Virus record (IMG/VR): IMGVR_UViG_3300037321_000157 | Coordinates: 1 to 42,545 of that record | Strand: one strand, 5' to 3' | Origin: a virus | Length of the DNA stretch: 42,545 nt | Shown: piece by piece, positions 1 through 42,545 of the stretch | How the letters are laid out: each line of letters begins with the position of its first letter | Numbering within the stretch: the first letter of the stretch is position 1 | Notes under the pieces: generated by a model | The model's input: the letters and a program-made list of their open reading frames with translations, nothing else | What the model was told of the DNA's origin: nothing | Database searches by the model: none | Program-made: the position numbers and the translations under genes

Positions 1-55
1 TATGCGGCGTATATCGCCCTAACGGTTGACGCCTGGGGCTTCGGAATCGGGGCCA

Positions 56-475
56 TTAGGTGACTTCCCGGTTCGGATGAGTCACGACGACGCACTCGGC
101 GTTCCGCATGTGGCTGAAAGAGTGTGTGGTGAAGACCAGTTCATGCGCCGCTTGCCACTCGTCGCAGGCTTTCTTGATACGGGTCTCAAGATCATTGGCT
201 TGCGCAGGCGTCGTCACGAACCACGGCCCGTCGTCGTGTTCTGCGCCGATGCGGTCGCTGTCGCCCAGCTCTTCCTCTGCGCGATCAATCATTACCTCGG
301 CGTCAATCCAATCGGCCAGCCGGAGCGGGTCTTGGCGCGCCTCGACGAGATAAAAACCATGGGCTTCCGGATTATCATCGCGCGCCTCGTCAATAGCCTG
401 CTCTCGTGTGTCGCAAGGTCCGTGTTCCATCCACTCTTCGTTGGACCCTGACCACCATTTCCATTCGCTTTTCAT
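56..475 (-). CDS. Hypothetical phage protein, 139 aa
   Basis: Function not recognised. It encodes 139 residues rich in Trp, Glu and Asp with no signal peptide or membrane segment. The start ATG overlaps the stop of the preceding gene as ATGA, with a GGGAGAAA Shine-Dalgarno just upstream, so the two are translationally coupled. It is the last gene seen in the leftward early operon. The 55 bases between its stop and the window edge hold nothing I can identify. Acidic small proteins at the end of early operons are often accessory or anti-host proteins, but that is only a possibility here. Confidence 0.75.
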   Translation of the reverse strand: MKSEWKWWSGSNEEWMEHGPCDTREQAIDEARDDNPEAHGFYLVEARQDPLRLADWIDAEVMIDRAEEELGDSDRIGAEHDDGPWFVTTPAQANDLETRIKKACDEWQAAHELVFTTHSFSHMRNAECVVVTHPNREVT

Positions 476-789
476 GACTTTTCTCCCAACTGCGCCTCTA
501 GGCGCGCGACGTACCCCCGCGCGTCCTCAATGTGTCGATTCAGGTCTTCCTGCTCCGCCGATTCCCGAGCAGCGGTTTCTCCCGGCGTTTCTGGACGCTC
601 GTATGTGATGCGCAAGTGTGCATAGCCCTCGTCATATTCCCAACACGACCCGGCATCAATCTCCGCCCCGTCGCGGTATTCGGCGGGAATCGTCTGTGCG
701 GCTTCATTCAGAGCGGCGATGAATCCCCACAGGCCGCGTGGGATATCTCTCCACAGTTCAAGCTCGGTTACGGTTACTGTCCTATTCAT
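472..789 (-). CDS. Hypothetical phage protein, 105 aa
   Basis: Function not recognised. I chose the ATG at 789 because its A is shared with the TGA stop of the preceding gene (TGATG), a coupled arrangement. A longer reading from 846 would overlap that gene heavily. The protein starts MNRTVTVTELELW, is acidic, and ends in a predicted helix rich in Glu, Arg and Ala that could form a coiled coil. It lies in the leftward early operon downstream of the sliding clamp. Confidence 0.75.
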   Translation of the reverse strand: MNRTVTVTELELWRDIPRGLWGFIAALNEAAQTIPAEYRDGAEIDAGSCWEYDEGYAHLRITYERPETPGETAARESAEQEDLNRHIEDARGYVARLEAQLGEKS

Positions 790-1049
790 CACATCACCCC
801 CATAGTCGCGTTGTATGCCCGCCGCGCATCGTCCGCGTCGCCCCACTTCGGCAGAAAGTGCCGCTCAAGCGTGGTAACGGCGTCGTCCGTAGCGCCGCGC
901 CGAATTTGATTTATGGCTTCGATTGCGGCGGTGCGAGCGTCTTCGTCGTAGCCGCTGTCGTCCGCAATATGTTCGATGCTGTGTTCCAGCTCTTCCGCAG
1001 GCCCAAGCGCTTCTTTGATGGCGCTAATCAGTTCACCAATTTTCGCCAT
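789..1049 (-). CDS. Hypothetical small acidic protein, 86 aa
   Basis: Function not recognised. It is a short, mostly helical acidic protein beginning MAKIGELISAIKEAL. The ATG at 1049 overlaps the clamp gene stop as TGATG, which decides the start (a GTG one codon upstream is also possible). The same one-base overlap recurs at its own stop, so sliding clamp, this gene and the next two are read as a coupled block. Its place directly behind the clamp hints at a replication-linked role, which is inference from position only. Confidence 0.75.
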   Translation of the reverse strand: MAKIGELISAIKEALGPAEELEHSIEHIADDSGYDEDARTAAIEAINQIRRGATDDAVTTLERHFLPKWGDADDARRAYNATMGVM

Positions 1050-2086
1050 CACCCGATCCTCATAGGCATAAGTACGACCCGCACACCCGGCGCGGCCGGG
1101 CTTGTCAAAAGCGCAGGCGTTCCGGAATCAAATAGCGACAAAACAACCGGCCCCGCGGGCAAGCTCCCCAGCGCTTCAACCAGGTACATCACGTTAAATC
1201 CCACATACGTCGGCTCGCCGCTGTAGTCGCATTCGATAGCGTCGTCGGCTTCGCCGCTGCCGCGCACGGATAGCTCAACGCCGCCCCCGGCAAATACCAG
1301 CTTCACGGCGCGGCCGCGATCGTCGGCAATCACCGCCACACGTTCCGCCGCGGCGCGCAGGGCGGCATTGTCAACCGTGATATGCTTGTCGTTGTTCTTC
1401 GGAATCACGCGCTCGTAATCGGGAAAAGTACCGTCGATCACCTTTGACGTGATCGTGACGCCGCCGCTTTCGACGCGAATGCGCGCCGCGGAAACCGCCA
1501 CGGCGCATTCACCTTTCAGCATAAGTCCGACCATCTTGCGCGGCACGATAATGGGCGTGTGCGCGGGCCACGGATCGACTGCAAGCGTTGCAAGCCTGTG
1601 GCCGTCCGTTGCCGTGACGACGCCCGGCTGCATGTTGATGCCGTTAAGATAGTATCGGGCTTCTTCATTGGAAATCGCGAATTGAACCGGCGCGAACAGC
1701 GCGGCAAGGTCGGCCGTAAATTCGACGTCAAAAGCGCCGGCCGAAATTGTCGGGTAATCCGCCGCGGGCAAAGTATCAAGCACGAACCGGCTTCGCCCCG
1801 CCTTGATCGTTACGCGCGTATCCGCGGGCGTAATATCGATGTGGTCCGCGGCCAGCTTCGCAACGATGCCGGAAAGCGTTTTTGCGTTAACGCAAAACGC
1901 GGCGTCGTCGCCGTCGGCTTCAATCGTGCCTGTGATTTCGACGTCAAGATCGGTGGCGGTCGCGGTTAGCAAACCTGCGGCAAGTTCGATCTTGACGCAT
2001 GACAAAACGGGGGTGACATTTCGCGACTCGACAGCCTTGGTAACGTGTTGTATAAGACGTGCGAAGTCAGTGCGTGAAACGCGCAT
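1049..2086 (-). CDS. dnaN: DNA polymerase III beta subunit-like sliding clamp
   Basis: The protein should form the ring-shaped processivity clamp that tethers a DNA polymerase. At 345 aa it is slightly shorter than typical bacterial DnaN (about 365-380 aa). Recognisable family stretches include AISNEEARYYLNGI, ATDGHRLA, IDGTFPDYERVIP and the C-terminal VVLMPMRIG, which resembles the usual end of bacterial DnaN where the clamp-binding pocket is completed. No phage polymerase or clamp loader is visible in the window, so it would have to work with the host replisome and loader. Its leader holds a TAGGAG Shine-Dalgarno before the ATG at 2086. The upstream intergenic region holds a strong hairpin at 2118-2144. 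Confidence 0.93.
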   Translation of the reverse strand: MRVSRTDFARLIQHVTKAVESRNVTPVLSCVKIELAAGLLTATATDLDVEITGTIEADGDDAAFCVNAKTLSGIVAKLAADHIDITPADTRVTIKAGRSRFVLDTLPAADYPTISAGAFDVEFTADLAALFAPVQFAISNEEARYYLNGINMQPGVVTATDGHRLATLAVDPWPAHTPIIVPRKMVGLMLKGECAVAVSAARIRVESGGVTITSKVIDGTFPDYERVIPKNNDKHITVDNAALRAAAERVAVIADDRGRAVKLVFAGGGVELSVRGSGEADDAIECDYSGEPTYVGFNVMYLVEALGSLPAGPVVLSLFDSGTPALLTSPAAPGVRVVLMPMRIG

Positions 2087-2117
2087 TGGTGGCTCCTATA
2101 TTGTGGTGGGGCGTTAG

Positions 2118-2150
2118 GCGGGCGGCTTGTGGTGGGCCGCCCGCTTTTTT
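2118..2150 (+). terminator. Intrinsic-terminator-like hairpin, plus strand
   Basis: A perfect 9-bp stem, GCGGGCGGC with GCCGCCCGC, encloses a 9-nt loop and is followed by six T on the plus strand. Genes on both sides are on the minus strand, where the hairpin is not followed by a T tract. It could therefore stop stray plus-strand transcription, or act as a stabilising or pausing structure between the DUF669 gene and the clamp gene. The stem sequence equals that of the hairpin family at 7654-10003, but the 30-nt loop is absent. Confidence 0.6.
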
Positions 2151-2156
2151 ATTCCG

Positions 2157-2699
2157 TCAACCCCATGGGCGGGCTTTCTTAGCCCCGCCAGCGGCTACGG
2201 CGGCTTTGGGTGCTGCCGTAGCCGCGCGGTTTTCGTTGGCCGCTGCGGGCTGCGTGCCGTCAATTTCGGGGTCCGGTACGTTGTCCTCGTCCGGGAAGAA
2301 GTATTTCTTGATTTCGGCGCGAGCCGGATATTGTCCGTCTTTCGAAGGCTTGCCGAGCGCCACCTTTACCGTGAACGTCTTGAAGTGCAGGTCTTCCGAA
2401 TCCTCGACTTCGGCCACACCGATGGCGCGGCAAAGCGCGGCAAATTGCTTCTGTCCGATCTCCTGGGCGACGGCCGATTTATTCTCCAGATTGTAATTGT
2501 TGAAGAGCTTGCGGCCCTTGTACTCTTCGGGCTCGACCACAACGTTAGTCGTCTTCAGGATCGTGCCGCCGCCGTCCTTCGTTGGCAAAACGTCACTAGC
2601 CTCGATCTCCATGAGATAGACGCCGTTGGGCAGCTCCGCATAATCGTTCTGCGTCGTGTCGTGTTCGGTTGCGTTGAAGGTTTTGCCAAGTGAGGCCAT
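2157..2699 (-). CDS. DUF669 family phage protein
   Basis: This 180-aa protein matches the DUF669 family: FNATEHD near the N terminus, the GVYLMEIEASDVLPTKDGGG segment, YKGRKLFNNYNLEN, then ALCRAIGV. Family members usually sit beside a RecA-like Sak4 ATPase in phage recombination modules and are thought to have an OB-type single-strand-binding role. That assignment comes from context rather than from experiment here. The C-terminal 40 residues are low-complexity Ala/Lys and end in ARPWG, reminiscent of the flexible tails of SSB proteins. An AGGAGC Shine-Dalgarno precedes ATG 2699, and the Sak4-like ATPase is immediately upstream. Confidence 0.85.
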   Translation of the reverse strand: MASLGKTFNATEHDTTQNDYAELPNGVYLMEIEASDVLPTKDGGGTILKTTNVVVEPEEYKGRKLFNNYNLENKSAVAQEIGQKQFAALCRAIGVAEVEDSEDLHFKTFTVKVALGKPSKDGQYPARAEIKKYFFPDEDNVPDPEIDGTQPAAANENRAATAAPKAAVAAGGAKKARPWG

Positions 2700-2734
2700 G
2701 TGGTGTGCTCCTGTGGTGGTTTAGCGAGTGGTGG

Positions 2735-3511
2735 TTAATTCGCGGCTTCGCTCGCGCCTGGCGGCCAGAACTTCGCCATCTCATCGTAGCCCTTGCCTTT
2801 GACGTAATTGATCGCGTCCGGCATGCTGTAGCGATTTTTGGCGTTGAAGCCCGCGCCTTCGCTTAGGTGGATTTGCCGCATCTTGCCGCCTTCGGCGTGC
2901 GCAACTTTTGTTTGGCGTGAGACTTCTTTCTCCTTGATCGTGACGCGGTAGTTCATGAAAGCGACCACGTCGGCGCGCTCGCGCACCAGCGCATTTGCGC
3001 GCTTGTGCAACTTAGGCTGGTACCTGCTGTATGGGTCCGTTGTCGGGCTGTCGAAGCGCACGATCTCGGGATGCGCTAGCTGCACAACGTTGATACCGGC
3101 GCGCGCCAGGGCAGCGATTGCGGAAAGGTATTCGCCCCATTCTGAATCGGTTTCGTTGTAACCTTTTCCGTAGCCTGGCTCTTCGATCGATTGCACGCCA
3201 AGGCGCGCGCACGTGGCGGCCCACACCAGCGGCTCCAACCCGTCAAGGCTGTCGATAATCACAGTTTTGAATTCGTGGTCTTCGGTTAGCAGTTCGGCGA
3301 AGATATCGAGCAGCGCGCCGAGCGATGCAATGTCGCCGGGCGTGGGGATATCCACGTCACTAGGCGGGCGCTCGCCCTCCGTGGGCAGGTACAGCGGCGC
3401 GGGCCACTCCGCGGCGAGGGTTGACTTGCCGATGCCGTCCACGCCGTACAGCAAAACAATGGGCGGGTTGTCGGTTTTGCTTGATTTCAGTGTGCTTAGG
3501 CTTATAGCCAT
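2735..3511 (-). CDS. Sak4-like RecA-fold ATPase (AAA_24)
   Basis: Probable single-strand annealing or recombination ATPase. A Walker A motif, GVDGIGKST, lies at residues 23-31, and a Walker B-like TVIIDS at about residues 83-88. Later come an AALARAGINVVQLAHPE segment and the Sak4-type RERADVVAFMNYRV. The ATG at 3511 is chosen because it has a GGAGC Shine-Dalgarno and gives MAISLSTLKSSKTD, the usual family N terminus. A longer reading to 3619 would run through two small upstream genes. The product is 258 aa. With the adjacent DUF669 protein it forms a recombination pair typical of temperate phages. Confidence 0.85.
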   Translation of the reverse strand: MAISLSTLKSSKTDNPPIVLLYGVDGIGKSTLAAEWPAPLYLPTEGERPPSDVDIPTPGDIASLGALLDIFAELLTEDHEFKTVIIDSLDGLEPLVWAATCARLGVQSIEEPGYGKGYNETDSEWGEYLSAIAALARAGINVVQLAHPEIVRFDSPTTDPYSRYQPKLHKRANALVRERADVVAFMNYRVTIKEKEVSRQTKVAHAEGGKMRQIHLSEGAGFNAKNRYSMPDAINYVKGKGYDEMAKFWPPGASEAAN

Positions 3512-3606
3512 GTCATTGCTCCAAATATTACAAGAACGAGCGCTACCCCGAAGGCCAGCGTCAGCCCCAGTGCCAAGCCCCGCTTGGGGCGGTAGTCGCG
3601 CTCCAT
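3502..3606 (-). CDS. Small single-pass membrane protein, 34 aa
   Basis: The product has a basic N terminus, MERDYRPKRG, followed by one hydrophobic helix (LALGLTLAFGVALVLVIFGA). Its start overlaps the stop of the previous small gene as TAATG, and its end overlaps the ATPase start by 10 bases, so it sits inside a tightly coupled chain. Function unknown. The positive-inside layout suggests an N-in inner-membrane peptide. Confidence 0.5.
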   Translation of the reverse strand: MERDYRPKRGLALGLTLAFGVALVLVIFGAMTWL

Positions 3607-3716
3607 TACAGCCAACCAAAAAGATGCGCCGTTAGCGCAAGCGGCAGGACTGCGGCCCACGCGAATAGCCCCGCGAGAACGGCGAGCAGAATGCCCGCCC
3701 TAAAGAGTGTGTACAT
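3606..3716 (-). CDS. Small membrane protein, 36 aa
   Basis: The peptide MYTLFRAGILLAVLAG continues into a second hydrophobic stretch and ends LFGWL. A strong GGAGG Shine-Dalgarno lies 5 bases before the ATG, which supports real translation. The gene overlaps the next small membrane gene as TAATG. Function unknown. Two consecutive tiny membrane proteins in an early operon could be superinfection-exclusion or anti-host factors, but this is only inference. Confidence 0.55.
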   Translation of the reverse strand: MYTLFRAGILLAVLAGLFAWAAVLPLALTAHLFGWL

Positions 3717-3729
3717 AACGTCCTCCATG

Positions 3730-3756
3730 CGCCCCGCTGCCATTGGCAACGGGGCG
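3730..3756 (-). other. Intercistronic hairpin
   Basis: A GC-rich inverted repeat, CGCCCCG with CGGGGCG extended by TGCC/GGCA, lies just upstream of the Shine-Dalgarno of the 36-aa gene. On the minus strand it has no T tract, so it is more likely an mRNA stability or translation-control element than a terminator. Confidence 0.4.
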
Positions 3757-3791
3757 GGGTTTCCGATCCCCAACCTTGAACTTGTTTTCCA

Positions 3792-4076
3792 TCACGCGGA
3801 TCCCATGGTTTTGGTGCGCGCCGTAAGCGTAAACGGCACTACATTGCCCGGCTCCGGCACCTCGTCTTCATCCGGACCGTCGTATTCATCGTCGTCGTCA
3901 AGCAGCCGCAGCTCCAATTCGTGGAACTGCATCGTTGCCAGACTAGGCGCGACGCGGATTTGCACAAGCGATCCTTGAAAGCCAAGGACGATGCCGAACA
4001 CGTTGGTGTTCATCTTGTGCTCGACGACGTCGCCAACCTTCAGGCAATCGCAATCGGCGCAGCGTCCGTTATTCAT
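3792..4076 (-). CDS. Hypothetical phage protein, 94 aa, Cys-rich N terminus
   Basis: I chose the ATG at 4076 because it overlaps the preceding gene end by only 8 bases. The product begins MNNGRCADCDCLKVGDVVEHK, with a CxxCxC cluster that might bind a metal, followed by a small beta-rich KOW/Tudor-like region (KVGDVV...VFGIVLGFQGSLVQIRV) and a strongly acidic Asp/Glu stretch. Function not recognised. The fold guess resembles the neighbouring 64-aa protein, so the two may be distant duplicates. Confidence 0.6.
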   Translation of the reverse strand: MNNGRCADCDCLKVGDVVEHKMNTNVFGIVLGFQGSLVQIRVAPSLATMQFHELELRLLDDDDEYDGPDEDEVPEPGNVVPFTLTARTKTMGSA

Positions 4077-4263
4077 CTTCGCCCCCTTCATCCGGCTCCA
4101 GATCGGCCGCAAAAAACCATTCGCGGTCGGGTTTTCCCTTGTGCAAAAACTCCACGTAATAGGCACGCGGCCCGGTGCGGAATTCGCTACGGCCGACGAT
4201 ACGGCCGGTCAAAAGAACGGCGTCGCCGATATCGAATTCGGGCGTTTCTGATGTGGTGGTCAT
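4069..4263 (-). CDS. Hypothetical small beta-barrel-like protein, 64 aa
   Basis: The product has the pattern FDIGDAVLLTGRIVGRSEF...YYVEFL...EWFFAADLEPDE, which looks like the small SH3/KOW-type barrels found in many phage early regions. Its ATG overlaps the stop of the upstream gene as ATGA. Function unknown, with no catalytic motif. It overlaps the following gene by 8 bases, continuing the coupled operon. Confidence 0.65.
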   Translation of the reverse strand: MTTTSETPEFDIGDAVLLTGRIVGRSEFRTGPRAYYVEFLHKGKPDREWFFAADLEPDEGGEDE

Positions 4264-4472
4264 GCCGCCAACTCCCCGTGAATGCTCGCGATGCGCGGCA
4301 TGCTAATGTGGACCGGATAGCAGTCTGTTGAACAGAAGCCGTGGAAAGTGAGCTTGCGAACAATGGTTTGTTGAGTTGACGGCTGCGGTGCGCGATTCCG
4401 GGCGGTAGTTGGCCGATAGCCAAGTCGGCGTATGGGCGCGGGCCTGGTTCGGACCATAGCGCTGCTTTTCAT
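4260..4472 (-). CDS. First gene of leftward early operon, basic 70-aa protein
   Basis: Function not recognised. The product is basic (many Arg, Thr, Pro) with a CSTDCYP segment. A CGGAGC Shine-Dalgarno precedes ATG 4472 and the stop overlaps the next start as ATGA. It is the first gene behind the repressor-controlled leftward promoter at 4535-4563, the position held by Cro, CIII or N-type regulators in lambdoid phages. No helix-turn-helix is apparent, so I do not assign one of those roles. Confidence 0.55.
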   Translation of the reverse strand: MKSSAMVRTRPAPIRRLGYRPTTARNRAPQPSTQQTIVRKLTFHGFCSTDCYPVHISMPRIASIHGELAA

Positions 4473-4534
4473 GGTGTATGCTCCGGTAGTGTGGTGGGGC
4501 GCCGAAAATCATACGGCTGCTTTGGGACAAATCC

Positions 4535-4563
4535 GTTATATGCGTTTTCGCATTTTAAGTCAA
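4535..4563 (-). promoter_or_regulatory. Leftward early promoter with operator in the spacer
   Basis: On the minus strand, TTGACT (4563-4558) and TATAAC (4540-4535) are separated by exactly 17 bases. The palindrome ATGCGTTTTCGCAT at 4540-4553 fills the spacer and touches the -10. A bound repressor would block RNA polymerase. It drives the operon from 4472 to 56 and is divergent from the repressor gene. Confidence 0.8.
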
Positions 4564-4589
4564 GGCTAAAATGTAACCGCGGAACTTTA

Positions 4590-4622
4590 TTGAGGCGACG
4601 CGCTTTATATGCGATAACGCAT
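4590..4622 (+). promoter_or_regulatory. Repressor promoter with operator over -10
   Basis: TTGAGG (4590-4595), 17 bases, then GATAAC (4613-4618). The palindrome ATGCGATAACGCAT at 4609-4622 covers the -10, so the repressor is probably autoregulated. The ATG lies 19 bases beyond the operator, with AAAGGAGAGG between. Confidence 0.6.
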
Positions 4623-4640
4623 TAACAAAGGAGAGGTAAA

Positions 4641-5162
4641 ATGATGATCGCAGATAAAATCCGCGCCCTGCGCGATTCGTTGGGGCTAACGCAGCCCGAA
4701 CTGGCGCGCCGCGTTGGCGCCGACCCGTCGCTGGTATCCCGATGGGAGGCCGGCAAGCAGAAGCCGAACGCTGAGCGCCTGTCGCGCCTTGCGGACTTGG
4801 CCGGCGTGCCGATGCGCGAATTTATACACGGCAAGGCGGCAAGCGCGGCGCGGACGTTCCGCGTCATGGGCGAACTATGCGCCGGCGAATGGCGCGCGCC
4901 GTGGCCCGCGGCGCAGCAGTATGAGGTAACGCTTGCCTTGCCGCCCGGCGTCAATCCGGGGCCGATGCGCGGGTATGTCGTGCGGGGCGGTGGCGCGTAT
5001 CCGGACGGCACGATTGTGTTTGTTGCGCGCGCCAAGCCGGCCGCGGGGCAAGCCGTTGTGGTGCGGCGCGGCGGCGAGGCGATGCTGGCGGTTTGGCCCG
5101 ACGTAGTGCTTGGCGCGGAGCTTGCGGGCGTTGTGGCGTTTTCCTTCCGGATAGAGACCTGA
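4641..5162 (+). CDS. CI-like repressor, HTH plus S24-like domain
   Basis: Likely lysogeny repressor. Residues 4-60 form an XRE/HTH_3 domain with the recognition region LTQPELARRVGADPSLVSRWEAG. Residues about 92-173 resemble the LexA/CI S24 dimerisation domain (YVVRGGGAYPDGTIVFV, VVVRRGGEAMLAVW). The position that in autocleaving repressors reads G-D-S-M is here G-G-G-A, so the nucleophilic serine appears absent. An AAAGGAGAGG Shine-Dalgarno supports ATG 4641. Its gene lies between two divergent promoters carrying ATGCG-N4-CGCAT palindromes, the obvious operators. Loss of the cleavage residues would mean induction is not by standard RecA-stimulated self-cleavage. Confidence 0.85.
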   Translation: MMIADKIRALRDSLGLTQPELARRVGADPSLVSRWEAGKQKPNAERLSRLADLAGVPMREFIHGKAASAARTFRVMGELCAGEWRAPWPAAQQYEVTLALPPGVNPGPMRGYVVRGGGAYPDGTIVFVARAKPAAGQAVVVRRGGEAMLAVWPDVVLGAELAGVVAFSFRIET

Positions 5163-5180
5163 GATGCGCGTATTTTTTTG

Positions 5181-5209
5181 TTGCAATTATATGCGAAAAC
5201 GCATATATA
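5181..5209 (+). promoter_or_regulatory. Promoter/operator for excisionase-like and integrase genes
   Basis: TTGCAA (5181-5186), a 17-base spacer, then TATATA (5204-5209). The perfect palindrome ATATGCGAAAACGCATAT at 5189-5206 lies in the spacer, so integrase expression should be repressor-controlled. Confidence 0.75.
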
Positions 5210-5238
5210 GGGTGGTGGAACGATAGCGGAGAACAGCC

Positions 5239-5562
5239 ATGACCGCCTCCAACGACAGCGCCCCAACCGGCAAAGTCTACACGCTGGACGAAGCCGCGGC
5301 CCACATGCGGATGACGAATCGCGGCATCGCCAAAGTCGCCAAGCGGCACGGGCTTTGCATGGTTCGCGGCCGCAACATCCTGTTTACGGAACAAGACATT
5401 GAAGCAATAAAGGACGCGATGCGATGCCCCTCACCCTCAAGCTCCGCGGCAAAGTCTGGTGGGTCCGTGGCACCGTCCACGGCAAAACTATCTATGAGTC
5501 TAGCGGCGCTTACTGCAAAGAAACCGCCGAAGCAATCCGTTCGAAGCGCGAAGCGGGCCTGA
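5239..5562 (+). CDS. Small HTH protein, excisionase-like
   Basis: Residues 12-60 (VYTLDEAAAHMRMTNRGIAK... RGRNILFTEQDIEAI) match the winged/MerR-like HTH found in phage excisionases and small DNA-binding proteins. It has a GGAGA Shine-Dalgarno and lies directly before the integrase. The reading frame runs 139 bases into the integrase gene, so its Ser/Ala/Lys-rich tail is encoded by overlapping DNA. The tail may be partly dispensable. A role in recombination directionality is inferred from position; a transcriptional role is also possible. Confidence 0.7.
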   Translation: MTASNDSAPTGKVYTLDEAAAHMRMTNRGIAKVAKRHGLCMVRGRNILFTEQDIEAIKDAMRCPSPSSSAAKSGGSVAPSTAKLSMSLAALTAKKPPKQSVRSAKRA

Positions 5563-6578
5563 TAAGCGACCACGTTTACGGCCCGAAGGCCACGCGCACT
5601 TTTGCCGAGGCGGCAGAATCGTATTTGAAGGCCGGCGGCGATTCGCGCTTTATCGGCGGGTTTGACGACGACGGCGCGCCGAACGGGTTGCTGGGCCATT
5701 TCTATGATACGCGCCTGATGGATATCAAGCAGAACGATTTGGATGAAGCCGCGCGCGTGCTGTATCCGGACGGCCTGCCCGAAACCCGCAACCGCCAGTG
5801 CTACACGCCGTTCATTGCGGTTTGGAATCACGCTGCAAAGAACGGCTGGGCCGAAACGCGCAATTGGTCGCGCCCGCGCAAGCCGAAAGGCACCAACGTT
5901 GTGCGGATAGGCGCTACCCGCAGCGGCACAGCGCCGGTTGAGTATGAGCGCGCCGCGGAATTCGTGGCCGCAATGTCGCCTGCGCCGGCCATGCTGATGG
6001 CGTTCCTGTTTTTCACTGGCCTTCGCCCGATCGAGGCTTTCGCGCTCGACGGGGCCGACGTTGATCTGCGCAAGCGATGGGCCGTGGTTCGCAAGTCCAA
6101 AACCGGCGAGCCGCGGGGCGTGCCTATTCATTCGTGGCTGGCCGAATGGTTGCCGCCGCTGGTGGAGCGGGCGCGGGCAAGTGAGGACGGAGCGCTGTTC
6201 AAGACGCCACGCGGCTTGCCCTACGGCGCGGTGCAGGAAGGCGGGGGCGGGCTTAAGTCGGCGATCAATGGTGCGAGGCGGCGGACGGGGGTTATGGACG
6301 TTAGCCCATACACGGCGCGCCATACGTTCTCGACGGGGCTGGTCGTTGCCGGGGTGCATCCGCACATCAAGGACCAAATCCTGGGGCATGCCGCGGATAG
6401 CATGTCGCGGCACTATACCAATGTGCCGCAAGCGCCGCTGATTGCGGCGGTGGATATGCTTGATGTGGGTGCGTTCGCTGCGTTGCAGTGGGTTGACGCG
6501 CCGCAGGAGTGGTGGGGGCGGTTGGCCGTTGGTGCAGGGCGAGGGACTGATTTGGAGGAGAAGAAAAATGCGGGTTGA
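5424..6578 (+). CDS. int: Tyrosine-family phage integrase
   Basis: Site-specific recombinase of 384 aa. The N terminus (MPLTLKLRGKVWWVRGTV) is the arm-binding-like start common to alphaproteobacterial phage integrases. Catalytic residues are visible: Arg201 in TGLRPIE, Lys226 in RKSKTGEP, Arg299-His300 in TARHTFST, His322 in ILGHA and the nucleophile Tyr331 in RHYTNV. The usual first His of box II is Tyr296, a known variation. AAAGGA precedes the ATG. It overlaps the upstream HTH gene by 139 bases and the methyltransferase by 11. Repeats downstream at 7309-7517 are candidate attP sites. Confidence 0.95.
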   Translation: MPLTLKLRGKVWWVRGTVHGKTIYESSGAYCKETAEAIRSKREAGLISDHVYGPKATRTFAEAAESYLKAGGDSRFIGGFDDDGAPNGLLGHFYDTRLMDIKQNDLDEAARVLYPDGLPETRNRQCYTPFIAVWNHAAKNGWAETRNWSRPRKPKGTNVVRIGATRSGTAPVEYERAAEFVAAMSPAPAMLMAFLFFTGLRPIEAFALDGADVDLRKRWAVVRKSKTGEPRGVPIHSWLAEWLPPLVERARASEDGALFKTPRGLPYGAVQEGGGGLKSAINGARRRTGVMDVSPYTARHTFSTGLVVAGVHPHIKDQILGHAADSMSRHYTNVPQAPLIAAVDMLDVGAFAALQWVDAPQEWWGRLAVGAGRGTDLEEKKNAG

Positions 6579-7263
6579 AACGATTGGCGACTGCACGCTT
6601 TATCTAGGCGATTGCCTGGAAGTCATGCCGACGCTTGGCAAGGTGGATGCTGTGGTGACGGATCCGCCGTATGGGATTGACGTTGCGAAAACTGGAAAAG
6701 TTGGCAAGCCCAACAAGGCTGCTGCCAAGGATTACGGCGCTTTCGATTGGGATGCGGAAACGCCAGAGCAAGAGATCATTGATCTGATGCGCGCTATAAG
6801 CGACCACCAGATTATTTTCGGCGGCAATTATTTCCATCTTCCACCGACGCCTTGCTGGCTGGTTTGGGATAAACAGAACACGGGGCGTTTTGCCGACTGC
6901 GAATTAGCTTGGACAAATCTGGATAAAGCAGTCCGTCGCATTTACTGGCGCTGGAACGGAATGATCCGTAAGGGCGATGACGTGCGCGAACACCCGACAC
7001 AAAAGCCCGAAGGCGTCATGGAATGGTGCTTAACCCACATACCAGGTGCACAAACCATCCTCGACCCCTTCATGGGCAGCGGCACGACCGGCGTTGCTTG
7101 CGTCAAAGCTGGCCGCAAGTTTATCGGCATCGAGCGCGAGCTGTCTTATTTCGACATCGCCTGTCGCCGTATTGAAAAGGCTTACGCCCAAGGTGATATG
7201 TTCGTCGCGCCACCAGCCAACAATAACGCGCCGCCCACACCCGACCTATTCGGAACGCCCTGA
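6568..7263 (+). CDS. Beta-class DNA methyltransferase (N6-A or N4-C)
   Basis: The product should methylate the exocyclic amino group of adenine or cytosine in DNA. The catalytic motif DPPYG is at residues 32-36 and the AdoMet-binding motif FMGSGTTG at about 168-175. That order (IV before I), with a target-recognition stretch between, marks the beta class. HPTQKP lies between them, as in the family. The ATG at 6568 has a near-perfect GGAGGAG Shine-Dalgarno and overlaps the integrase stop. At 231 aa it is compact. No cognate restriction enzyme is visible, so it is an orphan that may protect phage DNA or mark it for regulation. An intrinsic terminator follows. Confidence 0.93.
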   Translation: MRVETIGDCTLYLGDCLEVMPTLGKVDAVVTDPPYGIDVAKTGKVGKPNKAAAKDYGAFDWDAETPEQEIIDLMRAISDHQIIFGGNYFHLPPTPCWLVWDKQNTGRFADCELAWTNLDKAVRRIYWRWNGMIRKGDDVREHPTQKPEGVMEWCLTHIPGAQTILDPFMGSGTTGVACVKAGRKFIGIERELSYFDIACRRIEKAYAQGDMFVAPPANNNAPPTPDLFGTP

Positions 7264-7271
7264 CAACCCGA

Positions 7272-7295
7272 ATCCCCGCTTAGGCGGGGATTTTT
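7272..7295 (+). terminator. Intrinsic terminator after the methyltransferase
   Basis: ATCCCCGC, loop TTAG, GCGGGGAT, then five T. It ends the repressor-side operon (HTH protein, integrase, methyltransferase). Confidence 0.88.
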
Positions 7296-7308
7296 CTTGC
7301 CCCAAATC

Positions 7309-7517
7309 CACTGTACGGATTTCGTACGCATTGCCCCGTTTTCAGGCCCATTTTCACGCTTTTTCTTCGTGTTTTTTAGGGCTGTTTTATGCCTAACCCA
7401 TTGATTTTATTACACATTGCCCCTGTCAAGCATACCCTTACCAAGGGAGTGCTTTAAAATGTGAAACGCTTACTGTGAAACGTGTTCAGCCAGCCGGTCC
7501 AACGGCACTGTACGGAT
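7309..7517 (+). other. Candidate attP / recombination-site region
   Basis: This non-coding stretch is visibly more AT-rich than its surroundings. It holds a 12-bp direct repeat, CACTGTACGGAT, at 7309-7320 and 7506-7517. The first copy is part of an inverted repeat GTACG-N5-CGTAC (7313-7327). A second direct repeat, GTGAAACG, is at 7461-7468 and 7475-7482, and CCCTTACCAAGGG forms a small palindrome near 7435-7447. Integrase arm and core sites plus excisionase sites have this look, and the place after the integrase operon fits. The core crossover sequence cannot be fixed without the host attB. Confidence 0.45.
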
Positions 7518-7616
7518 ATCTTTTCTGGGGGGGTATAAACCATGAAGCTGCGTGAAATGTGTGAAGCCATCGCTGCCGCCGCCCGAAAATAAAAATGCGA
7601 AACCGCTTTTTATTTG

Positions 7617-7645
7617 TTGACGTGATATGCGAAATCGCATATTAC
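7617..7645 (+). promoter_or_regulatory. Promoter/operator of the hairpin cassette
   Basis: TTGACG (7617-7622), 17 bases, TATTAC (7640-7645). The operator palindrome ATATGCGAAATCGCATAT is at 7625-7642. The first hairpin starts 8-9 bases after the -10, so it would form the very 5' end of the RNA. Confidence 0.78.
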
Positions 7646-7652
7646 TAAAAAC

Positions 7653-7702
7653 AGCGGGCGGCCAAGAGGTCATCGAAACCCAGTAGCTTAACGCCGCCCG
7701 CT
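7653..7702 (+). ncRNA. Hairpin element 1 (30-nt loop family)
   Basis: Stem AGCGGGCGGC/GCCGCCCGCT, 10 bp perfect. Loop: C, aagaggtcat, CGAAACCC, agtagcttaa, C. It sits at the predicted transcription start. Confidence 0.85.
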
Positions 7703-7727
7703 ACAAAGGAGACACAGAATTCCAGAA

Positions 7728-7779
7728 TTGCGGGCGGCCACCCACACATCGAAACCCAGCACGCCTTCGCCGCCCGCAA
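7728..7779 (+). ncRNA. Hairpin element 2
   Basis: Stem TTGCGGGCGGC/GCCGCCCGCAA, 11 bp perfect. Loop: C, acccacacat, CGAAACCC, agcacgcctt, C. Confidence 0.85.
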
Positions 7780-7794
7780 CACCAACACGAGAGA

Positions 7795-7848
7795 TTAGCA
7801 GGCGGCCAGCAGCTTGTCGAAACCCAACCGTCCGCCGCCGCCCGCTAA
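7795..7848 (+). ncRNA. Hairpin element 3
   Basis: Stem TTAGCAGGCGGC/GCCGCCCGCTAA, 12 positions with one A-C mismatch. Loop: C, agcagcttgt, CGAAACCC, aaccgtccgc, C. Confidence 0.83.
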
Positions 7849-7868
7849 CACCAAAGTTTCCCGAGATA

Positions 7869-7914
7869 CGGGCGGCCATGGCGATCACGAAACCCTCTAG
7901 TCCGCCGCCGCCCG
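7869..7914 (+). ncRNA. Hairpin element 4
   Basis: Stem CGGGCGGC/GCCGCCCG, 8 bp perfect. Loop: C, atggcgatca, CGAAACCC, tctagtccgc, C. It ends 23 bases before the start codon of the next gene. Confidence 0.83.
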
Positions 7915-7937
7915 CAACCAACCAAAGGACCGACACC

Positions 7938-8501
7938 ATGACCGCAGCACGCAAGCACGTTACAGCCGCTAGGGATGTTTCGCTTCAATCAATCGCCGCC
8001 CGCCTGCTAGGCGAGGCCGGAGGCGACATAGGCAGGGCCGCGACGATGTTCGTGAACTACGCCAACAGCATCCCGCGCTATCGCGACGAAATGATGATGG
8101 TCGCCGCGAAGGCGCTACTCAACCAAGTGCCCGGCGCAATGCGCGCCACGATCCTGCGCGAACGAACGGGAAGCACCGTGCGCGCCACGCCGTACCGCGA
8201 GCCGGAGGCTGCAAAGGCGGCTAGGGCGCGAATGATGGGCGCGGGGCGCAACGCCATAAAATCGGCGCTCATGGGAATGCCTTACACCATCGGCGGGCTA
8301 TCCAAGCCGCTACGCGATTGGTCGGGCGGCGAGATTGCCGCGCACGGCGAGACGCAGCTTGCGACAGGCTCGACGGCGGTTCGCAACGCGCGCTATCTGA
8401 TCGCGGTCGGAACCGCCGCAGGCGCTAAGAAGATCGGCGAAGCGCTGGACGGCAGCGAAGTTGATCGGCTTTACAAGCAAGCCATGGAATCCGCTGTTTG
8501 A
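7938..8501 (+). CDS. Hypothetical helical protein of the hairpin cassette, 187 aa
   Basis: Function not recognised. The ATG at 7938 is preceded by AAAGGA, and upstream extension of the frame would run through the hairpins, so the short start is preferred. The protein is basic, Ala-rich and mostly helical by appearance, with no signal peptide, membrane segment or clear catalytic motif. Notable stretches are RAATMFVNYANSIPRYRDEMM, ILRERTGSTVRATPYREPE and RNARYLIAVGTAAGAKKI. It is flanked on both sides by hairpin elements (four before, five after) and shares their transcript with the IS110-like protein. RNA binding is possible from its charge and setting but is not shown by any motif. Confidence 0.8.
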   Translation: MTAARKHVTAARDVSLQSIAARLLGEAGGDIGRAATMFVNYANSIPRYRDEMMMVAAKALLNQVPGAMRATILRERTGSTVRATPYREPEAAKAARARMMGAGRNAIKSALMGMPYTIGGLSKPLRDWSGGEIAAHGETQLATGSTAVRNARYLIAVGTAAGAKKIGEALDGSEVDRLYKQAMESAV

Positions 8502-8507
8502 CGGCGG

Positions 8508-8559
8508 TAGGGCGCGGCCACGACAAGTGCGTAACCCCTGGCTTGACCGCCGCGCCCTA
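8508..8559 (+). ncRNA. Hairpin element 5
   Basis: Stem TAGGGCGCGGC/GCCGCGCCCTA, 11 bp perfect, differing from elements 1-4 by paired changes. Loop: C, acgacaagtg, CGTAACCC, ctggcttgac, C. The octamer has one substitution. Confidence 0.83.
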
Positions 8560-8563
8560 GAAA

Positions 8564-8624
8564 TTTGCTTGTCGGTGCCAGCACGTTATCGAAAACCGCG
8601 CGGCGCACGCGCCCGACAAGCAAA
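8564..8624 (+). ncRNA. Hairpin element 6
   Basis: Stem TTTGCTTGTCGGTGC with GCGCCCGACAAGCAAA, about 15 pairs with one bulged C and one G-T pair. It is almost unrelated in sequence to the other stems yet fully paired. Loop: C, agcacgttat, CGAAAACC, gcgcggcgca, C. Confidence 0.78.
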
Positions 8625-8630
8625 GCCTAA

Positions 8631-8674
8631 TTGCAGATATCCCGCACGCCACTAGTCGTGCGCTCCATCTGCAA
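8631..8674 (+). other. Outlier hairpin in the same array
   Basis: TTGCAGAT/ATCTGCAA (8 bp) encloses a 4x4 internal loop and an inner stem CGCACG/CGTGCG with an 8-nt apical loop. It has no CGAAACCC octamer. It lies between elements 6 and 7 with 6-base linkers, so it is part of the array by position but is a different structure. Confidence 0.6.
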
Positions 8675-8680
8675 ACCCCA

Positions 8681-8742
8681 AGCGAAGTCGGGCGGCCCAG
8701 GTCGCCCCGAAACCCACGCCCTTCTTGCCGCCCGACTTCGCT
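8681..8742 (+). ncRNA. Hairpin element 7
   Basis: The longest perfect stem, 16 bp: AGCGAAGTCGGGCGGC/GCCGCCCGACTTCGCT. Loop: C, caggtcgccc, CGAAACCC, acgcccttct, T, again exactly 30 nt. Confidence 0.85.
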
Positions 8743-8757
8743 AACCATCCGAAACAC

Positions 8758-8797
8758 GCGGCCACTTTGCCTCCGAAACCCATTAACGGCGCGCCGC
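8758..8797 (+). ncRNA. Hairpin element 8, short stem
   Basis: Only 5 bp of stem (GCGGC/GCCGC). Loop: C, actttgcctc, CGAAACCC, attaacggcg, C. It ends 18 bases before the IS110-like gene, so it may be degenerate or kept open near the ribosome-binding site. Confidence 0.7.
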
Positions 8798-8815
8798 TAA
8801 AAAAGGATAAAAGTC

Positions 8816-9940
8816 ATGTTTGACGCAGCACCAATGAACCCGGCGGAACTTGCCGCCATGGTAGAGCACACGCAAGAATACAGCACAAAGGGGGAGCGCG
8901 CTCGCGCCCGAAGTGTTAAGCGCAGCGCAAAACCAGAAGTCAATCGCCTTCGACGCATTCAAGAGAATGTCGAATCATCCAGCTTTCACGAATTCCCGGA
9001 AGCGGCATATCACTCGCCGCAATCCAAAGCGCCTGCGCCTCTTTCGGGAACACCCACGACCAGTCAGGCCAGGTCTGATTCGGAACCCATACTCACGACG
9101 CCTGACTGGTCAACCGGCCACATCACGCTAGGCCCATACGATCCCGAGCCCATCGCCGAAATTGTCGCCGAGATCGTGAGTCTGCACCGCCTGCGGCAAG
9201 GCATGATCAAGGCGCAAACGAAGCTCAAGTTGCAAGGCATGGCGTCGATCCGGTTCATGACGCAAACCGATGACGACTTCGCCAGCGACGAAGCCAAGGA
9301 AAAGGCGCGCAAGCGGGCCGATGACCTTTACCGGCAAGTCGTTGACGATCCGGCGCACCCCATGCACGCCAACGTCGCGCCCTATCTGCAAGCCATGGGG
9401 CCGCTCGACGCACAACGCGCCCTTTACGAGAAAGAACTTGTGAAAGCCGCCAAGCGCCTGCCCGTTTACGAATGGGTGAAAAGCGTCAAGGGATTTGGCG
9501 ACATTAGCTTCGCGTCAATCGTGGGCGAGTGCGGCGATATCGGCACATACAAGTCTGTCAGCGCCGTATGGAAGCGGCTAGGGCTTGCCGTTGTTGGCGG
9601 CAAGCGGCAGGGCGCTCCCGGCCTTGGTGCCACGGCGGAGGATTGGATAGCGCACGGCTACAATAGGCAGCGCCGGTCCATCAGCTACGTGGCGCGCGAG
9701 CATGTCATCGGCGGAATGGGTAAGTGGCGGCCCGCCATGGGCGGCGATCTTGCCGACGCGACCTACTATCAGCGCGTTTATGCCGAGCGCGCCAGGTATG
9801 AAGCCGAAAAGCTCGGCTTGCCCGTCACGGAAAGCGCAAAAGGCAAGGAAAGCTACAAAAAGCACGTTTCAATGCGCGCCCATCGCTACGTTGAAAAGCG
9901 CCTGCTTAAGCACCTCTACATCGAATGGCGTCGCGCCTAA
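8816..9940 (+). CDS. IS110 Tnp-domain-like protein lacking the RuvC half
   Basis: Residues 222-300 (VKGFGDISFASIVGECGDIGTYKS... VWKRLGLAVVGGKRQGAPG... GYNRQRRSISYVAREHVI) align by eye with the C-terminal Transposase_20 domain of IS110/IS116/IS902 transposases, including the helix-hairpin-helix. The C terminus (HRYVEKRLLKHLYIEWRR) resembles that of stand-alone phage proteins often annotated as IS110 transposases. Residues 1-110 are low-complexity. I see no N-terminal DEDD catalytic domain, and residues 115-215 look coiled-coil-like. It is therefore unlikely to be a complete recombinase. AAGGAT precedes ATG 8816. It shares a transcript with nine hairpin elements, which is why a bridge-RNA-like partnership is worth testing. 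Confidence 0.7.
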   Translation: MFDAAPMNPAELAAMVEHTQEYSTKGERARARSVKRSAKPEVNRLRRIQENVESSSFHEFPEAAYHSPQSKAPAPLSGTPTTSQARSDSEPILTTPDWSTGHITLGPYDPEPIAEIVAEIVSLHRLRQGMIKAQTKLKLQGMASIRFMTQTDDDFASDEAKEKARKRADDLYRQVVDDPAHPMHANVAPYLQAMGPLDAQRALYEKELVKAAKRLPVYEWVKSVKGFGDISFASIVGECGDIGTYKSVSAVWKRLGLAVVGGKRQGAPGLGATAEDWIAHGYNRQRRSISYVAREHVIGGMGKWRPAMGGDLADATYYQRVYAERARYEAEKLGLPVTESAKGKESYKKHVSMRAHRYVEKRLLKHLYIEWRRA

Positions 9941-9951
9941 CGGCGTGTCGC

Positions 9952-10003
9952 AGGCGGGCGGCCATTGAAAAAGCGAAACCCTTTCGTTTGCCGCCGCCCG
10001 CCT
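9952..10003 (+). ncRNA. Hairpin element 9
   Basis: Stem AGGCGGGCGGC/GCCGCCCGCCT, 11 bp perfect. Loop: C, attgaaaaag, CGAAACCC, tttcgtttgc, C. It starts 11 bases after the IS110-like stop codon and is followed by TTTT. Confidence 0.85.
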
Positions 10004-10062
10004 TTTCAGATTGCCCGCCGGGCCGCACGCGCTACCCCGGCCCCATGTAGCTCCCAGCAAAC

Positions 10063-10089
10063 CGCCCGCCTCACAAGCGGGCGTTTTTT
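10063..10089 (+). terminator. Intrinsic terminator of the hairpin cassette
   Basis: CGCCCGC, 7-nt loop, GCGGGCG, then six T. It closes the unit begun at the 7617 promoter. Confidence 0.85.
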
Positions 10090-10103
10090 ATGCGTTATCG
10101 CAT
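10090..10103 (+). promoter_or_regulatory. Free-standing operator
   Basis: ATGCGTTATCGCAT with no matching -35/-10 on either strand. Its centre is 33 bp, about three helical turns, from the operator at 10123-10136, suggesting cooperative binding. Confidence 0.65.
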
Positions 10104-10112
10104 ATTTTGTTG

Positions 10113-10141
10113 TTGACTTGATATGCGATAACGCATAGGGT
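10113..10141 (+). promoter_or_regulatory. Promoter/operator of the alanine-repeat gene
   Basis: TTGACT (10113-10118), 17 bases, TAGGGT (10136-10141, a weak -10). Operator ATGCGATAACGCAT is at 10123-10136. Confidence 0.65.
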
Positions 10142-10168
10142 TTAGATACGAACAACGGGAGCAAGACG

Positions 10169-11140
10169 ATGACCATTATAACTGAACGCATCGCCAAAAT
10201 CGAAAGCATCGCGCTCAAGTCCGGCGCTCACGACGATATCGCCCACGGTGCCTGTGTGATGGAAGCGGTAGCTTTCGTCGCTGGCGAGCCATGGACCGAT
10301 CATCCCGCATGTGCCTGCCCGGCCATCGGATCGTTCCTGCGCAACTGGAACGACAATCTGCCAGACGACAAACGGAATGAACTCTTGCGCCCCTTGGTCC
10401 CGCGCCTCGTCGGTACGCGCGGCAGCAAGGCGCTTGAACACCGCCGCGCCCTCATGTGCGCTGATTGGTTGGTGTGCGTCAATACACCTGCATGGCTGAG
10501 ACTGGCAAATCTCGATGCCCATGCCGACGCGCTGGCGTCCCTGCCCGAGATTACTGACATGGCGCAAGTGCCATCAATCCGGCCCGCTCTAGGGGCTGCG
10601 GCCGCCGCTGCGGACGCCGCTGTGGCCGCCGCTGGGACCGCCGCTGCGGACGCCGCTAGGGCCGCCGCTGGGGACGCCGCTTGGGAAGCCGCTGCGGACG
10701 CCGCTTGGGCCGCCGCTGGGACCGCCGCTTGGGCCGCCGCTAGGGCCGCCGGAGCGGACGCCGCTTGGGACGCCGCTGGGGCCGCCGCTAGGGCCGCCGC
10801 TAGGGCCGCCGCTTGGGACGCCGCTAGGGCCGCCGCTGCGGACGCCGCTTGGGACGCCGCTGCGGACGCCGCTGCGGCCGCCGCTGCGGACGCCGCTTGG
10901 GACGCCGCATATGAAGCCGCCGCTAGGGCCGCCGCTGGGGACGCCGCTTGGGAAGCCGCTGCGGACGCCGCTGCGGCCGCCGCTGCGGACGCCGCTTGGG
11001 ACGCCGCTGCGGCCGCCGCTGGGGCCGCCGCTGCGGACTCCGCTTGGGCCGCCGCTAGGGCCGCCCTAGCCCCCACCGTCGAGCATCTTCAGCAATCCGC
11101 ACTCGATCTCGTCAATCGCATGATCGAAGTAGCGGACTAA
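10169..11140 (+). CDS. Conserved phage protein with long alanine-rich repeat
   Basis: The first 140 residues form a conserved domain ([78 protein letters not shown]) that I recognise from uncharacterised phage and actinobacterial proteins. Residues about 142-305 are a four-residue repeat of [12 protein letters not shown] type, and residues 306-323 are a normal helix. The repeat should form one long Ala-rich helix with periodic Trp and Asp. The function of the family is unknown. The start ATG has GGGAGC upstream and stands behind a double-operator promoter, so it is an early or induced gene. Confidence 0.82.
10592..11083 (+). repeat. 12-bp degenerate tandem repeat in coding DNA
   Basis: Units of the form GACGCCGCTTGG, GACGCCGCTGCG and GCCGCCGCTAGG repeat about 40 times. 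Because the unit is a multiple of three, slippage would change length without breaking the frame. Confidence 0.85.
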
Positions 11141-11173
11141 ACGACGGCCACGCACTATTTTTTGGAGCCAATC

Positions 11174-11392
11174 ATGACCGGCAGACAAGCATACGACAGC
11201 GAAATAAACACAGCCTACTTCAACGCCCGCGTTCACGGCGAGCCGGCCGAGGCGCGTATCATGGGCATCCTGCGAGGCGGCTTTCTTCACAAAAGCGTTT
11301 TCTACGCCCACGCAGGACCGGCGCGCGGGGTTGTCCATGCGCCCGCCGCCGATCTTGACGAACTGCGTGTGCACGGGGAGGGGGGACGATGA
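11174..11392 (+). CDS. Hypothetical phage protein, 72 aa
   Basis: Function not recognised. The product begins MTGRQAYDSEINTAYFNAR. I chose ATG 11174 because TTGGAG, 7 bases upstream, is its ribosome-binding site. It ends in a TGA that overlaps the next ATG (ATGA). It follows the alanine-repeat gene by 33 bases and is probably in the same transcript. Confidence 0.65.
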   Translation: MTGRQAYDSEINTAYFNARVHGEPAEARIMGILRGGFLHKSVFYAHAGPARGVVHAPAADLDELRVHGEGGR

Positions 11393-11577
11393 ACGCCGTT
11401 AGCGCCGCGGCATATCGCGCGCGGTTCAGCGAATACGACCGCCAGCGCATTCTTGCCGACAAGGATCGCGGCGAGGAATTCTTTCGCAAGCATAGCGCGC
11501 CGTTCGACGTAATCGTGCGGTCGGCGCTTGATGCCGACATCGTTGTACGCGCCCGCAAGGAGGCTATCGATGTTTGA
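11389..11577 (+). CDS. Hypothetical charged protein, 62 aa
   Basis: Function not recognised. It is a short, charged, helical protein (RFSEYDRQRILADKDRGEEFFRKH). It is coupled to the previous gene by an ATGA overlap, with GGGGAGGGGGG upstream. Its end overlaps the start of a 38-aa membrane gene by 8 bases. Confidence 0.65.
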   Translation: MNAVSAAAYRARFSEYDRQRILADKDRGEEFFRKHSAPFDVIVRSALDADIVVRARKEAIDV

Positions 11578-11686
11578 CCTAGCAGCAATCCGCCAAGCCC
11601 TGCGCGACGACAAGATGGGATACCTCGCTGGCGTGATCGCCGGCCCGATTCTCTACCTCGGCTTTCAAATCGCGCTGATGTTGTAG
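11570..11686 (+). CDS. Small membrane protein, 38 aa
   Basis: MFDLAAIRQALRDDKMG is followed by a single hydrophobic helix (YLAGVIAGPILYLGFQIALML) running to the stop. A near-perfect AAGGAGG lies 6 bases before the ATG, supporting translation. Function unknown. It is the last gene of the plus-strand early unit. Confidence 0.6.
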   Translation: MFDLAAIRQALRDDKMGYLAGVIAGPILYLGFQIALML

Positions 11687-11932
11687 GCAAATATACAACA
11701 ATGCCTTCTTATTTTTGCAAATAAGCCGCCGCAATAAAGCCATACTTGCTTTGCGGCGGCACTAGCGTTTAACGTCGAATCAGGTGCTCGACAACCTTAG
11801 CGAGCCGCCTGAGTAGTTGCGTAAAAAAAGCGCAAAATTGCGCATGTCATATGGCTATACAAGCGCAACCTGCTTGCGGGCCGCGCCCCGTATCCGCAAA
11901 GACCCGGAAACGGGGCGGCGCTCGGCGTCGGT
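11687..11932. other. Non-coding gap with several strong hairpins
   Basis: This gap lies between convergent units. It holds GCCGCCGCAA/TTGCGGCGGC (11725-11760, 10 bp, 16-nt loop), TCAGG-GCTCG/CGAGC-CCTGA (11780-11812), the palindrome GCGCAAAATTGCGC near 11832, and CGCCCCGT/ACGGGGCG (11884-11917, 18-nt loop). None has a clear T tract. It may be a bidirectional termination zone or hold a structured RNA. No open frame is convincing. Confidence 0.45.
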
Positions 11933-12505
11933 TTAAGCCGCCAGCGCTTCCATCACGCCACGGTCCAAGTCGTGTAGCATTCCTACATTCCACACCGTGG
12001 CGTCTGCGGCCCCGCTACCGGCTTCGCTGATATGCCCGCCCGATATGCCGCCCCGGCCTTCGATGGCTATCACGCGCCCGCCCAGCGCCCGCACGGCGGA
12101 GTTCTCGTTGGGGAAGCGGCAATCGTCCACTGCAACGCGGCCACCTTGGCGAATAACGCGCGCGGCTTGCGCGCTCCATATATCAACCCAAAAGTTTGGA
12201 CCGATGCAATCGCGCCCCCATTCTGTACCAAGCGCCTGCATAGCGTGCCGTGGGGTTTTGCCTTGTAGCAGGACGCAAGGGGCCTCCTTCAAGTTCCCCT
12301 CGATTTCGGCGTCGTCTAGGCCGATGGCGCGCATCATGTCCTTTAACGGGCCTGCGAACCGCACGCGGGTGTAGCCGTGGCGCTCCACAAGGTAAGCCGC
12401 CGCGGTAGACTTGCCCGCTTGAGCGCGACCAGTGAAGGCGACAACGGCTGGCAGGTTGTCGTTGGAGGGTTCAAATGCGTGGGCTGCGCAGGGGGGTGTG
12501 GTCAT
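11933..12505 (-). CDS. Deoxynucleoside monophosphate kinase
   Basis: Phosphorylates dNMPs to dNDPs to feed phage DNA synthesis. The P-loop GRAQAGKS is at residues 26-33, followed by the lid-like RFAGPLKDMMRAIG and the family stretch ALGTEWGRDCIGPNFWVD, then VAVDDCRFPNE. At 190 aa it has the usual length for phage dNMP kinases. Its ATG overlaps the upstream stop (ATGA). It is the last gene of the operon started by the protease promoter and sits with other nucleotide-handling genes (HD nucleotidase, RNR remnant). Confidence 0.9.
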   Translation of the reverse strand: MTTPPCAAHAFEPSNDNLPAVVAFTGRAQAGKSTAAAYLVERHGYTRVRFAGPLKDMMRAIGLDDAEIEGNLKEAPCVLLQGKTPRHAMQALGTEWGRDCIGPNFWVDIWSAQAARVIRQGGRVAVDDCRFPNENSAVRALGGRVIAIEGRGGISGGHISEAGSGAADATVWNVGMLHDLDRGVMEALAA

Positions 12506-12861
12506 TGGGTGGGCTCCTTCTCGCGTTCCTTCACAGGCACCTTCGGCTCTTCCGGCCCCGTCCCGCGGTAACCATCAGGGTCCGTCAAAATGGCGCGCGC
12601 AAACCCCAGATGGTCGCTGACAAGCGGGCGGAAGCGCCGCGCGAAAAAAGGCGGGTCGTCGTAGCCGTAAGAGGGACACGCGCCGCGCTCTACGCCCACA
12701 AGACGCACGCCGATGTATTCGCCGTCCACGTAGGACTTGTAAGGGCCGACCCAACGAAGGGTGTAGACTTCGCCCTCCTTGATGCCTTGCGGGTTCGACA
12801 CATACTTGAATTCTGCGTCGATGCAGACGACTTGCTGGCCGGTGTGGAAGTGGTAGGTCAT
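12502..12861 (-). CDS. Conserved hypothetical phage protein, 119 aa
   Basis: The pattern FHTGQQVVCIDAEF...IKEGEVYTLRWVG...PFFARRFRPL matches a small SH3-like protein family frequent in alphaproteobacterial phages, with no known role. It overlaps both neighbours by ATGA-type junctions, so it is part of a coupled chain. The C-terminal Pro/Glu/Lys-rich tail is disordered. Confidence 0.75.
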   Translation of the reverse strand: MTYHFHTGQQVVCIDAEFKYVSNPQGIKEGEVYTLRWVGPYKSYVDGEYIGVRLVGVERGACPSYGYDDPPFFARRFRPLVSDHLGFARAILTDPDGYRGTGPEEPKVPVKEREKEPTQ

Positions 12862-13073
12862 TTGCCGGTCCCCGTGCTAGTCATGACGTGCCAGATATCG
12901 CGCCAGTCTGCCACTTGGCGCGTTGTGTCGCGCGCGCCTTCGATCCCGCCTAGTACGGCACCCAAAGCCGCGATGGGCGCCGCCACCAGAACGATAATGA
13001 CCGCAAACAACCACGCCATCGGTATGCGCAACCACGGCGATTTAATGCTCCACAGATTCCATTTAGCCCGCAT
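12858..13073 (-). CDS. Small membrane protein, 71 aa
   Basis: The ATG at 13073 (GAAGG upstream) gives MRAKWNLWSIKSPWLRIPMAW followed by one long hydrophobic helix (FAVIIVLVAAPIAALGAVLGG) and a charged tail. It overlaps the HD-domain gene upstream by 11 bases and the next gene by 4. Function unknown. Confidence 0.6.
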   Translation of the reverse strand: MRAKWNLWSIKSPWLRIPMAWLFAVIIVLVAAPIAALGAVLGGIEGARDTTRQVADWRDIWHVMTSTGTGK

Positions 13074-13653
13074 TGCCTTCCCCCCTTGCCAACATCCAAA
13101 ACGCCATGAGAAATTCGTCTTCCCCGCGATCCGGCTCCCAAAATTCCAGGGTGACGCGAAGCGGGTCGTCGTGGTTTGCGTGCCACACCATGGGCCGCAT
13201 GTTTTGCCGGATTTCGTCGGCAAGGATTCGCTCGTCGGCCTCGTGGACTTCGTGCGGCATATCGGGCGGCAAGCCGTACCGCTTGCAGATCGCGGCCATA
13301 ACGCCCGCCTCCGCGTCCTTGTACCCCGCCAGGTGTTGTTTAAGCGGGCGCGGCACGTCGGCAACGTAAGCCTCCGCCGCGTCGTGCATCAGTCCCCACA
13401 AGGCAACGCGGCGACCGTACCGCGGGCGGAGCCATCGTGCTATGCGGACGCTGTGCTCGGCGACGCTGTAGAAACGAAGCACATGGCCGCCATATCGACA
13501 TTGGTGCGCCAAGGCGTGCGCAATGTCCTCGATATGGACTTCATCCGGGTGCGCGTCCAGCGGCCAAAACTCCCGGCCGCTGAAGGTTTGCATGAATGCG
13601 CCGGGGCGCTTACAGGATGCCGCAGATGGGTTTGCGGCTTCACAAGTCAACAT
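13063..13653 (-). CDS. HD-domain phosphohydrolase, YfbR-like
   Basis: Probable 5'-deoxynucleotidase-type HD protein. Metal-binding residues are visible: His67 in SVAEHSVRIA, His90-Asp91 in GLMHDAAEAY, then VADVPRPLK. The later EADERILADEIRQ is also typical. The ATG at 13653 is chosen for its GGAGG Shine-Dalgarno 6 bases upstream, and gives 196 aa. An upstream extension would lie inside the phosphoesterase gene. A role in dNTP pool control fits its neighbours (dNMP kinase, RNR remnant). Confidence 0.85.
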   Translation of the reverse strand: MLTCEAANPSAASCKRPGAFMQTFSGREFWPLDAHPDEVHIEDIAHALAHQCRYGGHVLRFYSVAEHSVRIARWLRPRYGRRVALWGLMHDAAEAYVADVPRPLKQHLAGYKDAEAGVMAAICKRYGLPPDMPHEVHEADERILADEIRQNMRPMVWHANHDDPLRVTLEFWEPDRGEDEFLMAFWMLARGEGNAG

Positions 13654-14275
13654 CGAAAGCCTCCAATTCAGCAAGGCCACGAAACCGCGTTCGGCCGACA
13701 TTGTGATCCAGCGAAACATGCCAATGGCCGTGCACCCATAAGCGCGGCTGGTGGGTTTCAAGCATTCGCTGCAATGCGTGCCGCGTGCGGCTGCCGTCCT
13801 CGATTTTGCGCATTCGAAAAGCGGCGAGTATCGACGCCGCGATTGATTCCGGCGCTTCGTGCGTGATGACGATTTCCGGCTTGATGGCTGCGTATTCGTC
13901 AATCATGCGCTCAAGTTCTGCGTAGCTGCATTCTTCGTCGGGCCACCAATCAAAGCCCTCTGTTCGATAAGCGCGGTCAATGCTAACCGCGCCGCCGAGG
14001 CAATAGACGCCATCGACAACCGCGCCGTCCGCGATGCAATGAGGGTGTGCCACGCAGTCGGCGGGGTTGTCGTGGTTGCCCCTAATGAACAGGTGGCGCC
14101 CTTCCGACATAGCGTTGAAAGGAGGGTTGCCGGATATGGTGATTTCGCCGCCGTACAAGCGCCGAAACCCGACGCCCATATCTCCGGCCTGTATGCTAAA
14201 CGACACGTCGCGGATTAGCTCGCGGTAGGGCCTAAACTTCCCGTGAACGTCGCCGATAATTCGGATGGCTTTCAT
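13640..14275 (-). CDS. Calcineurin-like metallophosphoesterase
   Basis: The five metal-binding blocks of the family are present in order: GDVHG at residues 8-12, GDMG, GNHDN, THEAPES and HGHWH near the C terminus. The ATG at 14275 puts the first motif at the usual distance from the N terminus (211 aa). Its substrate is unknown; phage members can act on phosphoproteins or nucleotides. It starts only 7 bases after the truncated RNR fragment, suggesting a deletion brought the two together. Confidence 0.88.
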   Translation of the reverse strand: MKAIRIIGDVHGKFRPYRELIRDVSFSIQAGDMGVGFRRLYGGEITISGNPPFNAMSEGRHLFIRGNHDNPADCVAHPHCIADGAVVDGVYCLGGAVSIDRAYRTEGFDWWPDEECSYAELERMIDEYAAIKPEIVITHEAPESIAASILAAFRMRKIEDGSRTRHALQRMLETHQPRLWVHGHWHVSLDHNVGRTRFRGLAELEAFDVDL

Positions 14276-14282
14276 TCGCAAC

Positions 14283-14600
14283 TCATCCCCCCAGTTGCCG
14301 GGCGCGGTGCATGATACTAGATGCCTCCGGGTTGTCACGGCTAACGAAGGAATCTGGGATACTGCCGGATACATAACAGTTGTACGGCGTTACCGCTTTA
14401 GGCGACCCCATAGCGGCCTGCGCACGGCCCGCCGGCATAAAGCGCATATTTAACAATGCGTCGCGAAACGCATGGTAATGTTCGCTTGAGTCTTTGAGAG
14501 AAGACGCAATTCTGCCCATCGCGTCACGGAAGGTTTCGTGCGGCAATCGGTATTTTTCCGCATGAATCTGGTCGCTGTAAATTGAGATAGGTCCGTACAT
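14283..14600 (-). pseudogene. N-terminal remnant of ribonucleotide reductase
   Basis: The 105-aa frame reads like the beginning of a phage class II-type ribonucleotide reductase large chain: FRDAMGRIASSLKDS, LLNMRFMPAGRAQAAMGSPK, TPYNCYVSGSIPDSFV, then SIMHRARQLGG. In full-length enzymes this point continues into the conserved M/L-GGGIGYDFS segment and several hundred more residues with the catalytic cysteines. Here a stop falls inside that motif and another gene follows. It keeps an AAGGAA ribosome-binding site, so a short protein may still be made. It cannot be an active reductase. Confidence 0.7.
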
Positions 14601-14609
14601 TTTTATTCC

Positions 14610-15869
14610 TTAGATTGTGTTGTCGTTAGTAGCATGCCAGCCGCCGACCATGCCGGGAGACAGCGTGAGCCGCGCCACTTCGCCATGCCGCTTGCTGTAC
14701 GTGATGACCTTCGCGCTACGGCCCGATATCCAGCCGCCGTTGGACGCATAAGCGTCCGGCGCGGCAAGCGTTTCGTGCCGTTCGACTTTCATCAGGTTGG
14801 TGGATCGCAGCTCGTCCGAATGCAGGTGGCCAAGGTGCGCGTAGCTGAATTTCGTCTTGCCGTACATTTCACGGAACTTGCCCGCGAAAACGGAATCGAC
14901 GTTGCCGACCTTGCGCTTGTGGCCGTGGTGCACGAACAGCGAAACGTCGCCATGCTGATATCCGTAATATGTGCTTGACGAACTATCGACTGTCACGCGC
15001 GGCTCGTCGTCATAGAACGCGGCGAACATTTCCCGAAGCCACGCCTCGCTCGCCGGGTCGTGGTTGGCATCGGCCATGATGATGTGCACGTGGCTGTGCT
15101 TCTTAAGCAGCATCCCCACCACGCGCCGTAGCGTGCGAATGACTACCCTGATGACCTTCGGCAAACGGCTATCCGCGTCAAGGATGTGGCCACTGGTCGG
15201 CGTCTTCGATTCAAAGCCGTCGTAGTGGAGCAGGTCGCCGATCTGCGCAAAGATCGCTGTGTCGGCCGCCGGCGCAAGGTCGATTGCTGCCGCGAACCAA
15301 TCAAGCAGAAGCTTTTCCGCGATATCCAGATCGTAATCCGCGCCGGTTTCTTCGCGCCATGACAGCATCCCAAAGTGGGCATCGGTCACGGCGTACAGGT
15401 TGAGAAGTTCCGCCTCCGTGTTGCTTGGCGTGGCAACGGGCGACGCACGCGGCAACTCGTCCCGAAACCCCGCGGCTGCGGCTCGCATTGCGACAAGCGC
15501 GGCCTCGTAGCTGGGCTCGCTGATCATCCACCCGCCGACGCGCCGACCTTCGCCGTCAAGGTAAGCCGAATCGCGCTTTAGCGCGAAGCCTTCCGGCATG
15601 ATGTACGGCTCGGCCTCGCCCGCTTTTTGCTGTATATACTCTTTTTGCAGCTTCCCGTACGCGTCGCGCACGGCCGTGGTTTTGCTAAGGCGGAAGCCGG
15701 GCAAGACCGGCTTTGTGCCAAGCAACCCGCGCGACGCGGCCATGCGGATGTGGTGGCCTACGGTCCAATCCGACACGCCAAGTTCGGCGGCCGCTGCGAT
15801 ATTGGAAGCATGCCTGCCGCGCACCTCAACGGTGCGAAGCAGGGTCTTGTTTTCGATGGGGGGGGTCAC
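14610..15869 (-). CDS. Winged-helix plus metallophosphoesterase-like protein
   Basis: The N-terminal 60 residues contain an HTH (ASNIAAAAELGVSDWTVGHHIRMAASRGLLG). The rest has metallophosphatase signatures: DAHFG at about 163-167, GDLLHYDG at 211-218, then ANHDPAS, HHGHKRK and GHLHSDE. Proteins of this layout recur in tailed phages with unknown role. The GTG at 15869 is chosen because it overlaps the protease stop as GTGA; a start at 15977 would overlap that gene by over 100 bases. The product is 419 aa. The combination suggests a DNA-bound phosphoesterase or nuclease, which is inference. Confidence 0.8.
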   Translation of the reverse strand: MTPPIENKTLLRTVEVRGRHASNIAAAAELGVSDWTVGHHIRMAASRGLLGTKPVLPGFRLSKTTAVRDAYGKLQKEYIQQKAGEAEPYIMPEGFALKRDSAYLDGEGRRVGGWMISEPSYEAALVAMRAAAAGFRDELPRASPVATPSNTEAELLNLYAVTDAHFGMLSWREETGADYDLDIAEKLLLDWFAAAIDLAPAADTAIFAQIGDLLHYDGFESKTPTSGHILDADSRLPKVIRVVIRTLRRVVGMLLKKHSHVHIIMADANHDPASEAWLREMFAAFYDDEPRVTVDSSSSTYYGYQHGDVSLFVHHGHKRKVGNVDSVFAGKFREMYGKTKFSYAHLGHLHSDELRSTNLMKVERHETLAAPDAYASNGGWISGRSAKVITYSKRHGEVARLTLSPGMVGGWHATNDNTI

Positions 15870-16591
15870 CTGCCACCCCCGAACCGAACGCGCGGCGGCA
15901 ACCCAATGGCCTCCGGCGCGTGCAACGACAAAAACTCGTGGATTGCGTCCAGTGGCGTATGAAACCCGATGTGCCACATGCCGGTTATTACGCCCGTAAC
16001 TATCGCAACGATTTCATACTTGCCATCGGCTACGCGGTACACGCCGCCGCCGCTGTTGCCTCCGACAATGTTCGGCGTAGCGCGCATGTACTCCACGCCG
16101 TCGCGCGGCCAATCTATTGTTTCGTATCCGCCGAATCGCCCATCAGTTAGCGTAAGTCGCTGTCCGGCGGGATAACCCACGACAAACACCGGCTCGCCGA
16201 AAACAAGGTTGGCATTCAGGGGCGCAATTGCCGCGGTTTGCGCGAAGTGCGTCTGCTTATCCTTCAGTTCAAGCAGAGCAACGTCGTGCTTGAAGTGACG
16301 CGCGCGGACAGTGGCGACGTGCGAATCATAGCGCACAACGCGGTTGCTCTGGTATTGCGGCAGGTCAACGCGCTGCTCGCGCCCCGGCTTTGAAATGCAA
16401 TGCTTCGCGGTAAGCACGAGCGTCGTGACTTCTCCGCTTTCCTTGTCGCGGTCGGACCATATCAGCGTGCCGCTGCAATTGCCGTTGATCTGCGCCGAAA
16501 CGCCGAACATTTGGGTTTGCATTGCGTCGAGATCGGCGGCGTAAGCGGGCGCGGCCATTAGCAGCGCCGCAGCTAGTAGCGTGTACTTCAT
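15866..16591 (-). CDS. Secreted trypsin-like serine protease
   Basis: A cleavable signal peptide (residues 1-18, MKYTLLAAALLMAAPAYA) precedes a chymotrypsin-fold protease. The catalytic triad is visible as His64 in LTAKHC, Asp103 in KHDVALLEL and Ser180 in GGNSGGGVY. Cys39 and Cys65 flank the active site and could form the usual disulfide. At 241 aa it is a single-domain enzyme that should act in the periplasm or outside. I chose ATG 16591 because it begins the signal peptide. It is the first gene behind a strong operator-bearing promoter, so it is probably repressed in the lysogen. Its target is unknown. Confidence 0.88.
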   Translation of the reverse strand: MKYTLLAAALLMAAPAYAADLDAMQTQMFGVSAQINGNCSGTLIWSDRDKESGEVTTLVLTAKHCISKPGREQRVDLPQYQSNRVVRYDSHVATVRARHFKHDVALLELKDKQTHFAQTAAIAPLNANLVFGEPVFVVGYPAGQRLTLTDGRFGGYETIDWPRDGVEYMRATPNIVGGNSGGGVYRVADGKYEIVAIVTGVITGMWHIGFHTPLDAIHEFLSLHAPEAIGLPPRVRFGGGR

Positions 16592-16653
16592 TGTGTCAGT
16601 CCCCGTGGTGGTGGGTGGTGGTGGCGGCGCTTCGCGCACTTGCTGTTATTTCG

Positions 16654-16682
16654 ACTATATGCGTTTTCGCATATTTTGTCAA
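16654..16682 (-). promoter_or_regulatory. Strong leftward promoter/operator for protease operon
   Basis: Minus strand TTGACA (16682-16677), 17 bases, TATAGT (16659-16654), close to consensus. The palindrome ATATGCGTTTTCGCATAT is at 16657-16674. The -35 begins two bases beyond the T tract of the late terminator. Confidence 0.85.
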
Positions 16683-16683
16683 C

Positions 16684-16718
16684 AAAAAAAGCCCCCTTGC
16701 CGGTTAGGGCAAGGGGGC
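16684..16718 (-). terminator. Late-operon terminator
   Basis: Minus strand GCCCCCTTGCC, 6-nt loop, GGCAAGGGGGC, then a run of seven T. It ends late transcription just before the protease promoter. Confidence 0.88.
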
Positions 16719-16811
16719 AAGGGTCTCGCGCGGAAAGACCGAACGCGCGAGGGGACTTCGTGGCGGCGTTGGCCGCTATATCGGAATGAGACGGTGTAGC
16801 ATGGTTAGCTT
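16684..16811 (-). ncRNA. Candidate small RNA between promoter and terminator
   Basis: A minus-strand promoter at 16846-16818 and the terminator at 16718-16684 would define a short transcript of about 125 nt with no credible reading frame. It contains the hairpin CTCGCGCG/CGCGCGAG (16725-16751, 8 bp, 11-nt loop) plus the terminator hairpin. It could equally be the untranslated 3' end of the late transcript. Confidence 0.35.
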
Positions 16812-16817
16812 GTATTG

Positions 16818-16858
16818 AACATAAGCCGCGCAGCCGAGAACGTCAAGCGAAAACGCAT
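16818..16858 (-). promoter_or_regulatory. Possible leftward promoter with imperfect operator
   Basis: TTGACG (16846-16841), 17 bases, TATGTT (16823-16818). AAGCGAAAACGCAT at 16845-16858 is an operator with one mismatch lying just upstream of the -35. Confidence 0.45.
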
Positions 16859-16863
16859 ATTTT

Positions 16864-17262
16864 TTAGATCGAAAAAACCCGGCGAAAAAAATCCACTACT
16901 AGATCCTTGGAGCTATAAAGCGTCGCGCCAAAAAGCGCGCCTAACGTTGTAAGCGTCCCCGCAACAGCGTAGCCCTGCGTGCGCATCCTACGCAGAGCCT
17001 CGATGTCGGGCTCCATCGCTTCGACCTTTCGCAGCGTCGCGTGGCCCTCCGTGTGTGTCTGCTCAACTTTATGCTCAAGCGTATTAAGCCTGGCATGAAC
17101 GGCATCGCGACTTTCGTCGGCTTTTATTTCGCTCGCAGTCATGCGCGCCGACATGGCGGTGCGGGCCTCGTCGGCCTTCGCCTCCGATTTGCCTACCGCT
17201 ACAATCAAAGCGTCAAGCTTGCCCTCGATGTTTCCAATTGAGCGTTGGATATTATCATTCAT
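16864..17262 (-). CDS. Coiled-coil protein with C-terminal membrane anchor
   Basis: The 132-aa product starts with a long charged helix (IEGKLDALIVAVGKSEAKADEAR ... LEHKVEQTHTEGHATLRKVE) likely to be a coiled coil, followed by one hydrophobic segment (GYAVAGTLTTLGALFGATLY). It resembles DUF1515-type proteins found next to phage holins. As the last gene of the lysis cluster it may be a spanin-like or holin-associated factor, which is inference from place and topology. Confidence 0.7.
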   Translation of the reverse strand: MNDNIQRSIGNIEGKLDALIVAVGKSEAKADEARTAMSARMTASEIKADESRDAVHARLNTLEHKVEQTHTEGHATLRKVEAMEPDIEALRRMRTQGYAVAGTLTTLGALFGATLYSSKDLVVDFFRRVFSI

Positions 17263-17265
17263 AAG

Positions 17266-17631
17266 CTAACTCTTCCGAAAGTTTGTGACGCCGATAACGC
17301 CGAAAATGGCAATGACGATCAGGCCGGCCCATTCATCCAGCGGGGCGGGGAGAGCGGCGATGGACCACGGCTGCGGATAGGCGCAACCGGCGCACCAGAA
17401 GATTGAATAGACGATGACGGCGGCCCACCATACCGCCAGCGGCACGGCGAAAATCAACATCAACCACTTGCCGCCGCTGTTCATCCAATCGGCGCGCTTC
17501 GCATAATGCGCTTTGATGATGTCCGCCTTCAGCGCCTCGCGGTCGGTTTGCGCCGTGATGCGCTTGTCCACCGTCGAAAGCACGCGGTCCAGAATGCCGC
17601 CCGTTAGAAAGCGGAGGATGGCGGCGATCAT
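17266..17631 (-). CDS. Holin, 3TM gene-transfer-agent type
   Basis: The 121-aa protein has an N-terminal amphipathic helix (ILRFLTGGILDRVLSTVDKRI), a charged helix with AHYAKRADWMNSGGKW, and two clear membrane segments (LMLIFAVPLAVWWAAVIVYSIFW and AGLIVIAIFGVIGVTNF). This matches the GTA_holin_3TM family. It should form the membrane lesion that lets the endolysin reach the cell wall. Its start overlaps the preceding small gene as ATGA, and it is two genes after the endolysin. Confidence 0.8.
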   Translation of the reverse strand: MIAAILRFLTGGILDRVLSTVDKRITAQTDREALKADIIKAHYAKRADWMNSGGKWLMLIFAVPLAVWWAAVIVYSIFWCAGCAYPQPWSIAALPAPLDEWAGLIVIAIFGVIGVTNFRKS

Positions 17632-17831
17632 GTTGACCAGCCCAGGCGCTTGGCAACGGCGTAAGCACCCTCGACGATTGCCGCGAATAGCGCCCCTACC
17701 GCAACGGCAATCTCGCGCTCTAGCTCGGGGTCGTTGAGAATAACGCCCACTTCAGCGTTGCCCATCAGCCCATACGCGACAAGCACGCCGGAAAGATACC
17801 GCAGTGCTATGCGAACAATTACGCCAGTCAT
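17628..17831 (-). CDS. Small membrane protein of lysis cassette, 67 aa
   Basis: Two hydrophobic stretches (IVRIALRYLSGVLVAYGLM and IAVAVGALFAAIVEGAYAVA) are separated by an acidic turn. The size and place between endolysin and the 3TM holin suggest a second holin or antiholin. ATGA overlaps at both ends show tight coupling. Confidence 0.65.
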   Translation of the reverse strand: MTGVIVRIALRYLSGVLVAYGLMGNAEVGVILNDPELEREIAVAVGALFAAIVEGAYAVAKRLGWST

Positions 17832-18532
17832 GACTTGCCCCCGAATAGTTTACTAAGGATAGACGCAAGAATGGCCCAGAAGCCGCCTGTCGGCCCGCTG
17901 GGCGGCGCTACCGTAGGTGCGGGCGCAACGGTCGCCTTGCCGTAGCCTGCCGTCTGTAGCGCCGCGAGGAAGTCGCGATGGTATCCCGCGATAAGGTCCG
18001 CTTTGTCCGTGCCGTTTACGATGCGCCGCGCGTTCACGGGATCGTTGGTTGTGGCGCTGAAATAGTCGGCAAGCTTGCGGCTTGTAAACCATCCTTCCGC
18101 CATGCCCGCGTAAAGGATTGGCGCGGCATAGGCGGGGCGCAAGGCGAGGTCGGGTTTGCCGATCAGATCGATACCGAGAAGCTTGCCCGCCAAAGCGTAA
18201 TTGCGCCGGCCCGTGATTTGCACGAAACCACGGCCGGCATACTTCGCGCCATCGCCGGGGTTTGTGTTGCCGAGCACGCGCGCCACGTGCGGACGGTTGC
18301 CTCGGATATCGTACATGCGCGTGAAATAAGCCGTGCCGCCATGTTCCTTGATAGGCTGCATGGTGCGCGCCGTTTCGTGGATCGTGGTCGCGAGGCAGTA
18401 CGCAAGTTGGCGCACGTCCATACCCGCGGGCGCGGCGTCAAGCAGCGCGTCCATACCCTCGACCTGTGCTTGCGTTAGCGCGCCGCCAAAAGGGCGCGCG
18501 CGAACGTTCGCGAAAAATACATCGCGCTTCAT
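17828..18532 (-). CDS. Endolysin, GH19 chitinase-like
   Basis: Cell-wall hydrolase of 234 aa. The family motif with the catalytic Glu is HETARTMQPIKE, followed by GDGAKYAGRGFVQITGRRNY, the GH19 substrate-binding signature. A Pro/Ala linker and a hydrophobic C-terminal helix (GFWAILASILSKLFGG) follow, which may tether it to the membrane. The ATG at 18532 has an AAAGGAGA Shine-Dalgarno. No signal peptide is seen, so it needs the downstream holins. Confidence 0.88.
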   Translation of the reverse strand: MKRDVFFANVRARPFGGALTQAQVEGMDALLDAAPAGMDVRQLAYCLATTIHETARTMQPIKEHGGTAYFTRMYDIRGNRPHVARVLGNTNPGDGAKYAGRGFVQITGRRNYALAGKLLGIDLIGKPDLALRPAYAAPILYAGMAEGWFTSRKLADYFSATTNDPVNARRIVNGTDKADLIAGYHRDFLAALQTAGYGKATVAPAPTVAPPSGPTGGFWAILASILSKLFGGKS

Positions 18533-18548
18533 GGCAATCTCCTTTAAA

Positions 18549-19685
18549 TTAAGTGCTAAGCCCCATCGAGCGCGGGCTGCTGAATTGCGCGGGCGCGGCG
18601 GGTGCATTGGCGGGCGAGTTGGGTGCAGGGGTTGCTGTGGCGTCGCCGCCCTGCGCGCCGCTGCCAGATGCGCTCTTGCTGCCCGACGCGCCGTCGTAAA
18701 GCTTCATATCAAGTTGCGTGCGGTATCCGGCGCTTTTGCTGTAAGTGTGCGTTGCGGTTTCGATAACCCACGGCACGCCGTCAAGGCCGGGGCGGATGCC
18801 GTCGAATATCAGCGGCACGCCTGCGGTAATGGCTGTGTTGCCCGCCACGGCCACGCTGGCGCTACCCTCGCCGCGCTTTAGTTGGCGCGCCTTGGACTCG
18901 GCGGCCTTTTCCGCTTCGGATGGGTCCGCGAAAGGCTCGGGAATGCGGTAAACCGCGTCACCTTCCGGGTCGCCGTCAACCTCAATTTCAACCCGCTCGG
19001 CTTTGTCGCGGTCCTGATAGTAGGCCGCCACTTTGCCGAACGTGCTGCGGTCGTTGAATTCGAACGAAAGGCTGCCGACGATCACCAGCGGCGGCGTGAT
19101 GATGATCGCGCCCATAGGCGCGCCGGATGCGGATTCGCCGCTACCGCGCTCGCCGAAAACAAGGTTTCCGTCCTTGACCGTGAACAGCGCATTGTGCCGC
19201 CGCGCCAGCCGCTCCAAAAAGTGAATCGGCGTTTCGTTCTCCTGCGCTACCCACTTGTAAGGATGCGACGCGATGGATTCCGCGACCTTCGCCGAAAGCC
19301 CGGCTTCGCCCGCTATCTCCTCGACAATCTCGCCAAGCGTCTTGTCTTCGAAATGCCGCTCCGATGGCTCCTTTAGCTTGCCCTTGCGTAGATCGGCGGC
19401 CTTGCCGTTTATGGCGACGCTGTAGGGCAGGCACTTGGCGTTGATTTGGTCAACGGTAAACCGCCCCATTTCACGCACGCCGCCCTCGCGATACCCGAGG
19501 GAAGGAATAACGATTGCGCCCTTGCTTGGAAGGGCAAGAAAGTCGGGCGGGCCGTCGTTCAGCATGGCGTCGAACGTGTCGCTGCTAATGCCCTCCTTGT
19601 CCACGATTGACAACGATATTAATCGCTCATAAAAAGCGCCAGCGACGGGCGCGCCGTCAACGGTCAATTGGACAATTGGGTGCAT
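18549..19685 (-). CDS. D: P2 gpD-like baseplate hub protein
   Basis: The 378-aa product matches the late control/gpD family, a gp27-like hub that holds the tail spike. It has RFTVDQINAK..YSVAINGKAADLR near residue 90, FLERLARRHNALFTVKDGNLVFG, and the GVPWVIETATHTYSKSAGYRTQLDMKL end typical of the family. The last 50 residues are a Ser/Ala/Pro-rich tail. It follows gpX and gpU in the same order as P2. Confidence 0.88.
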   Translation of the reverse strand: MHPIVQLTVDGAPVAGAFYERLISLSIVDKEGISSDTFDAMLNDGPPDFLALPSKGAIVIPSLGYREGGVREMGRFTVDQINAKCLPYSVAINGKAADLRKGKLKEPSERHFEDKTLGEIVEEIAGEAGLSAKVAESIASHPYKWVAQENETPIHFLERLARRHNALFTVKDGNLVFGERGSGESASGAPMGAIIITPPLVIVGSLSFEFNDRSTFGKVAAYYQDRDKAERVEIEVDGDPEGDAVYRIPEPFADPSEAEKAAESKARQLKRGEGSASVAVAGNTAITAGVPLIFDGIRPGLDGVPWVIETATHTYSKSAGYRTQLDMKLYDGASGSKSASGSGAQGGDATATPAPNSPANAPAAPAQFSSPRSMGLST

Positions 19686-19686
19686 A

Positions 19687-19899
19687 TCAATCCCACAAAC
19701 TGACGAGCTTCAGGGCCGCCGCACGCGCCGCGATAACGGGAAGTACAAGCCGCGTGGCGAACGGCAAAACCGGGCCTAGCGCGGCAACGCCGGGATTGGC
19801 GGCAAGAACGGATTCTGTGACTTCGCGCGTGCGGCCGTAGTGGCGCCAGCAAACGAGGTCAACGGTTTCGCCCTGCCGTGTGGTGTACGTTGTGGCCAT
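19687..19899 (-). CDS. X: P2 gpX-like tail protein
   Basis: A 70-aa LysM-like protein (TYTTRQGETVDLVCWRHYG, VLAANPGVAALGPVLP) of the gpX family, needed for tail assembly. The ATG at 19899 follows the gpU stop closely. Its own stop TGA is one base from the gpD ATG. Confidence 0.88.
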   Translation of the reverse strand: MATTYTTRQGETVDLVCWRHYGRTREVTESVLAANPGVAALGPVLPFATRLVLPVIAARAAALKLVSLWD

Positions 19900-19903
19900 G
19901 GAA

Positions 19904-20350
19904 TCACCCAAACAGTTGCAAGAACGAACCCAACGGCGAATGCCCCGGCGCCGCGCCGTCGTAGCGCATTAGCTTGATCGAATAAGCGTTGCGCCGCGCT
20001 TCGCCGCGCGCGTCGATAAAGCTGCGGTCTTCCTCGACGCCGTGAATTGTAAAATACCCGTAGATATTGCCCGCGCTTGCGCCGCCCGAAACAAACATCA
20101 GCGGCTCGCCCGCATTCGCGGCGGCAATGATGCCGTCAAGGCTTGCCTGCCCGCCGAATTCCAGCGGGAACAACACGCCCTTGATTGTGACTTCCTCACG
20201 CTCCGGCCCCGTCCATTGCTGGCCGTTTAGCGCCTGCGCGACTTCGATATCGGCCCACGGCGTAACCGTGCGGCGTTGCAGGCCGTCGTAGCCGAAGCCC
20301 ATCGCTTCGAAGGCAAAAGGCCCTAGGGCCATTGAAACAGGGCCGGACAT
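19904..20350 (-). CDS. U: P2 gpU-like tail terminator/completion protein
   Basis: A 148-aa protein of the gpU family: MALGPFAFEAMGFGYDGLQRRTV, WTGPEREEVTIKGVLFP, the GQASLDGIIAAA segment and a C-terminal LGSFLQLFG. ATG 20350, with AAAGG upstream, is preferred. A longer frame would run back through the moron promoter and hairpin on the opposite strand. Confidence 0.88.
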   Translation of the reverse strand: MSGPVSMALGPFAFEAMGFGYDGLQRRTVTPWADIEVAQALNGQQWTGPEREEVTIKGVLFPLEFGGQASLDGIIAAANAGEPLMFVSGGASAGNIYGYFTIHGVEEDRSFIDARGEARRNAYSIKLMRYDGAAPGHSPLGSFLQLFG

Positions 20351-20366
20351 TGCGCTACCTTTAAGC

Positions 20367-20395
20367 TTGACATGGAATGCGAAAACGCATATTAC
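20367..20395 (+). promoter_or_regulatory. Promoter/operator of the moron
   Basis: TTGACA (20367-20372), 17 bases, TATTAC (20390-20395), with operator ATGCGAAAACGCAT at 20377-20390. From the -10 through the first hairpin bases the sequence is identical to that at 7640-7663. Confidence 0.82.
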
Positions 20396-20403
20396 TAAAA
20401 ACA

Positions 20404-20451
20404 GCGGGCGGCCAGGCACTGGTCGAAACCCACAAGCCGCACGCCGCCCGC
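20404..20451 (+). ncRNA. Hairpin element 10, at the moron transcript start
   Basis: Stem GCGGGCGGC/GCCGCCCGC, 9 bp perfect. Loop: C, aggcactggt, CGAAACCC, acaagccgca, C. It begins 9 bases after the -10 and ends 23 bases before the start codon. It is 10.4 kb from the other copies. Confidence 0.85.
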
Positions 20452-20474
20452 AGCCGTTTTTTAAGGAGAAGGTT

Positions 20475-20789
20475 ATGCTTAGATTAACGAAAGCGCTTTA
20501 CTTGGTCGCGGCATTAATTGCCACTACACCCGCTATCTCGCAGCCGGCTCGCGATGTACTTCTCACAAGTGTGGCAGTTGAGTGGGTCACGGCGAATTGC
20601 CCAAACGAAACAGTCGATCCTTTTGTCGAGATGTTCACTACAATAATCATTTTGAGCACCCATCCCGACCGACTAGCAGAGATGCGCGATTTTATGCGCG
20701 ACGCCGTCAAAGAAAACTTTGGCGCCGACACAGAATCCTTGTGCGTTTCGCTCAGTAAGATTCTGGATAGCGCTCCCGACTTTTTCTAG
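20475..20789 (+). CDS. Secreted moron protein, 104 aa
   Basis: Inserted on the opposite strand between tape measure and gpU, with its own promoter, operator and hairpin leader. A signal peptide (LTKALYLVAALIATTPAISQP) is followed by an 80-residue mature domain with two Cys (ANCPNET and ESLCVSL) that could form a disulfide in the periplasm. AAGGAGAAGG lies before ATG 20475. It ends one base from the tape-measure stop. Function unknown. Secreted morons often alter the host surface or exclude other phages, which is only inference here. Confidence 0.78.
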   Translation: MLRLTKALYLVAALIATTPAISQPARDVLLTSVAVEWVTANCPNETVDPFVEMFTTIIILSTHPDRLAEMRDFMRDAVKENFGADTESLCVSLSKILDSAPDFF

Positions 20790-23192
20790 TTAAGCCATCA
20801 CATCCGCAAACGTACCTTCGACCGCGCGCCTGACTTCGTCGCCGATATCGCGCAGGGACTGCCCTGGGCCGCCGGTTATGTAGAACGTGTTATTGTTCGT
20901 GATTGTCGCACCCGAAGCGGCCGGGGCGCTTGCCTTGCCCGACGATTGCCCACGAAAGACTTCGTTCGGCGACACGAAGCCCGACCGCCCCGGCGAGAAG
21001 ATTTCCGGCCCGCGCTCGCCGACCAGATAAGACCCGCCACCCCGAACCGGCCCGCCAGAAGCACGTGCCCCATCAACACCAAAGCCCTCCATTTCCATGG
21101 ATGACATGGGGGTAGCAGGCGCGCCTGCTACGGGGGCGAGCGCCGCCGTGGCGTCCCCCACCCATTTTAGCATATCGCCGAAGACTGCCTTCATGCCGTT
21201 CCATAGGAACTGCATCAGGTTCTTACCGGCGCCGTATAGGTGGAAAGCCCCTTTGCCGACTGCTTCCGCAAACCGCAGTGCCAGGCCGGAAAGCCAACTC
21301 ACGACGTTGCTGATCTTCGAGATCATTCCATCCCAGAGGCTGTTGACCAGCGCTACGCCGTCCGCATAGAGGTTACCCGACCGGACGTATTGGCCGAAGT
21401 CGCTAACCGCCTTCTGCGCCCTGCCGGCGTTATGCACGACGTTTTGCCAGCCGCCGCCTTGCGCCTCAAGTCTGGCGTTGAAGTCGGAAAGCCAATTACC
21501 TGCGCGCCCGCCCATCTCGACGACGCGGCGCAGGCCACCGCCCACCTTGGCCCCAAGCGCGTGCCCCCATCCGGCCCATTTTCCGTTGAGATCGTCCACC
21601 GGCCCTGTGATATCTTTGAACCACTGCCAGAGGCTCGACACGCCTTCGATCACCGGCTTCAGCGCCGGCATGATCGGCTTCATTGCCCTGACGAACGCGC
21701 CCTTGAATGCTTCGAAGGCGACCGTGACGCCGGTCCAATTCTGGTAAATCCACGCCCCGGCCATTCCGAGCCCGACTAGGACCGCACCGACGCCCGTTCC
21801 GATCAAAACGACCCTGAGCGCATAGAGTGCGGCCCGGACGAGATTGATCGGGTTGAGGGCCGCAAGCATCGCCCTGCCCAGCGCCCTGGACATTGTGAGC
21901 GCCGCAATGCCGATTTCCAGCAGCGCGCCTTTTATGAAGAGCCCGGCGAACTGAAATCCGATTGACGCGACGCGGAAGGCTACGATTGCGGCGGTTAGGC
22001 CGACCACAACGGAGGTTACTTGCGGGAAGCGTTGCGCAAGCTCGCTTAAGGAGGTGACAATCGGCCCAATCGCCGCCAGGGCACTATTCAGCCCCGGTAA
22101 AAGCGCGTCGCCAATGGATATAGCCAGGTCCGTAATCCGGTTGCGAAACAACTTCACCAAATTTGCAGAAGTCTGCGACCGCAGATCGTATTCTTTTTGC
22201 GCGCCCCCGGCATACTCCGCTTTATTGGCTATCAACGCCAAGGTATCGGCAAGCAGGGTGCCGTTCGAAATAAGGGGGCCAAGCGCCCGCGCTTCGTCGC
22301 CAAACAGGTCCGTTACCTTAGCGGCGCGGACATGGTCGGGCAGCGCCCGCATGCGCTCAAGCACGTCTTCGATTGTGCCTACCGCATCCTTCTGCATAGC
22401 CTTGGCGACTTGGGTTGCATCCAAGCCAAGCGACTGGAACGCGGCCGACTGCCGCTTCGTTGCGGATTCGCCCCGCGTTAGTGCCCGCCCCATGTTTCTA
22501 AAGCTGGTTGCGGCAACTTCGGACTGCGCGCCCGATCCGACCATTGCCGCGCCGAACGCGGCCGCCTGTTCCGCGGTAAGGCCGAATTGCTCCGCCTGCG
22601 CGCCAACGCGCGAAACCACGTCCAGAATATCAACCGCCGACGCGGCGCTGTTGTTGCCAAGGTGGTTGATAGCGTCGGCAATCGATCCCGTTTCCGCAAC
22701 CGTAAGGCCGAGCGCCGTTTTCAGCTTGGCAAGCGCCTCGCCCGTTTGTTCCGCGCTTGCATCCCAGGCCACGCCGACCATCGCAGCCATTTCGGCGAAG
22801 GGAAGCAATTCGTCAACGCTCAAGCGCGACTGGCCGGCCGCCGCTACAATTGCCGCAATGCCGTCCGCGGCCATCGGCATCTCGCGCGACAGGGCGCGGA
22901 TATCAAGGCCCATCTCTTTGAATGCGTCAGGTGTCGGAAAATCAACGACTTTCCGAACGTCAGCCATTGCGGATTCAAATTTCATCGCGGCATTGATTGG
23001 CGCAGCAAGCCCGCGATAAAGCACGTAGCCTGCGGCAGCAGCTCCAAGAAACTGCCCGCGCATTGCTTCCATACGCGCCGCGTTGGCGGCTGATGCACGC
23101 CGCAAACGGTCCAGCGATCCGTTGATGTCGCGGATAGGGCGAGTGACCCGGTCAAGCAGCGTAAGGATGAGTTGAGAGGTTAATCTAGCCAT
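20790..23192 (-). CDS. T: Tail tape measure protein
   Basis: The 800-aa product sets tail length. The TP901-type core at about residues 65-340 is clear (MKFESAMADVRKVVDFPTPDAFKEMG, ISNGTLLADTLALIANKAEYAGGAQKEY). Hydrophobic helices follow at about 390-485 (VVVGLTAAIVAF, VVLIGTGVGAVLVGLGMAGAWIY). Near the C terminus is GERGPEIFSPGRSGFVSPNEV, the usual C-terminal motif. AGGAAAGTAGG precedes the ATG, which is two bases from the gpE' stop. At about 1.5 Angstrom per residue the tail would be roughly 120 nm. Confidence 0.93.
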   Translation of the reverse strand: MARLTSQLILTLLDRVTRPIRDINGSLDRLRRASAANAARMEAMRGQFLGAAAAGYVLYRGLAAPINAAMKFESAMADVRKVVDFPTPDAFKEMGLDIRALSREMPMAADGIAAIVAAAGQSRLSVDELLPFAEMAAMVGVAWDASAEQTGEALAKLKTALGLTVAETGSIADAINHLGNNSAASAVDILDVVSRVGAQAEQFGLTAEQAAAFGAAMVGSGAQSEVAATSFRNMGRALTRGESATKRQSAAFQSLGLDATQVAKAMQKDAVGTIEDVLERMRALPDHVRAAKVTDLFGDEARALGPLISNGTLLADTLALIANKAEYAGGAQKEYDLRSQTSANLVKLFRNRITDLAISIGDALLPGLNSALAAIGPIVTSLSELAQRFPQVTSVVVGLTAAIVAFRVASIGFQFAGLFIKGALLEIGIAALTMSRALGRAMLAALNPINLVRAALYALRVVLIGTGVGAVLVGLGMAGAWIYQNWTGVTVAFEAFKGAFVRAMKPIMPALKPVIEGVSSLWQWFKDITGPVDDLNGKWAGWGHALGAKVGGGLRRVVEMGGRAGNWLSDFNARLEAQGGGWQNVVHNAGRAQKAVSDFGQYVRSGNLYADGVALVNSLWDGMISKISNVVSWLSGLALRFAEAVGKGAFHLYGAGKNLMQFLWNGMKAVFGDMLKWVGDATAALAPVAGAPATPMSSMEMEGFGVDGARASGGPVRGGGSYLVGERGPEIFSPGRSGFVSPNEVFRGQSSGKASAPAASGATITNNNTFYITGGPGQSLRDIGDEVRRAVEGTFADVMA

Positions 23193-23193
23193 C

Positions 23194-23591
23194 CTACTTT
23201 CCTACCTTTGCCTTCAAGAGGCGAACCGTGGCCTCGTAGTATTGGATTGCCTTTGCAAGCGGCATGCGCTCGACTTCGGATATCGGCGTCGAGCATTCAG
23301 CCGCCAAAAGAACAATCAAGCCGGTCCAGTCGTCTCCGGCGTATCCCCGTTTCCCAGCAGCGCCGCCGTCGCTCCGATGACCTGATTGAGGTCGTACATC
23401 GATATGCGCTTGATCGCGGGGAGCGGCGTGTCGCTCATCCCCGAAAGGATCGCGAGCATCTTTGACGTCTCGCCCTTTACGGAGTCGGAAGCGGCAACGT
23501 CGCCCGCCGTGGCCTCACGGAATGTAAGGCTTTCGACTTTCTTGCCGTCAACTTCAATCGGCGTCCTAAGTTTTACGGTAACGGATTCCAT
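23194..23591 (-). CDS. Tail assembly chaperone gpE-E' by -1 frameshift
   Basis: The gpE frame (23591-23316) and an overlapping downstream frame ending at 23194 are joined by a -1 shift at GGGAAAC (23355-23349), in zero frame G-GGA-AAC. After Asn81 the fusion continues RGYAGDDWTGLIVLLAAEC and ends LLKAKVGK, 132 aa in total. The second frame has no start of its own, and its stop is beside the tape-measure ATG. P2-like and lambda phages use the same arrangement to make two chaperone forms in fixed ratio. Confidence 0.82.
23316..23591 (-). CDS. E: Tail assembly protein gpE, unshifted form
   Basis: The 91-aa product has the gpE signature: VTVKLRTPIEVDGKKVESLTFREATAGDVAA and PAIKRISMYDLNQVIGATAALLG. 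It should coat the tape measure before tube assembly. It starts downstream of the tube gene after a hairpin at 23611-23631. Confidence 0.9.
   Translation of the reverse strand: MESVTVKLRTPIEVDGKKVESLTFREATAGDVAASDSVKGETSKMLAILSGMSDTPLPAIKRISMYDLNQVIGATAALLGNGDTPETTGPA
23349..23355 (-). promoter_or_regulatory. Programmed -1 frameshift site GGGAAAC
   Basis: This heptamer fits the X-XXY-YYZ rule in the correct frame of gpE and leads into the conserved-position E' frame. Confidence 0.8.
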
Positions 23592-23610
23592 GTATCACCC
23601 CAGGTTAAGC

Positions 23611-23631
23611 GGGGCGCCATTGCGGCGCCCC
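23611..23631 (-). other. Intercistronic hairpin between tube and gpE
   Basis: GGGGCGCC/GGCGCCCC, 8 bp perfect with a 5-nt loop. No T tract follows on the minus strand, so it probably serves mRNA stability or partial attenuation. Confidence 0.45.
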
Positions 23632-23638
23632 TTGTTTA

Positions 23639-24145
23639 TTAGAGAAGCATTGCGGAGCGAATGCCCGCGTACTGCGAAACGCCGCCGATCAGGATGTCGA
23701 AATCATCCATTTCAATCAGCGGCTCGCCGTCGATTTCGAGCTTGTAGTAATTGACGGAAACCATGAGGTCGTTTTCGGCAAGATCGCCGGGCTTCCAAGT
23801 GCCGGCGTCGGCCTGCTTCAAGAAACCGCGAATGGTCATGACGGCGGAATGTTCCGTGCCGTCCTCGTCAACCAGCGCGCCCGTGATCATAAACGGGTTT
23901 TCCACGCCAGGCTTAAGCCCGAACAGGCGCATGATTGCCGGGTCCATGCCGGGCATCTTGAAGCTAAACTCAAGCTTCTCGTATCCAAGCTTGACTTCGC
24001 GCGGCTTGATCATGCCGCTGTTGCGCATTTCTTCGAGCTTGTCTTGCGGCACGGGCGGCGTGATATCGCCGATCTGGCCAATGTAGCTTTCACGGTCTGC
24101 CCAAAGCGTGCAGTTCCGCAAAAGGTAGCGGGGAAGTTCCGACAT
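23639..24145 (-). CDS. FII: Major tail tube protein, P2 FII-like
   Basis: The 168-aa product matches the FII family: LPRYLLRNCTLWADRESYIGQ, MIKPREVKLGYEKLEFSFKMPGMDP, VSVNYYKLEIDGEPLIEMDDFDI. It forms the inner tube inside the sheath. Hairpins lie on both sides of its gene (24172-24195 and 23611-23631), which might give it a stable separate mRNA for its high copy number. Confidence 0.93.
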   Translation of the reverse strand: MSELPRYLLRNCTLWADRESYIGQIGDITPPVPQDKLEEMRNSGMIKPREVKLGYEKLEFSFKMPGMDPAIMRLFGLKPGVENPFMITGALVDEDGTEHSAVMTIRGFLKQADAGTWKPGDLAENDLMVSVNYYKLEIDGEPLIEMDDFDILIGGVSQYAGIRSAMLL

Positions 24146-24171
24146 TGTATGTCCTTGCGGGGTGCGGGTGC

Positions 24172-24195
24172 GCCGGCGGCTTAATTACCGCCGGC
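24172..24195 (-). other. Intercistronic hairpin between sheath and tube
   Basis: GCCGGCGG/CCGCCGGC, 8 bp perfect with an 8-nt AT-rich loop and no T tract. It probably acts in mRNA processing or stability. Confidence 0.45.
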
Positions 24196-24205
24196 GGCTA
24201 TAGGC

Positions 24206-25627
24206 TTACGAAACCGTAAGCGGGCCGTTTTCAATCGCGCCGCGCACGTCGTCCAGCAAAAGCTGGTAGTACGCAATATTGCGATAAGTCGTGATGTTGA
24301 TCTGCTCCATGATGCCGACCGGCTCAAACTCGACGTTCAAGAACACCTTGCCTTGCGCATTCAGCGTCGGCGTATTCAAATCGGAAAGCCAAACGCGGCC
24401 GCCGAGAATATCGTCGTTGTTCTTGAACACACGAAGCGCGGCGTTGCCGTCTTCGACCATCATCTTGAGATTGGACTTGGTGAACTTGCGGTCCACATAG
24501 AGGAAGTAGAAATCCTCAAGGCTTTCGTTGATCATGTCGGCCGTGGCGCGGACGCTATCGAACGCCCAAAGCAGGTTGTCCGTCGCAAGGCGCGAGCCCC
24601 ACGTGCGCAACCCGCCGCGCTCGTTGATGATCGTGTTAACCGCTTCCTCGTTGAGCAAGTTGCTGTCCGCGGGATACGCAATGGTGCGCGCGACGCCGTC
24701 CAAGGTGCGGATGATCTTGTTCGAAACCGAACCGGACACGCCATCCGGCGAGGCAACAACGCGGGCGCGAACGCCGGCGAACACGGGCGCGGAAGGAACG
24801 ACAACGGGGACGCCGTCGACGTTCTTGATGCCCTTGGGATCGATGATCAGAATGCGATCCGAGTTGATCGTGTTGCGGAATCGGATAGCGTCGGCGTTGG
24901 TCGTGTTCGGCCCGTGGATATAGGCGCGGGCGCGAATCTGCGGCGTGACCGTCGCGAGCGCAGAAACGAAGGCGTTGGCAACATCGCCGACATTTCCTGT
25001 TGCTGTTGCGCCCGTGCCGTCAGCGTCAGTAATCGCGACGACAGGGGTAGTGTATCCGGAGCCCGACGCCGTCACCGTGATCGCCGTGATTACGCCGCCA
25101 ACGACCGTTGCCGTTGCCGTTGCGCCAGTGCCGCCGTCCACTTCCGTAATCGCAACGGTGGGTGCGGTGTAGCCCGTGCCGCCGGCGGTAACGGTGATCG
25201 AAACAACCCCGTCGTCGATCCACGTTCCGGTATCGCCGGCCGTGATAAGCACGCGCGGCTGTACGCCGGTCACGGCCTTGGCCTTGAGCGCCGCGTAGAT
25301 GCCCGTCCGGGCCGCGCTGTCGCCAAGCAGGTTAGCGGCCGTTTCGGGAGCGTCATCGCCTTCCGTGACGCGGTTGACGATGATGTAGGAAGCGCCCTCG
25401 CCGAACAGCGTCTTGATATCGTCAAGCAACGTGCCGTCCGCGCCCAGCGCCGCCGCTTCCGTCTCGCTGGTGATCAGCGTGGGCGTATTAAGCGGGAACT
25501 TGCCCGCATCAGCATCGGGCGCAGTGCCGTTAACGAAGATCGTTCCGAAGCGGTTGATGCGCAGCAACGAAGGCGTATCGGGGCTTTCGCCAAGCTTTAC
25601 GCCGTGAAAATAGCTAAGGTCGGCCAC
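24206..25627 (-). CDS. FI: Tail sheath protein with beta-repeat insertion
   Basis: Contractile sheath of the P2 FI family, 473 aa: [14 protein letters not shown] at the start, [30 protein letters not shown] and [20 protein letters not shown] near the end. Between residues about 138 and 213 lie two copies of a Gly/Thr-rich repeat ([20 protein letters not shown]... and [20 protein letters not shown]...) not present in P2 FI, presumably on the outer surface. The start is GTG at 25627, supported by GGAGG 7 bases upstream. A terminator-like hairpin (25651-25677) lies just upstream. Confidence 0.93.
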
Positions 25628-25650
25628 TTGGGCGCCTCCATTTGTGCAAA

Positions 25651-25677
25651 CGAAAAAAGCCCCGCTGGATAGCGAGG
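25651..25677 (-). terminator. Terminator inside the late operon, before the sheath
   Basis: Minus strand AGCCTCGCT, loop ATCC, AGCGGGGCT (one G-T pair), then six T. No promoter fits in the 20 bases between it and the sheath ribosome-binding site, so sheath expression needs read-through. Confidence 0.72.
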
Positions 25678-25704
25678 CTGGTTAACCGCGTTAAGGTCGC
25701 GGGA

Positions 25705-25950
25705 TTACTTGTGGTGGCTATGCTTGACGAGCCACCAAAGCTTCGTGGCGATGGTCATCAGCGCGCCAATTGCGGCAGCAACCAACGCAAGACCGTCCGG
25801 CGCCATCCTTATGACGCACATTCCTAGATCAATATGCGTCTGCGTCTCGACGCTGCCCGTGGCATATGCCAGGTCGTGTGCGTCGCAGCAGGCGCGATAC
25901 CAGAGATCGGGCCAGAACGTGCATCCGTCATGGTGGGCGGGGTTTGGCAT
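25705..25950 (-). CDS. Small protein with phospholipase A2-like CCxxHD motif
   Basis: The 81-aa product has HDGCTFWPDLWYRACCDAHD followed by LAYATG. The CCDAHD at residues 21-26 is the core of the secreted phospholipase A2 active site (CCxxHD, His as general base, Asp for calcium). Two conserved helices and a Gly-rich calcium loop are minimal or missing. A C-terminal membrane segment (GLALVAAAIGALMTIATKLWWL) follows. No signal peptide is seen. It is placed after a large membrane protein and before the sheath, outside the lysis cassette. A membrane-acting enzyme is possible, but so is a structural use of the motif. Confidence 0.65.
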   Translation of the reverse strand: MPNPAHHDGCTFWPDLWYRACCDAHDLAYATGSVETQTHIDLGMCVIRMAPDGLALVAAAIGALMTIATKLWWLVKHSHHK

Positions 25951-25956
25951 CGGCCG

Positions 25957-26487
25957 TCAGGTGAGGACGATCAGCGCGCCCCACAGCACGCCAACTGCCC
26001 ACTCCGCATTCTCGATAACGTGGCGAGGGGTGTAGCGCCATGCGAGCACGTAGGAGAGCGTGGCGATGGCCGCGAAGGGGATGGCGAGTAGTATGATCCA
26101 GAGCGCGCCGGCCAGCCACGCGACGGCTATCAGACACGGCAGGACGAACATCATCCGCGCGAACATGCCACCATAAGGACCGAACCATTTCAGTAGTGTG
26201 CCCTCGACCGGTCGCGGGTCGCGGCCGGTCGGCCGGTGCCCGCCGGCGATGCCACCGATCAGATATCCCCACGAGAATATCCGCCAGAACAGGAAGCCGC
26301 CCCCGAACGCGATCGCCACCGGCCATGCGTGCATCGTCCACGCAGCAAGCCCCAGGTAAACGGCGCAGGCCCAGCGGCTCGTGAGGAAGTCGTACCAGCG
26401 CTCGGCGTTTGAGGGCCAGCCACCCCCGGCCATCCGGTTGAACCACGCGCAGGCGGCGATGATGGCGAGGGCGGTTAGAAAAGCCAT
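25957..26487 (-). CDS. Phage polytopic membrane protein, 176 aa
   Basis: Function not recognised. Four to five hydrophobic stretches are visible (FLTALAIIAACAWF, ACAVYLGLAAWTMHAWPVAIAFGGGFLFW, MFVLPCLIAVAWLAGALWIILLAIPFAAIATL and VGVLWGALIVL). Similar proteins occur beside tail-fibre genes in alphaproteobacterial phages. Its start overlaps the 29-aa gene upstream. It could be a surface-modifying or exclusion protein carried with the fibre block. Confidence 0.7.
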   Translation of the reverse strand: MAFLTALAIIAACAWFNRMAGGGWPSNAERWYDFLTSRWACAVYLGLAAWTMHAWPVAIAFGGGFLFWRIFSWGYLIGGIAGGHRPTGRDPRPVEGTLLKWFGPYGGMFARMMFVLPCLIAVAWLAGALWIILLAIPFAAIATLSYVLAWRYTPRHVIENAEWAVGVLWGALIVLT

Positions 26488-26564
26488 GCGCCGAGCCCCA
26501 TCAGACCAATTACGACGCCGACGACGATAAGCATCAGGAAAAGGAAAGTCTTGTCGATCATCAT
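26475..26564 (-). CDS. Single-helix membrane peptide, 29 aa
   Basis: MMIDKTFLFLMLIVVGVVIG continues to GLGAWLF. It overlaps the upstream stop as ATGA and the downstream start by 13 bases. No good ribosome-binding site is seen, so it would rely on coupling. Function unknown. Confidence 0.4.
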   Translation of the reverse strand: MMIDKTFLFLMLIVVGVVIGLMGLGAWLF

Positions 26565-26953
26565 AGCGACGCCGCCAGTTTGAACAGGTCGTCGCGCTGC
26601 GCTTCGCTCATACCCAGCGCGACACGAGCACCCTCAATAAAAGGGTCGTCGATCATGATGATCGTGGCGTATTCCCACGCCTCCTGCTCCTCTTCGTCGA
26701 GAGTGGTGATGTATGCGTCCGTTTGAGCCTTGAGACCTATCTGTCGCAGGGCCTTACGCATTTGCAGCGGGGACACGGACGATGACACCGGGATTGGCGG
26801 GGTGACATAAGGTGCGATCTCTACCTCTTGCTCCATGATCTCGCGGAAGTCTCTGTTGCCCGGATCGGTCGGGACCGTCATGGTGACGTTGGTCTCGTCG
26901 TCAGTGACGATGATCGAGTTGTTGTTTTCGTCGGCGTAGGTGTAGGTTTTCAT
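26561..26953 (-). CDS. Tail-fibre-associated protein (assembly chaperone-like)
   Basis: The C-terminal half (SPLQMRKALRQIGLKAQTDAYI, EEQEAWEYATIIMIDDPFIEGARVALGMSEAQRDDLFKLA) matches a family of small proteins encoded directly after phage tail fibres, thought to help fibre folding or attachment. The N-terminal 60 residues are a beta-rich variable region. It has GGAGAAACC before the ATG and follows the fibre gene by 11 bases. Confidence 0.72.
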   Translation of the reverse strand: MKTYTYADENNNSIIVTDDETNVTMTVPTDPGNRDFREIMEQEVEIAPYVTPPIPVSSSVSPLQMRKALRQIGLKAQTDAYITTLDEEEQEAWEYATIIMIDDPFIEGARVALGMSEAQRDDLFKLAASL

Positions 26954-26964
26954 TTGGTTTCTCC

Positions 26965-28221
26965 TTAGAGTTCTGCATGTGCTGTGAGATCAAATGCCTC
27001 AAGACCATCCGTAACATCTTTGAAGATATAACCTGCTAAGGGGCCGACAGGGATGAGAGTGTTTCCGTTTGCATTAGTCGATGCGTAGGTTGGAGTAACT
27101 CGCATCGTAACCGGATGGTATATCATTCCTAGCTGAGACGCAGCACCATGATTGGTCGGCCAGACAGTTCCAATTACTGCAAAATACCGCTGACACAGCG
27201 CAAGTTCCAAGCCGATGGGACGTTGCTCAAATGGTGTTGCAACAGGGCCTTCTTCTAATTGGACTTGTGCGATGTCAAACGTGCCACTTTGGTGTCCGAG
27301 AGCAACAGAGCGCGCACTAAAGTTTGTTCCTGCATCGAACCACCAGAGTATATAAATAGAAGTTGTGTTTGTCGGCCCGAGGGTTTTACCTGAGATTGAA
27401 GGTATGGCGAAGTTGAGCGTGAACTTTTGCCATGAGGATGTTAGGTTGATTTTCTGGGAAGAGATATCAACACCTGCTGATCCTCCAGTGCCAAACCTCT
27501 GGCCCATCTCGACGGAGATTGGCTTACTGGCATCCGCTTTGGCCCAGAACGAGACAGTGATGACTTTGCCTGCACAAGTCCGAACGTCCTCAATATACTG
27601 CCCCATAACAGCGTAATTACCTGCGCCGGTGGATGAGGAGATTACTGAACGATGAAAGAACTCAGGTTCTCCAAGAACCGCTATCTGACCGGCAGAGAAG
27701 GCTTGTCGGCTCGGTGTGTTTGTAGAGCCGGTGCTAAGGAGATAGAAGCGATCAGCGAGATAGCGGAAGCCTGTTCCCGCCGCGAGAGAGGTTCCACGCT
27801 CCCAGTGATCGAAGTTGCCGTTGATGATCTTGTTGCGTAGGCCTGCGAGTGGTCCATCCAGCGCCGACTGCAAACCCGACACGCTTCCAACGGTCAACGT
27901 AACCGGCTGCCAACCGTCCGCGCCTAGGCTTAGCACCTGACCCGTCGCGGCGCCGGAAACCGTTACGTCGCTTAGTTCGTTAAGCGTATGCGTGTGCCCG
28001 ACTGCGGACTTGTCGTCGAGCGCGGATTGCAGGCCCGACGTGTCCGCAATGGCATGGGTGTGCCCGACTGCGGACTTGTCGTCGAGCGCGGTTAGCGCCT
28101 CGTCAACATCGGCGTCGATCATGTCCATCGCGGTAATCAAGCGAGGAAATTCCTCGCTGATTTGGTTGTCAACATGCGGCTTCGGATAGTTTCGCGACGT
28201 TGTTCTTGCATCCGTGGCCAT
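26965..28221 (-). CDS. Tail fibre / receptor-binding protein
   Basis: 418 aa. Residues 44-78 carry two copies of ALDDKSAVGHTH, the short collagen-like fibre motif that binds the conserved stalk. The rest (RNKIINGNFDHWERGTSLAAG ... FSFWAKADASKPISVEMGQRF-like segments, VQLEEGPVATPFEQRPIGLELALCQRYF) resembles carbohydrate-binding jelly-roll fibre tips. The DNA for residues about 125-418 is clearly less GC-rich than its neighbours, suggesting that the receptor-binding tip was exchanged. The ATG at 28221 is 10 bases after the upstream fibre gene. Confidence 0.85.
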   Translation of the reverse strand: MATDARTTSRNYPKPHVDNQISEEFPRLITAMDMIDADVDEALTALDDKSAVGHTHAIADTSGLQSALDDKSAVGHTHTLNELSDVTVSGAATGQVLSLGADGWQPVTLTVGSVSGLQSALDGPLAGLRNKIINGNFDHWERGTSLAAGTGFRYLADRFYLLSTGSTNTPSRQAFSAGQIAVLGEPEFFHRSVISSSTGAGNYAVMGQYIEDVRTCAGKVITVSFWAKADASKPISVEMGQRFGTGGSAGVDISSQKINLTSSWQKFTLNFAIPSISGKTLGPTNTTSIYILWWFDAGTNFSARSVALGHQSGTFDIAQVQLEEGPVATPFEQRPIGLELALCQRYFAVIGTVWPTNHGAASQLGMIYHPVTMRVTPTYASTNANGNTLIPVGPLAGYIFKDVTDGLEAFDLTAHAEL

Positions 28222-28230
28222 GTGCGCCCC

Positions 28231-31200
28231 TTAGAGTGAGTAAGCGCGCAATCGCGCTATGGACGGGCGCGCCGCCGGCGTTCCCGTCAGTGTGACCCGA
28301 ATGCGCCCGTTAGTCGCCGTGTGGCTGGCCTTGGCGTATCGCGGCTCTGTCCAGCCCCCGCCAAGCACGCCGGTTGCGCCCAAGGTGAGCGCGGTCCAGC
28401 TATCGTCGGACGCATCGACGTCCACTGTCGCGCCCGCGCCCGAGGGAACCCGCGCCGCAAAGAGCGACACGATCTCAACTGCAGTGCCCATCGGAAAAAC
28501 GCGTGTGATGTAAGTGCCCGATGCGCGAATGCGCCCCGCGATCAATTGCGTGCCAGGGAAGAGTAACGGCGCGATTTTGGCGGTCCCTGTGAGGACCGCA
28601 CGCACCGTTACCTCTTCGTTCACGAATTCCGGAAACTCATTGGTCTGGCCCGGCGAAAGCTGGATCACTTGCCCGTCGGCGCGCACGAGTTCGTATCTGA
28701 ACGCAGCCGCCTGGGTCGGAATATCAACCGTGCCTCGCACGATGACATCCGAGATATCCACGAAGTCGCCTGTCCAAAGATTGACGGTTTTGCTGGTTTC
28801 CGTGAACTTCGCGGCAACCAGCCGGAAGGTCATGTCGGCGTCCTGGTGCGGCGTCCACGCCCGCCGATTGGCGGATGAGAACAGCACGCCGACGACATAC
28901 GGCTGCACCGAAACGAATTCCTGCGTCGCCGTATCGACGTCGCCAAGGCGCGAGATCGATACCGCGTGCACGGGATCGTCGGTCAGGATAACAAAGCAGA
29001 ACTCGCGATTCGACGGCAGGAACACAGGCGCGGGGAACCGCGCATTAATCCACTCCCCGACCTCAACGCCTTGCATCGGGATATAAGCTTCGGCCAAAAC
29101 CTCGCTCGTCGGATAGCCGTTGACCGTCGATGACAACTGTACCCGCACGCCTTTGTCCGGATCGCCGATTTCCGTAAACTTGAAATCAACGCCGGCGAGA
29201 TGCCGCCCCTCGGGGAGAATGAAGGTTTGGGCGAGCGGGTCGGCGTCGCCATTTCCATCTCCGTTGGCGTTGTCATCGTTTAAACCGCCATTTCCGCTCC
29301 ACGGATTGAAGATGAAATTGTTTTGAATGATGATAACGGGCGGGGGCGGCGGCACCGCTGGCGGCACCGCTGGCGGGGGCGGAGGGGGCGGAGGCGGTTG
29401 GGGCGCAGCGCGTGTAACCAGTGTCACGCGCCGCATTGTGGTCACATCGATAGTGCCCTCGCCAACGAAGATTGCCTCCGCAAAAGACCCGGCCGCACCC
29501 TCGGCGCGAACCCTGCGGCGGCCAACCGGAATGCCGGCGGGTATGGTGAACGAACCGGCGACGTCACCATCGGCATCGCCCGAAAGCCCGACCGGCGTTA
29601 CATCGACATCATCGAAGAGTAGGGCTTCGAGGTCTTCGTCAACGCCGAACCCCTCGATGAGGAAATCGACTTCGGTCTGCCGCAGAAATTGCGCGACGCG
29701 GCGCGACTCGGAAACAACCTCATTGAACGAGTTCGATCCGGGCGGCCTGTTCGGCGCGGACGTAAATTCCTGTGTGGTCGGCGACGTCCAGTCCGTTACG
29801 CGGTCGTTCCAGAAATCGACACCAGGCTCAAGGCTCAGCGCCGAAGGCATCCGGACGAGGTTCGCATACGGGTTGATCCGCATGCCCGACGTCGCCAAAT
29901 CTTGACGGACGATGACCACTTCATCAAACGCCATTGTGACCGGCGTCGATCCGACCCGCTGGACAATAATCGGATCGATCGCAAGCTGAAGCACGCCCTG
30001 ATTGATCGCCGCGCTTTGCTCCGAACCCTGATCGCGAAAGAAGTCATCCACGAAGGTATCGGTAAAGATACCGGCCTTCGCCACGGGCGCGCGGCTAAGA
30101 ATGTCCCGCTCGCCCTCCGCCCGGTCAAATTGATCAAGAATCGTGATCAGCCGGTCAAAGTAGCGGCGCTGCAAGTCATATGTATAGTTCCGCGTGCCGT
30201 TGTTTAGAACAACCGGGACGCCAAGCCAATCGTTGCGGATTTCCGCAAGCTTCAGAAGCTGCGAAGGCGTCTGCGGCGACAATGCGCCAAACCGGGCCGA
30301 CACGCCCTTTACGTATTCGCTGCGCCCCGAAATATCAAGACACATCAAATCAATGCGCGGCAGCTTCGAGGTATAGGAGATCAGCGCCGTCGTGCCATCT
30401 ACCCCATCGGCAAGCGTAACGGTTGTGGGCGTGATCGCAGTCGGCGTTACGGCCGCATTGTAGCGATACGTCACCGTGTACGAACTGGAACCGACAGGCT
30501 CCTCCCCATCGGGTGCCCAACTGATGGAGTTGCCGGATAGTACATAATCGGTCGTTGGGGCGAAAGTCGTCGCGCCCTGCACAACGCTAACGACTTCGGT
30601 TACGGCGGAATTTGCAAGCGCGTCGACCCCGTCGGGATCGGTGCCGCGGACAACCGATTCCTCGACCTGCTTGACCACAACAGCCTGCGTCACGGCCGCA
30701 ATGGGCGGGCGCAGAACCGTGATCACAGCGGACCCGTCATCGTCGATATAAGTCTGCGGCTCTGCCGCGATCGACTCGAGGTCGGGCGCTTCCGTTTCGG
30801 CGCGGCGCATCGCGGTTTCGCGCACGCGCTTCCAACCTTGGATGTTCGCCGTCCCCGCGCCAATGGAGAAAATCTGTTCCCCGGCAAGCAGCCCAAGCGC
30901 CGAGACTTCGCAGCCATCAACGATGTAATGGCCGTTGGCATCATAGTCATAAAGCGAAATAATCTGCAGCACGCCGCTCAGCGCCGCGGGCGGAAGTTGA
31001 TCGAGGACCGTGCCGTCGCGCACAAGATAGACCGCGAAGAAATCACCGGACTGCGCGTCGCCCTGCACGGCCCAAACCAGTGCTTCGTTCTCGCGCGCCG
31101 CACCGGGCTCACCTTCCGCAAAAGTGCCGGGGTGGAGGCCCAACAGCGTCGGGTCTTCTTCGTGCGTCACAAGCGTGGTTTGCAATCGAACGCCGACCTT

Positions 31201-31524
31201 GACGTCGCCAGTCAAAGGGAAGTCCGCAATCACCCTCGCCGCAACCGGAAGCACGGTGCCGCTAATGTAAATGCGGCCTTCCGTCATCGATGCGGTTTCC
31301 GCATTGCGATCAATCACGATTTCCGCGCCATCAACCCGGTCGCCGTCCTTCGCGATCATGTTGCCAACGCGGCGCGTGCGGCGGCGTAAATGGCTTTGCG
31401 TTTCGTTGAGGTCCGCGCCTTGGATAAACGCACCCTCGGGCCAAATCAGGCCGGCGCGATCCGGGTCGTTGCCATCGCGATCATAGGCCGCCGGCAAACC
31501 GGAAGGATGGTTGAATTCGGACAT
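28231..31524 (-). CDS. Large DUF4815-type tail/baseplate fibre protein
   Basis: 1097 aa. The N-terminal two thirds matches DUF4815 phage proteins (YDRDGNDPDRAGLIWPEGAFIQGADLNE, MIAKDGDRVDGAEIVI, LQIISLYDYDANGHYIVDG). A poly-proline linker at about residues 708-729 joins it to a beta-rich C-terminal part (DPLAQTFILPEGRHLAGVDF, FSSANRRAWTPHQDADMTFRLV). It is coupled to gpI by a TAATG overlap. It probably forms a long fibre or baseplate-fibre connector. Confidence 0.82.
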   Translation of the reverse strand: MSEFNHPSGLPAAYDRDGNDPDRAGLIWPEGAFIQGADLNETQSHLRRRTRRVGNMIAKDGDRVDGAEIVIDRNAETASMTEGRIYISGTVLPVAARVIADFPLTGDVKVGVRLQTTLVTHEEDPTLLGLHPGTFAEGEPGAARENEALVWAVQGDAQSGDFFAVYLVRDGTVLDQLPPAALSGVLQIISLYDYDANGHYIVDGCEVSALGLLAGEQIFSIGAGTANIQGWKRVRETAMRRAETEAPDLESIAAEPQTYIDDDGSAVITVLRPPIAAVTQAVVVKQVEESVVRGTDPDGVDALANSAVTEVVSVVQGATTFAPTTDYVLSGNSISWAPDGEEPVGSSSYTVTYRYNAAVTPTAITPTTVTLADGVDGTTALISYTSKLPRIDLMCLDISGRSEYVKGVSARFGALSPQTPSQLLKLAEIRNDWLGVPVVLNNGTRNYTYDLQRRYFDRLITILDQFDRAEGERDILSRAPVAKAGIFTDTFVDDFFRDQGSEQSAAINQGVLQLAIDPIIVQRVGSTPVTMAFDEVVIVRQDLATSGMRINPYANLVRMPSALSLEPGVDFWNDRVTDWTSPTTQEFTSAPNRPPGSNSFNEVVSESRRVAQFLRQTEVDFLIEGFGVDEDLEALLFDDVDVTPVGLSGDADGDVAGSFTIPAGIPVGRRRVRAEGAAGSFAEAIFVGEGTIDVTTMRRVTLVTRAAPQPPPPPPPPPAVPPAVPPPPPVIIIQNNFIFNPWSGNGGLNDDNANGDGNGDADPLAQTFILPEGRHLAGVDFKFTEIGDPDKGVRVQLSSTVNGYPTSEVLAEAYIPMQGVEVGEWINARFPAPVFLPSNREFCFVILTDDPVHAVSISRLGDVDTATQEFVSVQPYVVGVLFSSANRRAWTPHQDADMTFRLVAAKFTETSKTVNLWTGDFVDISDVIVRGTVDIPTQAAAFRYELVRADGQVIQLSPGQTNEFPEFVNEEVTVRAVLTGTAKIAPLLFPGTQLIAGRIRASGTYITRVFPMGTAVEIVSLFAARVPSGAGATVDVDASDDSWTALTLGATGVLGGGWTEPRYAKASHTATNGRIRVTLTGTPAARPSIARLRAYSL

Positions 31525-32681
31525 TAGAACCTCATGAGAAACAGTGTGCGCTCGCGCACAGTCAGCCCGAACGGAATTTCAATGGAAGTCGCAGAGACTT
31601 CGACTCCGCCAGTTATGGCGTCCGGCCCAAGCCATAGCGCGCCCGGCTTGGCGCCCGCGCCCAGAACGCCCCTAAAGATGACGGACATTGACGCCGCGTT
31701 TTCGCCGGAATTGTCGCCAAACCGCGTGCGACCATGCGCGATGACGGATTCGCCGCCATCGGCGACGACGCGGTATTTAGCCGCCCCAATTTCGTATTCG
31801 CCCGCTACAGACTCCGAGACCTTGCGCAACGTTGCGCGCGTGTGGCCGATTATTGCGCCATCGGAATCGCGGAATCGTATCCAGGCAGTTTCCGAAGTCA
31901 AAGAATCCGCAATAGTGTCCGCGCGAATAGCGTTGTCTAAGATCGACCAAAGATCGTTAATTCCGGTCCATAGAACGTCTACGGTAGACCAAGGATCGGA
32001 GTATGTTTCCGGCAGCGGCGCAATCCAGGTATCGAGCTCCGTAAGCACCGCTTCACCCAGCGTTGTCGTGCTTTCGTAGCGCCGCCCGAATGACCATTGC
32101 GTCGGGATATCGCCGACGAAAACGCCGGAATGATCGCCCGCCAAGCAATATCCGGTGCGCTGGAACGACGTTTCGCCGGCCCGCACGTCATACCCGCGGA
32201 AGGCGCGCGAAAAGTACGAACGCTCCGGAAGCGACTGCCCGACAATACCCGCTATCTGTTCGAGATCCGGGGAGTCGGCTTCCCTTACACGATCAAGCTC
32301 AAGCTGCATTCGCGACCAGCGCAGGCGGCGCGCCCCGAGATCGGGGAAGTCGCGAAACCGGGTCGTCTCTTCCCCTATCGCAAGAAAGTCGTAGCCGATC
32401 CAGCCCAGCCCCTTGCGGATAGCGGCTGGCGTGCCTCGCACGCGCTGCCAGCGCACGCCATCGGCAATCAGATCGTAAAGGTTGGGGAGGTACGGCGTAA
32501 GCTCGCCCAGCCCAAGCTCCCAAACCAGAAACGGCAGGATGGGCGGGGGCGGGTTCGCTCGCGCAAACGGAAGCGAGGCAAAATCCGGCCCAACCCGAAC
32601 GATGCCGTCGTTGGCCTCGTCGAACAGAAGCTCGAACGGGGTTGCATTCGACGGCTGAAGCCGGGTGTGGGTATCCGCCAT
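31524..32681 (-). CDS. I: Tail protein I (P2 gpI-like), extended
   Basis: 385 aa. The N-terminal half has the gpI pattern (LPFLVWELGLGELTPYLPNLYDLIADGVRWQRVRGTPAAIRKGLGWIG). P2 gpI is about 175 aa, so roughly 200 residues are added, with a beta-rich end (AGAKPGALWLGPDAITGGVEV). It links baseplate and fibres. It overlaps gpJ and the fibre gene as TAATG. Confidence 0.85.
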   Translation of the reverse strand: MADTHTRLQPSNATPFELLFDEANDGIVRVGPDFASLPFARANPPPPILPFLVWELGLGELTPYLPNLYDLIADGVRWQRVRGTPAAIRKGLGWIGYDFLAIGEETTRFRDFPDLGARRLRWSRMQLELDRVREADSPDLEQIAGIVGQSLPERSYFSRAFRGYDVRAGETSFQRTGYCLAGDHSGVFVGDIPTQWSFGRRYESTTTLGEAVLTELDTWIAPLPETYSDPWSTVDVLWTGINDLWSILDNAIRADTIADSLTSETAWIRFRDSDGAIIGHTRATLRKVSESVAGEYEIGAAKYRVVADGGESVIAHGRTRFGDNSGENAASMSVIFRGVLGAGAKPGALWLGPDAITGGVEVSATSIEIPFGLTVRERTLFLMRF

Positions 32682-33547
32682 TAGAACGCCCGCCCCGCAA
32701 TTGTCAGCGTAACCGCGCCGATCCTAACCGCCTCAAACTGCTGCATGATGATGTTTGCCGTGGGCACTGCAATAGCAACGCTGTGGACGCCCGGCGCCAT
32801 CAAACGCGCGCGCAGCCAGTCAAGCGTAAGGTCGCGGCCAAGGCCGGAGGCAGCCACCCATTCCGCCGCGAGGCCAGCCTGGAGATTGGTAACGATGTCT
32901 GCGCTTGCGTTAGGCAGCAGCGTAAGCGCGGCCACAATGTTAACCGTGCCGATAACGGCGGAGCGCACAATGATCGTGTCGTTGACCATCCGCACGGCTT
33001 CGGCGTTAAGCGCGGCCTGCACAGTCGCCAGCAGGGCGGCGTCGGCAATGCCATTGTTGTCGGCCGCGAATACCGCAACATTGACTAGCGGCGAAAGCCC
33101 ATCCGTATAAACCACGGCATCCGCCACACGCAGCGAAGCCTCAAGCGCAATGCGCCTGTACCGCGGTGCCGTGCCGCCCGTGGAGCGTCCTTGAATGGCG
33201 AGAATGATGCGCAACATCAGGCGCTCGTCGGATTCGCCGGAAATACGAACTACGTCGTAAAACGCCGCTTTGTGGTCCAGCCCAGCGCCGCTCGCAAAAA
33301 ACAGATAGTTGTCGCGCGCAATGTCGTTTCCGCGAACGCGCAACAGCAATTCCCGATACGCTTCGCTTTCGGCAAGGATCACGGCGGGGTCGGTTTCAAG
33401 CCCCGCAACATCGTAAGAAAGCCCGTACCCTGGCGCCAACTCAATAATGCGCGCCTTGCGCGCTGCAAGCAGCGCCTCGTAGTCCGGCTCTTGGATAATC
33501 GTCGGAATGGGCAGGCCGGCGAGATCGTCTAGCGTAAAATTGCTCAT
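32681..33547 (-). CDS. J: Baseplate assembly protein J
   Basis: 288 aa, the usual length. Family markers are AELAPGYGLSYDVAGLETDPAVILAE-type N terminus, LLLRVRGNDIARDNYLFFASGAGLDHKAAFYDVVR and SDERLMLRIILAIQGRSTGGTAPRYRRIA. It forms the baseplate wedge with gpW and gpI. It overlaps gpW by ATGA. Confidence 0.92.
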   Translation of the reverse strand: MSNFTLDDLAGLPIPTIIQEPDYEALLAARKARIIELAPGYGLSYDVAGLETDPAVILAESEAYRELLLRVRGNDIARDNYLFFASGAGLDHKAAFYDVVRISGESDERLMLRIILAIQGRSTGGTAPRYRRIALEASLRVADAVVYTDGLSPLVNVAVFAADNNGIADAALLATVQAALNAEAVRMVNDTIIVRSAVIGTVNIVAALTLLPNASADIVTNLQAGLAAEWVAASGLGRDLTLDWLRARLMAPGVHSVAIAVPTANIIMQQFEAVRIGAVTLTIAGRAF

Positions 33548-33927
33548 GCGCCGCCCCCAGGAATTAGAACGCGCGCGGTCCTATCCTCGGCAACGGTAAA
33601 GTCGCCCAGGTGCCCGCGCGGAAAATAAGTGCCGAATAGTTCAAGCTGAATCCGGCCATCCGGCCCCGCGTCGGCAATGGCGGCGCGGCGCATTCGAAAG
33701 CGCGGCTCCCATCGCGCAATCGCAACTGCGGCCGCGGCGTATATCGCCAACACGCTGCGCTGCGTTGCCTTGCGGTCGATCAGATCAAACAGTTCCGAAC
33801 CGAAGTCGCGGCGCATCACGCGCGCGCCAATCGGCGTAGTGAGGATTTTCGCGATGGATTGCTGTGTGTGCAGCCAATCGGTTAATTGTGCGCCGTCCCC
33901 GCTACCAATGCCGGCACTATCTGCCAC
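33544..33927 (-). CDS. W: Baseplate protein W (gp25-like)
   Basis: The gp25/gpW core is clear: HTQQSIAKILTTPIGARVMRRDFGSELFDLIDRK and RIQLELFGTYFPRG. A GTG at 33927, overlapping the previous stop, gives 127 aa, the family length. A TTG at 33987 would add 20 low-complexity residues and has no ribosome-binding site. In T4 gp25 seeds sheath polymerisation. Confidence 0.85.
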   Translation of the reverse strand: MADSAGIGSGDGAQLTDWLHTQQSIAKILTTPIGARVMRRDFGSELFDLIDRKATQRSVLAIYAAAAVAIARWEPRFRMRRAAIADAGPDGRIQLELFGTYFPRGHLGDFTVAEDRTARVLIPGGGA

Positions 33928-34096
33928 CGAAACGCGCCCTGCGCCGCGGCTTGGGTTGCTCGGTTTGCTCGGTAAGCTCGGAACCAAGCGGCGCGGTTAG
34001 ATGGCGGGCCTGCGCTGGGGTTAGCTGAATAACTGCGCCGGCCTTGTAGTACATACCCATGACTTCGCCGTCGCGGCGAACGATGTAATTCTTCAT
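33917..34096 (-). CDS. Hypothetical small baseplate-region protein, 59 aa
   Basis: MKNYIVRRDGEVMGMYYKAGAVIQLTPAQARHL resembles short phage proteins of unknown role found between gpV and gpW. A Lys/Arg-rich tail follows. GAGGGCG precedes ATG 34096. Its stop overlaps the likely gpW start. Confidence 0.65.
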   Translation of the reverse strand: MKNYIVRRDGEVMGMYYKAGAVIQLTPAQARHLTAPLGSELTEQTEQPKPRRRARFGGR

Positions 34097-34106
34097 TTCG
34101 CCCTCG

Positions 34107-34691
34107 TTAGTTGGAAGGTGGGCCGGTGTTCGCGGGGCCAGGAACGATACCGCCATGAATATGGGTATCGCCGATATTTTTGCCGTTGTGCGTAACGCTT
34201 GCGCCCTCGATGGCAACGGGGCCGACAAGCTTGATGTTGGCCGCTTCAACTTGCGCCTCAGCCGAAGCCGTCAGTCGGATGTTGGTTGCCGTAACTGTCA
34301 CAACGTCATCGCCGATCTGAATTCGGCTATCGCCTTTGGTAATTACCGCTTCCGGCCCGTCGTGCGGGCGGGCGTTCTGGTTCGACGGCGTGGACATATC
34401 AATCACGGCGTCCGTCAAGTCACCGCTTTCGGAAACCACATCAACTTGCTCGCCAACAGTCGGCGGGATGTGCGACTTGATTCCGCCCGCGGCAATCTCT
34501 TTCCACGGCAGCCATGGCGACAGAAACGGCCGCCCGCCTTCCTTGGATATTTCAACGCGGGCCAAGCCCTTGGCGTTGTCAACTTCCGTGATCTTGCCCG
34601 TGCGCTTGCGGTTGCGCGCGCGGCGCTCCGTTTCAGCAAGCCGCCGGTAAATGTCGGCAACCTGCTCCTTCAAAGTGCGCGGTATCGTCAT
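34107..34691 (-). CDS. V: Baseplate spike protein V
   Basis: 194 aa. An N-terminal helix (TLKEQVADIYRRLAETERRARN) is followed by the gpV OB-like domain (GKITEVDNAKGLARVEISK, PTVGEQVDVVSESGDL) and a beta-helix. The end holds THNGKNIGDTHIHGGIVPGPANTGPP, the histidine-rich metal-binding apex of gpV-type spikes. It punctures the outer membrane. Start overlaps the upstream stop as ATGA. Confidence 0.9.
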   Translation of the reverse strand: MTIPRTLKEQVADIYRRLAETERRARNRKRTGKITEVDNAKGLARVEISKEGGRPFLSPWLPWKEIAAGGIKSHIPPTVGEQVDVVSESGDLTDAVIDMSTPSNQNARPHDGPEAVITKGDSRIQIGDDVVTVTATNIRLTASAEAQVEAANIKLVGPVAIEGASVTHNGKNIGDTHIHGGIVPGPANTGPPSN

Positions 34692-35479
34692 GGCGTGGGC
34701 ACTGCGGGCTGTGCGTCAAGGTTGGCAACCACAACGTCGTTCTCCGCGCCTTCCGGCACGGTGATCAGCATCGCGTCGCCTTCGTCCCTTGCGATTCCGT
34801 ACCGCTTAAGCGTGGTTTCCCAATCCGTAAGCTCGCCCGCAAGCGTGGCTTTCATCAGCGCAACCTTCGCCGTCGTCGCCGGATTGTTTAGCGCCTCCGC
34901 CAATCGGAAAAACTCCGCCATCGGCGTTCCATCCGCGGGCAGCCCTTGAACGGGGTCCGGCAACAGGTCCGCGACAAGCTTAAGCTGGTGCGCAGCAAGC
35001 CGCGCGCCGCTACCGTCGCCGCTGGTGCGCGCCCGCTCAACCGTGCCAAACCGCACGCACAGCCGCCGAAACACTTCCGCCCATTCGTTACGCGGATCGG
35101 TCAAAGCATCGCCGATCTGGCGCATGACCAAATCCAAGTAAAACTCAAAGCTGGCATCCGTAGCCGGTATGCCTTCAAGCGTTTCAGCCGCGCCGGTTTC
35201 TTCGTCAACTGCGGTATATGCCGCCGTATATGCGGCCTCAAACAAGAACGTCGTCGCGCCGTTCATGCGCGTTGCACGCAAGGCCGCGTCCGTGTTGGCG
35301 TTCGTTCCGCCGTCGCAGTAAACCGAAATAAACGGCTCTTCGCGATCCGTCCTGACCGCGCCATCGGCCGCGATATCAATCGCGCCAATCTGGCTATCCA
35401 AAACGTTGTTGCCGACCAGCGTCTTGCCCTTAAGCGCCTGCACCGCAGCAAAGCGGGCCGCGATGCGAACCAATGACAT
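34688..35479 (-). CDS. Hypothetical tail-module protein, 263 aa
   Basis: Not recognised with confidence. It has an N-terminal MSLVRIAARFAAVQALKGKTLVGNNVLDSQIG and a mixed alpha/beta body with no catalytic motif. It occupies the place of tail-completion proteins between head-tail joining genes and the spike. A tail completion or terminator role is inferred from this synteny. It is coupled to gpV by ATGA. Confidence 0.65.
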   Translation of the reverse strand: MSLVRIAARFAAVQALKGKTLVGNNVLDSQIGAIDIAADGAVRTDREEPFISVYCDGGTNANTDAALRATRMNGATTFLFEAAYTAAYTAVDEETGAAETLEGIPATDASFEFYLDLVMRQIGDALTDPRNEWAEVFRRLCVRFGTVERARTSGDGSGARLAAHQLKLVADLLPDPVQGLPADGTPMAEFFRLAEALNNPATTAKVALMKATLAGELTDWETTLKRYGIARDEGDAMLITVPEGAENDVVVANLDAQPAVPTP

Positions 35480-35492
35480 GACGCCCCCGTAA

Positions 35493-35858
35493 TTATGCTT
35501 GGTTTAACGACAAAACAATCATATTGCTGTAACGATCGCTTACGTCCGCAACTTCATACCAAGGCGCGCCAACCCGGTCGGTCGCGCGTACCCGGTCGCC
35601 CTGGCGTGGCATCGGCCCGTCGTATTCCGAACGAACGATATGCAGTTCCGCCATGCCAGCCGATAGCCGCGTGCGGTATTTCAGGCCGCCCGCTTCCGGC
35701 TTGGAATCGTCGCCGCCCACGTGCAAGATGGCGCGGATATCGATGAGGGGCCGATCGGGATCGGCTGCCGCACCGTCAAGGAACGACAACCTAACCGCCT
35801 CGCCCCACATTTGCCGCTGCTTGGCGTCAACCGTTTCCTCTAGTTTTCGCCAATCCAC
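35493..35858 (-). CDS. Head-tail adaptor-like protein, 121 aa
   Basis: Size, place and pattern (MAELHIVRSEYDGPMPRQGDRVRA, WYEVADVSDRYSNMIVLSLN) suit a head-closure or head-tail joining protein. It starts with GTG at 35858, supported by AAGGAG 8 bases upstream, and overlaps the gene before it by 32 bases. Exact family uncertain. Confidence 0.65.
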   Translation of the reverse strand: MDWRKLEETVDAKQRQMWGEAVRLSFLDGAAADPDRPLIDIRAILHVGGDDSKPEAGGLKYRTRLSAGMAELHIVRSEYDGPMPRQGDRVRATDRVGAPWYEVADVSDRYSNMIVLSLNQA

Positions 35859-36033
35859 GCGGCTTCTCCTTCGGCTTTTCTTCCGGCTCCGGCACTTCTT
35901 CGGCGGGCTCGCCCTCCGCGCGGATCAAGCCCGCGCGGACATATTCGTCAGCATCGCCAAGGATCGCGGTCGATCCCGATGCGTAAGGGCGGCCGCGAAG
36001 CCATGTGTCGGTCAAAACCTCGTATCGCTTCAT
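35827..36033 (-). CDS. Hypothetical head-region protein, 68 aa
   Basis: MKRYEVLTDTWLRGRPYASGSTAILGDADEYVRAGLI resembles small proteins between capsid decoration and head-completion genes. The C-terminal half is a Glu/Pro/Lys low-complexity tail. Function unknown. Confidence 0.65.
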   Translation of the reverse strand: MKRYEVLTDTWLRGRPYASGSTAILGDADEYVRAGLIRAEGEPAEEVPEPEEKPKEKPRGLAKTRGNG

Positions 36034-36048
36034 TGCGGCGTCCCCTTA

Positions 36049-36366
36049 TTAGCCGTTAAGCCGCACGCGGCCCGTTCCGGACGGGTTGGCCGCAACATCA
36101 ACCGCCTTGCCGATCAGCGTGTTGTCGGTGTCTACCGTGGTAGCAACAGTGCCAGTCCAATAGATGGCCGCGCCAACGGTCCAAGCCTGCGCCGAAGTCT
36201 TCGGCAGGTCAAAGACGCCGTTGGTTTTGATTTCGACCGGCGCGCCCGAAGCGGCGTCGGTGCCGGCAATGCCGAACAGCGCGCCGACAAGAACACCGTC
36301 GCCGGAAGCAACAGCCGCAGGTGCCGGAACGGTGATAACATCACCCGGCTGGACATAGTTTCTCAT
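36049..36366 (-). CDS. Capsid cement/decoration protein (DUF2190)
   Basis: 105 aa. The typical DUF2190 pattern is seen (YVQPGDVITVPAPAAVASGDGVLVG, FGIAGTDAASG, VGAAIYWT, IGKAVDVAANPSGTGRVRLNG). It should bind the capsid surface and stabilise it. GGAGAA precedes the ATG. It follows the capsid gene after a UUCG-loop hairpin. Confidence 0.88.
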   Translation of the reverse strand: MRNYVQPGDVITVPAPAAVASGDGVLVGALFGIAGTDAASGAPVEIKTNGVFDLPKTSAQAWTVGAAIYWTGTVATTVDTDNTLIGKAVDVAANPSGTGRVRLNG

Positions 36367-36384
36367 TGTATTCTCCAGTTGGTT

Positions 36385-36402
36385 GGCGGGCCGAAGCCCG
36401 CC
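36385..36402 (-). other. UUCG-tetraloop hairpin after the capsid gene
   Basis: Minus strand GGCGGGC, TTCG, GCCCGCC. C(UUCG)G loops are unusually stable. No T tract follows, so it probably protects the capsid mRNA end rather than terminating. Confidence 0.5.
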
Positions 36403-36411
36403 GTTGGGTGA

Positions 36412-37896
36412 TTACGCGCCGGCGTTTTTGAGCAGGCCGCGGTGGTCCATCGTCTTGGCGCCGACATCAAGCCGAGCCTTGACCTCAAGACCGTCCACGT
36501 CGAAGCCGAAGCGGCTTTCCATAAACAGGCCGCGCTGCCCCTCAAGGTATGCAAGCTCGACCGTGTCGATCTGGCCAGGCGATGCGGACAGATACCAAGC
36601 CGTCGCGCTACCGGCGACATTCGCGCCGACCGCGGGATTGCTGACGCCGTTGTCGAGGCGGGCTTCCGCGATGATGTTCAGCGACCGCATGGAGGCAGTA
36701 GCCGCCTTGTCGGACGTATCCGGGTAGAACGTGGTGCTAAGCTCCTGCTCGGCCTTCGTCTCAAGCGCGACGGGCACGATCAGGTACTGCGGCCGGATAT
36801 TCAGAACAGTCTTGCCGTCAAGGCCGGTCTGCTTAGCCATAAGCGCGCGTGCAACCCCAAGCGCCGCAACCGAGAACGCAGCCGCGGTGGGCAGGTTCTT
36901 GTGCGTGGCGTGGAACAGCGCAACGCTGTCGCCCATAACTGGGTTAGACAGAATGGCGTGCCAAACCAGATCGGACTCAAGCTGCGCGGCAGCGCCGCCC
37001 ATAAGCTGCGGAATCCGGCCGAAAGCGTTCATGTCATCGTTGATGATGACCTGGCGCGTGATCGCAAGCACCTTGCCGTAAGTCGCGACCTTGTAGCTTT
37101 CCTTGCCCTCGGTAACCGAACCGCGCTTGAACTCGCCGTGCTCGTTTACCTTGTCAAAGGCCGGCCCCTCGCCAAGCTGCGCGCGGTGGACTTCCTTGAA
37201 GTCCGAAACCGTCGCCTCGCGAATGAACGGGCGGAACGTCTGCGGCGCGGCCTCGTAGCCCGCGCGCAGCGTGGTGTTGATCACGTTACCGAGAATAACC
37301 GAGAAGTCGGACGTGCTGTGATATCCCGAACGCTGCTGCAATGCGCGCTGCGAAATCTCTTCGCGCGACATGCCACGGGTGCGGGTGCCCTGAAGATCAA
37401 GCGCCTCTCGCGCCATATCAAGAAGCGTAAAGCCGCGGTATTCGCGCGCGCCTTCCTCATTGGCCGGCTTGCCGCCGGCCCGTGCAATCAGCGCGTCCTG
37501 CAAAAGCGCGGCGCGCTTTTCGCGGTGCTCTTCGCCGACTTCGGCACGAATCGCGCCGCTAGTTGGTGTGCGCTCCTGTTCGGTTGCAAGGTGGTCCAAA
37601 AGCGCAACGCGGAACTCGTCAACGCCAGTGCCCTTGTCAACATGCTCCGCGCCAAGATCAACAACGCCAAGGTCTTTCGCAAGCTTGCGAATGGTAACGG
37701 CGCGCTCGCGATCGGCGCGAACGGCTTCGTCGGCCGCTGCCTTCGTGGCGCGGACGTTGTCCAGCGCGGCGGGGGCGGCGCGGGTTTCGGGGGTGTTGGT
37801 ATCCGCCACGCGGGGTTCCTCCTGGGGGGTGATAGATGAAAGGTTAGTATCTTCCGTCACAACGGCCTCGGCCTCGACGGCGATAGGATCAGTCAT
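36412..37896 (-). CDS. Possible internal-start scaffold-capsid product
   Basis: Inside the fusion, GATGGAGCTCCC lies directly before ATG 37896, giving GGAG with a 5-base spacing and a protein beginning MTDPIAVEAEAV. The start sits at residue 201, exactly between the protease and the scaffold-like part. The 494-aa product would be capsid without protease, as lambda makes Nu3 from inside C. Confidence 0.5.
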   Translation of the reverse strand: MTDPIAVEAEAVVTEDTNLSSITPQEEPRVADTNTPETRAAPAALDNVRATKAAADEAVRADRERAVTIRKLAKDLGVVDLGAEHVDKGTGVDEFRVALLDHLATEQERTPTSGAIRAEVGEEHREKRAALLQDALIARAGGKPANEEGAREYRGFTLLDMAREALDLQGTRTRGMSREEISQRALQQRSGYHSTSDFSVILGNVINTTLRAGYEAAPQTFRPFIREATVSDFKEVHRAQLGEGPAFDKVNEHGEFKRGSVTEGKESYKVATYGKVLAITRQVIINDDMNAFGRIPQLMGGAAAQLESDLVWHAILSNPVMGDSVALFHATHKNLPTAAAFSVAALGVARALMAKQTGLDGKTVLNIRPQYLIVPVALETKAEQELSTTFYPDTSDKAATASMRSLNIIAEARLDNGVSNPAVGANVAGSATAWYLSASPGQIDTVELAYLEGQRGLFMESRFGFDVDGLEVKARLDVGAKTMDHRGLLKNAGA

Positions 37897-38496
37897 GGGA
37901 GCTCCATCGTCTTTTCGCGCCGTCGTGTCGGCGGTATGTGTAACAATTACGCAGTCGGCTTCGTGCTCGTCCGCGCCTCTGATTTGAGAGCCCGCGTCGG
38001 CTGGAATAGGTACCGCGGAAATCTCCATCGGCTCCCAATCCACAACGCGCCACTCGTCATCCGCATCGGCGTTTTCGGTTTTTTCCACGCGATGAATCGC
38101 GTAGCCGACTGACACGTTTCGGATAATTCCGGTTCGGATTTTCGAGATCACATCGGCGTCGCCGGCCGCCTCGCTAAGCGCCACGCGCGCAATGCCACGA
38201 CCGTTCTCGATCTTCGCGCTACCCGGCACAACCGCGCCGATCACGCTGCGCAACGACCAATCGTCGTGCGTATCAAGGAATGGCGCGCCAGCGTTAAGCC
38301 GCCCCATCCGGACTGCCTGCGGCGTGACCTCCAGGACTTCGCTGTAATAGCCGCCGTTGCGCCAATCGCGCCGCCTTACGGCCGCGCCCGTGGTCCAGAC
38401 AACCTCAATGCTGTTGTCGGCCTCGTTGTAAGACGCCGCCCGCACTTCCGCGCCGCGCCCGAACTTGGGCGCGGCGACCTTTTCGCTATTGGTCAT
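36412..38496 (-). CDS. Prohead protease-major capsid fusion
   Basis: 694 aa. Residues 1-190 are an S78-like prohead protease with His77 in LDTHDDWSLRSVIG and Ser129 in RNVSVGYAIHRVE. Residues about 200-330 are charged and helical, like a scaffold or delta region. Residues about 340-694 are a HK97-fold capsid (VILGNVINTTLRAGYEAAP, VHRAQLGEGPAFDKVNEHGE, DMNAFGRIPQLMGGAAAQLE). Such fusions are known in other phages. A strong internal ribosome-binding site at 37896 may give a separate capsid precursor. The ATG overlaps the portal stop. Confidence 0.9.
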   Translation of the reverse strand: MTNSEKVAAPKFGRGAEVRAASYNEADNSIEVVWTTGAAVRRRDWRNGGYYSEVLEVTPQAVRMGRLNAGAPFLDTHDDWSLRSVIGAVVPGSAKIENGRGIARVALSEAAGDADVISKIRTGIIRNVSVGYAIHRVEKTENADADDEWRVVDWEPMEISAVPIPADAGSQIRGADEHEADCVIVTHTADTTARKDDGAPMTDPIAVEAEAVVTEDTNLSSITPQEEPRVADTNTPETRAAPAALDNVRATKAAADEAVRADRERAVTIRKLAKDLGVVDLGAEHVDKGTGVDEFRVALLDHLATEQERTPTSGAIRAEVGEEHREKRAALLQDALIARAGGKPANEEGAREYRGFTLLDMAREALDLQGTRTRGMSREEISQRALQQRSGYHSTSDFSVILGNVINTTLRAGYEAAPQTFRPFIREATVSDFKEVHRAQLGEGPAFDKVNEHGEFKRGSVTEGKESYKVATYGKVLAITRQVIINDDMNAFGRIPQLMGGAAAQLESDLVWHAILSNPVMGDSVALFHATHKNLPTAAAFSVAALGVARALMAKQTGLDGKTVLNIRPQYLIVPVALETKAEQELSTTFYPDTSDKAATASMRSLNIIAEARLDNGVSNPAVGANVAGSATAWYLSASPGQIDTVELAYLEGQRGLFMESRFGFDVDGLEVKARLDVGAKTMDHRGLLKNAGA

Positions 38497-40004
38497 GTTT
38501 CTTCATCCTTGTCGGGCGGTTCGGCGTCTGGCGGGCCTTGCTGCGTTTGCCCCGCTTGGGACATGCGCCGCGGGTCGGAATCAAAGACCATCCCGCTAGA
38601 GTCCAGCTTTTCGTGCCACGCCTTGAAGTCCTCTAGGATTTCATCCGGCGTCCATCCCGTTTCCGCGATGGCGTGCAGCGGTGACTTGATGCCGGCGCGC
38701 ACGGCCGCAACCGTTGCCGCAATGTCGCGGGCCTCGTCGGCGCTGGGGAACTTCGGCGGCGACCATTCAACCGGAATGTACTTCTGGTCAATCTTGCCTT
38801 CGGCGTATGCCGCCTCACAAAACCAACGCCAGATAGGCTCAAGCAGCATCGGAATGATGATATCCCACTGAAAAGCATCGATAGTGCGCTTGTAAGTTTC
38901 AAGTCCCATCTTGCCGGACGAATAGTTAACCCGCGAAAGGTTTCCGCTCAACAGCGAATAAGGAACGCGAAAACCCGCAGCAACCGTGTGGAGCATCGAC
39001 GTTTTATAAGAGTCGTACCCGCCAGTGGCCGCCGGCGTTGTGAATTTGATATCCTTGCCGCCGCGCGCATGAAAGAACCCGCCCGGTGAAAGCTTCTCAA
39101 CTATTTCGCCATCGGAGTTATATACGCCCGAAATGTCGTCGTCGTCCGGCGTTCCCGTAACGCTAGCCATTTCGTCATCGCCACCAACGACGACGCCAAC
39201 GACACAAGCCTCCATTTTCTTTCGAACGATTTCCGCCGTTTCGTATTCGGCAAGATCGCGTAGCGCCGCCATAGCGGGTGTACCCCAGGGAACCCCGCGC
39301 GATTGCGTCCGCTGCTTTTCAAAGCAATGCGCCAGGTCGGCCATCGGCACGGGGCGCGATTCAAGCGAACCCTGCCCCGTGCCGGAGTGCATCGCGCCGG
39401 GGTGCGACGGGTAAAGCCAATATGCGACTGGCTTATCAATCGGGCTTAACTCAATGCCCTGGATAATATTGCCAGCGCCCGCAACCCAATTCCGCGTTGT
39501 GTCGAGATGGTCAATCTCCAACACCTGAATTTGCAACGCAACGGGCAACTCATCGCCGGCGCGCCGGATGCGCTTCCGAACAAGCCCGTCGCCCGTTTCG
39601 ATCATCTCGCGAACGGCAAGCGCCTGAATGCCGTAAAAATCCAAATGCCCCGCGGCGTCGCACTTCTTCGACCACTCCGCAAAAAGATCGTTTACGCGTT
39701 TGTCCTTAGCACGCGGAACAATACCCGCCCCAACGGCGTGCGTCACAAGCCCGTGAACGGCGTTCGCGGCGTGCGGGTTGTTTCGTACAAGGTCGCGCAT
39801 CTGGGCGCGTAGCGTGCCGCCAGCGCGGCTTATTTCGGTATCGGCCGAAGCGCCCCGCGAATACCATGGGTCGCGATATCGGCTCTTCGTAGCGGCGTCG
39901 TAGCCCCGCGTCGCCCGCTGGATCACGGCGCGGTTTTGCATGCGGCGTGCGCCCGCGGCCGGCGCAATCCATCCGATTGCCCGGTCCAATATGTTTGCCT
40001 GCAT
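38493..40004 (-). CDS. B: Portal protein, lambda gpB-like
   Basis: 503 aa, the lambda-type portal ring through which DNA enters. Markers are RDPWYSRGASADTEISRAGGTLRAQMRDLVRNNPHAANAVHGLV, VLEIDHLDTTRN, GIELSPIDKPVAYWLY and MVWDSDP-like end. GAGG lies before the ATG. It follows gpW directly. Confidence 0.93.
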   Translation of the reverse strand: MQANILDRAIGWIAPAAGARRMQNRAVIQRATRGYDAATKSRYRDPWYSRGASADTEISRAGGTLRAQMRDLVRNNPHAANAVHGLVTHAVGAGIVPRAKDKRVNDLFAEWSKKCDAAGHLDFYGIQALAVREMIETGDGLVRKRIRRAGDELPVALQIQVLEIDHLDTTRNWVAGAGNIIQGIELSPIDKPVAYWLYPSHPGAMHSGTGQGSLESRPVPMADLAHCFEKQRTQSRGVPWGTPAMAALRDLAEYETAEIVRKKMEACVVGVVVGGDDEMASVTGTPDDDDISGVYNSDGEIVEKLSPGGFFHARGGKDIKFTTPAATGGYDSYKTSMLHTVAAGFRVPYSLLSGNLSRVNYSSGKMGLETYKRTIDAFQWDIIIPMLLEPIWRWFCEAAYAEGKIDQKYIPVEWSPPKFPSADEARDIAATVAAVRAGIKSPLHAIAETGWTPDEILEDFKAWHEKLDSSGMVFDSDPRRMSQAGQTQQGPPDAEPPDKDEET

Positions 40005-40008
40005 GCTG

Positions 40009-40212
40009 CTACCTCAACCTAAACGCGCCGTAAGTCATGCTTGACCTTGGCGTTTGCTGCGCGGTTAGCCGCTCAATCGCGTCAAGCATTTCCTTCATGG
40101 ATGGATACTCAACCTCGCGCCGCGTACCGCCGCTTTGGAACACCGCGCGCCTGACACCCATGGCAATTGCTTCGCGTATCGCTGCAATCTGCACACTGTT
40201 GTCGATCGCCAT
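40009..40212 (-). CDS. Head-tail connector gpW-like (lambda W)
   Basis: 67 aa. AIREAIAMGVRRAVFQSGGTRREVEYPSMKEMLDAIERL is the lambda gpW pattern. AGGAG precedes the ATG. It lies between terminase and portal as in lambda. Confidence 0.9.
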   Translation of the reverse strand: MAIDNSVQIAAIREAIAMGVRRAVFQSGGTRREVEYPSMKEMLDAIERLTAQQTPRSSMTYGAFRLR

Positions 40213-40221
40213 GCGTTGCTC

Positions 40222-42033
40222 CTATAACCAACTTGATTGCGCCTTGCGCGCCTTCGGTTTCACGTTGCCCTCGCCGGTAGTAACCACCGCGTGACCAGTC
40301 GAGAGTTGCTCGCGCCTTAACTGCCAGTTGACCGGCACAAGCTCTTTGGCTGCGATGGCGTACACGACGCAATCAAGCGCCTCGTTGCGGCGGCCCGGTA
40401 TAGGCTCCCACTTGCGGATGCGCTGGCCGCGCTCAACCCTGATGATTGCCTGCTCGCCCGTGAACTGCTCAAACCAAACGTCTTGCAACCCATCGGAAAA
40501 ACGAAAGATTTTGCCGTGTTGGATGCGATTGAAGATCGTATCCTTGATGCTATCAACGCCAACAATCCAAAGCGGGTCTTTCTTCTGCGTCTTCGAACGC
40601 AAAATGAACGGCCGCCGCCCGCCATCGCCCTTGATCGCCAAAACCTTGCGACGCAAGCGCGGGCGGCAGAAAGCATAAACATGCTTCATGTGGTTTCCGT
40701 TGGACGAATCCACCGCAACCGCATCAATGCCGATTTCGCCGCCCAACGAATGGCGCCAACGCTGCTTTATCAGCGCGTCGATATCCGTCCAGAACTCGTT
40801 AGATTCATACGAACCGTAAACAACGTCGTGGTCCAGAATAAACTGCTGCCCGTTCTCAGCCCAGCCAACGTAAGTGATCTCGCCGCGGTCGTCCTGCATA
40901 TCGATGCCGGCCGTTATCGCAAGCACTTCCACCGGAAGCGCGCCCTGATTCGCCCCGCCAAGCCCGAAAGGCTCCGCGCTTTGCTTTAGTTCAAGCTCGT
41001 CAATTCTTTCGGATGCCGTGCGCCAGCCTTCGCCCAGCACAAGGTTGACGAATTCCTGCAAAAGCGTCGGATCGTTCTTGGCAACCAGAAACTCGGTCGC
41101 AAGCATTCCCCAATCCGCCGTAGGCAACGGGCTGCTTAGCGAATTGATCTTGAAGCCCGCGTGCCCCTTCACTTCCGGGGCCGTCGCGCGCCAGCGCCCG
41201 CGGGCCACCATCGTTGACTTGTGCTTATGCTCAACCACGCTTCCGCACGACGGGCAAACCCAATAAGCCTTTTCCGGCTCGCCTTCCGGCCAGCGAATAT
41301 CTTTCCACTGTATCTCGTGGTATTCGCCGCACTCGGGGCACGGCACTTCAAAAATCCGCTTGTCGCTTTTCGCATACTGCGCAATAACGCGGCTGGTTTC
41401 CTCAAGGACCGGGGTTGAGCCCACAATGATCTTGCGGTCGGCAAACTGCGCCGTGCGGCGGATAGCCAAAGCCAGCGGATCGCCGTCCTTGGTCGGCTTC
41501 ATGCCGTCCGCCTCGTCAAGAATAACCACGCGCGCGTTGTGCGCTCGAAAGCTGCGCTCCGTTTCCGCGTTCAGCACCTTCAAAGTGCCGCCGGTAAACT
41601 GACGCATCAGCATCGTCGATCGGGCCTTGCCCGCGTTCCGTACCTGGTCGCCCGAAAGCACGCCGTTCAGCGCCGGTGAATCTTCAAACGTGGGCTCAAG
41701 GTCGGACACAACGAACGACTTGGCCATGTCCTCAGTAGGCAAATAAACCAGTATCAAAGCCGGGTCGTTTACAACGAAGTGCGCAATCGCGCCATTCAAA
41801 ACAGTCGTGTAACCGATACGCGCCGACTTCAAAACCGTCACGCGCTCAATCGTAGAATCGCCAATCGCGTCGGCAATGCCGCGCTGAAACGGATAAAGCT
41901 TAAGCCTTCCGGGGACGGCCGTCACGGTTGCGGGTAGTCGAATTTCCTTTTCCATCCAATCGGACAGGTTTATCTTCTGCGGCGGGCGAAGCGTCGCCAT
42001 CACCCTCTTCAAGGTCGCTGAAGTCTGCGTCAT
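40222..42033 (-). CDS. Terminase large subunit, GpA-like
   Basis: DNA-packaging ATPase and nuclease. An ATPase region with VLKSARIGYTT (Walker A-like) and VVILDEADG (Walker B) is followed by a zinc ribbon (CPECGEYHEIQW ... CPSCGSVVEHKH) and the nuclease part ending EALDCVVYAIAAKEL. The start is uncertain: ATG 42033 and ATG 42000 both have plausible ribosome-binding sites, and a TTG at 42054 is weaker. All overlap the small subunit gene. About 603 aa from 42033. GpA-type enzymes cut at cos. Confidence 0.93.
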   Translation of the reverse strand: MTQTSATLKRVMATLRPPQKINLSDWMEKEIRLPATVTAVPGRLKLYPFQRGIADAIGDSTIERVTVLKSARIGYTTVLNGAIAHFVVNDPALILVYLPTEDMAKSFVVSDLEPTFEDSPALNGVLSGDQVRNAGKARSTMLMRQFTGGTLKVLNAETERSFRAHNARVVILDEADGMKPTKDGDPLALAIRRTAQFADRKIIVGSTPVLEETSRVIAQYAKSDKRIFEVPCPECGEYHEIQWKDIRWPEGEPEKAYWVCPSCGSVVEHKHKSTMVARGRWRATAPEVKGHAGFKINSLSSPLPTADWGMLATEFLVAKNDPTLLQEFVNLVLGEGWRTASERIDELELKQSAEPFGLGGANQGALPVEVLAITAGIDMQDDRGEITYVGWAENGQQFILDHDVVYGSYESNEFWTDIDALIKQRWRHSLGGEIGIDAVAVDSSNGNHMKHVYAFCRPRLRRKVLAIKGDGGRRPFILRSKTQKKDPLWIVGVDSIKDTIFNRIQHGKIFRFSDGLQDVWFEQFTGEQAIIRVERGQRIRKWEPIPGRRNEALDCVVYAIAAKELVPVNWQLRREQLSTGHAVVTTGEGNVKPKARKAQSSWL

Positions 42034-42475
42034 AGATATCGACTCCATCCGCAAGCTTCGTCATCGCGTCGCGGATTTCCTCGTCTAAAACAACAGCATC
42101 CTCCGCCGATAACGATATCCGTTGCCGCACCCGCGAAACAACCGCCAGCAAGCCGCTTCGAATGCTCGCGACTTGTTCCGACCAAACACGCGAAACCTCT
42201 TCGACCAGCAGCAATTCCTTGCGCAGCTTGGCGTTCTTCAATTCTTGCGTGTCGGCCTGCTCTTTGCGCAGGCGTGCCGTTTCGCGTTCGGCGTCAAGCG
42301 CGCCTTCCTTGTCCTTGACGCGATTCCCCACGTGCGCAATGTAAGCCTGCACGCTAGCGGGGCCGTCGAACTCGCCATGGTCCGCGCGTACCGTAATGCC
42401 TTCCTCGGCAAGCTGGTTGACGCGCCTTGTGGTTAGGCCGAGCAGGGCGGCCAGTTGGGCTGTTTTAAGCTTCAT
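41900..42475 (-). CDS. Terminase small subunit, Nu1-like
   Basis: 191 aa. An N-terminal winged HTH (TAQLAALLGLTTRRVNQLAEEGI) as in lambda Nu1 binds the packaging site. A long helix (RETARLRKEQADTQELKNAKLRKELL) dimerises and leads to a region that contacts the large subunit. The last 100 bases overlap the large subunit gene. The start is 70 bases from the window edge. Confidence 0.9.
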   Translation of the reverse strand: MKLKTAQLAALLGLTTRRVNQLAEEGITVRADHGEFDGPASVQAYIAHVGNRVKDKEGALDAERETARLRKEQADTQELKNAKLRKELLLVEEVSRVWSEQVASIRSGLLAVVSRVRQRISLSAEDAVVLDEEIRDAMTKLADGVDIYDADFSDLEEGDGDASPAAEDKPVRLDGKGNSTTRNRDGRPRKA

Positions 42476-42545
42476 GCCGCCCCCGCCATAAGAAAGAAAT
42501 ACTAAACAAAAAACATTGCAGCGAGCGGGTTTCCGGGCCGTTCCC
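42476..42545. other. Right edge, possible cos region
   Basis: Non-coding. In lambda, cos lies immediately before Nu1. Read from the right edge, the minus strand starts GGGAACGGCCCGGAAACCCG, GC-rich like a cos end, and then turns AT-rich. No direct proof of a cut site. Confidence 0.35.

Follow-up and report, generated by a model that had tools for sequence, protein, structure and literature searches.

The locus described here raises the question of whether a family of phage hairpins, each with a constant frame and two variable arms, encodes guide RNAs and, if so, to which system these would belong. The hairpins lie in a viral sequence of 42,545 nucleotides (IMG/VR record IMGVR_UViG_3300037321_000157; this whole analysed stretch is hereafter called the window), whose phage gene set includes an integrase (5424-6578, near the array), a methyltransferase, a Sak4-type recombinase, terminase, portal, capsid, sheath and tape-measure proteins. 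The initial annotation had reported ten plus-strand hairpins; all ten were confirmed at their positions, with the octamers as described (CGAAACCC in eight units, CGTAACCC in one and CGAAAACC in one), and a scan of the window detected no unit on the minus strand. The count itself was incomplete, as an eleventh unit at 9058-9111 had been overlooked because its octamer is CGGAACCC.

Alignment of the 11 copies gave the plan stem-CCA-[9 nt]-CG-NNNN-CC[A/C/G/T]-[9 nt]-[C/T]G-stem, with the first CCA replaced by CCC in a single copy, so that box C (CC[A]) and box D ([C/T]G) are present both at the edge and at the loop. What had been described as a 10-nt arm is indeed variable, but corresponds to the third base of box C (usually A) plus a 9-nt spacer, and the repeat therefore reads CCA-N9-CG-NNNN-CCN-N9-YG. 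The hairpin family is no chance occurrence: stem pairing reached 93.9% in the 11 copies versus 78% in shuffles, none of which equalled the observed values; changes on both sides that preserve pairing were found at six of nine stem pairs; and sliding the stem alignment dropped the paired fraction to 33-55%. The edges are palindromic and able to form a stem whose pairing is retained despite sequence change, a feature of stem-loop TIGR-Tas units (see below). A strict scan for frame plus stem covered 1.39 Mb from related phages, where a single unit lay away from a tasA locus (in L129), and 306 kb from other phages, where there was none.

Units 5 to 8 and unit 9 flank an ORF of 374 amino acids (tasA; 8816-9940, plus strand), whose product is predicted to be a nuclease-less protein of the Tas/Nop-domain type. 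In a single-sequence search of the PDB, one chain was matched (9mty, the TasR structure; E = 8.6e-5), and a profile of 49 TasA relatives matched TasR 9mty (E = 9.3e-19), TasH (9.4e-5) and Prp31 (0.6). The NCBIfam model NF052498 (TIGR_Tas_endo) matched with E = 7e-19, under the curated cut-off of the model. In the AF2 model, residues 113-374 are folded, with pLDDT >90 over most of that span, and the best PDB matches were, in order, TasH, TasR and IS110-type recombinases that use a bridge RNA; residues 1-108 are mostly low-confidence or disordered, with no fold there. Pfam gave only a sub-threshold match to Transposase_20 (14.5 bits against a cut-off of 21.3) and no RuvC, HNH or other Pfam nuclease domain, and the protein is therefore TasA-like. 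A full IS110 transposase was rejected on the basis of the same Transposase_20 score and of a score of 38 against a cut-off of 140 for NF033542.

The TIGR-Tas class, a type of RNA-guided DNA-binding system, was described by Faure et al. (2025; PMC12045711), the main-text passages of which present, besides dual-repeat arrays, stem-loop arrays whose edges are palindromic and whose loop is in some cases conserved; for one TasA locus, they show processing into single hairpins. The same passages describe covariation of edge and loop boxes, as expected for a symmetric dimer. Across 218 family units, the first base of box D covaries in this way between loop and edge (CC 115, TT 60, mixed 43). The constant frame and variable arms pointed out in the initial annotation are also borne out in this set: the box columns are almost fixed, in part through the rules of the scan itself (a G-C box pair was required and hence provides no independent evidence), and the spacer columns show 1.9-2.0 bits of entropy at all nine positions of each spacer. 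The guide-RNA reading likewise held, given the dual-spacer layout between box C and box D and the Tas/Nop-domain protein encoded among the units. The hairpins had not been recognised as a named RNA family, and an Rfam search indeed returned no match at gathering thresholds; they nevertheless fit a class published in 2025, that of the TIGR stem-loop guides. Assignment of the window hairpins to this class as putative guide units is well supported, and we estimate at roughly 80% the probability that the locus is a stem-loop-array TIGR-Tas system in a temperate tailed phage.

An alignment search with TasA retrieved 59 viral loci, together with a single genome of Rhizobium, and the frame-and-stem scan of the family loci identified 460 units in the orientation of tasA and 18 in the opposite one, counts that include some loci duplicating one phage. 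The initial annotation had named the lack of homologues with the same loop plan as an argument against RNA function; about 60 related loci carry this plan, and that argument therefore falls away. Phage intergenic regions often contain inverted repeats, which counts for a dispersed DNA hairpin repeat, or an attenuator or terminator family, without a role as guides. We consider this highly improbable, as the box frame holds fixed 9/9 spacers, units occur almost solely around tasA and on one strand, most lack a following T run, and stems are kept while spacers are replaced (see below).

All features of the locus are on the plus strand. A promoter-like sequence (TTGACG-17-TATTAC, with the palindrome ATATGCGAAATCGCATAT between the hexamers; 7617-7645) was read upstream of the array, its predicted start falling at the first hairpin. 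It is followed by unit 1 (7653-7702; spacer A AGAGGTCAT, loop CGAAACCCA, spacer B GTAGCTTAA), unit 2 (7728-7779; A CCCACACAT, B GCACGCCTT), unit 3 (7795-7848; A GCAGCTTGT, B ACCGTCCGC) and unit 4 (7869-7914; A TGGCGATCA, loop CGAAACCCT, B CTAGTCCGC). Between a small companion gene (7938-8501) and tasA lie unit 5 (8508-8559; A CGACAAGTG, loop CGTAACCCC, B TGGCTTGAC), unit 6 (8564-8624; A GCACGTTAT, loop CGAAAACCG, B CGCGGCGCA), unit 7 (8680-8743; A AGGTCGCCC, B CGCCCTTCT), which has a 16-bp stem, and unit 8 (8757-8798; A CTTTGCCTC, B TTAACGGCG), which has a short one. The eleventh unit (9058-9111; A GGTCTGATT, loop CGGAACCCA, B TACTCACGA; 12-bp stem) is nested within the tasA ORF, and unit 9 (9952-10003; A TTGAAAAAG, loop CGAAACCCT, B TTCGTTTGC) is located downstream of it, before a hairpin and T run resembling an intrinsic terminator (10063-10090) at the end of the array and tasA unit. 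Units distant from tasA are rare in the family, and unit 10 (20404-20451; A GGCACTGGT, B CAAGCCGCA) is such an orphan; its leader and stem match those of unit 1 while its spacers differ, and it is preceded by a second promoter-like copy (TTGACA-17-TATTAC with a variant palindrome; 20367-20395).

Both leaders thus place a palindrome between TTGAC[A/G] and TATTAC, with 17-nt spacing. A consensus promoter scan of the window called neither site, the array promoter being missed because the final T is absent from its second hexamer. Copies of the palindrome ATATGCGATAACGCATA are found on both sides of a CI-like repressor gene (4641-5162); it occurs at eight places in all, with 13 matches over both strands versus 0.06 expected. 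This suggests that the guides would be off while the CI-like repressor, which presumably binds the palindrome, is present.

The companion gene encodes a protein of 187 amino acids, and its relatives adjoin tasA in 34 of 54 loci (L072, one of the 34, is the same phage as L023). Its AF2 model is confident and mostly helical (mean pLDDT 88), and it gave no significant match in Pfam, PHROG, NCBIfam, PADLOC, PDB folds or viral folds. It is a candidate for a missing component of the system. The presence of a companion protein that matches no known function, next to a nuclease-less TasA, is in line with a different reading, in which the units direct TasA to RNA in the manner of archaeal box C/D RNAs, so that it would regulate transcripts of the host or the phage or act with a companion enzyme. 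Box C/D guides share the same unit layout, and such free variation of the spacers does not fit a conserved target. We regard RNA targeting as unlikely, since the closest relatives of TasA, TasR and TasH, target DNA, TasR being inactive on RNA according to the passages of Faure et al. (2025), and the window proteins examined included no fibrillarin-like partner. DNA targeting by this TasA clade would itself be a property transferred from TasR and TasH, because the TasA sequence is remote from every characterised Tas protein.

Nesting of units in the tasA reading frame is a family-wide feature: 143 of 310 units, across 38 of 50 loci, lie within the tasA ORF, in its N-terminal or C-terminal tail. 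The nested unit of the window is located in the N-terminal stretch modelled with low confidence and is preceded by a start-proximal motif (MNPAELAAM) that has a counterpart in L008 (MNPADIAAM). Nested units downstream of the start codon (n = 141) are strongly biased in phase, with 84, 55 and two of them in phases 1, 2 and 0, respectively, although phase 0 is open at almost the same rate as the other phases in the 172 units that lie outside the ORF (112, 134 and 127 for phases 0, 1 and 2). When one nested unit per locus was counted, phase 0 was found in 2 of 38 (p = 2e-4). Spacing points the same way: for neighbouring nested units the residues modulo three favour multiples of three (43, 24 and 12), a preference not seen for neighbouring units outside the ORF (31, 26 and 22), and arrays with alternating spacings of 55/56 or 61/56 have periods of 111 or 117 nt, each divisible by three. 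In the region upstream of the tasA domain, the frame of the gene was not significantly more open than the other two, probably in part because an upstream gene overlaps in a different frame. The complete absence of tasA-frame stops within nested units is circular through the definition of the ORF, and the nesting claim consequently rests on phase and spacing, by which the nested units are under reading-frame constraint. Guides in frame within the gene of their own effector suggest a built-in feedback. One possibility, which we put forward as speculative, is that the tasA mRNA doubles as guide precursor, excision limiting TasA synthesis, with both spacers replaced in place and the hairpin and protein frames left intact.

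Three related phages with syntenic units (L014, L015 and L016) show how the spacers evolve. Identity among them is 90-92% in stems, 71-81% in linkers and 85-86% in tasA, compared with 18-33% in spacer A and 22-41% in spacer B; the higher spacer values come from L014 and L015, which have one guide in common (with one mismatch), the only guide common to distinct phages in the set. At the third codon positions of tasA, the three phages share 66-67% identity, and the spacers have therefore changed much faster. In other close pairs, flanks are about 80% and spacers 24% identical, and in units duplicated within one locus these values are 92% and 32%; two duplicate pairs have flanks identical at 36 of 36 positions and spacers that match at 2 of 18 and 7 of 18. 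Overall, 600 of 602 spacers are distinct. A unit keeps its stem on inheritance or duplication, while its two spacers are replaced in situ until their identity is close to random. The source of this turnover may be strong selection on point mutations, loop exchange or a dedicated process, and the turnover pairs provide natural pairs of units for finding both the targets and the replacing process.

Targets were sought with the layout A-(0-2)-rc(B), derived from the C-5 rule and the 8-nt 3' overhangs given in the passages of PMC12045711. Matches to A-rc(B) with gaps of 0-2 nt, in the own phage and in 2.0 Mb of related phages, showed no excess over re-paired controls, and three further layouts with gaps of -1 to 6 were equal to such controls in the own and related phages. 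Exact-match scans of IMG/VR with six window guides returned 0-4 matches for each of five, and 32 for the sixth, an AT-rich guide, in many unrelated AT-rich contexts. No target was found for one guide in 120 genomes of the genus Rhizobium, for eight guides by BLAST in one Rhizobium host genome, or for the guide kept in L014 and L015 in 61 family genomes; a BLAST of joined targets against phages, run without a positive control, gave no match. Hence the non-random arm matches that the initial annotation had proposed to look for did not appear above chance in these phage and host genomes. These searches also bear on the idea that the guides specify sites at which att or partner DNA is bent and so aid phage integration or recombination, as proposed for TasA in PMC12045711 because TasR bends DNA by about 180 degrees. 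The integrase near the array and the relationship of TasA to IS110 recombinases fit such a role, which we nonetheless judge improbable, as the own phage contig holds no guide match above chance and a fixed att site would not predict rapid replacement of all spacers.

Returning to the TIGR-Tas reading, and building on the protein family, unit anatomy, family-wide conservation, nesting and spacer turnover established by computation, we propose the following mechanism. Guides, companion protein and TasA would be expressed from one transcription unit, from the promoter-like site at 7617 to the terminator-like hairpin at 10063, and the extra unit at 20404 would be driven by the copy of the array's promoter-like sequence. 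By analogy with published TIGR-Tas work, units would be excised singly, hairpin by hairpin, and assembled into an RNP in which a TasA dimer grips the box C/D pairs of edge and loop. Spacers A and B may then pair with opposite strands of a DNA site of ~18 bp with the layout A-(0-2 nt)-rc(B). As TasA has no nuclease domain, it would bind and bend this site without cutting. Its likeliest role would be to block competing mobile elements or host loci in an arms race that keeps replacing the spacers, a suggestion we consider plausible at somewhat less than even odds.

Among known systems, CRISPR-Cas was rejected, as the units have differing stems and split 9-nt spacers and not identical direct repeats with single spacers of 25-40 nt; PADLOC gave no match for TasA or the companion protein. 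The TIGR-TasA stem-loop arrays in the passages of PMC12045711 (Peromyscus gut contig) share with this locus a nuclease-less Tas protein, hairpins with two spacers of 8-12 nt between box C and box D, palindromic edges whose sequence varies, and several sub-arrays around the gene. This clade differs in that about half of its units are inside the tasA ORF and constrained by its frame, in its in-place spacer turnover and in its conserved companion gene, and the window phage in having an orphan guide preceded by a promoter-like copy of its own. The searched passages of the main text contain no description of in-ORF nesting, nor of spacer turnover, a companion gene or an orphan guide, and these four features appear to be new here; the same text lists the origin of TIGR spacers, array expansion and TasA function as open questions. 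The dual-repeat arrays of TasR and TasH have in common with our units the covarying box C and box D at edge and loop, 9-nt spacers, a Nop-domain effector and the plan of a 9-nt loop repeat (here CG-NNNN-CCA, there UG...CCA), whereas here each unit has its own stem with no shared edge repeat and TasA has no RuvC or HNH domain. IS110 recombinases with their bridge RNA share a Nop-like domain (the Transposase_20 region) and an RNA loop with paired split guides, but the N terminus of TasA lacks the DEDD catalytic domain, the guides are many and no transposon ends were noticed. Finally, the archaeal and eukaryotic box C/D guide RNPs (Nop5) also combine a Nop domain with two guide arms anchored by box C/D; a k-turn/L7 and a fibrillarin partner went undetected here, and, unlike the guides of those RNPs, the ones described here are phage-borne and hypervariable.

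Among the 218 family units used for composition, T was rare at the third position of the 9-nt guide spacers (10% in spacer A and 14% in spacer B), with frequencies of 17-32% at the remaining spacer positions; this shortage could reflect a seed or a sequence rule. Between units 6 and 7 of the window, a further hairpin (8633-8675; GCAGAT...ATCTGC, with inner stem GCACG/CGTGC) lacks the box frame and is possibly a decayed guide unit. In the related loci L030, L040, L010 and L060, tandem guide units within the tasA ORF encode the TasA tails, which consist of Pro/Ala/Ser-rich repeats, each guide giving rise to one variable block.

The orphan guide of the window, which lies far from tasA, is immediately followed on its 3' side by a short ORF (20476-20789; about 104 aa) whose predicted protein begins with a signal peptide-like stretch, in a region that is elsewhere read mostly on the minus strand. 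A second orphan unit is located at about 2834 (minus strand) in the related phage L129 (record G029), distant from its tasA locus.

Finally, the palindrome ATATGCGATAACGCATA occurs in eight copies in the window (at 4539, 4607, 5189, 7625, 10088, 10121, 16657 and 20375), with copies to either side of the gene for the CI-like repressor as well as at a number of promoter-like sequences; these eight sites likely constitute a repressor regulon.
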